Assembly: GCF_035083965.1 (NCBI RefSeq)
Contig: NC_089732.1
Location: 14,552,424-14,616,423 of the forward strand
Source of the DNA: Branchiostoma lanceolatum
Lineage: Eukaryota > Chordata > Leptocardii > Amphioxiformes > Branchiostomatidae
Direction of reading: 5' to 3'
DNA length: 64,000 nt
How positions within the stretch are numbered: the first letter of the stretch is position 1; each line of letters opens with the position of its first letter. The notes below the pieces were generated by a model that saw nothing but the letters and a program-made list of their open reading frames with translations, was not told where the DNA came from and did not search any database. The translations under genes and the position numbers were made by a program. Shown one piece after another: positions 1 through 64,000 of the stretch.

Positions 1-172
1 CATGTCTACATGGCAGAGAATAAAGTTCAACATGAAGGAGCGTGGCGGGTTCTGGGGTCTGTATCGTGGTCTCGGCCCCGGCACCGCCCGCAGTTTTCTT
101 GCCAACGGTACGAGCATGATCGTAATGGTGAATGCACAGAAGAAAGTGTCAGAGTGGGGGCTCAGGGGTTGA
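1..172 (+). CDS. Mitochondrial carrier (SLC25 family), C-terminal end, partial
   Basis: The frame starting at base 2 is open to a TGA at 170-172. It reads as the last part of a mitochondrial solute carrier: a Gly-rich turn followed by GLYRGLGPGTARSF and a final hydrophobic helix (ANGTSMIVMV), ending in a short basic tail. In this family the (F/W)xGLYRG(L/F)xPxxxR block precedes the sixth transmembrane helix, so about 56 residues of the third repeat are visible. The protein would exchange metabolites across the inner mitochondrial membrane; the substrate cannot be told from this fragment. A splice acceptor may lie near base 15 (CAG), so the exon may start inside the window rather than before it. 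It faces away from the minus-strand P450 downstream. Confidence 0.7.
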   Translation, partial: MSTWQRIKFNMKERGGFWGLYRGLGPGTARSFLANGTSMIVMVNAQKKVSEWGLRG

Positions 173-270
173 TTTTATGATATTGATGTTATTGATAAGA
201 ATTTTGAAGCATTGTCATGGTTGTTGAATTTTTGAGGGCGAGCCACTAAGGAAACAGTAACTGTGTTTAA

Positions 271-520
271 GGCCACACCAATTTAATTTCTTGGTTAACA
301 GAGTTTTTAAATTATTTTAGCAAAAAAAAAAAATTCATGAAAACAGAAAGCTGGGGTGAAAACTTGCAACTGACCCTGTTCACTCCCTCAAATTGTGTGC
401 ACCAAAGTACAGACTTTCCTCTGAGATTCTGACTTCCTGTTGATTTTACTAGATTGTTGATTTTCCAATCTAGTATTTTTTTTTAAAATTACGTTAACCA
501 AGAAATTAAAATGGCGTGTT
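271..520. mobile_element. MITE family 1, copy 1
   Basis: It starts GGCCACACCAATTTAATTTC and ends with the inverted counterpart (TTAACCAAGAAATTAAAATGGCG). The inside contains a block around 'GGGGTGAAAACTTGCAACTGA' that recurs at 2330-2558 and 5123-5376. Short length, terminal inverted repeats and no ORF fit a non-autonomous DNA transposon. Confidence 0.75.
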
Positions 521-2329
521 CAAATATCCTATGTTCTCAATTGCAAAAAGGCCTTGATAACAAATTAAGAAGTCAAACTTAAAAAGGGTAGATTGTATTC
601 CGTAGTAGTTCTTAGAATAGCATTTTGTTCTACTTGTCAACATTGTTAACTCGCACTTTCTGTACAGTATACCCTTTCTATGTATTGTTTCATGTTGCAA
701 TATTAGCCCTCGGGCAAGAACTTGCAAATAAAACACAATAATTATTTCGTTATTGTGGTGGGTTTAGGGTACCAGTGGCAGAATAATGAGAAGGGTGTTA
801 AAGCAATTTTACATATTAACATTTTGCATCCATTGCCACACAGTCATTTGAATTATGAACAATATATTTTATTGCTTATAAATTGGATCAATTGGCCAAA
901 AATACAATACAGTTTTGAGGCAGACCTTAGAATTATGAATATCGTATTTGTGTCCGATTATCAGGGTAAGCATGATGCCAGCAAAAAAAATTGCCTACCT
1001 CAGTATTATTGATGTATCAAAGTTTGCCTCTCCAAATTCAGAGATAGTCAAATTTGAAATAATTGATTTCCTGACAAGAGAGCTATATCATATCACAAGC
1101 TAAACAGAAACCAGAGAGATGGGAATTTAGTATGAGAAGCCATAATTCAAAATCATGCCAAACAAAACGGAAAGCTTATTATCATTTCAGGATCAGTTTG
1201 ATATGAAGTTTGGACTACAGAATCATGTGAGATTAAGCATATAGCTTAAATTAAAGAATTATCTGATATAATCATCTAAATATCAGCAGCAACTTTTCAT
1301 CATTATCATAATGGCTTGTCAGAAGTGCCTTGTGCCTAGCACCCGTTTTGTGACAGTAAAAGTTATACATTAGCACATTGATGGATAGGTCACTGTGAAT
1401 ATTGGTACTGCATAAATGTCAATGTATACCAGTCCTATATTTCTCACAGTTTTTAAAAACTAGAATAAAAAAGATAGACTTAAAGACAGAAACCCAGCAA
1501 CTTTATTCTGAGTGTGATGTTTTATGATAAATGGCATCCTATGGTGAGTTTTTAAGTCATTGAAATATTCTTTTATGTCCAGTTTATGAAATTCAGTCAT
1601 TCATTATGTTACATGACATCAGTGTATCGTACAATGATTAATATGGACAGACTATATATACTAGTACGTTGAATGTGGGTTAAACATTTCTTTCTTATAT
1701 GGCCTAAGTGGAATACAAAATTAAAATACATGCCATTGTAATATGATTGCAACGACAATCATGTTCACAATTCCTTTATTAGGTTTAACTTTCTATGCTA
1801 ATAATTTGATTATATTTTTTAGCTATTGTGCACCCAACCACACACACTTTTTCTGTCCACACAAAATTAGCCCTGACTGTAATTGCAAACTGAAAATGTT
1901 TTAACTAGTATTTGTTCCAAAACTGCTGATGCCTTAACCCAAAAGAGGTAAATAAACATAAATGTGAATAGCACTTTGTACAATGCATTAAAGATGTGAG
2001 AATCACAACCATTGCTCTTGATTCATGTTAGCAACTTCTATGTATTTACACAAAAGCTGTGTATTAAGTATAGACGTGGGTGATGATATCTAAACCTTGT
2101 GGTGTACATTATAATTTTTTTTTTAAGTTGCCCAGCCATTTGGTGTATGTACCAAGCTACTATAGATTGGTTATCAGTAAAAGAAAATAAAACATCAAAA
2201 TGTGATGAACCATGTATTGCGTCATATACAGTTGACTGAGGGTTCGTTGATTAAGTTTTTAACAGACATTAACAAGTTAAAAAAATATAAACGGCACCAA
2301 GTAAGATGATTATCAACAATTTTGAGTAA

Positions 2330-2558
2330 GGCCACACTATTTTAATTTCTTGGTTAACGGAATTTTGAAAAAAAAAATTGCTGGATTGGAAAATCAACAG
2401 GAAAACAGAATCTCAGAAGAAAGTTCGTACTTTGGTGCACACAATTTCAGGGAGTGAACAGGGTCAGGTGCAAGTTTTCACCCCAGCCTTCTGTTTTCAT
2501 GATTATTTTGTTGGTAACTAAAAAAATCTGTTTACCAAGAAAGTAAATTGGTGCGGCC
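2330..2558. mobile_element. MITE family 1, copy 2 (opposite orientation)
   Basis: The ends GGCCACACTATTTTAATTTC and GTAAATTGGTGCGGCC are inverted repeats of each other, and the core matches the copies at 271-520 and 5123-5376, but reversed. It lies about 170 bases beyond the stop codon of the mitochondrial-type P450. Confidence 0.75.
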
Positions 2559-2724
2559 TAAGTGAGTTAAATGTAAAAAGTACTAAATGCTAAAATCATT
2601 CAATTTAATACATAAAAGCGGATACAATAATGAAATAGAAGCATCCTTGCGCTTATGTACAACAACAAATTCAGCCATTTCATGATTATGAATATTAATG
2701 ACACCTGGGAAGTGACTGAGATCA

Positions 2725-5700
2725 CTACCTCTCCATGAAGCAAATGTTCATTTTCTCTGATGGTAGTAAAATCGTCTTCGTCACTGCGGGAATGACTCGA
2801 GGCTCTCGCTGCTTCACAACAAAGCGCTGAACAATCTGTGGTTGAAGAAGAGATTCATAATGAGTCATTGTGTTATTACAGTAAGAAGTTTATTGCAAGT
2901 TCATGCCCGTGGGCTAATTGCAAATACATGGTAAAAACATAAAGAAAAACATACATGCGTCAGTAAACTGTGTCTGACTTTGTTGTAACAATAGGCTACT
3001 GGTACTAAATACAATTGTTGGCTATATCTAAAGAAGCGGGTTTGACTTCTTTTTCGGAAGCAGTGGAAGACGAAAAGTCCCACTTTTTCTAGAATTTGTG
3101 GGTTCTGTGATTTCAAGAGAAAGGTAGCTTTTTGGTCATCCGTGAGTGTGTAAAAGTAGGGGCACTTCATGGTAACTTGTTTAAATAATTCGGTTCTTTC
3201 GTCACTGTTAAATAGACACTTGGAAATAAAATGTTATTATCCCAGGTACCTAATTGGTGTAATACATCAATCATTTGAACAATATTGAACAACATTGAGC
3301 AATTGGTTCCTTAGCATACAACCTTGTCTTAACTTACTATTCTATTGAACCATCTGAAATTGTCTTTACTTCATTAACATATCTATCCAGAGTTTTGGTA
3401 TAAAAACTAGTTCTACCAGATCTTTCTTTAGTCAGTGACGAAAGATAGCGGATGCTGTCTGAAACGTCTGACTGTTTCAAAATTTTATCCAGTTGCTTCG
3501 GTAACTATTTTTGGCGTGTCTTATTACCTGGATGTCTAACCTTCATCAGCGCATTTGAACAATACTAAACTCTTGATCCAAGACAAAAAGGCAGCCATAC
3601 ACCTTGCAAATTTTTGCCCAACTTGTTATCTTTGCCATTTTTTTTGCCCTCTTACATCTGAGAACACAGAATCTGGTGAGCATTTAATGCTAACGACTGA
3701 AGCTTTATTTCATTCTAAAAAAAAGAAAAGAAAAGAGAGAACTACTCACTTTTGCGAGGAGTACCTGCAGCTCTGTCTCCGCCACTCGTCGTCCTACAAA
3801 AGAAATAATCAATTTAACAAATAATCCTAACCTTTATTAAAATAAGAAAAGTATTAAAAGATATACATGTACATCACATATAAATCTCATGATTATAGTT
3901 TCATAATTTGATATCTGGATGTCACAAAAGTACTGCTAATTTCTAGAAAATTGAATCAATTTGCAGAAGATATTCATGAGTTCAGATATTCTGTTGAATT
4001 ATCTAGTTATTGACCTTAAGAAATACCCTGAGAATGAAGAGTATACTAGATCTATTTCCTTCTACAATTCTGTTACTTCATATTGACTTAAATGAACCCA
4101 TGCCACTGATAAAAAATCTTAAATGATGATGATGTCAACTCTCTTAATTCTGCCAGGTTACCCATGCAGTTACATGTAAGACTACCACATTGGAAATATA
4201 TGGTGACTTTCATAAAGGCAGGATATTATTAAGGAAATCCTGATGTATATACATTGATGAAGGTTAGACATCCAGGTAGTAAGATACGCAAAAAATGGTT
4301 ACTCAAGCAACTGGATAAAATTTCGAAACAGTCAGACGTTTCAGACAGCTTCCGCTATCTTTCGTCAGTGACTAAAGAAAGATCTGGTAGAACTAGGTTT
4401 TATACCGAAACTCTGAATAGATATGTTAATGAAGGGAAGACAATTTCAGATGGTTCAATAGGATAGTAAGTTAAGACAAGTTTTATGCTAATGAATCAAT
4501 TAACTCCTGTTGTTTTAGGAGCTAATGTTGTTAACAACAGGAGGAGCTAATGTCTGACTGTTTCGAAATTTTATCCAGTTGCTTGAGTAAATATTTTTGG
4601 CGTACCTGATCATGATATTTTTACACTTCAGATAATTCAATTGTTCAAGATATTCTTGAGAAGGCCAATTCTAACACTGCTTTTTAATGTGGCAGTCTTA
4701 GGCACACTACCATGCAGGATTATGCAAGTTGAGATTAATATCAACTGAAGTCAGACTTGCCAATACAGCTGCGAGTTCCGAACCCAAACGGCAGGTAGGC
4801 GTAGGGATGTGTGTCCTCATAGTCCTCTGCACTCCTGAGCCAGCGCTCTGGCCGGTATTCATCTGGGTCTTTGTACATCTTCGGGTCTCGAGCCATGTGG
4901 TAGATACTTACCATCACAGTAGTCTAATCAGACAAAATGGAAAGTAGGGATATGAAATGAGAAGGCTCGCAAAGTAATTATAACATAAACAGATCACATA
5001 GTCCTCGGTAAGTACTTTCCACTTGACAATGTTAGTATCATTTTCAGACAAAACAAAACACGAGAAACATCATAGTTTCCCCCTCAGACATTTCTAACTT
5101 TAACCAGATTTTCCACCAGTAAGGCCAAACCAATTTAATTTCTTGGTTAACAGATTTTTTGTTGCTGAAATTATAACGGATTTTTTTTCTTCAATTTTAG
5201 CAACTCATGAAAACAGTAGGCTTGGGTGAAAACTTGCACCTGACCCTGTTCACTCCCTGAAACTGTGTGCACCAAAGTACAAACTTTCCTCTGAGATTCT
5301 GTTGTCATGATGATTTTCCAATCTAGCATTTTTTTTTTCAAAATTCCATTAACCAAGAAATTCAAATGGTGTAGCCTAAGCAAATGATAGTTACAGTCAT
5401 TTTGTACCTTTGCAGGAATCTCATATCCCATGAGAACAGTGTCCTGTTGAACCACACGTGTCATCACAAATGCAACAGGATACAATCTGTAGCAACAACA
5501 TTGAAAACAAATTAATCTATCAAAAGGAAATAAAACGAAATTCAGTAAAACAATTAATAAGTACTGTAAATTCCAAGCAATGAAATTCAAATTAGTGTAA
5601 TTGATATGATTTGCAGATCGCTGGTACACACGGAAGAGCGGCGGATCCCTTTGCACGCGGCGCCTCCATTTTCAGGGAAGAATCTAGCCACACAAACGCG

Positions 5701-8700
5701 ACAAAAACGTTATATCTAATATTATCACATAGATTCAAGAAATAAAACACGTTATATTATGTATTTTCCACTCACTTCTGTATTTAAAATTCTTCCTGTT
5801 CCGGTCTACTCCTTATGTTTCGCTATCTCCTGGTATTTCATTTCATAATGTTACATATGTTGTTTTAGTTCGTTCCATTTCGTTCCATTTTGTTCCATTT
5901 CGTTCCATTTCGTTCAATTTCGTTCAATTTCGTTCAATTTCGTTCAATTTCGTTCAATTTCGTTCAATTTCGCACTTTTGGGGGACCCAGAAAATGCAGC
6001 AAAATCAATACATTTCCCTCCTTCAGGGGGTGAAACTTAATATGGTTTAACGCTCTACTACACTTGGCTATGTGTAAACGAAACTTTTTGTCGGACATCA
6101 TCTTCAATCAGTTCTTGTTACCTGAGTGTCTCCTTGATGATAGCCTTCATCAGGTGCAGGTTCTTCAGGTGATCCCAGGTCATGACCTCATCCTGACCTA
6201 TGACCTGCGTGACCTCCTGATACAGCTTGTCCTGCAGGTCAGGTCGGCGACACAGCGCATACAGGGTCCACAGGAGGGTGGTAGAGGTCTGGATTGTGTA
6301 CATGTTTAAGAATTATTATGATGCTTAAAGGCAACCAAAGCAATAGTAGGGCCCAAAAAATGGAAATTGAAAAAATGCTGAAATTTTAATAGTAATGATA
6401 TTCATCAATACTGTTTAGCACATTTGTAATAACTTCATACTTTGAGCATTTTAAAACTGCGCAAAACCGTGCTGTACGATGACCCTCTAGTTTCACGAGC
6501 CTACAAAAACCCCGGCGAAGATTTTCAGTGAGCTCTCACATCACAACGACGTCATGTTTTTGCAACATGGACGTCGTTATGCATTGTGATAGTGTTGATT
6601 GAACTAATCATGTGTAGAAATGACTAAATAAGTTGACTTTCAACATCTGATTTTTGGGCCCTAATATTGCGCGGGTTTCCTTTAAGATGTAAAGACATCT
6701 TGTAAACCTAAGCCTTTCTCAGGCCTTCCTACGGGGGTACTAATCATAGAATTCTGCCAAAACAGGGAATCGGCCGGGAGAGTCAATCCGTAGCCTGGTC
6801 CCAGTCTATAGGGGTTGGCTTAGGGGTGTTTTACCGGGCCCAGTCTGCTTTATTGAGCCGTTTCTGATAGCTTTTCTACTTCGGCTGCCGTCCTACTTCC
6901 GCCGCTGCCCTCGGTGGCGACGTAATTCAATCCAAGGCCGTAAACCAACACCCCGAGCAGCCGCGGGCAAAGCTGTCTGGGCGGGCGGGGGTCACTCCCA
7001 ACGCCGTAGAGATATCGGGGAGCCCCCGAGGTATGGTTTCCAGGCTAGTCAATCCGCGGAAGGTTTACATTCCCCCTCGGACTACCACTGCAAACTGAAA
7101 CCCATGGTGGCCAAACTCACAAAATTATTCACCCCCTGCAGCCAGTGTAGTCAGTCTAGTAGAGACTAACGTAAATCCGTCATGTAATTTAAAAGTCTGC
7201 CACAATCCGATGCCTAACGTCAAGAAAGTTTCAGATTTGAATACCTTGATATCTGAATCAGTATAGATCTCTTTAAGTACAAGTCAATCTAAAATTGTCT
7301 TTACCTTAAATGTTTTATTGCGGGCTGCTCTAGATCTAGCCACGGAGAGGTTAATCAAATGGTATTGGCAATCAATAAAGATAATTATCCAATGTTAAAT
7401 GTCATCAAGCTTTAGGGCATTCTGCAAAGTTCTTCTGAGTCCTTGTTAAGTAAAGATTGAGGAAATGTCAGTGGCAGCAAGAGGAAGAGAATCCGTAGCC
7501 AGGTTGACCTATGCAACAAAGTTGCGGGAGGATCTAAGGTCTAAGGTAAGGTCTACAGTGAAGATTATTATAAGAACAGTTGGTAACCTCTTAAAGGCAT
7601 CCAGAGCATTTTATGAGGCTTGAAACTTGAATAAAAAACTCCAATTACTAGTCATTCCTACACATAGTAAGTATCAATAACACTATACCATTAAATATCG
7701 ACATTAAAGGAGCAAAGAAACGATGTCGTTGTGTGGTGAGAACTGACAGAAAATCCAAGCCCAAATAGACTGATCCTGACTGTCCATCACTATCAGCGGT
7801 TCGACCATTGAGAGAGTGACTGCATGTCCGTCAAATATTTGCATTTCTATGTTTTAATTTTGCATTTCTACGTTTTGACGGAGGTGGACGGGGCTATGGT
7901 ATCGGTCTATTTACACTAGGCGCTTGAAACTTAAAGATCACCATGTAGCTTATTTTTGTGCCGCTTTTCAGTACTTTTGATAAGAAATCCGCACGCAAAT
8001 GTCGTTAACAGTGGCATTAAATGTCAATTTCATAAAGATTACAGCAACTAGAATATTTCCAGTTTTCAAGTCTAATAAAATGCTCTGGGTGTCTGTAAAG
8101 TAGAAACGCATTGTCCTTACAGTGTCAATGGCTGCCCCCATCAGTTCAATAGTACTGGCGTAGATTTCTTCCTTTGTGAGTTTTTCACTACTGCTGAGGA
8201 GTGACAGGAAGTCCAGGTGCCCGTCATCATCATCACTCCGGGTCTGTCGCTCCTCTGCTCTCCGGAGTTGACGTTCCATCACCTTCTCACCTGTATAGCA
8301 GTTACAATGATTATCTTCGCCGAGAGATTATGTTTTCGGTTACTCCAGCTGTTGGGTGGGTCTATATGTATGTATGAGCATAACTCGAGAAACCTTTGAT
8401 GAATCTTCATGATTTTTAGGAGGTGTGTAGTGGTTGTGCAAAGGCAGGTTAAGTTCAAAAATCATTTACCTGGCGTTTTTCAACAGTACTGCAGCGGAAT
8501 TTGCATGTTTGTATGTTTGCATGTAGGCAAAAAAGTGACGGAAACGTTGATGGATCTTCCAATAACATCAGATCAAGTACATATGGAACAATTGGATCTC
8601 TCCTTATGCATTCACGTTTTTTCTCACCTCAATGCCTGCCATAGGCTAATTTGGTTCTTTTGTTCACCGCTTTCTGATTTGAAAAACAAACAAAAAAGAT

Positions 8701-11700
8701 TTATTCACTTGTAGTCTACCATTCCGGATATTAACTTAATGTTTTCAGTCTTCCCAGTTGTTCTTAGACTAGTTTTCATTAATGCATTAAAAGCCCAAAT
8801 CAAATTGTTTGACATGTTAAGCAACCTGGCACAGGTAACAATGTTAACTTTGCTGCTTTTAGCAGCATTTTGGTCCATAAGGGGTTTCTCATTCCTCTTG
8901 TTGGTCACCCGTCTTACCAAAATTTGGGTACACCCCTATGTTCCCACACCAATTCGTTCCTACACCACCTAACCCTAGGCTCTACCAGCTTCTGCGGGTC
9001 GCTGGGAAAATAGTAGAAATTGGCCAAATAGAGTCAACTGTATGAAGGGGGTCGGCTATGGAGATAGGGTCCAATATTGCAACCCTGGATGGGAATGTTA
9101 TCCTTCATGGCTTAAGTCCCCCGGCAAATGTTCTCTCTATAGCCGACGCGGTTAGTCTGGTAGAGACTAACCTAACCCTGACATAGGGGTGTCTGAATGT
9201 TAGTGTGTCGAAACATAGTGGAATCAAAACATAGGGGAATCAAAACATAGGGATGTCAAAACGACATTGGGGTTATCCCCCCAAAGAAGGTAATTATTTC
9301 CCTTGCGGTCTCATTCATGAGTTTTTTTTTTGGCCCATAGGCTTACATGTTACAGAACGTGTTTTACATGGGTGCGTTAGTAATGAAGCTATTCTCTGTT
9401 GAGCACATTTACCCTAGATCATGTGAAAAATTGCCAACTTCCAGTTGGCATACAATTCCTTTTCATGCCAATCACAAACTACACTTAGCTACACCCCCCA
9501 AAATGACGCTTTCCAGCTGAAGAGCGCACGACCGCATCACCGACAATGGCGGGCTGTGGACGTCCAACCTCGCGCGTGGCTGTCGAACTTGACCTGTTAA
9601 TTTTTCAGTTACAAACAAGCTTTCATCAGTTTGACGCTTGAGATCAGTTGGGCTGGCCAAAAGGGAATTTCCCACCGATATAAACACTCGTTCATGCAGC
9701 CGTTATTTTTGTGGGTACGGACTATTTAACCCACTCGGAGTAATACAGGAATGAGACCTCAAGCAAGTAATACTAACATGAGCACTCACCTATCTGGAAA
9801 ACTGTGCTCCAAGCCTTTTGATGCTTTTGCCAGCTCTTTGTGTTGAAGAGTTTTTGTAGCCCTGCGTCTGGGATCATCACATCATTAGCTGTGGTTAACA
9901 CGTTATGCATGCTGTCGATAAAGTCTCGAGCATCGTCAGGAATATCATCCTGAAGTAGACCCATTCGCTCGTTGAACAAAATAGCTGAGATTGCTGAAAT
10001 AAGAAATGTGCAGGTTTGACTGAATGTTACGTTATACGGAAATCTTTATTGGCACAACAAAAGTACAGCGACTTTCGTAAGGTCTTTTACAACTATACAT
10101 GCAAACAATGGTATACAAAATGATTTACCTACACAGTAAGGGTTGTCTCTTTCTAGAATGTATTTGAATCTATAGAATGGAATGTATCAAATTCTGTTGA
10201 GCAAGCGGAAAGAAGGTTGAATAGCTTTGAGCGTTTATCATAATTCCGTGGACAATCTAGGATAAAGTGTTTTTCATCTTCAATATCTGGAATATAAATG
10301 GTCAGCTTGACTCAGTAGTATAGCGAAGAATCTGATTTGACATACGAGCTGAAGATCTAGAGGTCAACGACTTCCAACGCTTTGCTGGTTTGTTACGCCC
10401 AGGGGAAGGGCGGTTTACCGGCTATTGCGGATACAGATCCAGAGACTTCTTGTGTTTAAGTTAACATACAAATGGTTTTAAGGGGTCCACCATTCTGTAG
10501 TGTCTGTAGAAATTCTTTTAAAGGCAACCAAAGCAATATTAGGGACCAATAAATGGAAATAAAAAAATTCTGAAATCATTATTGTAGTGACATTTACTAA
10601 CACTCTCTAGCACATTTGCGTAAAAAGTTCATACTTTGAGCATTTTCAAACCCTGCAAAAACATGCTTTACGATGATCCCCTTAGTTTCGTGAGCCTACA
10701 AAACCCCCGGCGACGTTTTTTATTGAGGTCTCACACAAGAACGAAGTCATATTTTTGCATCATGGACGTCACTTTACATTGTGATAGTGTTGTTTAATTA
10801 AACTATACAAGGAGGTTTAATAGAGTATTATTTATTGAACCTCCTTGAACTAATCATGTATAGAAATGACTAAATAAATTGACTTTCAAAATCCAATTTT
10901 CGGGCCCTAAAATTGCTTGGGTTGCCTTTAAAAGGGACTTACACTCCAGAGCCCACTTGAAGAGTTCATTTTCAAGGTCCAGCACTTCTGTCCCGTCTGC
11001 GCCTGCTCTGATGGACAGGATGTGCTGAATCATCTCAGACGCTACGTCATCAACTTTACCAACGGTCCTCGCCACGTTCTGGGGCCGCAGCAGCAGACGA
11101 CTGATCACCGTACGGTTCTTGTGCCATAGCTTGTCATTGCTAAAAAAAGCAATCGTTATGATAGAAGAAGTAGAACTTTATTGCACGACAATTGTACATG
11201 GTACAAAGTATGGCAAGAATTCTTAAACATAAATATAGAATAAAACTTAACATCCTAATTACTAATACAATAAGGCCTAGCATACATTTTTGATATAGTG
11301 TTATAATCAAGTGGGGCTAATTATTGGTTTCGGTACTTTTTCTGATGATAAAGCAGTCGTTTAAATATTTACCTATTTTTGCATTGTGGGGATTGTTGCA
11401 TTTAAATATATACTCAAAACAGTCTGTAACATCGAGACCCTTAAAACTTGTTGTACTTGTTTTGAGAAATGTGAATAACTTATTACGTATATGTAAGCAT
11501 CATATTTAGAGCACTTCGTGACAAAGTGAAATTCATCTTCAATTTCCATTGGACAAAATTAGCAAAACCTTTGGTCAGGGGCTGCATGTAATATCTACCC
11601 GTCTCTATTTTCAACTTATGACTACTGATTCTTAACTGAGTTATCACTTTACGAATATCAAACTTATCTATATCATCAGGGTATTTTTCTTGCTCATGAT

Positions 11701-14700
11701 ATGTTTAAGTTCCTTTCCCCCTGTTTCTTCCCGCACCAGATGGTGTGTAGAGTGGCACCCCATATCCGTTTCAGTAGCCCCTGGGCCACACAACTTTGTG
11801 CAATCACTCACAGCAGAGGGCTAGTCCGCTGGTATACGTAGCGATGTGTGTTTATCTACCATACTATTTCCCTATGACTCGGCCTGGGATCAAACTCACG
11901 ACCTACTGTTTGCAAGGTGAACACTTTACCCACTAGGCCATTACCACGGTATAACATGTATAATGAGTCTTAAAAAACATTTTTTGGGGCCTTTTAATCC
12001 TGACAGCCAGATATCATTATTGCTACAACTAATAAAGACATAAGTGGTCAGGACTGTGTCGAGAACGACAGTTATGTTGAAATGATACGTCGGACAGTGA
12101 CAGTCACTATATAATGTAACTTTCTGTTCTACCCTCTACTGAAGGCTATATCATTGGTTCAAGAGCACTATGTGTCCTCCGCCAGTGGATCTAACCTTAC
12201 AGTCTAATGGACGTACTGGAGCCCTCGTACTTTGGAGAGACTGTGTCCAACCTGTCATAATAACATTGAGAACGAATTCCACTTCATAAGTGGATTGTCC
12301 AACCTATGACAATAACCGGCAGAAATTGTTTAAATCGATTGTATGTAACTCCGGTAAAATGCCACATAGCAAGACAGAGATATTCAATATGATATTGTCC
12401 TGCTCTGTTCATATAGCTACCTGTATGTAGGCTAGGCCAATTTATATACAACTCTATGCAAAAACGAGACATTATTTTACATTCCTGACACAGAATACTA
12501 TCATCGTTATCATTACATTGTATACTGTATTAGCCATTAGAATGCACATTATTAGATCGATTGTTATTCATGTTATAGATAAGTTCTTTGAAATTGTTAA
12601 ATATTAGAAATAGTCGATTGTTATGTATCTACAAATTGCCATACATTGTACCCGTTACAATTGTCGCGCAATAAAGTTCTTCTTCTTCTTCTTACTTATG
12701 AATGCACATATAAGCACTGATAATGAAGAAGAAGAACTCAAACCTGAGAATAATTCCCATCGCCTTCCCAGCGCCCTCCCGGTACAGCCTCCATGGTTTC
12801 ACGTCAATCCGTTCCGGGTACTTTCCCTCCGATTTGAAGAGTTCGCGCGCTGCGTCCGGGTCACAGAGGTGGACCATATCAAAGCTCCCGATTTTATTCC
12901 TTCATGAATACATTAATTGGCACCAAATTCACGTGACATCAACTTTCATCACTCAAACAAACGGGGATACCCTATTACTATGTAATAGTTAGATCCCGAG
13001 ATCTGGGTGTCTTAGTGGATTTGGTACTGCTCCGCCCACCCGAGGAGTTGTTGTAAATCCACTAAGACACCCAGATCTCGGGATCTAACTACTGTATTTT
13101 AAAACCCGACAGTCTTTACGAAGCAAATAATAATAAATGCATATAAATATTAAAAAGGACATGCAGTTTTGTTGACTTGAAGGTGCTTGAGGTGAAATGC
13201 AAGAGGAAGAAATTGAAATGTAGAACCTCCTTGACCAGACCATGACAAATCTTCTAGCACCTCTGACGTGGTGGGACCAGTGTTGTGTGTTACTGGTAAT
13301 TATAAGTCAATTTATTCGTTACCTAGTACACCCCTACCCATTGGGAGGCCACACTATGTGGATTTAGTCACAAGAAATTCACGCTCCTGATTGGCTGAGG
13401 AAAGACGGCCGGGTTCTAACACGTTAACGAACATTGTGTTATAAAGACCTTCTCAAGATATTGTCTTGAACACCTGAATATTTGAAGTGTACATACCTGA
13501 GAACTAAATATATACATGGTGTACCACGTTTGTTATTTTTTAGGCCTCTTATGAGAATCTCCTCCTGGACTAGTGATAAAATTTGTTCCAATAGAGATGT
13601 ATGAATATTGTGTAGAAGTGGCATGTTGCCGTTTACAGACTGTATGATAATAATGAATTGCAGTTTTTTTAATAAACAGACTTTTTAAACTTTGTAGTGA
13701 TATTTCTCACCTCCAAATGGGGCCATACTCTTTGAACACTGTGCCAAACTGTATATGGGTATTTAACCGCGCTTCTTTGGAGAGTGCACCCATCCACCAC
13801 GCTGCCAGGACCCTCAGAGATGGAGGCACCGCTCCCAGCGGCTGCGGCAGAGCTGAGAAGGGCTTCGCTGTTTCCCGCTGTTCGGGAGAGGCTGCTTCAG
13901 ACCCAGATGAATGTTTGTGGCTCGGAGTCTGACATCTAACCAGTCCTAACAACACAGGTTACAGGTCATTAAAGGCACCCAGAGCATTTTATGAGGCTTG
14001 AAAATTGGAAATATTCTAGTTGCTGTAATCTTTATGAAATTGACATTTAATGCCACTGTTTACCACATTTGCGTGATGATTTCTTATCAAAAGAGCTCAA
14101 AAGCGGCACAAAAAAAGCTACATTGTGATCTTTTAGTTTCACGCGCCTAGTGTAAATAGACCGATACCATAGCCCCGCTCACCTCCGTCAAAACGTAGAA
14201 ATGCAAAATTAAAACATAACAGTGCAAATATTTCACGAACATGCAGTCACTCTCTCATTGGTAGAACCGCTAATTATGATGGACAGTCAGGATCAGTATA
14301 TTTGGCCTTGGATTTTCTATCAGTTTTCACCACACAACGACATCGTATCTTTGCTCATTTAATGTCGATATGTAATGGTATAGTGTTATTGAAACTTACT
14401 ATGTGTAGGAATGACTAGTAATTGGAATTTTTCATTCAAGTTTCAAGCCTCATAAAATGCTCTATATGCCTTTCATAGCCCTTGCGTTTTAATTGTGTGT
14501 TTACGGGTTTCACCATATAATATGCTGTAGACTGTAAGCAAACAAAAAGGCTTTTGAGCTACTTGGCGGATTGAACCTTGCACAGGGTATGTAACGTAAC
14601 GTTACCAATCATGGTCCAACTTATTGAAAACGTCATTTATATGAAAACCGCGCGGACGTGGTTGACGTGGCCTGCGTGCCGATTTGAGCTTATCATGAAT

Positions 14701-15722
14701 AAAGAAAGGTTCAAACAAACAAACACAGCCAAATGTTAAACCCATGGGAAGAAATATCAGCTCTTCTATAAAGAGAAAAAAAATGCTTGTTGTGTAAGTT
14801 TTTCTCCGCCCGTTTAACGCCGTGCGAGCATGTATTTATACTGAAGAATTGTGCTAGGGTTACCTATTATGGTCCACCTCACTCGGTTACCTTCTAGCGG
14901 TCTACTTGAAGAAAATAGATCAGAAAAAAATTGCACATAAGTTGTTCAAAGTAGTCTACAGGCAGATAACAGTAAAGTCACTATGGTTGTCCCACCGCAT
15001 GCTTGACGCGATGGAAGAAAACAATGATGTGCCATAAATCTTAACCACGCCGAGCGGCGATAACGCATTTCAATAATGTTTTGACCCGCGAAAATGTGGC
15101 GTACGTGAGGGGGGTCGCTGGGTTGTATCAAACCTTCCTAAAACTAGTAAGAATTTCAAACCTTGAATCACCACAGATAATGTGAATAACAAAGAAAGGT
15201 TTAATTTCAGCTACTTTAAAAAGATACTAGCTATCGTGAGAGTTATTAAAAAATGATGAAGTGCGCGGTGTCAAATTACATATGGAATAGGTCATGCATG
15301 ACGCTTTCAGGTGACTTGTTGTTGTAACTTCAGGAGTTTCTTCTGTCGTGTCCCTGGGTATAAACCCATTTCATTGACTTGCATAAAGGGAAGTCGTGAC
15401 TAAGGCTCATACTTACGCTTTTTATTCCTCATGGGAACTGGCTTTTGTATAATACACCTCACACGTTTGCATGACCCAAAGTGGACCATAATTGGTAATA
15501 ACACCATAAATGGTTAGCCGTTACGTTACAAATTGCCAGACAGCTTTTCTACGGTGTTCCGAGTACTCATAACATGAATAAATCATTTGGTCCCTGACGT
15601 TACAGTTAAGTTGCACAGGGATGTTACACCGTACCTTGTGACGTGACTCCTCGGCGTGTGTGCAGCCACCTGCCGACAATACCCCACGAGAACCGCTGCT
15701 TTAGCGCCCAGATCCTAAGCAT
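2725..15722 (-). CDS. Mitochondrial-clan cytochrome P450 (CYP11/CYP24/CYP27-like), complete, 11 exons
   Basis: Exons in transcript order: 15722-15635, 13945-13711, 12899-12744, 11139-10943, 9993-9790, 8290-8121, 6288-6122, 5486-5408, 4923-4761, 3793-3750, 2835-2725. All phases agree and give 537 aa. Exon 1 encodes an Arg-rich amphipathic start (MLRIWALKQRFSWGIVGRW), a plausible mitochondrial presequence. Later come the I-helix GAAIDTTSTTLLW (oxygen activation), the K-helix ETLR, YRPERW, and the heme loop FGFGTRSCIGRR with axial Cys about residue 485. The GRRxAExEL helix is typical of the adrenodoxin-dependent mitochondrial clan, whose members oxidise sterols or secosteroids on the matrix side of the inner membrane. 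The exact subfamily is not settled. The intron at the heme codon uses a GC donor. Exon 1 is the least certain, supported by phase and presequence character only. Confidence 0.88.
3300..3551 (-). repeat. Interspersed repeat, inverted partner of 4253-4502
   Basis: It contains the blocks CAGACGTTTCAGACAGC and CGTCAGTGACTAAAG on the minus strand, and is an inverted copy of 4253-4502; further partial copies lie at 4550-4613 and 25709-25840. It sits in the last introns of the mitochondrial-type P450. The 'GACGTTTCAGACAG...' style resembles the 3' ends of Penelope-like or related retroelements, but no ORF proves this. Confidence 0.6.
4253..4502 (+). repeat. Interspersed repeat, inverted partner of 3300-3551
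   Basis: Plus-strand copy of the element at 3300-3551, about 250 bp, beginning GATGAAGGTTAGACATCC. A 70-aa open frame spans it, but it is shared by the repeat copies and has no recognised domain. A small palindrome (4504-4543) follows directly, then a second partial inverted copy at 4550-4613. Confidence 0.6.
4504..4543. repeat. Small palindrome at the edge of a repeat
   Basis: The arms CTCCTGTTGTT (4504-4514) and AACAACAGGAG (4533-4543) are perfect inverted complements around an 18-base loop. It may be a tiny insertion or a replication-born palindrome. Confidence 0.5.
5123..5376. mobile_element. MITE family 1, copy 3 (intronic)
   Basis: It starts GGCCAAACCAATTTAATTTC and ends with AACCAAGAAATTCAAATGGT followed by GTAGCC. 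The core matches copies 1 and 2. It lies in the P450 intron between exons 5408-5486 and 4761-4923, about 30 bases beyond the donor of exon 5408-5486. Confidence 0.75.
5868..5972. repeat. 10-bp tandem repeat (microsatellite)
   Basis: About ten head-to-tail copies of CGTTCCATTT then CGTTCAATTT. The switch from one variant to the other part-way through indicates local expansion. It lies in a P450 intron. Confidence 0.9.
6325..6685. mobile_element. MITE family 2, copy 1
   Basis: The terminal inverted repeats are TTAAAGGCAACC(A)AAGCAAT...GGGCCC and the reverse complement ending in GGGTTTCCTTTAA. It is about 360 bp with no ORF. Further copies are at 10517-10932 and 26063-26421. The TTAA-like ends suggest insertion at TTAA or TAA. 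Confidence 0.8.
7591..8100. mobile_element. MITE family 3, copy 1
   Basis: Ends TTAAAGGCATCCAGAGCATT and its inverted counterpart AATGCTCTGGGTGTCTGTAA enclose about 510 bp without an ORF. A second copy, similar along its length and in opposite orientation, is at 13968-14475. The inner end stops about 20 bases from the splice donor of the P450 exon 8121-8290. Confidence 0.85.
9005..9180. repeat. Interspersed repeat sharing an end with 36118-36283
   Basis: It begins AAAATAGTAGAAATTGGCCA, the same terminus as the intronic element at 36118-36283, and contains a GTCGGCTATGG / CTATAGCCGAC inverted pair. Only one end matches, so this is a partial or divergent copy. Confidence 0.5.
9182..9275. repeat. 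Degenerate short tandem repeat
   Basis: Four imperfect copies of a 15-17 base unit around AATCAAAACATAGGG. It lies in a P450 intron. Confidence 0.7.
10008..10510 (-). mobile_element. LINE fragment, 3' end
   Basis: Read on the minus strand, the segment encodes IEDEKHFILDCPRNYDKR followed by a hydrophilic stretch and a stop. The (E)DExHF(x)xxCxxY block is the C-terminal end of many CR1/RTE-like LINE reverse transcriptases. The last part (10129-10215) is matched, inverted, at 55488-55562. It lies in a P450 intron. Confidence 0.65.
10517..10932. mobile_element. MITE family 2, copy 2, carrying a nested palindrome
   Basis: It has the same terminal repeats and core as 6325-6685 but is about 45 bp longer because of the insertion at 10808-10846. 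Its right end stops about 10 bases from the splice donor of P450 exon 10943-11139. Confidence 0.82.
10808..10846. mobile_element. Palindromic mini-element nested in a MITE
   Basis: A 39-base palindrome beginning CAAGGAGGTT and ending AACCTCCTTG. The other two copies of the host MITE lack it at this point, so it is a discrete insertion. Flanks AAACTATA and GAACTAAT resemble an imperfect 8-base target duplication. Confidence 0.65.
11160..11750 (-). mobile_element. LINE fragment, 3' end
   Basis: The minus strand reads KIEDEFHFVTKCSKYDAY..., then about 60 further residues to a stop, followed by an A+T-rich tail ending near 11165. This is the cysteine/histidine-bearing C terminus of a non-LTR reverse transcriptase. 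It inserted into the P450 intron between exons 12744-12899 and 10943-11139. Confidence 0.7.
12100..12300 (+). mobile_element. LINE fragment, degraded
   Basis: The plus strand encodes CPTCHNNIENEFHFIS, the same CxxC...ENEFHF signature as the other LINE tails in the window. The flanking frame is not clearly open. It is in the same P450 intron as 11160-11750 but in the opposite orientation. Confidence 0.5.
12987..13090. repeat. Long near-perfect palindrome (foldback element)
   Basis: The left arm starts AGTTAGATCCCGAGATCTGG and the right arm ends with its exact reverse complement. The arms are about 35-38 bp around a 30-bp GC-rich loop. It lies in the P450 intron between exons 13711-13945 and 12744-12899. 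Confidence 0.85.
13968..14475. mobile_element. MITE family 3, copy 2
   Basis: Ends TTAAAGGCACCCAGAGCATT and AATGCTCTATATGCCTTTCA are inverted repeats, and the body matches 7591-8100 in reverse orientation. It begins about 22 bases upstream of the splice acceptor of P450 exon 13711-13945. Confidence 0.85.
14655..14735 (+). repeat. Retroelement 3' tail with (CAAA)n
   Basis: The sequence GCCTGCGTGCCG...GAGCTTATCATGA followed by AAGGTTCAAACAAACAAAC recurs in reverse orientation in intron 1 of P450 genes A and B (about 40629-40700 and 47490-47560). A constant 3' segment with a CAAA microsatellite end is typical of a SINE or LINE terminus. Confidence 0.6.
14736..15634. other. Intron 1 remainder of the mitochondrial-type P450
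   Basis: No coding motif or clear repeat boundary was seen. It separates the presequence exon from the rest of the P450. Confidence 0.4.
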
Positions 15723-15763
15723 CACCTCTATATATGTATATACTAGTGAGAACCGTACGACTA

Positions 15764-15990
15764 CGTGCCTTGACTTATCTTCGCTCAAAGTTACAAACAA
15801 ACGCCCACTAGCACGTACATCGTGTTTATTTTTAGCTTCCAACTCATGACTTCCAACTCATAGCCTTTGACCTGTATTTGAACAACAACGTGCCTTGACT
15901 TATCTTCACTCAAACTCCCACTAGAACATCGTGTCTATTTTTAGCTCATGACTCATGACTTCCAACTCATACCTTTTGACCTACATTTGT
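15764..15990. promoter_or_regulatory. Tandem duplication with nuclear-receptor-like half-sites upstream of the P450
   Basis: Two diverged direct copies (15764-15888 and 15889-15990) share CGTGCCTTGACTTATCTTC and CATGACTTCCAACTCATA. Each ends with a TTTGACCT motif (15862-15873 and 15971-15982), that is AGGTCAAA on the strand of the gene. A further AGGTCAAGGACC is at 16027-16038. The block starts about 40 bases upstream of the P450 start codon, so it lies in the promoter or 5' UTR. Direct-repeat AGGTCA sites are bound by nuclear receptors such as RXR partners; binding here is inference. Confidence 0.4.
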
Positions 15991-16339
15991 TTACATAAAG
16001 GTGACGTTGTGGTGCCTAAAGGAAAGAGGTCAAGGACCATTGCGGTCAGAAAGAAACTTACGGGACCTAAGGAAGCTCGCAGCGAATCGGACAAAGTGGA
16101 AGCGACTGAAGGAAGACTGAATGCGGCTACAGGATGTTTCGACTACTGCAGCAGCAGAAAACAGTGGACTACTACTGTGGTGCCTGTTCGACGTAACTGA
16201 CTAGATCTTAATCTTACTTGCAAGGTAACCATTCTCCACGACCGGTTCGGGGTATTTTACCGACCCCAGTCGACTGGAATACTTTGATTTACTACAGTGA
16301 ACGTAAATTTGTGACAGTCTATCTTGCCAGGTGGTCTTT

Positions 16340-16435
16340 CTTAAATTATTACCACCGGTCCGAACAAACTTATCAAAACCAACACCATAACTTATCCCCC
16401 ATGTGCACTAAAGACTCATTGTGTTGCGCGGCATG
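16340..16435. repeat. Direct repeat unit U1 flanking a SINE
   Basis: About 95 bp containing AACCAACACCATAACTTATC and CATGTGCACTAAAGACTC. The same unit (U2) resumes after the SINE at 17329-17369 and continues at 18571-18620, split by a 1.2-kb insertion. U1 is the intact reference that proves the insertion in U2. Confidence 0.7.
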
Positions 16436-17328
16436 TGGCGTGTCTCCTTGGTGCAGTGGTAGGGCCCCTGAGTTCGAATCCGGGCATGTCCGTAGCTAGG
16501 GGGGGGGGGGGTTCGGACGAACCCCCCCATTGGCTTGAAGGTCCACTTTCACAGGCTTGAGGGTCCACTTTTTAATGTTCAAGATTTTTTTTCAAGGTGG
16601 ACTTTATTGTATCACCAGCAATGCCACAGAGGCTAGGATCCTAGAGAGAACTTTGTCTCTGATTTTTTCTCTGAAATTCTCTCAAAAACATAGGAAATGC
16701 CCTTTCAGAAGGTTCAATTCTTAGAATTTGAAACGCTCAAGGGTCCACTTTTTAACGTGCAAGGTTTTTTTTCCAAGGTATCACCAACGGAGCTGAAATC
16801 CTAGAAAAACTGCAAACTTTGTCTCTGATTTCTTTCTTTGAAATCCTCTAAAAAACACAGGAAATGCCATATCAGGAGGTTCAAATTTTGAAATTTCCCA
16901 GGGGGGGCATACATCCCTAGGAAGCTCGCGCCTGCGGCGCTAGCTGGTCCCTTAAACATTAAAAAGAACCCCCCCATTCTAAATCCTGGCTACGGGCATG
17001 CCGGGGTTCCCTGATTTGTCCCGTTGAAGTTGTGCCTTCTGGAAAGGCACTTTACACAACTTTCCTCACTTCACTCAGGTGTAAATGAGTACCTAGCTTC
17101 TGTTAGGGACGTCCCTGGGATAGAACGTTAAATGGAGGCCCCGTGTTTGGGGAGAGCCACACCTCGAGCACGTTAAAGAACCCACCACACTTATCGAAAG
17201 GAGTAGGGGTCCATCCCGGTGCGAGTGGTTCAAAACCAACAGTCCTATGACCGTACATGGGTTCGACCGTAGTAATAGCCTCAGCAACCCTGGCATGTAC
17301 ATACCAAACCAATAAATAAATAGAATAT
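16433..17328 (+). mobile_element. tRNA-derived SINE, interrupted by a hAT-like element
   Basis: The head has a Pol III A-box-like block (GTGCAGTGGTAGGG) and a B box (GAGTTCGAATCC). The body resumes after the insertion with GAAGTTGTGCCTTCTGG and ends in an AATAAATAAAT tail. A relative of the body and head is at 27559-28022 on the other strand. The head is not a functional tRNA gene because the acceptor stem does not close. Confidence 0.75.
16491..16994. mobile_element. hAT-like non-autonomous transposon nested in the SINE
   Basis: The ends CGTAGCTAGG and CCTGGCTACG are inverted repeats with a run of G/C just inside. The flanks GGCATGTC and GGCATGCC form an 8-base target duplication with one difference. 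The inside holds the 'GGAAATGCC..TTCAG' and 'CTCGCGCCTGCGGCGCTAG' blocks common in hAT-type MITEs. It separates the B box of the SINE from its body. Confidence 0.82.
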
Positions 17329-17369
17329 TACCGCTGGCCCGAGCAAACTAATTGAAACCAACACCATAA

Positions 17370-18570
17370 GAGGGCCTGCATGCCCCTTCTCCGTAAGGCG
17401 TAATCAGGCCGTTTAAGACTTCGTAATCCGTAATCAGCCACCCAAAATCAACGTAATTCGTAATCAGTACATTGGCCGTAACGCGTAATTGGTCACTTTG
17501 ATTCTACGTAAACCGTAGGCAGTAACCTTTATGCAACGTAAAATGTAATCTACTAGCAAAACGTAGGCTTATTTCCAGCAAAGTCTCCCGGCAAAGTTGC
17601 CCCTCAAAATGCAGGAAATAGCATTTCAGAGGGTAAAGATCTCAAAATTTTCCCGTGAAACATGCGCCCAGACCCACTTAGTATTGTCGCGCCTCTGGTA
17701 AAAAATATGTTCTGAGGGCGTCACCCCCAAATATCAAGCTGGAATCATCGTGTTTTTTTCAATCAAAAAGATGCCATAAAACATAGCTTAGATAACCGGC
17801 CAAATGTGCCCCTTAAAATGCAGGAAATAGCGTTTCAAAGGGTAAAGATTTCAAAATTTTCACGGGGTGCACGCCCTCGGGCCCACCTGCGATTGTTACA
17901 TGTATGCCTCCGGCGAAAATATGTCGGGAGGGCAAACAATCTAGCCGAAACCCTTGTGTACTTTGCGCTATAAGTGCAGATATTGCCCCTCAAAATGTAT
18001 TTGAGCGGGTCGAGATTTTACCATTTCCCCGGCCGCGGCGGCCGGGTATTCTCTCGGATCCACGCACCTACAATCGCCGGGCCGCTCCGGCGCGATCATA
18101 TGTCGGGACTCGGGGCATCGCGCACCATACCATTAAACTCTTGTATATTCTTTTCACTTATAGATATGTCCATCAAACATAGCTTAGTGTAACAGCAAAA
18201 TTTGGCACTCAAAATCAAGGTTATAGCGTTGCAGGGGGTCAAGATTTTCAAAATTTTCCCGGACGGTGGTAAACGTCGTTCAGCAATATCTTGCTGTCCC
18301 CTCCCAGAAATTCCCTGTCGCTGCCACGGCTACTCATTATAGTTACTATACGATTTAGTGTGGTCATCAACAGATTCATTTTCACCACAATAAATACAAA
18401 AAATAATAGTTTTGATGCAGAACTAGATAGTTGAATTAAGTGTTTAAGTCGGTTGGGAAGCCTCATGATTTAACGTAATTCGTTATCAGCTCTGAAAATT
18501 TAACGTAATTCGTAATCGGCGGCAAAAATTTTCCGTAATTCGTAATCACTACCCCCCCATGCAGGCCCTC
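17370..18570. mobile_element. 1.2-kb inverted-repeat element with internal repeats
   Basis: The ends GAGGGCCTGCATG and CATGCAGGCCCTC are perfect inverted repeats. CCATAA on each side (17364-17369 and 18571-18576) is the target duplication, confirmed by the undisturbed sister sequence at 16340-16435. Subterminal arrays of CGTAATTCGTAATC occur at both ends. About four degenerate internal copies of an AAATGCAGGAAATAGCATTT-type block lie near 17580, 17770, 17980 and 18190. No transposase was seen. Confidence 0.85.
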
Positions 18571-18620
18571 CCATAACTTTCCCCCCATGTGCACTAAAGA
18601 CTCCTTGTGTAGCGCGGCAA

Positions 18621-19319
18621 AATAAACGACCTATACAACGTCAACGGGGCATGTCAGGGTATTCGCACCCAGGATTTCTAGGTTCCAGGCCGTACACCGT
18701 ACCATTTTGCCCCGCGACGCTACTAAGATGGACTTTAAATTATGTGGCTGCAGGCTACGTATCCGGTTTGACCCCTTCCTGTTCCTGACGTAGTGAGTGC
18801 AAAATATAAGAAGTGTATATCGTTCTTTTTTGTTGCTTTCAATACAACATAATAGCTTTTATTGATTTGATCACCAGAAACATTTTATGAATAAAGATAA
18901 TAGTCTTTATTGCATATTCCTGTCCAAAAGGGCTAAATGCACAGATGACCACATGTGGTCTATAAGAAGCATTATGCAAAACATGAATTCTTAAATGCTA
19001 CATTCTAACATTAACATTGAAAACCGAAAAAAAGACAAACTGTGGACTATTGCTAAACTAATGTTGATCACCCAGTACTTTCTTCTCTCTTTTCGAAACA
19101 TATGGAAACATGACTACATACTTTCTCCATTATATGTTCGTTCTTACATGACGTCAGGCATATAAGCATTCATAAGTAATAAAGCCACTACATTATAAGC
19201 ATTTATGAGCAAACAAACCCGACTCCTTCAAAACACTGGTTGAATATGACGAAAGTATGATTGTGTAAGCTATAAATACAGCGGATATTTGGAGCAAGTT
19301 TGGAGTTTCTTTTTACACA
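18621..19319. other. Spacer without recognised genes
   Basis: No exon was recognised. The piece from about 18890 to 19020 (TTTATTGCATATTCC...) looks like a LINE 3' UTR read in reverse, but has no coding remnant. Confidence 0.4.
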
Positions 19320-19640
19320 ACCAGGAATCTCACCTGCTGACGTTTCGGTGTCTGTCAGACACCTTCTTCAGAGCTTCTGACTGGAGTACTGCTTCTCACC
19401 GCTATAAGTAGCCGATGCAGGCGGCACTTTTGCGGCGAGAACGCAATCCCAAACGTGGCTGCGCTTGTATACCCCCTCGTCTCGGTCCATCACTGGTGAT
19501 GACTTCCTGATCAATACTACCTCCTTGATCCAACGGATGCGCCGCAAAAGCGCCACCTACATCGACTACTCATTGCCACGAGAAGCAATACTCCAATCAG
19601 AAGCTCTGAAGATTTAGATGGCAAAATACATCACGTTTAG
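19320..19640 (-). mobile_element. Penelope-like or related retroelement, C-terminal fragment
   Basis: The minus strand encodes IRWIKEVVLIRKSSPVMDRD and then EGVYKRSHVWD. The RW(I/V)(R/K)EA(I/V)xIR...NRDEG...LSHxWD pattern is a C-terminal signature I associate with GIY-YIG-bearing Penelope-like ORFs. It is followed by CTGAAGAAGGTGTCTGACAG and CACCGAAACGTC, a conserved 3' motif of such elements. Only the last about 60 residues remain. Confidence 0.6.
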
Positions 19641-19904
19641 CTTTAGAAAATGATTGGTGAGAAAAATTACTATTTAATGTCCATATTAAGCTTTATTTGA
19701 ATATGAAATCATTTTCGATAAAAACGTTCTCCCATTAATTATCAACGTATTTCTCCTTTGAAAAGAATACATGCTATCTTACATGGTCAAACACTAATTA
19801 AAAACTTCCAGAAAGCGGTCGATCAAACACTGTGTACAATGCAGTAAATATGCTGTCTTTAAGAGCAAATTAAATGAAGGTTACTTTATCCAGAAAAGTA
19901 CTAA

Positions 19905-20385
19905 GTGTTTATTTATTCATTTATTAATCTTTAGGCTGGTCCCTTCAGTTAACAAAGTGACTTATTTCCAAGGGAGCCCTTACATTACATGACAAATCAT
20001 AACAAATCAGGATACAAAAAGTTACTTAATAACTTAACATAAACTTAATAAGTGATCAATTACACAATCATATAGCATAAAACAGGAATGATCAAACATA
20101 GGAGTAATAAATCAAACAACTCAGAATAATCCAAAACAATAACAACTCAAAATCGCAAAGGTCATTCAACTGAGGGTCAGGTCAGATGTCAAAGGTTAAG
20201 GGATGTGTATGTTTATCAGATCCCGTTTAAATATGGCGATTGATGAAGCTTGTTTGTTACTAGGATTTAACTTGTTGTATGTTGTAGCAGCCCTGTATGC
20301 AAATGTGTGAAGTCCCGATCTAGTAGTGTACTTAGGTGTGTGTAGTGAATTAGCCTGCCTGGTACTATAGGAAGTATCAGTGCAA
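19905..20385 (-). mobile_element. LINE ORF2 C-terminus with 3' UTR
   Basis: The minus strand from about 20383 reads TPKYTTRSGLHTFAYRAATT and then YNKLNP...SSIAIFKRDL before TAA near 20214. This is the usual LINE C-terminal ending (R-T-xxG...FxYRAAxxWNxLP...SxxxFKxxL). It is followed by an untranslated tail down to about 19905. It abuts the 3' end of the receptor kinase gene. Confidence 0.65.
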
Positions 20386-20439
20386 ATGTAACAAAGCTAT
20401 ATAAACATTTTTTTTTAATCTCATGCCAATCTGTTTATG

Positions 20440-23400
20440 CTACCCTCTGAATCCTTCATCACCACTCACGCCATCACTGCCGTCGGAGTCTACCACCTCA
20501 TATTCGAAATCATCATCTTTGTCAATGTTCACGTAGCTCTGAAACAAGGTGTAAAACAAATGCAAATATATTAGATTGTGCATTAACGTCATACATAGGA
20601 GCTCTATGGACACAGCAAAAGTATAGAGACCCCTATTAGAGATTTCAATAAGTGTCTTAGCCCTTTTCAAATCATTGAAATCTTAGGTCTCCAAGAAAAT
20701 GGCCAAAATCTATGCGCTACATGCATAAATGGTTAATCTTGGTCACCGTTCTGACAAGCAGTTTTGAGCATATTGACATATTACATAAAATATGGTGTAT
20801 GTACATGCATCATTTAGATGTGTTATGAAAATTATATTTCATTTTCCCACTGACTAGACAACTTGAAAAAAATTGCTAGAGGACCATCAACAGAATCGCT
20901 GGTCTAGTATCAGTTAACGGAGGTATGGGTGCTGGAACTTGCAACAAGATCAGTAACGTCATGCGTTGAACCATCAGATTAAAGGCCACAAGACAGTATT
21001 TAAGAATTGCTATCTATTACATGGTAATTATGTACAAAAGAGGCTGTCAAAAGTCACCGAGTTTTCGTTCATGAAAAACATACATTGGCAGGGGTGTCAG
21101 AGCATAATTTCAACTTTCTTATCGGCACAACCCGTATGAATCCGGCCATGTTTACAAAAATTGACCTTTGACCTCCTTCCCTACCTGACTATCACACAAA
21201 AACACAAAACTTCTACTACCTACAGTCACCACAAACATGGATGAAAGTCTGAGTTTTCAACACAATAATAAGGTTAAAAACCTTTACCTGTAACATCCAG
21301 CTCAAAAATACCAACATATCCTAGAAAAAAAAACCTTTACAGCTACTTTTACCAAGGGTATCAAGCCTATCTATAGGCTAGAAGTGGGCCTTCTGCGCCT
21401 GCGCCATTACTGGAGTGCGGCCTAAACATAAAGCTCCATACTCACGTGTTTGTCCTCAATCATGCCCTCTAGCTGTTCAGCCAGGTCGATGAAGGTCGGC
21501 CGGTCCTCCGGACGGGTTTTCCAGCACAACATCATCAGCTGGTATCTAATATAGTATGAACAATCCATGCGTTTCAGATATGTGTTGTCATACTTGTTGC
21601 ATTGCTTAGAATTGCGTGGCATATTTGACACCACAATAGCTATGATTTCTGTGAAATTCAGTGATTTAAAAAAAATCAAATTTCATGTATTAATCATATT
21701 GATAGAAATAAATGATTAGACATAAATTACAACAAAAAAAAAACCATGTAAAAATATTTCAGAGGGGAATACGGCTAAAGAAGTATAAAGAGGGAAAACA
21801 TTCAAGCTTTTTTATGAAGCAACTAAAGAAAAATGTTCTATAAAAGGTTTCAAATGGGGGTCCCGGGGAGGTGCCTCGAGCACGATAAAAGGCACTACAA
21901 CGGCGTCATTACTCAGATGGGTACCTACTTCATGTACTTCAGATGAATATATGAATATTTAGATAACTAAGTAATGGATATAATGGATAAAAGATCATAC
22001 AGTTCTGCCTCGCAGTTCCTTGGTTTCGGCAGCCGGTATCCGTCACGCAGCCGCCCTAGTATGGTTCTTGATTTCATTCCACGGTATGGGGTTCCTCCTA
22101 GATGGGTATTACAGCCATACTAAAATCAGTGTAGCATTGATATCAATCATAATGTGTGCACCGAATGGATCAACAATATTGAAACTCATTAAATACAATA
22201 TAATCTATTGATGTGTAGTTATAATGATTTTCATTCTCACCAATAGTGACGATCTCCCAGAGCAGAATTCCGAAAGACCATCTGAGTAGAAAACAAAAAA
22301 ACAAAAAAACAAGCCGATTAAGCGATGACCATTGACACTAGTACTTTCGTATTGTAACCGTGTGAATTTTTCTGGAGGTATATATTACTAGTCACTGCAC
22401 GAAATGGCCACGTATCCTGACGGATCCGACGTATCCGGAATCGGGCCTCATGGCGTTTCCGAGCGAATCCGGAAAAATCCCAGTTCACTGCTCGGATACT
22501 GAAGTGCCCGCAGATCCGACCAATTCCGACGCCGTATTCTTCTGGATTCGTGATGCGCCTCGGATACCCGAAGATATTTGCGCGGATCCCTCGTTTTTTG
22601 ATATTTGGAATGTTCGGATTGTTTGTATGTCGGTAGTTGCTTCGGATCCTGACGAATAAATACACACGGCACGGCATGATCTCATTTCCTGACGAATCCA
22701 GCAGATCCGGAATTGCGCATCATAGCAGATACGGAACGTTTCCGATTGGATCCGATGCACCTCAGATCAGACAATTCCGGCGCCGTATACGTCTGGATCC
22801 TTCATACGTTTCGGGTACAGATACGGAACGTTTCCGAGCAAATTCAGACAATTACCAGGTACACCTCAGATCCGGCAATTCCGACGCCGTATACGTCTGG
22901 ATCCGTGATGCGCGTCGGATACCTGAGGATATTTGCGCGGATCCTTCGTTTCTAGATATTTGTCAATATGGCAGAGATGTTTGGATTGTTTGTCGGTAGT
23001 TGCTTCGGATCCTGACCAACAAATACACACTGCACGGCACGCGGCATGATCTCAGATCCTGACGAATCCAACAGATCCGGAACTGCGCATCATAGCAGAT
23101 ACGGAACGTTTCCGATTGGATCCGATGCACCTCAGATCCGACAATTCCCGCGCCGTATACGTCTGGATCCTTCATATGTTTCGGGTACAGATACGGAACG
23201 TTTCCGAGCAAATTCGGACAAATACCAGGAACACCTCAGATCCAGCAATTCTGATGCCGTATACGTCTGGATACGTTTCGGGTACAGATAAAATATCTAC
23301 TCGGATCTTTCATTTTTTTATGTATTTGCCAATATGTTAGAAGTTCAGATTTGCCAATATGTTAGAAGTCATGAGCTGTCTCGGATCCTGACGTGTACGG

Positions 23401-26400
23401 AACACGGATTCGTGTCGGATATCCAAATTACCCACAAGACACTTCTGGGCGCGACAAACGTTAACGGTTTTCTTTCGGTTAACAGCACAGACAAGAACGG
23501 CGTTTCATCACCTTCTGTGCTTAACATGGCATCGCCAGAGTCTACCATGGTCGACCAGTGATTTTTGAGTGACTTGAGAGTCGAAGGGAATTCGGTGTAA
23601 ACTCAAACGCACGGAATTGCGACGTTGTCTTCTTCGTGCATGCAATATTCGTCGCCCCCCTCCCCCCTTGTAAACGCTGGTAGGCAGTTGATTCATCATT
23701 TTGAGGGACTGCCCTTTGGTAAGTACAAATTGAAAAATTCCCGTTTCTAACTAGTTTTGACGTCAGTTATCCTCCTATTGTGGCTTGACATATCATCGCA
23801 TTCGCATGACCATAAGAATTCTCCAGCCGACCTGCCCTTTTACGGCGTTAGGATCTAGGAAATTTAAAATTTCAATTTGTTCATTCTTGCCAATGGTCAT
23901 CAGACATGTGTGTCTGGTTAACGTTTCAGATACAAAATAGCAAGCAGTGGAGGGAAAGATAATTAAAGATATGGAAGGGAAGAAAATGTCATAAGTATTT
24001 GTCCCACAAAGATCCCACAGTTTGTGGATAGTGAACTAGAACTTATAAGGAGGCAGTAGTGTGCCTCAGTGATTATTTCATTCAGTTATAGCTGTGCATG
24101 TTTGATCAATATCATATTCAAGTTATAGATGTAAGTTTTACGTAGTCAATTCAACGATGCCCAGATTCATTTTTTTTACACATGCGAGTATGTGATATGT
24201 TTAATATTTGTCATTGTTTCCATTTATATATATATATCCAGTACAGCATCGGCAGATACTTCCTTCACAAATGCAGCACATATTGTGAGGACCTTGGCTG
24301 GGAACAAAGCAATCAACTGTCAGATGCTCAGCTGCTGAGTACCTCAGGCTCCTTTGGTAAGTCCATCATCGGTACACTTAAATGTTAGCTGAGAGAGGCA
24401 TGATGGATATCCATTGTCCCGTGTTTTTTGTAGCTGCTGTGATGAAACGAAGCCCATGTCAAAATCATGTGACATGTTCCTTAAATACGTGAATTGATAT
24501 TTATTCATCATTTGGTTTTATCATATAGGAACTGGTTCATCACAAGATGGACTCCAAGCTGAGTCCAACATGCAGATACAGAAGAAATCAGCCTTGCCTG
24601 TCCCTTACCAAGAGTGCATGGAAGAAGTGAACTCAGATGTAGTCAGAGAATGGGGAGAGGACGATTATACACATGCAGTTCCACGGCATATGCTACTTAC
24701 GTTTAAAATGTGGCGTGTCATCATGGGAGTTCTTCAGACAGTATAATGTTACTTTCTATTTTCAACCTCTGTATTTGAAACAATTGTATCTGATGGCTTT
24801 TAGACGAAGAGCTGGCCACAAATAAGGCTTTTATTACTTTAGTGGAATATTTAGAACATGTAGATGATTTTGGTCCAAGGGCACTATACAGTAGTAAATA
24901 TTACCACAATGTTGTGATGGTGTTAATTGTAATACATTTCATAATTTGTCAGAACATTGTGCTTGCACAACCCCAATTTACCGACATTAACCTGCATATG
25001 CAGTGGTGCTTTGAGTATATGGATGTCCCTCAGCCTGTCTCAAATGAAATGGATCATTTAGCCACATAGTACTTCCGTATTGTATTGTATTTGATAGTTT
25101 TTGAACTTAGAAATACATTATGTTGAGATATGAAATGATACATATGTTACATACAGGCTTTCCCAAACTTCCTGTCATTCAAAATGATGTTTTGGGTATA
25201 GTTAAATTAGGAATGGAAGCACTTAGTCGGATCCGTTACGGATTCGTTGTTTTGTCCACCTGTATCCGTCAGTATTCACCATTTTCTTCAAAATACAGAA
25301 AAATCCCTGTACGCATCCGTCAGGATCTGTGGCATTTCCGTACAGTGTACGGCTCCGTATTCGTCGAAAATCCCTTACTTTCGGATTCTTCAGGAAATAT
25401 TCCATATACCGGTGCGGAAATAGTCGGATACGTTACACGAATCCGTATGTATCCGTCAGTATCCGCCAAAAATACAGAAAAATTCCTGTTCGTATCCGTC
25501 AGGATCGGTGGCATTTCCGTACAGTGTACGGCTCCGTATTCGTCGAAAATCCCTTACTTTCGGATTCTTCAGGAAATATTCCATATACCGGTGCGGAAAT
25601 AGTCGGATACCTTACACGAATCCGCATGTATCCGTCAGTATCCGACAAAAATACAGAAAAATCCCGGTACGTATACGCCGGGAAACGAGGCCATTTCGTG
25701 CAGTGAGTACGTTGATGAGGGTTAGACATCCAGGTAATAAGATACGCCAAAAATTGTTACTCAAGCAACTGGAGAAAATTTTGAAACAGTCAGACGTTTC
25801 ACAGTTTTATCCAATTGCTTGATTAACTATTTTTGGCGTATATTACTAGTATTTGTTTTGTGCAATTAACTACAATCTACTGCATGCTTGTTAAATTGAT
25901 TCAAACATACATGTCACTCTTTGTTGTGTAGATCCTCCTGGTCAGCGCCTCTATCGCGGTGGATCGGAAAGGGATGGCTCTCTGTAATGTCGAAGACAAA
26001 AAGTTACCTCATCAGGGTCTCATCTACATCCTTTCTTTGACCTGCTGCTTCAAATCTGTCAGTTAAAGGCAACCAAAGCAATATCAGGGCAAAAAGAAAA
26101 TGAAAATAAATAAAAGATGCTTAAATCTTCATGGTAGTTTTAATACTGGTTAGCACATCTGCGTAATAACTTCACACTTTGAGCATTTTAAAACCGCGCA
26201 AAATTACGATGACCCCCCTAATTTCGCCCGCGAGCCTACAAAAAACTCCGCCCACGATTTTCAGTGAGTTCTGACATCACAACAACGTCGTATTTTTGTA
26301 TCATGGATGTTGCTATTCGTTGTGATAGTGTTGTTTAAACTAATCATGTACAGAAATGACTAAATAAATTGACTTTCAAGATCCGATTTTCAGTCCGTAA

Positions 26401-29400
26401 TATCGCTTGGGTTTCCTTTAAGAAAATAAACGCCACCTCTATGGTGCTAAAGGAAATATATATAGCTGACCAGGCGATTGATAACAGAGTGTCTCCATCA
26501 TCAGAATATTGTAATCATATATACCTTTGACGTCTGTTCATAGATGCCCTCCCCACGTGACAATCCAAAGTCGGCAACCTTGGCAATGAGGTTATCCGTG
26601 AGGAGAACATTCCTGGCAGCCAGGTCACGGTGAATCACCTGTCAAATATTCAATAACATTTTTTTTTAATGTATTTATTTATTTATCAATCAATAAACAA
26701 AGTTAATGAATTGTTAACAACGTTGTAAATTATGTCTTGTGTGTGGTTCAAGCACCAGCTAACTGCTGCCTGTGTGCCTTACACTCTATGACATGTACCT
26801 CATCCCAGCTATCCCTCTTCGACCGTTAGGTCACCCTCTGACAATACTTCAGTTTCTACACTGTTTTATTTCTTCCTGGTCTTGTGATCTTAGAATATAA
26901 TCTCCCTGTATGCCATCTGAGCAAGCAAGCAACAAAACAGACTGACTCACCTCCTTGGCAGACAGGTGGCCCATTCCAGTTGCTACGTCACAGGCAATAC
27001 GCAGCAACTGGACAGGCGATAGGGTGGACAGCGTGCGGCCGTTGAAATCTGACCGGCTGTTGGCGTAAGTTGGAGTCACAACTTCCTGCATCCGGGAGTT
27101 CCTCAAAAACTTCAACAGATCGCCATTTCCAGCCATTTCAAGAGCCATGTACTGCTGACCTGGATCGAATTTATTTTGATTATTTCATTAAACAAGAAAT
27201 CAACATTTTTCTTACTTTATATGACATGCTAGATATAGTTTTAGGCCACAGTTTAGTAGCATTTCAACTGTTAGGCAAAAACAAGTCATTTAGAAGTTGC
27301 CCAAAACCCTAAGGTTGTCTAGATTTACCCGCTGCGTGTATGTGCTGCTTTTGTATGCTAATGATGATCACGCGGTTGATTTGAAATTTAACAGAAAGGG
27401 TTAAATGCATTAATTATGTAGTCTCACCTTGGTAAATACAGAACCCAAGAAGGTTGATGATGTTAGGATGATACCCAACATGGCGCATGATGTTCACCTC
27501 TTGCTGAAAGTCCTGCTTGCTAGTGTCATCTGCACCACCTATAGCACGGGTAGGCAATTTTATTTATTTTCTTATTTATCTATTGGTTCAGCCAAGGAGG
27601 TTAAAATACCTATTTTAACCTCCTTGGTTCAGCATGTATATGCCAGGGTTGCCCAACTAGCCGGAGGCTATTACTAAGGGCGAACCCATGTGTGGTCATA
27701 GGACTGTAGGTTTTGGACCACTCACACCGGGGCATGGCCCTACTCTTTTTCGAAAGGTGTGGTGGGTTCTTTTACGTGCGCGGGGTTGGGCTCTCCCCAA
27801 ACACGGGACCCCATTTAACGTCCTATCCGAGGGACGTCCCTAACCCTAAATGAGCTAGGTATTCATTTACACCTGAGTGAAGTGAGGAAAGTCATGTTAA
27901 GTGCCTTTCCCAAGGGCACAACGTTGGGGCGCATGTCCAGACAAGTATGGGGGCAGTCTGGGTTCGAACTCGGGTCCCCTTGTTTCACAGTCGTATGTGC
28001 TATCCATTACGCCACACGACGACACGGGTAGGCAATGTTACATTAATTTTGGGATGCTCAATATTGTAGCTGATTATGCGTTTGTATGTATCTGAACGGC
28101 CAGTTTCAGATAGTATCCACTAACTATCGTCGGTGACTGTAGTATTTTCATTCGTAACTAGTATAAATTTATTCGCTTTTATCTCATGAACGTAATAATG
28201 CATTTATGTATTTGTTCAAATGGCTCTACGATGTTAATTGGATTGTATTGATTGTAGCATTGTATTTAAACTAGTGTTGTGTAATTTCCATTGCCTATGT
28301 ATCTGTCTGGCCATAAATGTCGACTCTCCAATTAATATCAGCTACGCTTCCTCGAGAGTCGGTGTAATGTATTTTAGCATTTGACAATGAATGTAAATGT
28401 ATTCGCTTTATAGCATAGCACACTTATGTATAGAATGGCGTCATAAACAGATGATATGTAGGAGTAATGTGTTGGCATACGTTTCAATATTTTGATGGCA
28501 GATGGAATCCGTTCACCATCGACCATGACTGTTCCCTTGCGGACCTCTCCAAAGTGCCCTGCTCCGAGCAGATTGGAAGTAAGAGAGATGTCTTCCCAAG
28601 TCAACTCCCTGTTGTAATCAGTTGGCAAGATCTCCAGGGGAATGTGTTGAAGAGGCTGTCATGCAATAAAGCAAAAAAATAACAACACAAATAAATCATG
28701 GCTTTTGTAGATAGCATCATGTGAGGCAAACGAAAGTCATCAAAACAAATACATGTATATTGATGAACATTACTTCTACATAGAATATCTCTACAAGAAT
28801 TGTGATATATATCAGCAGCTTGCATGTACAGCAAGAATGATTTTTTGAGAGTAAGAATGGTACAAGGAAACTCGATAACAGTATTGATGGGAAGGATAGT
28901 GGTATTCTATTTTAATATCACTGCAGAATTGGATACCATAATCTCTTTTTTTTACAGTACATTTTATTTGATATCTATATTTGATATTGCTATGCCTGTC
29001 TTTGGTTCTATGTGATACGATATATATTTCATTTTCTTACTACTTACCGAAATTGGAATCCGAACCTCGTTGTTTCCGGCTGCACCAGATGCTGCATCAG
29101 TGTCATCCCTCGCATGGTGTCTTGTTTGTTCTGAAAAAGAAATAGCAACATGGATCATTTAACCATTTAGATTTAGAAACGGAAAACTTGATCTATGCTA
29201 TTGTAAAGGCAGTAACAATATTCCAATTGAATTGCGACTTAGCACAGATTTATAAAATGCCATTTGGTATACCGTGTAAGCATTTTACAGCTAGTTCAAA
29301 TAGAATTTAACTACTTTACCTGCTACATCTACAAACGACGTATTGACGTATCCGGTCACGTTTTGTGACGATTCTTCAACTGAAGGTGTACTGGTTCGCT

Positions 29401-32400
29401 TCTTTTTTCGCCTGTCAATTAAGATACGGATAAGAGACTGCATGTTTATACAACTATAGAGATCTTCAGTCGGTTAAGTTGATAGATACATTTTTCGACA
29501 TAACTTTAAACGCTGAAGTATAATACCAGCTAGTTCATAGAGTTCATATAAAAAGTCCTGCAGAAATAACACGTGCTCAGAAATGATGAACTTAACCTTA
29601 CCTGCGCATGAAGAAAACAACAACGACCCCTAGTATCAAAATAAGAACTGCAGCAACTCCGCCCCCAACTGCAGCCGCCACCACGTTAGCTGATTGACCT
29701 GCAGGTATATTCAGTCAATCCATGATTTCTTCAACTCGACTTATGTGTAATACGTCAAAAGAAACAATAGGCGTTTAAAATAACAAACTTTAATTTTCTC
29801 TTTGGTTTAAGAGCATGATTACCGCCAAAATTAGCGACTTTCATTTGATTTTTAAAAAAAATTGGTACCATATCTACCTGGTACTGTCGTACTCGATGAC
29901 AAGGGCGTTGTAGACGTCTGAGTTGATGTTGTTGTTATTGTACTTTGTGTAGTTGTCCAGGGCGGGGTTGTTGCGGTAGAGCTTGTAATGGTTAACTCTG
30001 AGAGGGGACACATTAGTTTTAGATTCCCGGTATCATCAAGATAGCTAATGTAAAAGCAGATCGTTTTGTGCCGTCAGGAAATGTTTGTAAAAATGTTACC
30101 ATTGCATTGCATTTCAACCAACGCCGGTAAATTGAAAATGGATTGTCTAATACATTAGAGCCAGTTAGTATTTAATTACCTGTTACTGCTGTATTGGGGC
30201 CTTGGCTTGCAGTTCCAGCCTCTGCAGTACGTGTCGATGTAGTTGTGGCAGAACTCGTTAACAAAGGTGTTGTCGACGTCGTTGTTGTTACTGCGCTTTG
30301 TGTCGTTGTCCAGGACGGCGTTGTTGTAGGAAAGCTTGTTATAGGTAACTCTGAAAAGGTGCACATGCGTTTTAACGTGCGTTTTTAGCTTCCGGCTATC
30401 AGGATATCATAATATTGATTGTTGATTTGTCGGAAATGAAATTAAGTTGAATATGATGTTAGATACCGTCCAGCTATTCGTGAAAAGTCATAGTTTCGGA
30501 TCCAGCTTACTAATATGTAACGAGAAACTTGTTTCTGAGGTTTTATCATTTTTTATCCATAAGTTATTTTAGCTACTTACCATCGACTCCGAGTAGTTCT
30601 ACCCGTAGTCTTGATGCTCCAGAAAACGTTTGGGGGTTCACCAGAATATACCGGGCGTAGATGTAGGGAGTGAAGTTGTTTTGAACAATCGTCTCGTCGT
30701 CGCTATTTCCGGTAAAAATCTGAGAGACGAGAAATACAGTTATCAATTGAGAGCTGAGGCTCACAAACATAACATAATAGTATTACGTTTATACTACCAT
30801 CAGAATACAAAACTTATTGCTTAAGAATAGCTTAAGATACAACGTATGTCTCGTTCTGTAGAATATTTATTTTATTGCCCTATATTTACAGTGATGCAAT
30901 TTAGTCACAAGCTGCATTGGTGCAGTAGTAGTTTGAAAATAAGTAAATATTAAAGCTTTTGTTCTCATATGATCATTGGCGTGAGGCCAAGGATTGTTCG
31001 ATTAATTGCCCGTAGAACTGCCCAAGCTGGTGCCTAAGTTCCGAGCGTGACCAGAGATAAAGAACTCGGGCATCAGCGAGTTCTTAGCGAGGCCGTAGGC
31101 CGAGAAAACATCATATTCAAGTTTGCTGCATTCAGAACGTCAAACAATACATAAATGCGAGTCTGATTGTTTCCAGTGTTATAGTTGATTCTAGTATCAA
31201 ATGGGGAGCAATGCATGACATGTAGGGGTGGGTACCGGTACAGAAGATTCAGGTCCGGTCCAGGTCCAGGTCCAGAGGGCCAGGTCCAGGTCCGGACCTG
31301 TACCTGTACCTGATTATAGTCGTGTCTCAGTACATCATATTTTGGAGAGCGAGACACTAGTAAAGGCCGTTGTGAGTCCTACGGGTTATGTTCAAATTGT
31401 ATATTAGAATTATCGGTGCATATTAATATGCAAAAAGAAAACGAAGATGTACCGAAGCATGCAACCATGTATTCAAGGTAACTTTTATCTCACAAGAGTG
31501 ATTCATAGCAACATTGTTCTTCTTTGAGTACAATGTAGTTGACAACAACTATATACATTATGACCAGAATTTTCTAATCGGTCCATATGCCGGTCCACTG
31601 AATTTTTCCGGACCGGTTTTTTTGGACCGGTCCATAACAAAATACCGGTTTTGGACCGGTACACTGTACCGGTACCCACCCCTAATGACATGTATATATA
31701 GCTTTAATGCTTTTCTTACAAAAGTTTGTAAACGATGCAAACCTAAAGCCATTCACCATCTTTACTTCCTTGACCAACGTAATGATTGACGATCATCAAA
31801 AATGATTTTAAAAAATGTTGATCAAATTAAGTGAGCATAAAGCTTACCTTGGCACTTCCACCACCCTCCGAGTAGAGAATGACATTCGATGTGTTGTCCC
31901 GCTGGTATATAACCCTGTAGGTTTCGATGTAGCCATCTCCCTGTCCCTGGGTCTGGATACCGAAAATGTAACGAGCGTATAACAGATCTACAGCCAGGGA
32001 CTCTGTACCCTGTCCTGACACCGGTCCTGACGGCTGCCATGCACCATCGCCGTTCAGACGGCCCCTGAACGCCTCGGATCCGTTTAGTTGCGATGATGCA
32101 GTCATTTGACCATCTGTGATGATTGTGTCATCCTGTACTCCAAATGGCTGGTAAAAGCTCGATACCCTGTCAGTTAATGTGGTACTAGGCTGGGCACACA
32201 CTGTATAATAGGTTGTGATTAAAAAATATATATTTGGTTGGAAACTGATTGTAGCGGTGGAGAACGCAATGGGTAGAGCGGCATTTTACAAGATACATGT
32301 ACGTTAGACAAGGAACTAAGTGAAAGAAGAAAAACAAACTCTTATGATGTGTCAGTAAGTAAAAGAAGATCAAAAAGTGAAATTGCAGCTCGATGGCTTG

Positions 32401-34078
32401 TTCAGCCATATGGCAGCTTCATAATAGTTCAAGGATGGGCGGGCGAGTTTGTGGGGATAAATCAGAGCCCCGCCTCCCGAGGAGTTTGTTGGCGTCCCGA
32501 GGGCGTAGCCATCTGTCCGAAGCAAAGCTAAGCATACATATTGGGAAATAGTTTGACATATACACAGAAACAAACACAATATGCCTAGGAATGTTTGGGT
32601 TTGCAATTCTCTTTTTCTTAGAATAATCCCCAGTCCACATGAGGTTTTACTTCTGTGGTTCAGTTGAGGTGACAGGCGAGTACCAAGGGGTGACCATTAT
32701 TTCCTCTCCGGAGCTCCTTTGAGGCTGAGGTGCTTTAACCAACCTGGAATCTGGTCTCAGCCAATGGAGAGCCAGACTTTCTGTTAAAGCACCTCTGCCT
32801 CAAGGGAGAGAGGTGCATTAACTATCTTTGGCCATGTGTGTGGATTTCAAACAGCAAAATACCCGCTCCTGATTGGCTAAGGACAGATGGCTGTGCTCTA
32901 AATTATAGATAGCATTTGTTGATATCCATTGGGTATTTGAATTTGCATTTTGTGGATTACATAAAATTCCTCATGATCCAAACCCAAATTTTCTATTTCC
33001 CAGATCGAAAGCTACATGCCTTTTAATGTTGTGACCATAACATGTCCTACTCTCTACCAGACTAACTACCTGGCTGTAGGAAGAATGATATGTGTCGTGC
33101 AAGTTGGGGCACTATAAGACATTGGCCTGACACAGTCAGCTACCTTTCTATCGGGGAAATGTTACCTTTCCCGAAAACTGACTCTCTTGGCTAATTTGTC
33201 CCCTTTTTGCCGAATTCTACTATTTTTTCCCCGTAACAGGCCAAATTTAGGCTTAGCATGACTAGAACCTGAGTTACAACGACCGGAAGTTCCGCTGGGG
33301 TCATTGTAGTTTGACAGATATCATTGAGTGCACAATGCCATCCAACGTGGTAAGCAATTTGACACCCAACATGGAAGCCCGCCTGTGACCTCTGACCCGT
33401 GACGTCAATGCAAGTGGCCAATTACGAATACGTAGGTCTTGTTGATTTGTTTTCTTCACACCTCTTTACACCATGACGAAATTTCATAACATCATATCAA
33501 TAGATTCTTGAGTCATGCTATCAAAGCCCAGACGCTTCTTTTGATATAGCAATCATAGATAAAGTGGGGTCGTGTGGCGTAACGGCAGGATTTTCGACTC
33601 AGAACAAAGGGGTTCCGGGTTCGAATCCCCTGCTGCCACCGATCTTGTGCCAGTTGGGAAAAATGGACTTAACACGATTTCCCCCACTCCAGCCAAGTGT
33701 AAAACATGGCTACATTATGTGTGTGGGTCACGACATCAGCAATAGCTGCCTGTGTCCCACGTGTATTGCACTGTTGCAATTCCAATAAATCCAAATACAA
33801 ATCATAGATAAGAATATGATACAGGTTCTTACACCACTTGAACAACTATGTGAAGAACTCAAACAAGTCAGAGTCTTACACCACTAGAATATGCAATGTT
33901 TTTAACGAACGACGCCAATGGTTCGTGGTCAATTCGTCACCAACTTCTAGTTTTTCACATGACTAGACGTCATTTTTTCAAAACTTTAAAAACTGATAGG
34001 CAATAAAATCGTCATACCTGTGATAATGACCATGCAAAGAACAACGGCGAAAAAGAAGTGGCGTCCAAAACCCGCCAT
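20440..34078 (-). CDS. Receptor tyrosine kinase with discoidin ectodomain and Tie-like kinase, 17 exons
   Basis: Exons: 34078-34018, 32200-31848, 30719-30581, 30350-30180, 29997-29878, 29698-29602, 29411-29320, 29130-29048, 28655-28481, 27538-27428, 27159-26951, 26638-26525, 25981-25911, 22281-22241, 22097-22001, 21545-21446, 20538-20440; all phases join to give 710 aa. Order: signal peptide ([20 protein letters not shown]), F5/8 type C domain (about 22-184), Thr-rich stalk (185-281), transmembrane helix (about 285-310), juxtamembrane YVN motif, kinase (about 395-675). Kinase marks: [11 protein letters not shown] Lys427, helix-C Glu444, [19 protein letters not shown], and a tail YVNI after EDKH that parallels Tie receptors. 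It should phosphorylate tyrosine at the plasma membrane and recruit Grb2-type SH2 proteins at YVN sites. Odd point: the P+1 loop reads [11 protein letters not shown], with Ser-Thr where Trp-Met is usual. Confidence 0.9.
22393..25705. mobile_element. CACTA (EnSpm)-type DNA transposon, 3.3 kb, in an RTK intron
   Basis: It starts CACTGCACGAAATGGCC and ends with GGCCATTTCGTGCAGTG; AGT flanks both sides (22390-22392 and 25706-25708). A CACT(G/A) start with a 3-base target duplication is the hallmark of the EnSpm/CACTA superfamily. Both subterminal regions are arrays of short GTATCCG/CAGATCCG motifs, with a tandem duplication of about 369 bp on the left and about 179 bp on the right. The centre (about 23310-25190) contains a two-exon ORF. 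No transposase domain was recognised, so it is probably non-autonomous. Confidence 0.88.
24242..24746 (+). CDS. Unrecognised two-exon ORF inside the CACTA element, partial
   Basis: Exon 24242-24356 follows TATATCCAG and ends at a GTAAGT donor; exon 24529-24746 follows a TATAG acceptor and runs to TAA. The phases match (1 then 2), giving about 109 residues: a piece beginning [20 protein letters not shown], a Ser/Gln-rich middle, and an end with [15 protein letters not shown] do not recognise a domain. The splice signals and open frame suggest a real gene piece, either an uncharacterised transposon protein or a captured host fragment. An upstream start exon was not found; the frame just before 24242 runs into low-complexity TATATA sequence. 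Confidence 0.4.
25709..25840. repeat. Interspersed repeat copy beside the CACTA element
   Basis: It matches the repeat at 4253-4502: GGTTAGACATCCAGGTAATA, then CAGACGTTTCACAG. It ends with an inverted CAATTGCTTGATTAACTATT. The CACTA element inserted at its edge. Confidence 0.55.
26063..26421. mobile_element. MITE family 2, copy 3
   Basis: It has the same TTAAAGGCAACCAAAGCAAT end and inverted partner as 6325-6685 and 10517-10932. It lacks the mini-palindrome found in the second copy. It lies in the RTK intron between exons 25911-25981 and 26525-26638. Confidence 0.8.
27559..28022 (-). mobile_element. tRNA-derived SINE with 14-bp target duplication
   Basis: The minus-strand head carries TGGCGTAATGGAT and GAGTTCGAACCC (Pol III A and B boxes); the body matches 16995-17328 and the tail is A/T-rich. 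CACGGGTAGGCAAT at 27545-27558 and 28023-28036 is a perfect target-site duplication. A palindromic mini-element (27593-27626) is nested near its tail. It sits immediately upstream of RTK exon 27428-27538. Confidence 0.88.
27593..27626. mobile_element. Palindromic mini-element nested in the SINE
   Basis: CAAGGAGGTTAAAATA...TATTTTAACCTCCTTG, a 34-base palindrome with a 2-base centre. GGTTCAGC (27585-27592) is repeated directly after it (27626-27633, overlapping by one base). The sister SINE at 17290-17328 runs through the site uninterrupted, which shows this is an insertion. Confidence 0.75.
31223..31684. mobile_element. hAT-like transposon, 462 bp, perfect 8-bp target duplication
   Basis: The ends TAGGGGTGGGTACCGGTACA and TGTACCGGTACCCACCCCTA are perfect 20-bp inverted repeats. 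ATGACATG flanks both sides (31215-31222 and 31685-31692). The inside is rich in CCGGTCC and AGGTCC repeats and has no transposase. It lies in RTK intron 2. The intact ends and target duplication suggest a recent insertion. Confidence 0.93.
32650..32830. repeat. Inverted-repeat element in RTK intron 1
   Basis: GAGGTGCTTTAAC (about 32728-32740) is answered by GTTAAAGCACCTC (about 32783-32795), with further partly paired sequence outside (CTCTCCGGAG... / ...GGGAGAGAG). It looks like a small foldback element. Confidence 0.55.
33563..33799 (+). mobile_element. tRNA-derived SINE with 12-bp target duplication
   Basis: The head contains TGGCGTAACGGCAGG and GGGTTCGAATCCCC (A and B boxes). The body is about 150 bp and the tail is AATAAATCCAAATACA. 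AATCATAGATAA occurs at 33551-33562 and again at 33800-33811. It shares the tRNA-head style of 27559-28022 but has a different body, so it is a second SINE family. It lies in RTK intron 1, antisense to the gene. Confidence 0.9.
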
Positions 34079-35541
34079 CTTGACTCGCCTGAATGATCTG
34101 GGGAAGTTTGTTCAGGTGGCATGCGTGGCCTCCTTTAGCACACAACCGTGTACCTGGCGGTGTATTTGGTAAATAGTTCAGTTGACACCAATCTATTCTG
34201 CTGTCTCCGCTCACAGCTCTACTAACACCTTGTCCGTGATTCACAACCGACCAACCGAAGCATTTCCATGGTGAACTGACACACATGTCCGCCCAAGTCA
34301 GACATTCCCGATACGCGTTTTATCCAAGCGAGAACGAGAGGTCATCTAGGTCTGTGTGTAAGAAAGTTTAAATGTCATTTTCCATTATATGCATAGATAT
34401 GCCATTATCATTCCCCGTAATTTTGAAGAAAAAGCCATTCGATTTAACCAAAATTCTATCGCAAGGGCCAGCCGGCGATCGCTAATCTAGCGCCTCGGCG
34501 AAACTGGCACCGGAAATACCTCATGCATGTAAACAAAAGCTTTCATGAATAGCTTAACGGCATACTGCATCGAGCATAGTTTCGAATCTTTATGCACCAC
34601 GTACTGGCACTTCCCTGTACTTGTGCCCCTGACAAGTTGCATATCGACAAAATTCATGGAACATCCACATAATTTCTTATTACATTGGTACAAGAATAAT
34701 GCCCTGCAACCAACAGCATTTCTTACGAGGCTTAAAAACTGGTGGCGTTCTTGTTATAATGCGCAGAAGCTCAACCCTACTTACACTTTGCACTTCCCTT
34801 AACCCAAATTAGAAATTTAAACTGAATAGACAGGACCCCAGATTGCCCTTACGCAGCAGTTATTACACCTAGAATACATTTTTTCGAAGTTCATGAACAT
34901 TTATTCATTTATTTAATTTATTCACGAACATACTCATAAACATATCCATGGACACATTCATGAACATATTCATAACCATATTCTAGAACATATTCATGAA
35001 CATATGCCTTTGACTTGCCTTCAAAGGTTCCGGTAGCCCCCAAGTACACCCAATTTTCATTCAACATAACTCTATTACAAAATGTCATAGAAGAACCCTG
35101 TAACAACGTGTAAAAGAAATATCAGACTAAAGTGGATACTCCTAGGATCTACTCTTCGCAATTCATCCAGCAACATTTACACCAAGTCATTATATGTTAT
35201 GATAAGGTCCAGAACTACCGATATGTACATTCGAGCTTTCTGTCATAACTTGAGTATGGATACTGGCAAGCTAAGGTTATATAAGACATGTAAAACATCA
35301 TATACCAGGGAAAATGCATGCACTTAACAACAACACGTTATCATGATGGTGTTGATCATGTATATATTTATCTGTTTATCTACGAATACACATAGTATCA
35401 TAGGGCTCACGCTAGCTTGTTATATGCATTATCAAAGTAAGACCTATCTCTTTTCGTGAAGATAATATATGTCGCGACTTTAAGCCGAATCCAAAAAGTA
35501 AAGCTCACACACAAGGTATGGTGATAACATTGATCGGCGCG
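34079..35541. other. Spacer between the RTK start and P450 gene A
   Basis: From about 34260 the spacer matches the blocks after P450 genes B and C (about 41705 and 48570), so it is the leftmost copy of the duplicated unit. It includes a shortened LINE-related piece (about 34490-34870) and a 12-bp tandem repeat at 34920-35010 (ACATATTCATGA units). The promoter of the RTK must lie in the first about 200 bases beyond 34078. Confidence 0.55.
34920..35010. repeat. 12-bp tandem repeat
   Basis: Imperfect copies of ACATATTCATGA. The array is present only in the leftmost duplicated unit. Confidence 0.75.
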
Positions 35542-38500
35542 CTAAGCCAAAGGTTCGGCGACCAGTTCGAAATTCTTGGGCGAATGGGTGACGCCGCTGA
35601 TCCCTGTGGTGGACGGCTTAGCAGCGCCCTCTGGCAGCTTGAAGGTGAAGTGCTGCAGCAGGGACGTGAAGAAGACGAAGAGCTCCATCTCCGCAAGCTG
35701 CTTCCCAAGGCACATGCGCGGACCTGTGTGAGATGACAAGATGCATGGTTTCAAGTTTCAAGAAACGGATAAGAAAACGACGACATCGTTGGTAGCCCTA
35801 GACGCTAAGGATATGATGAGGATGAACTTGAAAGATATATAAAATACATAGCCTCTGCCATGCCCCTCGGAGGGCTGCAAAAATAGTAGCTTCCGTTGCA
35901 GGCTTCTCCCACGCCCACGGCGACCTTTCGACTTGTCGGGGCCAGATTCTTTGGCCGAGGGGAGAATCTGCTTGGAGACCGTATCTGCTTGTGGCCCCGT
36001 ATCTGCTTGGGATCATGTAACCGCCAAGCAGGTACAGGTTCTCAAGTAGATCACTTAGCTCCCAGCAAAAAAAACAGTTGAAAAGTCGCCGTGGGAGAAG
36101 CCTGCAACGGAGGCTAGAAAAATAGTAGAAATTGACCAAATAGAGTGAATAGTATGTTATGGAAGGCTATGGAGAAAGGGCCAAATATGCCATTCAAGGT
36201 AGATGGCCGTTGGTCCCTCTATCCGTAGCCGATTTCCTTAGTACTATTTACTCTATTTTTCCAATTTCTACTATTTTTCCAGCTATCTGCGGAGCCTGGT
36301 AAAGGCTATTGCAAGATGGTTACTGGCATTTAGACAGCGCTCACACAGTGAAAAGCACGGAATCCAGGCCGGTACGCCAAGCCTAGGGTCACTGTTTAAC
36401 ACACTTGCATACAAGCAACACACTTGCATACAAGCGGAACAGCTGGCATAAGAATCTGCTCTTACGACTTACCCACACCAAACGGGATGACGTGATCGTC
36501 CCTCCTGTACTGTCCCCGGGAGTCCAAGAAGCGGCCGGGGTCGAACTTTCCGGGGTTCGGGAAATGGTCCGGGTCGTGGTGGACGGACCACAGGATGGGC
36601 TGTAGAACGGGAGAAAATCATGGATGAATCTTTAATCGATTTCTCATCGTTTTATGTCAGACACGCTTGTGTTTATCAAGCGACGACCCGAGCATATCGT
36701 CCTGGGATCCGACCTCCTCACTGCGTTTGGACTTACCAGCCGTCCCCAGCCAATCATGTCGCCGCTTACGGTAAGGACACAACGTGATTGGCTGGTTCTA
36801 GTAACCTTCCCTCCAACAAGGGGGAGGAGGGGGACTCTGATTGGCCTAGGCTTAAAGGCAGTGAGAAGGACGCATCGCAGGCATGTACGCCAGTATGATT
36901 GATACTGATAGTGCTCATATAGTGCTCAGATGGTCGTTTTAAGGGACTGTACGATATTTACCGGGGGGGGAGGGCTGGTGGAATGGGGGGGAGGGCCATC
37001 GAAAAAAATTTTGGCCCGGGGGGAGGGCCATTGAATTTTTTTTTGAGCCAGGGGGAGGGCCATCGAAAAAAAAATTGGCTTGGGGGGAGGGCCATCGAAA
37101 AATTTTTCTGAATATCTACGATATAGTCTAACCTTCTGGAAATGTTGTAAAATTCGTTATATTTCTCGGCGAACATAGCGTTACGGAACAATCTGCAAAT
37201 AAGAACGCTACTGCATCCCTATTTTCTAATGGACTCGTCGAAATCCCATAACCCCTTGCAAAATCAGCTCCAAAATGGCGTGGCTCGGAGCGAAAATGTC
37301 GAAAAACGAGGATAGTAGGCTAACTTTTACTCAAAAGCGAAGCAGGCTGCGGGTAGCCAGTAACATACACCCAAGGCTGCGAATGTCGCTGCAGCCTCTC
37401 GATGCTAGTGAGACGGTGGAGAAGCTCTCCGGATTGAGAGATCACACAAAGCGCGACGGGCCAGCGAGAACAAAGTTTTCGGCTCTGTTGAGAGTACTGG
37501 AAGAGCTCCAACTTCCAGAAACTGAAGACCAGGAAAGTTACGTGTTGTTTGGGAACTAGGTTAATCTAAAAGAGCCTGCCAGCCTTGGTCAGACTTAACC
37601 ATGATGTTTGGCTCAAAACGTCTCTTTCAACTATTACCCTGGGTGTCTAGATATTCAATAGCAAAAAAAGAAGACAAAAATAAAATCTTTTTGTCTAGAA
37701 CATGTCTAGAAACCTGAAGATATACAATACATTTTCGACGTGGAAAAATACACAGAATGACAGCGGAAAGATAAATCAGACAGTTATCTTACCAGCACCG
37801 TCGTTCCTTCTGGTATGTGGTATCCATGGAAACTGGTGTCACGTGACGTGGCGTGGAAGGCGCCCATCGGCGTGATGCTGCCGATGCGGGCCACCTCCGT
37901 CAGGACGGCCTCTGTGTACGGCATCTGGGCACGGTGGGCGGTGGACGGCCGCTGGTCGTGTCCGAGTACGGAGTGGATCTCCTTCTGAACCTGTAAACAA
38001 AATTAGATACACGTAGAAAATTATAAAGATCATGATAGAATTGGATTTTTTTTTAAAGAAAAGGTTCAGTCAGCAATATTTCAACTGATAATTCGGCCAT
38101 CCTCAGGAATTGTGGTCCACTGACTTCACAACATGTGACCAAACGGAAAGGTGACGTCAGTAAAGGATCAAAGGTGCCCGGAAGCCTGTACCGCCCCCCG
38201 TCCCGATTGGCTTCATACATCATTATCCTGAGATAGGCCGATGGTGCGCTTGTTACCTTTCTTTGGATGTCCGGGTTCAGAATCATGTACAGAAACGCCC
38301 AGTTCAGAGTAGTGGAGGTGGTTTCTGCACCGGCGATAAACAAGTCAAACAGCACCCATTCTGTGTAGTCGTCAGTGAACGTGGTCTTGTCGTCGTTCTC
38401 GCGAGATTTGGTTTCCCGGACGTATGAATCGATAAGGTCCCGGATGTCATTGGGATCGAATGTCTTCTTGTGGGTATCCATCTCCTCTCTGAGGTAGGCT

Positions 38501-41217
38501 CTAATCGTGACCAGGTCATTTTGTATCATCTTTGGACCTCGCCCAAGTCCCGGCACACGTCGTAAAGTGGGGAAAAATATCGCCAGTTGACCAAAAAAGT
38601 TGAAGGATAATCCTCGGTCAAGGGCGTCCATCAAGCGCTTGAACTTCTCGTCGTTGTATGCGAACCTGATGAAAAGAAAAACAAACGATTGACGTGTCAC
38701 ACATTTTCACAGCAAAAGAATTCTACAAAATTTCTCATCACTGTTTTATCTTTTTTCAAAAGATTACCTTGATCCGAACACAATGGAACAGATGACGTTG
38801 GTGACGGCATTCTGGACCATGCGGCTTATGTCAAACGGCCTGTTCCCGATCTTCATGATCTCTGCCTGTAGAGAGACAGACTCCTCCAGGATCTTCCCCT
38901 CCAGACTTCTCTTCCCGAAGCCGAACTCCCGGAGAGACATCAGCGTAAACTTGCGGTGTTCTTTCCACGGAGTACCAAAAGGAGCCCCGACGATGCCTAC
39001 ATGTGTAGAAAAAAAGTATACATTACTTCCAACGGCAAGTCCTTTAAAGTCCCTTAGGAATCCTGTTTAAGCTGACTATAGCTAGTTTTGGAATAGAAAT
39101 GAAGGGATGTTTGCAAAGAGCTGAATCGCCGTCACAGTAATCATAATCAATATATAAAGGGCAATAAACAAGCTTACCGATGATATAGAATGCAATGTAA
39201 TTGATCTTGTTCTCTGGGGGCCTACTACTAAAAGGAAAAAGAGGAAAGGGTAAACACAGGGACACCTACTAAGGAGAGTTCCACGACCTCATATCAAGTT
39301 ATTTTGTCTCGGGTAAGTGGAAATGTACCCGTATAGGTGCAGTACAGTACATACGAAGGCCCATAAGTACAATAAGAAGCCTATTTCTATCCAGTGCGGG
39401 TAACGTTATTTAACGTGAAACCGGGATTTTTTGTCGATATGATTTAATTGAAACCAATCTGGTTGAACAATAAACCATCTTTTTTCTGTTATTGTCAATA
39501 TCATGGATTACCTTTGTACTAATGCTATATATTCTATCTAGTCGTGTTGATACCATAATAGTGTAATTAAAACTACCATCCGCCGCACGCAGAATGACGG
39601 TGCTCTCGGACAGGTGCTAACATTTTTCGGGAGAGAAGATTCGTCATTAGTATATTGCCGCTAATTAGCTTTTATACAACAGCTATTGTTCCCATTTTGG
39701 CCTGAAGAGAGTTCTAAGGTCATATAAACGTGTCTAAGCAACAAAAAACACACGACAAAACGGCCATAGCGCACACATCAGGCCTTCGGTAACAACCCGT
39801 TTGTTGAGTCGGTAGAACGTCACTCAAAGCTGACCCCCACCGCCATGGCAATTTGTACATTATTCATCGGGAGGTTAGCTGGATGGCGATGCGATCGACA
39901 AAAAACAAGTTTCCGAAATTTGTGTTGAGCATAGCGCATTGTAGCTTACCTAGCCTCTCTGGGTTGAAAAATATAGTTATGGCGTTAGCTGGTCTGCTGG
40001 AGAAATCTTCTCCTCTCTTCACCATAGCCTCGTGGATGACGTCATATCCGGAAAGCACAACATTCGTTTCGTTCCCAAGCTTGATCCGATATATCGGTCC
40101 GTACGTCTTCGCCCATTCGGTCATCGTCACAAAGCGATGGCCCTTGGGTAAAGATAGGGAACTTAGTAATCAGTGTAATGTATTGCATAAGCAGTACTTT
40201 CAGAGGGGGTGAAGGCCCGGGGGGAGGGGGGTGGTGGGGGTGGCAGGCTCATGCTTCAAATCTATGCCAGTAAAAGAATCCCACACACACAAGTACGCAT
40301 GTACACCCGTACGTAGCCCTGGACACACACGCAAGTAAGAACGCGCGCTAAAATCATTTTCCCACACAAAGATGTTCTGCGTTCTTACTATACACATAAG
40401 GTCGACCCCTGCCCTGTGTATATATTTGACCAAGGAGGTTAAATCTCCTTGATTGGACGCAGGACGGCTTTGCATGGGAGAACAAATGAAATCAGGTCGC
40501 TGAATATGCCTTGCCAATTCCTAATAAGGAAAAATGTCGAAACTACAGGTGTGCTAAAATGTACAAGTGTCTTTAATACCAGTGTGAGAGGTACACAGGG
40601 ACCTTACCTTGTTGTCAAACAACTGGATTTTGTTTGTTTGTTTGAACCTTTGTTTACTCATGATAAGCTCAAACCGCCACGCAGGCCGCTTTTCATTCAG
40701 GTCATGAGGGAAGAGGTAACGGTCAGATACAATACAACAGAGATACACTGTCATTTGAGTCCTGATATCTCTATCAACATATATCATTGCATATTTATGG
40801 TACAACTATATACAATGGCTACAACATACAACATACAGTAGGGCTCTGAAGCTGGTTCATTATACCGTGTCCGTTCGTTTTGTTCATTTTCGTTACTTCA
40901 AGAGTCTCTTAAAGGAAGTCAGATTCGGAGCCGTACGTGTGTCTGGCGGTAGGCTGTTCCAGACAGGATAAGTTGAAATGCTTATGTCCAGTACTTGTTA
41001 CGTGATCGTTACTATACTGCCCTGTATGGTTAATTTTGCTCACCGTGGCGAGGGAGAAGATATTGCCGGCGATAGGCCATCCTCTCGGGCCGGGTGGAAG
41101 ATTCTTTGGGGTGTTGAAGAACCAGTAAGTCGCAACGAAAATCACCAAAAGGACCAGAGTCGTCTTCAAGATCACGTTCTCTTCAACTAAAGATGCAACC
41201 AACTGCGCGGCAGCCAT
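35542..41217 (-). CDS. Clan-2 cytochrome P450 (CYP2-like), tandem gene A, 7 exons
   Basis: Exons: 41217-41044, 40142-39950, 38996-38768, 38665-38257, 37990-37793, 36599-36473, 35723-35542; phases agree and give 503 aa. An N-terminal signal-anchor helix (TTLVLLVIFVATYWFF) is followed by the Pro-rich hinge LPPGPRGWPIAG of microsomal P450s. The C-helix WKEHR, the I-helix AGAETTST, the K-helix EVAR (Glu367/Arg370), FDPGRF, and the heme loop FGVGPRMCLG with Cys448 are all present. It should be an ER monooxygenase fed by P450 reductase; the closest vertebrate style is CYP2U/CYP2J, but the subfamily is not settled. The stretch just after EVAR reads IGSITPMGAF, unlike genes B and C. Introns carry a G-rich tandem repeat, a CCAAT-bearing MITE and part of a larger inverted-repeat element. 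Confidence 0.92.
36118..36283. mobile_element. Small inverted-repeat element in gene A intron 6
   Basis: AAATAGTAGAAATTGACCAA at the left is answered by TTTTCCAATTTCTACTATTT at the right. It is about 165 bp and absent from genes B and C. One end resembles 9005-9180. Confidence 0.7.
36690..36898. mobile_element. CCAAT-bearing MITE, copy in gene A
   Basis: The outer ends ...CCGACCTCCTCACTGCG and CGCATCGCAGGC.. are imperfect inverted repeats; inside are inverted CCAATCATGT / ACGTGATTGGCTGG pairs. Related copies are at 43905-44118, 51063-51283, 62306-62524 and 63425-63608. Confidence 0.7.
36958..37560. repeat. Gene A-specific insert: G-rich tandem repeat and a 94-codon open frame
   Basis: 36961-37110 holds about four copies of a 38-40 base unit GGGGGAGGGCCATCGAAAA. 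To its right, 37275-37559 is an ATG-started open frame (MAWLGAKMSKNED...) with no recognised domain. The corresponding intron in genes B and C lacks this material. It is probably part of an inserted element rather than a host gene. Confidence 0.45.
39398..39890. mobile_element. Part of a larger inverted-repeat element, gene A intron 2
   Basis: It begins GGGTAACGTTATTTAACG and contains a block (GTTGAGTCGGTAGAACGTC, then TGGCAATTTGTACATTATTC) found inverted in 55565-56653. The same piece is at 46269-46745 in gene B. The far end stops short of exon 39950-40142, so the copy is truncated there. Confidence 0.6.
40431..40451. mobile_element. Palindromic mini-element, short form, gene A intron 1
   Basis: CAAGGAGGTTAAATCTCCTTG: a 7-base arm on each side, the same ends as 10808-10846 and 27593-27626 but with a collapsed centre. 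The duplicate in gene B is at 47293-47313. Confidence 0.55.
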
Positions 41218-43259
41218 CTTTATTTTTTAAAAGGTCAACGTCCAAACGGTCAACACCCTGACTGATATTTTCTACTCAATGGAGTATGAGAACGCGCCGT
41301 TATGCAGATTAGGTCGCGACCATCGCACTGGAGACACAAACAAATATCCGGGATTTGTTCCTCTGATTCAGTCATTGTGATTAACCCTTCTTATTCACGA
41401 CCAGGTTTCTACATTTGCGAAAGCTGTTTATTTCAATGTAAGCATCTGATCATAAATATGTTACAAGTTCTATTAGAAACTGAGTTTTCACAGACGTGTG
41501 GAAGTTCTGTCACAATCTATCCCGGACGTGAAAGGTGCCCTCCCCACATCGTTAATGACTACATGTACTGTATATTTTGACCTACTTGGCTATTATAGTA
41601 CAAGTCACCAAAAAGCCCTCCCCCTGTCTGAATTGGGTTAATAATAAATTATAGTATGATAACTTTTATTTACAAATGCATGCCCGTATAGACCGATTGC
41701 AAATTCAGTGAACTGACACACATGTACCTCCAACTCAGACATTCTCGATACGTGTTTTATTCAAGAGAGAACGAAATGTCATCTTGGTCTGTGTAAGAAA
41801 TTAAAGTCTATTTGTGTGCATAGACGAGCCATTTGGATAAACCGTTATTTGTAGGAAAAGCCATTCGATTTCACCGAAATTCGATTCCTGAATCTAGCAC
41901 CCAGGCGAAACACCGTAAACACCTCATGCATGTAAATCCTCACGTAACAATGGCCTTCCTCGAGCAAATTTGTCTTTGTGCTCCCCCACGTACGCCCTGC
42001 ACTTGTCAGAGGCACAACGCACAGAAAATTGCATATAAAAATATCCATAGAAAATCCACACTACTCTTTATTACATTGGTACAAGATTAATGACCCTAAG
42101 AAAGCAACTGCAATTCTTACCAGGCTTATAAGCTGGCGGTGTTCATTGGACATTTTTTGGTTACAATGCGCAGAAGCCCAACCCTACTTATACTTTACAC
42201 TTCCCTTCTTTCCTTGATGAATATAACCCCAAATAGAAAATTGAACAGACAGGATCCCAGATTGCCCTTACTCAGTAGTTATTACACTTAGAATACATTT
42301 TTTTTGCAAAGTTCTTTTAACTATCGCCGAACTACGACTAAACTAAGGATCAGCAATCATTCACTGCAAATTGGAGTTGGCAGGTGCAACCAGACTCCAC
42401 CAAATAACAGAATGTGTACATTTTGTAACAATGATTTTATAGAAGATGAAATACACTTTATTTTAGAATGCTCACTATGCTCAGGCATGCGCAGACCCCT
42501 TGTAAGTTCCATACAACTAGACAAGAAATATGCGCATCTTACAAATAACGAGTTATTCACATGTTTTATGTCTTCTAGAAACAACGATAAAATTGGAAAA
42601 CGATGTAAATTTGTGAACAAATGTTTCAAGAAGAGAGAAGAGACTCTGTAGATTTAGATGAATATAGCGCAATGTTCCTTTTCTTTTACTTCATATTACC
42701 CAATGTATTTCGCCCATGTTGGGCATGAATATGCAATAGAGTTCATTTTTATTGTCATTAACTCACCCCCCTGACATGGCCTCAAAGTTTCTCGTAGCCC
42801 CCGGTGCACCCTATTTTTACTTCAACATACTATTAACTCTATTACAAAAAGTCGTAGAAGAACCCTGTTACAACGTGTAAAAGAAATATTAGACTGTAGT
42901 GGATACTCCTTTCTGTTCAACTCTTACAATTCATCCAGCGACATGTAGACTTAGTCAGTATGTAATTTGAAAAGGTCCAGAATTACCGATATGTACATCC
43001 GAATTTTCTGTCATAATTTGAGTATGAATAATGCTAAACAAAGATATGCAAAATATCATATACCATGAAAAAAATTCATGCACTTAACAACAACGCATTA
43101 TCATGATGATGATGATGATGATGTATCTATCTAATAATATCTATTTACATATAATTCACATAGTATTCATAGAGCTCACGCTAGCTTGTTATATGCATAA
43201 TCAAAGTAAGACCTAACATCTGTCGTCAAATATATCATATGGCGGTAACAATAAGCACG
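41218..43259. other. Spacer between P450 genes A and B, with promoter of A
   Basis: The first 40 bases beyond the A start codon contain AAAGGTCAACGTCC and ACGGTCAACACC (41229-41257), kept in B (48097-48124) and doubled in C. The rest matches 48085-50090: a LINE tail and A+T-rich sequence, ending at the stop of gene B. Confidence 0.6.
42100..42652 (+). mobile_element. LINE C-terminal fragment between genes A and B
   Basis: The plus strand reads KLRISNHSLQIGVGRCNQTP, then CTFCNNDFIEDEIHFILECS and a basic end KCFKKREETL before TAG at about 42649. This is the zinc-knuckle-like C-terminal domain of a CR1/RTE-type reverse transcriptase. It has been copied with the P450 unit (see 48962-49513), so it is older than the A/B duplication. 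Confidence 0.7.
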
Positions 43260-46200
43260 CTAAGCCAGAGGTTCAGCGACCAGTTCGAAATTCCTGGGCG
43301 AATGGGTGACGCCGTGGATCCCTGTGGTGGACGGCTTAGCAGCGCCCTCTGGCAGCTTGAAGGTGTAGTGCTGCAACAGGGACGTGAAGAACACAAAGAG
43401 CTCCATCTCCGCAAGCTGCTTCCCAAGGCACATGCGCGGACCTTTGTGAGATGATTAGTTGCATGGTTAAGTTTCTAAAAACAAAGAAGACAGGGACGAC
43501 ATCGTTTTGTATAACAGGAGGAGGAGGTTGAAGGACATATAAAATACATAGGTGGTGACTTTGTGCAGAGGTTGGTTGGTGGGAGTTAGACAGCGCTCAC
43601 AGGGCGAGAAGGATAGAACCCAGGCCGGAATGTCAGGGTCGCTGCTTGTCACATTAGCATACAGGCGGAGCAGCTGGCATAAGAACACGTTCTTACCGAC
43701 ACCAAACGGGATTACGTGGTCGTCCCTCCGGTACTGTCTCTGGGCGTCCAAGAAGCGGCCGGGGTCGAACTTTCCGGGGTTCGGGAAATGTTCCGGGTCG
43801 TGGTGGACGGACCACAGGATGGGCTGTAGAACGGGAGAAAATCATGGACGAATCTTAAATTTCTCATCCTCTCATGTCAGACACGCCGTCTTTGTATATC
43901 AAGACCCTAGGCCTAGCATACCACCCTGCGATTCGTCCTTCTCGCTGCGTTAGCACTTGGACTTGCCGGCCATCACCAGCAAATCACGTCCTCGCCTACG
44001 GTAAGGGGGCAACGTGATTGGCTGGTACTAGTGACCTTCCCTCCAACGGGGTGGGGCGGGGGTCTGATTGGTCAGGACCTAAAGGCAGCGAGAAGGATGG
44101 GTCACAGGCCAGTACACCAGGGTAGTTGATTGATAATGATAGTGCCCAGATGGTAGTGGGCCTGACACGGTAGGATGCATTTTCTGTCTTCAGCAGAAGT
44201 CTTGAAGGCAATGGCACAAAAAAGATTAGAATAAAATAAAATAGAATAGAAACATAAAACATCAACAATTTTTTTAGCATGCGAACTAATGCTAATGGTT
44301 AAACTAGGTGTATTTTTCAATTTTTGATTGGACTCACGCAATTTTTGTACAGCCATCTGGTCGTCTTCAGGATAACTGAGCACCAGGAAAGTTATGTACG
44401 TGATGACTGGATCCTCAAGTTATTCTTAAAGACCAGGCTAAGGAAAATTGCTACACCTTAACCATAGGATTGGGTGTTAACAACAATCATTCAACAAGTC
44501 TCCTTGTGGTGTTCTTTCTTTTAAATATGAGAAGAAAAAAGTCCGTTGAGATACAACGAAATCTAATTGTCTAGAAGTTCAAGATATTTTCAACGAAGAA
44601 AAATGTACAAGATGACAACGGAAACTAGATTTAAGCGTCTTACCAGCACCGTCGTTCCTTCTGGAATGTGGTATCCATGGAAACTGGTGTCACGTGACGT
44701 GGCGTGGACCACGCCCGACGGCAGGATGGTGGCGATGCGCGCCACCTCCGTCAGGACGGCCTCTGTGTACGGCATCCGGGCACGGTGGGCGGTGGACGGC
44801 CGCTGGTCGTGTCCGAGTACGGAGTGGATCTCCTTCTGAACCTGTAGCAAAATTAGATACACGTAGAATATTACAAAAGATAATGATCAAATTGGAACTT
44901 TTTTTAATAAAAGAAAGAGGTTCAGTCACCAAACTTTCAACTGATAAGTGGGCCATCCTCAGGAATTGTGATCCACTGACTTCAAATAACATGTGACCAA
45001 ACGAAAAGGTGACGTCAGTAAAAGATCAAGCCTGCCCGGAAGCCTGTAACGCTCCCCGTCCCCATTAACGTTTATGGATTATCATCCCCGAGATAGGCCA
45101 AAGGTTCACTGGTTAGTACCTTTCCTTGGATGTCCGGGTTCAGAATCATGTACAGAAACGCCCAGTGCAGAGTAGTGGAGGTGGTTTCTGCACCGGCGAT
45201 GAACAAGTCAAACAGCACCCATTCTGTGTAGTCGTCAGTGAACGTGGTCTTGTCGTCGTTCTCGCGAGATTTGGTTTCCCTGACGTATGAATCGATAAGG
45301 TCCCGGATGTCATTGGGATCAAATGTCTTCTTGTGAGAATCCATCTCTTCTCTAAGGTAGGCTCTAATCGTGGCCAGGTCATTTTGTATCATCTTTGGAC
45401 CTCGCCCAAGTCCCGGCACACGTCGTAAAGTGGGGAAAAATATCGCCAGTTGACCAAAAAAGTTGAAGGATAATCCTCGGTCAAGGGCGTCCATCAAGCG
45501 CTTGAACTTCTCGTCGTTGTATGCGAACCTGATGAAAAGAAAAACAAACGATTGACGTGTCACACATTTTCACAGCAAAAGAATTCTACAAAAGTTCTCA
45601 TCACTGTTTTATCTTTTTTCAAAGATTACCTTGATCCGAACACAATGGAACAGATGACGTTGGTGACGGCATTCTGGACCATGCGGCTTATGTCAAACGG
45701 CCTGTTCCCGATCTTCATGATCTCTGCCTGTAGAGAGACAGACTCCTCCAGGATCTTCCCCTCCAGACTTCTCTTCCCGAAGCCGAACTCCCGGAGAGAC
45801 ATCAGCGTAAACTTGCGGTGTTCTTTCCACGGAGTACCAAAAGGAGCCCCGACGATGCCTACATGTGTAGAAAAAAATTATACATGACTTCCAACGGCAA
45901 GTCCTTTAAAGTCCCTTAGGAATCTTGTTTAAGCTGACTATAGCTAGTTTTGGAATAGAAATGAAGGGATGTTTGCAAAGAGCTGAATCGCCGTCACAGT
46001 AATTATAATCAATATATAAAGGGCAATAAACAAGTTTACCGATGATATAGAATGCAATGTAATTGATCTTGTTCTCTGGGGGCCTACTACTAAAAGGAAA
46101 AAGAGGAAAGGGTAAACACAGGGACACCTACTAAGGAGAGTTCCACGACCTCATACCAAGTTATTTTGTCTCGGGTAAGTGGAAATGTACCCGTATAGGT

Positions 46201-48084
46201 GCAGTACAGTACGTACGAAGGCCCATAAGTACAATAAGAAGCCTATTTCTATCCAGTGCGGGTAACGTTATTTAACGTGAAACCGGGATTTTTTGTCGAT
46301 ATGATTTAATTGAAACCAATCTGGTTGAACAATAAACCATCTTTTTTCTGTTATTGTCAATATCATGGATTACCTTTGCACTAATGCTATATATTCTATC
46401 TAGTCGTGTTGATACCATAATAGTGTGATTAAAACTACCATCCGCCGCACGCAGAATGACGGTGCTCTCGGACAGGTGCTAAAATTTTTCGGGAGAGAAG
46501 ATTCGTCATTAGTATATTGCCGCTAATTAGCTTTTATACAACAGCTATTGTTCCCATTTTGGCCTGAAGAGAGTTCTAAGGTCATATAAACGTGTCTAAG
46601 CAACAAAAAACACACGACAAAACGGCCATAGCGCACACATCAGGCCTTCGGTAACAACCCGTTTGTTGAGTCGGTAGAACGTCACTCAAAGCTGACCCCC
46701 ACCGCCATGGCAATTTGTACATTATTCATCGGGAGGTTAGCTGGATGGCGATGCGATCGACCAAAATCAAGTTTCCGAAATTTGTGTTGAGCATAGCGCA
46801 TTGTAGCTTACCTAGCCTCTCTGGGTTGAAAAATGTAGTTATGGCGTTAGCTGGTCTGCTGGAGAAATCTTCTCCTCTCTTCACCATAGCCTCGTGGATG
46901 ACGTCATATCCGGAAAGCACAACATTCTTTTCGTTCCCAAGCTTGATCCGATATATCGGTCCGTACGTCTTCGCCCATTCGGTCATCGTCACAAAGCGAT
47001 GGCCCTTGGGTAAAGATAGGGAACTTAGTAATCAGTATAATGTATTGCATAAGCAGTACTTTCAGAGGGGGTGAAGGCCCGGGGGGAGGGGGGTGGTGGG
47101 GGTGGCAGGCTCATGCTTCAAATCTATGCCAGTAAAAGAATCCCACACACACAAGTCCGCAAGTACACCCGTACGTAGCCCTGGATACACACGCAAGTAA
47201 GACCGCGCGGTAAAATCATTTTCCCACACAAAGATGTTCTGCGTTCTTACTATACACATAAGGTCGACCCCTGCCCTGTGTATATATTTGACCAAGGAGG
47301 TTAAATCTCCTTGATTGGACGCAGGACGGCTTTGCATGGGAGAACAAATGAAATCAGGTCGCTGAATATGCCTTGCCAATTCCCAATAAGGAAAATTGTC
47401 CAAACTACAGGTGTGCTAACATGTACAAGTGTCTTTAATACCTGTGCGAGAGGTACACAGGGACCTTACCTTGTTGTCAAACAACTGGATTTTTGTTTGT
47501 TTGTTTGTTTGAACCTTTGTTTACTCATGATAAGCTCAAACCGGCACGCAGGCCGCTTTTCATTCAGGTCATGAGGGAAGAGGTAACGGTCAGATACAAT
47601 ACAACAGAGATACACAGTCATTTGAGTCCTAATATCTCTATCAACATATATCATTACATATTTATGGTACAACTATATACAATGGCTACAACATACAACA
47701 TACAGTAGGGCTCTGAAGCTGGTTCATTATACCGTGTCCGTTCGTTTTGTTCATTTTCGTTACTTCAAGAGTCTCTTAAAGGAAGTTAGATTCGGAGCCG
47801 TGCGTGTGTCTGGCGGTAGGCTGTTCCAGACAGGATAAGTTGAAATGCTTATGTCCAGTACTTGTTACGTGATCGTTACTATACTGCCCTGTATGGTTAA
47901 TTTTGCTCACCGTGGCGAGGGAGAAGATATTGCCGGCGATAGGCCATCCTCTTGGGCCGGGTGGAAGGTTCTTTGGCGTGTTGAAGAACCAGTAAGTCGC
48001 AACGAAAACCACCAAAAGGACCAGAGTCGTCTTCAAGATCACGTTCTCTTCAACTAAAGATGCAACCAACTGCGCGGCAGCCAT
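43260..48084 (-). CDS. Clan-2 cytochrome P450 (CYP2-like), tandem gene B, 7 exons
   Basis: Exons: 48084-47911, 47004-46812, 45858-45630, 45528-45120, 44841-44644, 43823-43697, 43441-43260. Exon lengths are identical to those of genes A and C and give 503 aa without any stop or frameshift. The signal anchor, LPPGPRGW hinge, WKEHR, AGAETTST, EVAR and FGVGPRMCLG are all present. It is nearly identical to gene A except in exon 5, where the stretch after EVAR reads IATILPSGVV, and at scattered residues (for example Tyr for Phe in the QHYTF region of the last exon). The last acceptor is AAAG rather than CACAG. It is expected to be an active ER monooxygenase; the substrate is unknown. Confidence 0.92.
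43905..44118. mobile_element. CCAAT-bearing MITE, copy in gene B
   Basis: CTGCGATTCGTCCTTCTCGC at the left pairs with GCGAGAAGGATGGGTCACAG at the right; internal CCAATCA/TGATTGG sites. It is at the same intron position as in genes A and C. Confidence 0.75.
46269..46745. mobile_element. Part of a larger inverted-repeat element, gene B intron 2
   Basis: Near-identical duplicate of 39398-39890, carried along with the P450 unit. Confidence 0.6.
47293..47313. mobile_element. Palindromic mini-element, short form, gene B intron 1
   Basis: CAAGGAGGTTAAATCTCCTTG, identical to 40431-40451 and co-duplicated with it. Confidence 0.55.
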
Positions 48085-50090
48085 CTTTATTTTTGAAAAG
48101 GTCAACGTCCAAACGGTCAACACCCTGACTGATATTTTCTACTCAATGGAGTATGAGAACGCGCCGTTATGCAGATTAGGTCGCGACCATCGCACTGGAG
48201 ACACAAACAAATATCCGGGATTTGTTCTTCTGATTCAGTCATTGTGATTAACCCTTCTTATTCACGACCAGGTTTCTACATTTGTGAAAGCTGTTTATTT
48301 CAATGTAAGCATCTGATCATAAATATGTTACAAGTTCTATTAGAAACTGAGTTTTCACAAACGTGTGGAAGTTCTGTCACAATTTATCCCGGACGTGAAA
48401 GGTGCCCTCCCCACATCGTTAATGACTACATGTACTGTATATTTTGACCTACTTGGCTATTATAGTACAAGTCACCAAAAAGCCCTCCCCCTGTCTGAAT
48501 TGGGTTAATAATTATAGTATGATAACTTTTATTTACAAATGCATGCCCGTATAGACCGATTGCAAATTCAGTGAACTGACACACATGTGCCCCCAACTCA
48601 GACATTCTCGATACGTGTTTTATTCAAGAGAGAACGAGAGGTCATCTGGGTCTGTGTAAGAAATTAAAGTCTATTTGTGTGCATAGACGAGCCATTTGGA
48701 TAAACCGTTATTTGTAGGAAAAGCCATTCGATTTCACCGAAATTCGATTCCTGAATCTAGCACCCAGGCGAAACACCGTAAACACCTCATGTATGTAAAC
48801 CCTCACGTAACAATGGCCTTCCTGGAGCAAATTTGTCTTTGTGCTCCTCCACGTACTTCCCTGCACTTGTCAGAGGCACAACGCACAGAAAATTGCATAT
48901 AAAAATATCCATAGAAAATCCACACTACTCTTTATTACATTCGTACAAGCTTAATGACCCTAAGAATGCAACTGCAATTCTTACCAGGCTTATAAGCTGG
49001 CGGTGTTCATTGGACATTTTTTGGTTACAATGCGCAGTAGCCCAACCCTACTTATACTTTACACTTCCCTTCTTTCCTTGATGAATATAACCCCAAATAG
49101 AAAATTGAACAGACAGGATCCCAGATTGCCCTTACTCAGTAGTTATTACACTTAGAATACATTTTTTGCAAAGTTCTTTTAACTATCGCCGAACTATGAC
49201 TAAATTAAGGATCAGCGATCATTCACTGCAAATTGGAGTTGGCAGGTGCAACCAGACTCCACCAAATAACAGAATGTGTACATTTTGTAACAATGATTTT
49301 ATAGAAGATGAAATACACTTTATTTTAGAATGCTCACTATGCTCAGGCATGCGCAGACCCCTTGTAAGTTCCATACAACTAGACAAGAAATATGTGCATC
49401 TTACAAATAACGAGTTATTCACATGTTTTATGTCTTCTAGAAACTACGATATAATTGGAAAACGATGTAAATTTGTGAACAAATGTTTCAAGAAGAGAGA
49501 AGAGGCTCTGTAGATAAGGATGGAATATAGCGCAATGTTCCTTTTCTTTTACTTCATATTACCCAATGTATTTAGCCCATGTTGGCCATGAATATGCAAT
49601 AAAGTTCATTTTTTTATTGTCATTAACTCATCCCCCTGACTTGCCCTCAAAGTTTCTCGTAGCCCCCGGTGCACCCTATTTTTACTTCAACATACTATTA
49701 ACTCTATTACAAAAAGTCGTAGAAGAACCCTATTACAACGTGCAAAAAAAAATATTAGACTGTAGTGGATACTCCTTTCTGTTCAACTCTTACAATTCAT
49801 CCAGCGACATGTAGACTTAGTCAGTATGTAATTTGAAAAGGTCCAGAATTACCAATATGTACATCCGAATTTTCTGTCATGATTTGAGTATGATACTGCC
49901 AAACTAAGATATCATATACCACGAAAAAATTAATTATGATGATGATTATCATGTATCTATCTATGTATTAATCTATTTATATATAATCCACATAGTATTC
50001 ATAGATCTCACGCTAGCTTGTTATATGCATTATCAAAGCAAGACCTAACATCTTTAAAAGTAACATATGACGGTAAGATTAAGCGGTGTG
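48085..50090. other. Spacer between P450 genes B and C, with promoter of B
   Basis: It repeats the layout of 41218-43259: AGGTCA-type sites just upstream of the start, then A+T-rich sequence, then a LINE tail. Confidence 0.6.
48962..49513 (+). mobile_element. LINE C-terminal fragment between genes B and C
   Basis: Near-identical copy of 42100-42652, with the same CTFCNNDFIEDEIHF signature and KCFKKREEAL end before TAG. Confidence 0.7.
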
Positions 50091-53000
50091 CTAAGCAAGA
50101 GGTTCGGCGACCAGTTCAAAATTCTTGGGCGAATGAGTGACGCCGTTGATCCCTGTGGTAGACGGCTCAGAAGCGCCTTCTGGCAGCTTGAAGGTGAAGT
50201 GCTGCAGCAGAGACGTGAAGAAGACGAAGAGCTCCATCTCCGCAAGCTGCTTCCCAAGGCACATGCGCGGACCTGTGTGTGATGATAAGTTGCAGGGTCA
50301 AGAGTCTAAAGCCCCTGTCACACTTGTGCATGCGTATATACAAGTCCGCATTATTTGCGTATTAACATGTTTTTGGTTTAGATCAAGTTTGCAGCCGAAG
50401 AAGTCATTTCCTTGGTTCTGTAACTAGGCTGTACAACGGTAGGTCAAAGTGAAAAACAACTTCTTCCCCTCAAACTTTACTTAAACCAAAGAAATGTTGA
50501 AGCGCAACTCATACGCACTTGAATATGCATGCACAAGTGTGACAGGGCCCTTAAACAGAGTATAATGGAATAAACATCATCATCATCATCATTCGACCGG
50601 ATTTACTCCTGTGAGGTACACTCAATGACTCCCGTGTGGTACACTCAATACAGTATAAGATCCATATGGAGTCCCATTAATATACATAGGCCTATGATAA
50701 TATACAGAGGTGATAGTTGGCGAAGTGGCGCAGGTTGGTTAGTGGCAGTTAAACAGCGCTCAGGCAGCGAGAAGAAGGAATCCAGGCCGGTACGTATACG
50801 CATTAACTACAAGTGGAACATCTGGCTGAAGAATCTGCTCTTACGACTTACCTACACCAAAGGGGATGACGTGGTCGTCCCTCCGGTACTGTCCCTGGGA
50901 GTCCAAGAAGCGGCCGGGGTCGAACTTTCCGGGGTTCGGGAAATGGTCCGGGTCGTGGTGGACGGACCACAGGTTGGTCTGTAGAACAGGAGAAAATCGA
51001 TATCACGGATGAATCTTCGTTTTCTTTTCTCCTCATGTCAGACACGCCGTCTTTGCATATCAAGACCCTAGCATACCGCCCTGCGATTTGTTCTTCTCGC
51101 TGCGCTAGCACTTGGACTTGCCAGCCATCACCAGGAAATCACGTCACCGCCTACGGTAAGGGGACAACGTGATTGGCTGGTACTAGTAACCTTCCATCCA
51201 ACGGGGGGGGGGGGGGGGGGTTGATTGGTCAGGACCTAAAGGCAGCGAGAAGGACGGATCGCAGGCCGGTACGCCAGGGTAGTTGATTGATAATAATACT
51301 TGTAGTTTCCAGATAGTGGGCCTGACAGTGACACGGTAGGGTGCGTTTCATGTCTTCAGCAGAAGTCTTGAAGACAATGGCACAAAATGGTTAAAATAAG
51401 ATAAAAACATAAAACAATAATCTTTTAAGCATACGAACTAATGCTAATAGTTAAACTAGGTATATTTTCTGATACATTGATTGGACTCCCGCAATTTTTG
51501 TACTGTCATCTGGTCGTCTTCAGGATAACTGAGGACCCGGAAAGTTTCGTACATATTGAATGGGTCTTTAAGGTATTCTAAAAGACCAGACTAAGGAAAT
51601 GTACTACACCTTAACCATAAGGATTGGGTCTTAACACTAACAAGTATCCTGGGTGTGCCTTTTAAATATGAGCAAAAAAAAAGACAGCCTCGTTGAGATA
51701 CAACGAAATCTGATGGTATAGAAGATCGAGATATTTTGAACGAGGAAGGTGACAACGGAAACTAGATTCAAATGTCGTACCAGCACCGTAGTTCCTTCTG
51801 GAATGTGGTATCCATGGAAACTGGTGTCACGTGACGTGGCGTGGAAGACGCCCGACGGCAGGATGGTGGCGATGCGGGCCACCTCCGTCAGGACGGCCTC
51901 TGTGTACGGCATCTGGGCACGGTGGGCGGTGGACGGCCGCTGGTCGTGTCCGAGTACGGAGTGGATCTCCTTCTGAACCTGTGAGTGAAATAGAATACAC
52001 GTATAAAAATTATAAAGATCATGATCAAATTGGAAATTCTTTTTAAAAGAAAGAGGTTCAGTCAGCAATATTGCAACTGATAAATCGGGCATCCTCAAGG
52101 AATTGTGGTCCACTGACTTCAAATAACATGTGACCAAACGGAAAGGTGACGTCAGTAAAGGATCAAAGCTGCCCGGAAGCCTGAACCGCCCCCCGTCCCG
52201 ATCAACGTTTATGTATCAATATCCCTGAGATAGGCCGATGGTGCACTGGTTACCTTTCTTTGAATGTCCGGGTTCAGAATCATGTACAGAAACGCCCAGT
52301 ACAGAGTAGTGGATGTGGTTTCTGCACCGGCGGCGAACATGTCAAACAGCACGCGTTCTGTGTTGTCGTCATTGAACGTGGTCTCGTCGTCGTTCTCGCG
52401 AGATTTGGTTTCTCTGATGTATGAGTCGATAAGGTCCCGGATGTCATTGCTATCGAATGTCGTCTTGTGGGAATCCATCTCCTCTCTGATGTAGGCTCTA
52501 ATCGTGGCCAGGACATTTTGTATCAGCTGTGCACCTCGCCCAAGTCCCGGAACACGTCGTAAAATGGGGATAAAAATGGCCAGTTGACCAAAAAAGTTGA
52601 AGGAAAAACCTTGGTCAAGGGCGTCCATCAAGCGCTTGAACTTCTCGTCGTTGTATTCGAACCTAATGAAAAGAAAATTAAACCGATGATTGACACGGCT
52701 GTAATTTTCCCAGCAAAATAATCATTTTCATCACAGCATTCATTATTGTTTTATCCTTTTTCAAAGCTCACCTTGATCCAAACACAATGGAACAGATGAC
52801 GTTGGTTACGGCATTCTGAACCATGAGGCTAATGTCAAACGGCCTGTCCCCCATCTTCATGATCTCTGCCTGTAGAGAGACCGACTCCTCCAGGATCTTC
52901 CCCTCCAGACTTCTCTTCCCGAAGCCGAACTCCCGGAGAGACATCAGCGTAAACTTGCGGTGCTCTTTCCACGGAGTACCAAAAGGAGCCCCGACGATAC

Positions 53001-55284
53001 CTAGAAAATTGCATACATTAATTCCAACGACAAGCCCTGTAAAATCCTTTAGGAATCCCGTTTAAGCTGACTATAGCTAGTTTGTGAATCGAAATTAAGG
53101 GATGCTTGTAAATAGCTGAATCGTCGTCACAGCAATGAATCTCACTACCCCATTGGCTAGAGTGTTTCCTTAAATAGACAAGATAACTACTACACTCGGC
53201 AAAAAGGAAGCTAAATGTGATCAATCATTTCCCAGTGTAACGTTATGAATCATATAGTATTATGTATCTTTGAAAAGTTACTTATTACACTATTGTCACA
53301 TAAGCAAACCGGGAGCCGGCCGGGCTGTTTGCGGAAACGAAAAATACAATAAAATGTCAATTTTGAACCCCAGAAACAGGAGTTCACTTTTGAAACCCCA
53401 GAAATAGGAGTTCAATTTTGAACCCCCCAAACAGGGCTTTAAGTTTGAACCCCTGGAACAGGGCTCCAATTTTGAACTCTTAATACAGGGCTTCAATTTT
53501 GAACCCCTGAAGCAGGACTTCAATTTTGAACCCCTAAAACAGTGCTTCAAGTTTGAAGCCCTGAAACAAGGCTTCACGTTTGAACCCCGAAACAGGGCTT
53601 CAAGTTTGAACCCCTGAAACAGGGCTTCAAGTTTGAACCCCTGAAACTGGGCTTCAAGTTTGAATCCCTGAAACAGGGTTTTAATTTTGAACCCTTGAAA
53701 TAAGGCTTTAGTTTTGAACCCCTTAAACAGGACTTTAATTTTGAAACCCTGAAACAGGAGTTTCATTTTGAACCCCTGAAACTGAATTCTTCCTGCATGC
53801 TTAATAGGCTTTAGTTTAGAAAATGCCTTTTTTTTCAGCCCATCTTTTTTTGGCCCGGGCGCATTATTTTTGGAGTCTGTAGATGATGTCATCCATAAAA
53901 TTTACATGCTGTGGCCATGGTTGCTTACCTAGCATCTCCGGGTTGAGAAATTTAAGTATGGCGTTAGAAGGTCTGCTGGAGAAATCTTCTCCTCTCTTCA
54001 CCATAGCCTCGTGGATGACGTCATATCCGGAAAGCACAACATTCGTTTCGTTCCCCAGCTTGATCCGATAAATCGGTCCGTAGGTCTTCGCCCATTCGGT
54101 CATCGTCACAAAGCCATGGCCCTTGGGTAAAGATAGGGAATATTCAGTACACTGTATTGGTTCAAATAAGTGGATTAGCTAGACTGATACGACTTGAATG
54201 TGGAAGCTTGCGTATAATAGCTTTCAAATGGTACCCACATCTTCAGCCTTCTATATACTGCGTTTGCATAAGCATGTACTTTCGTAGGGAGCGAAGCCGA
54301 GGGGCGGGGGTTAACGATGGTCAAACAGCCTTTTTTTATTTTCGAATCATGTTCTATCATGTTCGAAGTGAGGTATTCGAACCAAGCTACTTGCGCCATT
54401 GTTGTGATGACCTTGAATGTTACAGGTTTTGTTTACGCCGGAAATAAGTACTCCTTCCCCCTATTCTCAAGCCATGACAGTATTCCAAACTGTTATAAAA
54501 AAACTCATGCAAAGCGCATTCAAACTCACTCATTAAGGGTTTAAATTATCGAGACTATCGTAATCTTTCAGAAGATGTTGCGGGCGTCCCGGTAACCTGA
54601 TACCCTCCCTTACAGTGGAAAGTCGCCAAAGCAACCGACCGCCTTAGGGGCTCATGTGTCGAATCTATGCAAATGAAAGAATTCAACACACGCAAGCACA
54701 AATGCACGCGCACACACAAATACTACAGACTGACGTAACCCTGGGCACACACGCAAGAACGCAGGTTAAATGCGTTCACCCGCGCAAAGCCGTTCTGCGT
54801 CCTTTATACCCACATATCAAAACGCCTACCCAGCCTTCTGTATTTGAAGGACGCAAGACAGCTCTGTATGGGAGAACGACTGAAATCGAATCACAGAATA
54901 GGCCTTGCCAGTTCCCTAGTTGTACAAATGTCGAAACTACAGGTGTGCTACCTGTGCGAGAGATACAGTATGGGGCACTGATGTTCACGGTTTAGTCTTA
55001 GCTTACGTTGTTGCGGCATGCCAAACAACTATAAGAGTTTACAATGCCAATGTTTAGTGCTTGTGACGTGAGCGTTATTTGACAAACCCTGTAAGGTTAA
55101 TTTTGCTCACCGTGGCGAGGGAGAAGATATTGCCGGCGATAGGCCATCCTCTCGGGCCGGGTGGAAGGTTCTTTGACGTGTTGAAGAACCAGGAAGTCGC
55201 AACGAACACTACCAACAGGACCAGAGTCGTCTGCAAGATCACGTTCTCGCCAACGAACGACGCTACTAACTGCGCGGTAGCCAT
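50091..55284 (-). CDS. Clan-2 cytochrome P450 (CYP2-like), tandem gene C, 7 exons
   Basis: Exons: 55284-55111, 54121-53929, 53000-52772, 52662-52254, 51978-51781, 50978-50852, 50272-50091; 503 aa with the same phases as A and B. It is the most divergent member: MATAQLVASFVGEN start, GFSFNFFGQLAIFIPILRR, AAGAETTSTTLYW in the I-helix, and IATILPSGVF after EVAR. The heme loop FGVGPRMCLG is intact. Intron 2 holds the 27-bp minisatellite; intron 6 holds a MITE missing from A and B. The 5' flank has a doubled copy of the AGGTCA-containing block. It is expected to be an ER monooxygenase. Confidence 0.92.
50308..50555. mobile_element. MITE in gene C intron 6
   Basis: CCCCTGTCACACTTGTGCAT at the left is answered by TGCACAAGTGTGACAGGGCC at the right; TAAA/TTAAA flanks. 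It is about 248 bp and absent at the matching place in genes A and B, so it inserted after the units separated. Confidence 0.85.
51063..51283. mobile_element. CCAAT-bearing MITE, copy in gene C
   Basis: CCCTGCGATTTGTTCTTCTC pairs with GAGAAGGACGGATCGCAGGC; an internal run of G and inverted CCAAT-type sites. It is at the same intron position as in A and B. Confidence 0.75.
53310..53870. repeat. 27-bp minisatellite inside a transposon-like end, gene C intron 2
   Basis: About sixteen copies of a 27-base unit (GGGCTTCAAGTTTGAACCCC...) fill 53340-53790. Because 27 is a multiple of three, the minus strand keeps one frame open for 198 codons with a 9-residue periodicity (FQGFKLEAL). The left edge, GCCGGCCGGGCTGTTTGCGG, equals the end of the element at 58505-58668, so the array grew inside that transposon. 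Confidence 0.88.
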
Positions 55285-58075
55285 CTTTGTTTTTGATAAA
55301 AAGGTCAACGTCCGAACGGTCTACATTAGCCTGGAGTCTAGCCTTTGTCTAAGCTTTATCTTTCTCTTTAAAGGTCAGCGTCCGAACGGTCAACACCGGA
55401 ACGGGTATTTTTCTACCCCATGGGGATTGCTGTATGCAGAACACGCCGCTATCCTGGGTGAGATTAGGTCGCCAAAGCGGTCTTATTAACCTTCTTTCCG
55501 CTTGCTCAACAGAATTCGATACATTCTATTTAAATACATTCTAGAATGAGGCAACCCTTACTGTGTAACGTTGGGTAACATAAATTCGTGGGGTACTTAA
55601 ATTCGGGATTTTTTGAAAACGGGGTATTTAGGGATATGTGCTAGATGCAACATCAGTAATACCGCTAGAAATGCAAACTTGACAGACTAACGCATTCAGA
55701 ACACTGTCTGAAAAGCTTCGATAACCATGCATTAGAAGTTGGCGACGTCAAAAACTCTCCGTCCCTTATTGACAGAGTCTGGGGGCTTCGTGGGAGACTC
55801 ACACTGCACGGTTGTTCGCTGGTTTATAAGAGAAATGTCACATCTCCTGCCTGCTAAACACAATTATTTACAAGACAACTTATTACAATCTCTTTTGCTA
55901 ACCTGCAACTGGATTCTAAGTGTGCACGTGATCAATCATCAAAACTCCTCTTTGTTGCTACAACCTACGGCACGTGTATTTTCCCGCCGCCATATTGTTA
56001 CCCAGAATCATGTCGTCAAGCAGACGACAAAAGGTTTGTGAGGAACACTTTTTTGTCTAAATGTTGCGTGTGATAGTGGACTGAAGACGATATTTTCCTC
56101 AAAGTTTGCTCCTAACACAACAAGGAACACATGGACATAGTAATATAACCATTGCTACGGCATCCAGCTAACTTTCCATGAATAATGTACACGTTGCCAT
56201 GACGGTGGGGATCGACTTTGACGTTCTACCGACTCAACAAACGGGATGTTAGCAAAGGCCTGATGTGTGCGGTGCGGCCGTTTTTTCGTGCATTTTTTTT
56301 TACTTGGACACGTCTATATCCATACCACTCTCCTCAAGCCAAGGATGGAACGAATAGCTGCTGTATAAAATGTGATTAGCGGTAAGATATTCAAGACGAA
56401 TCTTCTCTCCCGAATTAATGTGCACCCCTGTCCGACAGCACCGTCATTGTGCGTGCGGCGGACGGTAGTTTTAAGTTGAAATATTATGGTGTCAGCACGA
56501 CTAGAGACAAAATCTACCATATGTATGATTTGTGCAAAGATAGTACATGATACTGACAGAATAATAGAAAAAAAGGATGGTTTATTGTTCTGCTAGATTG
56601 ATTTCAGTCAACCATTATCGGAAAAATCCCGAATATATGTTACCCAACGTTACAACTAAGTATATAATATATATATATCAAAGAATGTTTAGATCTTAGA
56701 GCTAGTATTGTAAGTGATAGGTTAAACTCGACATTTTAAATCATTAATATACTTGTATTTAAGTTTATCATGTTGTATCCAATTGTTTGTTGTTTGCATG
56801 TAGTTGTTGAATACCTCACGAAAATCGCTGTACTTTAATTATTAATGTCCAGGTTTCCATTGTTTGCATTCTTGCTAACATATGATCATGACGTCTTCTA
56901 TGTATGACATTAGTGTTGTAATTGTACATCATGACTTTTCAATCCCCTTGTACTTGTATAGTAATAGTTGCTTAAATTTCGATTTTGTTACATGTAACAT
57001 GCCTACAGTGCGCAATACAGCGTCTTCTACTGTGCCGAGAACGCTGCATGTATTTTAGAGTTCAATTTTTCAGTTTTAGAGTTAATTATTCGGGTAGAAT
57101 AATTAGCTATTCAACGCGTATAAATAGGTCGGACATGCAATGTGCGTTTCAATGGAATAGCACCCGCGCTCTATATTGTCAAGCGCCCTTAACAAAAGAT
57201 AATAAGAACACGGTGTATGTTTTTGAAAGTGTATTCTAAATATGCAGCATCTAATGAAATAGCAACTAACATTCCATTGCATGCACTAAATACATATGGC
57301 CCATATAGAATTCACGGATAATGTAATTATTCTCTACATATGTGCCTATATTACTTTTGTCCAATCCTATGATACAGAGCCGATCTTTGCAGCTAAGTAG
57401 AGAAACAGTAAATACAGTTGAGTTGACACATTTCTTCTAATATCTATAAACTTTAATTCTAATAACTACCTACCTACTTCCCTTACTACTACAGTACACC
57501 ACTTGTGCACAGTATTCATCCCATACATATATATTTAAACAAGGAAATTCTAAAAATATTCAGTTAAGGTATTTTAAACTGCAAACAAACTTCTAGTCTG
57601 AGGGTAAAACACATGATGTGCACAAAGCTATGCTGCTTTGATATTCTACCTCACAGAAGATACGGTATGTTGACTACGTATTTTGCAATCTATGTGTAAA
57701 CTTTAACAAACAAAAATACATCCTAAATCAAAACCTTTTCAAAAAGTATTGGATTAACAAAGCTCATTAAATTGCTTGTAACATCAATAACACCGAAATG
57801 CAACATTTCCTGATCACATGCAACGGTTGCAACCATAATGTGTATTTACTGAATTAACATAGACATTTTTACAAAAGATTCACCCTTCTGATGTTTTTGG
57901 AACATCGAGCCTTAAAATTCATGCATTTATCTTTGAAATCTCTTTGAAAAAAATAATTATTGATTCTTTATATTTAGCGCGCAAACAATTATCATGTTAA
58001 ACTTGGCATGCCTAGATGTCGAAATCTTTTGTCAGCAATGTATAGATTTGTCTTGTAGATAATTGCTGGTCCAGG
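55285..58075. other. Spacer between P450 gene C and the phosphatase gene
   Basis: It holds the promoter of gene C (AGGTCA-type blocks at 55300-55320 and 55370-55397), a LINE scrap at 55488-55562 and the inverted-repeat element 55565-56653. From 56654 to 58075 it is A+T-rich sequence with no exon or repeat I could recognise; part may be the 3' UTR of the phosphatase. Confidence 0.5.
55565..56653. mobile_element. 1.1-kb inverted-repeat element
   Basis: It starts GTAACGTTGGGTAACATAAA and ends with the inverted counterpart ATATGTTACCCAACGTTAC (one difference over about 24 bases). Its inside shares a block, inverted, with intron 2 of P450 genes A and B. No transposase was seen. Confidence 0.75.
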
Positions 58076-61000
58076 TCAACGGAAATTTGCATAGTCGTCA
58101 AAACTATCCAGATACTCCATCACAGCCTTGTAGCAGAACAGGTATTGCTCCTACAAGGATTAGATAAGGAAATAATCCCTTATCGTTATTGTTATACATA
58201 CAAATCATGTTAGCAAAATATGTGAATAGATAACTAATGTAAAAACGAAAGTGGGTGAAAAGGCTTAAAACGTATTCATTTTAAGATGATAATTAATAAC
58301 AAGCATTATGATTTCAGATATTACCACATTGATATTAAGAACTAAACATATCTTAGTAGTTTGGAACGCGATACACTTTATCGTCTTACTGTGTGTAGCT
58401 GTAGTTGGTTCGCATATTTCATTCATTATGGTTGTTATAAAGCAAGGATGAAAAGAGTGTTTAACAAAGTCTTCTATACACCAGTATGATCACCTGTCGA
58501 CGTTTTTCCCAGCCGGGACCCGGCCGGGCTGTTTGCGGAAACGAAATATCAAAGTGTATATCAATAAATATGGACAACAATTTTTGGTACGTTTTGTGCT
58601 TTTGGCTGTCTTTTATATTATACTTTACGTTCTCAAAGACTGCCCGGCCGGGCCCCGGTTTGGAAATGTGACCCAAGCATTACTCTGGCTCTACTTCGCT
58701 CTGCAGCTATAGCTACAATACAGAAATTGCCGATACATCAACAGCTGATTATATAAGGTTTATGCGGTGTTAAGAAGCGATGTACCAACCAGATGAAACG
58801 ATTCAATGATTAGAAGGATTGAAATAACTTACGGCAGTCTGCACCATGTGCGGCCGGCTGTACCGCATAGACTTGACCGTCTGGAACAGATCACAGATCC
58901 CCTCAGATTTCACCCGCTCCAGGACAGTGTTCAGGGCGATGAACGCTCCCGTGCGACCTGCGCCGTTACTGGGTGGTAATATAAAAAGTGCTGCTATTTA
59001 TATCTTTTTAGAAAACACACGTTCATAAAATGCACATCTACTGATTTTTTTCGTAACTGCCACATGACCTCCACCAAGCTTCTTCATTCATACAGCAAGT
59101 TAGTTGCTGATTCGCCTACAACTCTTCGATTATGTTCTTGAATATAATCATACTGCTGACAAATTGCTTAAACACTGTAGAAATAGACGAGAATAGCAGA
59201 ATACAGTTAACAGTTAACAGAATATATGAAAGAAGAATGCATGTATATGCGATGGTTGAGAAACGCTACACGGTCATAAATCCCTGCTGAAACACTGCTA
59301 AAACACTGCTGAAACACTTCTAAAACACTGCTTAAACAGTTTTAAAACAATGCTAAGACAATTCTAGAAGACCACTAAAACGCGCTTAAAACACTGCTAA
59401 AACACCTCTAAAACACTTCTAAACCACTTCTAAGACACTGCTAAAACACTGCTAAAACACTGCTAAAACATTATAATGACATTTAATACAAGCACCTCTT
59501 ACCTGCAGTGTACGGTGATTGGTCTGTTTCCCGACTTTATCTGCTGCTTTTGGACCTGACCTATCAGGTCCAGGACCCTGCTGGCGTTCTGTGGCACACC
59601 GGTTGTGGACCAGTCGTGGAACTGGAAATGACTAATCTCCCTCCGTGGTGATTCCTATAAGTCAACCAATAAACTTTCCTCTTAAAATCATAGCACCCAC
59701 AAATTCTCGAAATAAACTTTCCGTCTTCCACTGCCTCCAAAAAAAGAAGTAAAACCCAGCTTGTCTAGATATAGCCAACACTAGTATTAGATAGTCTATT
59801 GTTACAACAATGTCAATCACAGTTCACTGTCACATGTATGTTTTTCCCTATATTTCCACAATGTTCTTGCAATATGCCAACATGCATGAACTTGCAATAA
59901 AACTTTCTTTCTAATAAAACCGAATGTGAACATCCGTGAACAGTTTCATCAAGTATAAATTCCTAGTTAACAAAGTTAGTTTCGCACAACCAATTAATTT
60001 CCCCCGACGTTTTGGTGGATCATATCTCATGGCAATACCGACAGGTTCTACTTCAGTCACGTTTGGGACCGCAAATTTTCAACTGCAGCGACACCAAGCT
60101 GCAGTTCGAAGTAGAACCAGACAGTATTGCCCCGAGGAAAGTGACAGATGATCCCCAAAACGTCGGCAAGTGAAAAAAAACATACAAATCGGTTGCGTTG
60201 AAATATTTTTTCGTCAACCATAAACATGAAAGAATTGAAGAAATATGGTTTTAAGTTATCTCCTGCTTAATAGATTAAGAATATAAACAGATACGGATTG
60301 ACAGTATACAGTGCAGTGGCAATATTCTATTTATGAAAATAACCAGGGTTTCATCAATATAGATAAATGCGAGCGCCCATTGTACTATATTTTCTATTTC
60401 ACAGCACGAAGGACAGTGAAATGGTTAGCTTACTTGTTCTTCCTTGTTGGACACTTGAAAGGTGCGGAGAGTGTAGCCCTCGCTCTCCTCCGTTTCCTTC
60501 AGCTCAACTCTGATGTTCCCGTACTGCTGACTGTCATCCGGCCAGTACTTTGAGCATTTCTCCTGTGTTAAACACAATATCATCGTTTTATTTCGATCGC
60601 AAATAGATGATTGTAAACCCGGCCGCAATTCAGCACTGGCTGCCATTGCACGGGTACTTTCTGACCAATAAACCATCATTATCATTATTATAATCATCAT
60701 CATTGTAGTACAGTGGGTATACATTTTCTTAACCTCCAGTATTGAACAGAGAGGTAGAGGTTGTATCCATAGTTACAGAAGTTCATACGAGCTACATGAA
60801 GGGTGATGGCCAATGATAAAAATTGCCGTAAGAATCAATAGTAGAGCAAAGTTTCCAGTGACGATAAATTTTGCTTTTACGGCGCGGTCACATTCGTCGT
60901 CGGACGATTTCGATGTCGTGTATTTTCAAGCAGACTGCCACAGAACCAACCGCTGACAGACAGCAGTTTCAGTAACAAGACAGCTTACATTTTGTAGGAC

Positions 61001-63323
61001 TCATGCATGACTATCCCAAGCAGGTCCACATCTTGCAATCGTACGACGTTCGTACGACGTATGTAACAAGGTCCTTACCCTTCCGTTCTCCTCCAGTTCC
61101 GTCAGCATGACGATCGAGTAGGACTTCCAGTGCCAGATCATCCGCCAGAAATCCTCCACGGTGTTCAGTAGAGGTCCCTGGGTGGCGATGAAGCCGTCCT
61201 TCTGGCGATAACCCTGTTGCACAAAAATGTTGGCCCCGGTATCGAAACCTATCATAGCTGCCGAGTGTCTTCGTAAAATGTACGTATTGCATTGTACAGT
61301 AATTCAACAACATGATGTACACAGTCTAATCCGTCCAAACATGACAGCGGTCTCTCTGGCGCTTACTGATTTCACTCACTGTGTCCTGAGATGTCTTTCC
61401 TGAGGAAATTTACTGTTTTAAGGCATAAACGTGGCCCTAACAAGAGGTTGAATCTACGGTATTACCGCACTGTACCTGCATAACGAACGCTTTCTAACAT
61501 CTAAATGCGTGCTAACAAGTTCATACAGCACACTGAGGTTTATAAACTATTCACTTCCTGTATGATACAGTGTACTACCAGTCCAGCTGGGCAATTTCGC
61601 CAGCCAAATAATTGCACCAAATACGCTGACAAATGGGATGTGCAGTTAAGCGGATTCTACTGTACTACTACTACTAAATGTAAGGACATCAGACTCGGCA
61701 GCTAGAATAAGTTTGGATACCAAGCAACAATGTAGGCAGTCATGGCACACAACATTCCATGTATATCAAATCGTGTAAACAATGATGTGAGGAAGTGAAA
61801 TTTGTATGAAAAAGCAGAGATTATTACTCTTTTAAGCTGTCAAGACATCTAAGTGAACTGGCTGATTAAAGCTGTTCATAATCATAACTTACGTCAATGA
61901 AGGAGGCGTTGATGTAGTCGGACCCATTCACCCCAGTGATTGTGGGCAGGAACACACGTGACGAGTCGTCTAGGCAGGTAGAAAATGATAAATACATTAT
62001 ATTAAGAAAAAACCCAAACCTAACAGGTTTAAGTAAGACTTAGATTTGGCCTAGTCATATGTTCCATGGTTCTTCATTTAGATTTCCTTTCAAGAATTAC
62101 TATAATTATTGACCAGACATATGAATAAACTGACTGTTATTTAATTTCTAACTAAACTCCTTCTTGCAAAATAGTGACCTTTTATCAACTTCAATTGGTA
62201 CTTTCCGGAGACAATGACATCCTATTTGACGATGCACACGCAGGTAATGCGTATAAATAACTGTCATTCTCTAATGCAAAGTCTACCGCAAGTATATGTG
62301 TCAAGTAATGGCCCTGGCGTACCGACCTGCGACCCGTCCTTCTCGCTATGTTTTCACTGGCTAGCCGTCAGCCAATCAAATACTCCCTACTCCTGTTATT
62401 GGGGGGAAAGTTGCCAGCCAATCACGTTACCTCTTGACCGCAGGCGGCGTCGTGATTGGTTGGTGATAGCTAGCAATCGCAGACGCAGCGAGGAGGACGG
62501 ATCGCAGGCCGGTACACTAGTCTTGTGCTTGATAGAACAAACAGCGCGCATGTCATGAGTGGATAGCTATTGACAGCCATTTGAATTAACAGTTGAATAC
62601 ACTAATTGATCGACAAACGTTTCATCACTGTACGTATGTAATATATATTAGCTTTTTACTTACAGGGGACAATCGAAACCTCCCTATTCTTGCTCTTGTT
62701 GTCTTGCTTGTTGGCCGTCTTTATGTTGTTTTGATCTATTGGGATCCTCGTCAGCTTCTACGGAACACAAAATAAACCAGCAATAAGTTGGGGTAATATC
62801 ATCATATTACAGTAAATACAGCTAGAAATTTTTACATTATAGTCAACTATAGATGGGTAAAGCATGCAATTCAATTATTGTTTTCGTTATCTACAAGGAA
62901 TCAGGAAACATAAAGAGTGCGAGTGAAGGGGAGAGAGACAAAAGTGTTCATAGCAGTCTTTCGATAATTCAAGAGTATATGAGACCCATTATAAAGCACA
63001 AATTTCGCAAATTTTATGTTTCCCTATTGGTGAGCATAATCTTGTTTCTCTTCAGCAGAAGTCCTACTTTATTAGACCTACATTCTAAAAGGTATGAAAA
63101 TCGCATAACATCGGTTTGAAATTGTTGTTTTTATGGCTTACAGTAGAGAAGAGCAAAAAACAAACATGTATACCTTGAACTCCGCCTCGTATCCCATCTC
63201 GTTCGGATCCGCTGACGGAGCCTTGAGTTTGTGCATGTGCCTGTGGATGTTGGCCACCTCCACCTCCGTGTCTCCGTACAGATGCTGCTCCAGCAAGGCT
63301 CGGTAGATGAACACGTACTGGTC
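58076..63323 (-). CDS. PTPRA: Receptor-type tyrosine phosphatase, PTPRA/PTPRE-like, 3' part (end of D1 and all of D2)
   Basis: Exons: 63323-63174, 62757-62664, 61969-61893, 61213-61079, 60562-60434, 59654-59503, 58968-58833, 58150-58076; phases agree and give 315 aa to the stop. It begins with [20 protein letters not shown], the end of D1, then the D1-D2 linker ([11 protein letters not shown]), [40 protein letters not shown], and [11 protein letters not shown] (PTP signature with Cys and Arg kept). It ends [20 protein letters not shown], very close to vertebrate PTPRA/PTPRE. The WPD loop position reads HDWSTTGVP, lacking the acid, as expected for a weak or inactive D2. In vertebrates this receptor activates Src-family kinases. 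The first part of the gene lies beyond 64000. Confidence 0.92.
58505..58668. mobile_element. Small GC-ended inverted-repeat element
   Basis: GGGACCCGGCCGGGCTGTTT at the left and TGCCCGGCCGGGCCCCGG at the right are inverted repeats around about 120 bp of A+T-rich sequence. The same left end borders the minisatellite at 53310. It lies in the last intron of the phosphatase gene. Confidence 0.75.
59285..59472. repeat. 10-11 bp minisatellite (AAACACTGCT)
   Basis: About eighteen imperfect copies of CTGCTAAAACA / CTTCTAAAACA, about 30 bases from the splice donor of phosphatase exon 59503-59654. Confidence 0.9.
60004..60166. repeat. Foldback structure, about 160 bp, in the phosphatase gene
   Basis: Nested inverted pairs: CCGACGTTTTGGTGGATCAT with GATGATCCCCAAAACGTCGG, GGCAATA with TATTGCC, GGTTCTACTTC with GAAGTAGAACC, and AACTGCAG with CTGCAGTT. 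The whole segment can fold into one long hairpin. The CGACGTTTTGG ends resemble the GACGTTTCGG motif near the Penelope-like fragment at 19340. Confidence 0.7.
62306..62524. mobile_element. CCAAT-bearing MITE in the phosphatase gene, copy 1
   Basis: GCGTACCGACCTGCGACCCG at the left pairs with the right end GACGGATCGCAGGCCGGTAC. Inside are CCAATCAAAT, CCAATCACGT and their inverted forms. Confidence 0.8.
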
Positions 63324-63424
63324 CTAAGAGAACATGGGTAGAACACTGGATGGGAGGTATCATCAAGGAATGGCGGAAGTGTCTCGGCAGGTGGATGCAT
63401 AGCCATACAACTTGAAACATATCA

Positions 63425-63608
63425 TTCTTTGCACTTCAATTCTCGCCGTCAGCCAATCAGATATTGGGACCTTGATCCTGCTGTTGGAGGGAAAGTTACC
63501 AACCAATCACGTTGCGTTTGGACAGCAGGGGGCGACGTGATTGGTTGGTGATGGCTGACCAGCGCTAACGCAGCTAGAAGGAAAGATTGCAGGCTTGTAT
63601 TCCAGGGC
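63425..63608. mobile_element. CCAAT-bearing MITE in the phosphatase gene, copy 2
   Basis: The core GTCAGCCAATCAGATATTGG, CCAACCAATCACGTTGCG and GACGTGATTGGTTGGTGATG is shared with 62306-62524; the ends are more worn. It lies upstream of the first visible phosphatase exon. Confidence 0.7.
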
Positions 63609-64000
63609 CGTTTGCTTTATACAGTGTATGTACGAGCGTCGGCAATTGCCACCCCTTTATCAGCATTGGAACCCGCTCGGGAAATGCTCGGCAAACCCTC
63701 CCGGTTTCAGCCCTGATCTTTTGAACGGAGATTTTGGCTTCTGGGGGCGTCACTGACAGTTGCTCATAGATAAATTAATGAGTTAGCCTTATTTGGCACA
63801 AACAGTCGTTAGTTGCTCATGAATAATTAAGTAGCGATGTAAGACGTAAGCTGATTGGCTGATAGCTTCCCAGCGTCCTTTGCGGCTTTGCTCGAGATGA
63901 GCTTTAGCAAACCCTCTAATGGGCTGAAAGCTGTTTGGTGGTGACGTCGCCAGAAGCGTGTTCAGGGGCTCGGAAGGGCAGGGCCGCTTTGGGAGGTAAC
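63609..64000. other. Intron of the phosphatase gene, no exon seen
   Basis: The next upstream exon of the D1 domain is not within the window. No repeat end was recognised in this stretch. Confidence 0.4.

Follow-up and report, generated by a model that had tools for sequence, protein, structure and literature searches.

Which receptor family does a tyrosine kinase belong to when its predicted extracellular head is a discoidin domain and its kinase resembles that of the Tie receptors? The question is raised by a locus of Branchiostoma lanceolatum (contig NC_089732.1) lying in the window, that is, the whole 64,000-nucleotide stretch of DNA analysed here, for which an earlier note made from the letters alone had proposed a phase-consistent model of 17 exons. 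In this study, all of these exons were recovered from the minus strand (34078..20440, the TAG stop ending at 20440), the introns between them are all GT-AG and in phase (16/16), neither stops nor broken splice sites were found in the gene model, and the resulting protein of 710 residues contains the kinase and tail motifs that had been quoted. The domains, their order, the phases and the affinity of the kinase are thus read from the sequence itself, and the exons are given below together with the nearest exon of the upstream neighbour.

35545..35757, minus strand: last exon of the upstream P450 neighbour, outside the receptor gene and its 5' bound, with a gap of about 1.46 kb to the receptor start codon
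34018..34078, minus strand: exon 1, start codon and signal peptide (hydropathy); donor CACAG|GTATGA, phase 1
31848..32200, minus strand: exon 2, residues 21-138, completing the signal peptide and covering the N-terminal two thirds of the discoidin (F5/8 type C) domain
30581..30719, minus strand: exon 3, residues 139-185, with the remaining third of the discoidin domain
30180..30350, minus strand: exon 4, symmetrical (1-1), coding for Thr/Ser-rich stalk
29878..29997, minus strand: exon 5, also symmetrical (1-1) and coding for Thr/Ser-rich stalk; a duplicate of exon 4
29602..29698, minus strand: exon 6, transmembrane helix, which has a motif of small residues and a basic stop-transfer
29320..29411, minus strand: exon 7, juxtamembrane, GYVNT (Tyr335)
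29048..29130, minus strand: exon 8, juxtamembrane
28481..28655, minus strand: exon 9, start of the kinase, Gly-rich loop LGAGHFGEV (402), catalytic Lys in AIK
27428..27538, minus strand: exon 10, kinase alpha-C (QQEV, 442) to beta-5
26951..27159, minus strand: exon 11, kinase insert and alpha-E
26525..26638, minus strand: exon 12, catalytic loop HRDLAARN (540), DFGLSRG (560), short activation loop of Tie type, Tyr570
25911..25981, minus strand: exon 13, P+1 loop, Ser-Thr replacing Trp-Met at 582-583
22241..22281, minus strand: exon 14, alpha-F
22001..22097, minus strand: exon 15, GGTPYRGM, as far as alpha-H, phase 2 end
21446..21545, minus strand: exon 16, alpha-H to alpha-I, end of the kinase
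20440..20538, minus strand: exon 17, C-terminal tail and stop codon

Exon 13 (25981-25911) has the correct phases and aligns with Tie2 position by position; the stretch 22384-22313, another candidate for the P+1-loop exon, was ruled out, having neither a phase-2 donor nor a kinase fit. Imperfect tandem repeats (22508-23276 and 25290-25705) take up roughly one third of intron 13, which is 3.6 kb long. At the two ends of the gene, a 113-codon Cys/Trp-rich open frame without any Pfam match lies over the start region in another frame (33981-34319, minus strand), and a frame 3' of the receptor stop (20196-20396, minus strand) looks by eye like the reverse-transcriptase tail of a LINE. No tandem paralogue of the receptor was found in the window, all tblastn matches at E<=0.01 being the model's own exons, nor were any tRNA or Rfam families, and a search for relatives in viral contigs gave six pattern matches, none of them confirmed. 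The P450 neighbour belongs to a tandem array of three P450 genes (35525-55325, minus strand), in which 37725-43479 and 44580-50310 share 95.3% identity (5784 bases) and pieces of a third copy are about 86-94% identical; this array is a recent segmental duplication. The window also holds a further P450 exon (9776-10045, minus strand, E 7.7e-06), by eye of a different, mitochondrial-like type, and a protein-tyrosine phosphatase exon (61004-61303, minus strand, E 8.8e-17).

With the Pfam cut-off set at E<=0.001, three families pass in the 710-residue model (PF00754, PF07714 and PF00069), and no kinds of domain other than F5/8 type C and kinase were detected. The tyrosine kinase family PF07714 covers residues 400-670 (270.8 bits, E 1.3e-80), and PF00069 overlaps the same region (E 8.3e-36). 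When the kinase was compared with PDB chains, exon 13 being entered as X in the query, Tie2 was the top match with 273 bits, about 80 bits above FGFR4 (191 bits, with PDGFRA at 191 and FGFR3 at 188) among the best 60 of 2230 matches; the 253 bits of a chain holding two EGFR kinases, also in this list, are a sum, its best single stretch giving 99.6 bits. Identity in a six-kinase alignment is 47% to Tie2, 41% to FGFR1, 39% to RET, 35% to VEGFR2 and 32% to DDR1, and among these five comparison kinases Tie2 alone shares 27 residues with the receptor, each of the others 5-9, seven of the 27 lying at or past residue 675, the point at which the sequences of the other four stop. Phylogenetic analysis grouped the kinase with Tie2 at 98% (six taxa) and 100% ultrafast bootstrap (eight taxa, TRKA and INSR being added; all are PDB kinases, and the set is without invertebrate kinases or Tie1). 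By the AU test all other placements were rejected, six of six in the smaller set (p <=0.016) and three of three in the larger (p <=0.005). The SH test left unrejected a placement as sister to RET/FGFR1/VEGFR2 with six kinases (p 0.21) and two looser groupings with eight (p 0.06). The earlier claim of a Tie-like kinase distinct from that of the DDRs is thus borne out, and the phylogeny that it had called for places the kinase with Tie2, a DDR1-sister position being rejected by AU in both sets and by SH with eight kinases only. As far as the predicted protein tells, the kinase is of Tie type. Since its branch is long (0.91, against 0.40 for Tie2, in the eight-kinase tree) and neither invertebrate kinases nor Tie1 were compared, it may belong to a Tie-related family outside the sampled set.

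The extracellular head is of quite another provenance. PF00754 (F5_F8_type_C) matches residues 52-169 with 55.4 bits (E 8.7e-15), well past its gathering score of 28.2 bits, and it does so exactly once, in agreement with the single discoidin domain proposed before. Hydropathy, calculated with a 19-residue window and a threshold of 1.6, likewise recovered one signal peptide and one transmembrane segment as expected, only two stretches (residues 1-30 and about 283-316) rising above 1.6. The discoidin domain contains no Cys at all, the only two among the first 281 residues (15 and 22) both being read as inside the signal peptide, and it carries three N-glycosylation sites, at 60, 123 and 153. Factor VIII and V chains top the PDB ranking for this domain by whole-chain score, in which two domains are summed; a single factor VIII domain gives 44 or 39 bits, and the DDR1 and DDR2 discoidin domains give 43-44 bits (DDR1 43.9). 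Since single factor VIII domains score level with DDR1, the head has no clear nearest family. Its identity is 36% to factor VIII C1 and factor V C2, 31% to factor VIII C2, 25% to NRP1 b1 and about 31.5% to DDR1/DDR2.

What such a head might bind can be narrowed to some extent. Ten residues of the DDR2 collagen trench are given in an excerpt of PMC4332414, and none of them (0/10) is identical in the receptor, one being a conservative change of Thr to Ser and one falling opposite a gap; the loops of the domain are short, so the alignment of the trench there is uncertain. The suggestion of a collagen ligand thus fares poorly as far as the DDR mode is concerned, and DDR-style collagen binding by this cysteine-free head seems unlikely from its residues. 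None of eight residues of the NRP1 C-end-rule pocket is identical either. We infer that a glycan or a protein is a more likely ligand than fibrillar collagen or bare phospholipid.

Between the head and the membrane lies a stalk of 97 residues (185-281), most of it encoded by exons 4 and 5, in which 40 Thr and 16 Ser uphold the Thr-rich stalk on two exons that had been described. The stalk is probably O-glycosylated. Exons 4 and 5 are 74.8% identical over 131 aligned positions, intron edge included. Inside the cell, a juxtamembrane segment of about 78 residues precedes the kinase, and two YVN sites are present, GYVNT (Tyr335) in the juxtamembrane and SYVNI (Tyr680) in the tail, the latter aligning at the position of TYVNT in Tie2.

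Taken together, we consider it highly probable that the locus is a single gene for a single-pass receptor tyrosine kinase, in which a Tie-type kinase and tail are joined to a foreign ectodomain of one discoidin domain and a Thr/Ser-rich stalk. The most obvious challenge to this reading is that two adjacent genes, one for a secreted discoidin protein and one for a Tie-like kinase, have been misread as one. The gene model is known from DNA alone, hexamers resembling poly-A signals occur on the gene's strand between the discoidin and kinase exons (AATAAA at 28968; ATTAAA at 30176, 29794 and 28916; raw positions without a chance expectation), and translation continued out of exon 5 would run into a stop within a few codons. 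PMC4967905 also argues that, where lancelet species differ in their domain architectures, errors of gene prediction are the probable reason. However, introns 3 to 8, which separate exon 3 from exon 9, measure only 230, 182, 179, 190, 189 and 392 bases, so that a gene boundary would hardly fit between discoidin domain and kinase; their phases match, the transmembrane exon links both parts in phase, and, without a dedicated search, no further signal peptide was noticed ahead of the kinase. As the P450 gene ends about 1.46 kb upstream, only this gap and introns 1 and 2 could house any missing 5' exons of the ectodomain. Pfam found no Ig, EGF or FN3 match in the 710-residue model, nor in any of 20 selected longer ORFs (45-113 residues) from these introns and the gap, where stray matches stayed below the cut-off (LSM12_LSM, E 0.083; Ldl_recept_a, E 0.32). 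Given the short in-phase introns and the lack of Ig, EGF and FN3 in the scanned ORFs, a two-gene chimera is unlikely, and we allow it a slim chance. Judging from the hexamers and the stop soon past exon 5, a short secreted form is possible.

A different objection is that the receptor is a DDR, a collagen-sensing receptor tyrosine kinase that has drifted and no longer has its DS-like domain. Like a DDR it would be a receptor tyrosine kinase with a discoidin domain, one whose identity (about 31.5%) and score (43-44 bits) to those of DDR1/DDR2 have been noted above, and with six kinases the DDR1-sister tree is merely 11 log units worse (AU p 0.016, SH 0.21). With eight kinases, however, that tree is 57 log units worse (AU p 8e-10, SH 0.0005); DDR1 is the least similar of the five kinases, the trench residues and cysteines are missing, and the 97-residue stalk is too small for a DS-like domain of about 180, all of which makes a drifted DDR extremely improbable. 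Less remote, and compatible with the single-gene Tie-type receptor except on signalling, is a receptor that derives from Tie but, its kinase being weak or retuned, would act as a co-receptor or decoy while its partners signal; Tie1, for example, modulates Tie2. The kinase differs at eight of the 63 positions that are invariant in the five other kinases, and two of these changes, Trp582Ser and Met583Thr, adjoin in the P+1 loop, which reads RST against RWM, as taken directly from the DNA. The kinase had been called complete; this holds, though its P+1 loop is without the Trp-Met of the five aligned kinases. A methionine of the activation loop is highly conserved in longDE kinases, according to an excerpt of PMC8662651, and is taken here to be the P+1 methionine that is changed. 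These changes could reduce or redirect kinase activity. Against a weak kinase, the receptor retains the catalytic Lys, the alpha-C Glu, HRD, DFG and the Tyr of the activation loop, and the gene has no stops or broken splice sites; with Lys, Glu, HRD and DFG in place, the predicted kinase is probably active, with an altered grip on its substrates being possible. A co-receptor or decoy seems doubtful to us, with some chance of being right.

How the Tie-type receptor with a discoidin head might work can be sketched from its parts. A multivalent extracellular ligand would cluster the receptor, the small-residue motif of the transmembrane helix may aid pairing, and the clustered kinases would transphosphorylate, with Tyr570 of the activation loop and both YVN tyrosines (Tyr335 and Tyr680) as targets. 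Grb2-type SH2 adaptors prefer pYxN, and the phosphorylated YVN sites might recruit adaptors of this kind. The ectodomain was probably gained by exon shuffling. We lean towards the view that such shuffling recoupled a Tie-type kinase to a cysteine-free discoidin sensor, a further and independent joining of F5/8 domain and receptor kinase besides the DDRs, and that the P+1 loop was retuned and YVN docking doubled.

Among known systems, Tie2/TEK, the angiopoietin-1 receptor, is the closest inside the cell, with 47% kinase identity, a short activation loop after DFGLSRG, GGTPYxGM and a YVN tail. The ectodomain of Tie2 is composed of Ig, EGF and FN3 domains, whereas the lancelet receptor has one discoidin domain and a Thr-rich stalk without any match to these three, and it further differs by its P+1 loop (RST, RWM in Tie2) and long kinase branch. 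Factor V/VIII C domains bear Trp/Phe membrane spikes; the loops of the receptor are short and without such spikes, and it also lacks the terminal disulphide cysteines of these domains and of the neuropilin b domains. The DDRs share the single-pass build and the N-terminal discoidin domain, yet the receptor kinase is not that of a DDR, a DS-like domain is missing (one F5/8 match, a 97-residue stalk), the collagen-trench residues and cysteines of the discoidin domain are absent, and the juxtamembrane has about 78 residues as against 170 in DDR1b (excerpt of PMC4332414). A list of domains alone, discoidin plus kinase, would misleadingly point to a DDR. No Tie-type kinase with a discoidin ectodomain is named in the literature, as judged by titles and abstract starts among the matches listed, and absence from print is not claimed. 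SpTie1/2 of sea urchin has been named an invertebrate Tie orthologue (excerpt of PMC12113024), thus Tie kinases predate vertebrates, and the ligand-binding domain of Eph receptors has been proposed to derive from a discoidin-like fold too (excerpt of PMC6485061). If the gene is transcribed as modelled, a Tie-type kinase is used with a sensor other than Ig/EGF/FN3; the angiopoietin link would then be only one of the courses open to a Tie-type kinase, and discoidin heads would have joined receptor kinases more than once. On the evidence of its predicted protein, the receptor is neither a Tie receptor, from which its ectodomain sets it apart, nor a DDR, from which kinase and trench do, and this suggests that a vessel-receptor kinase was given a new sensor in evolution.
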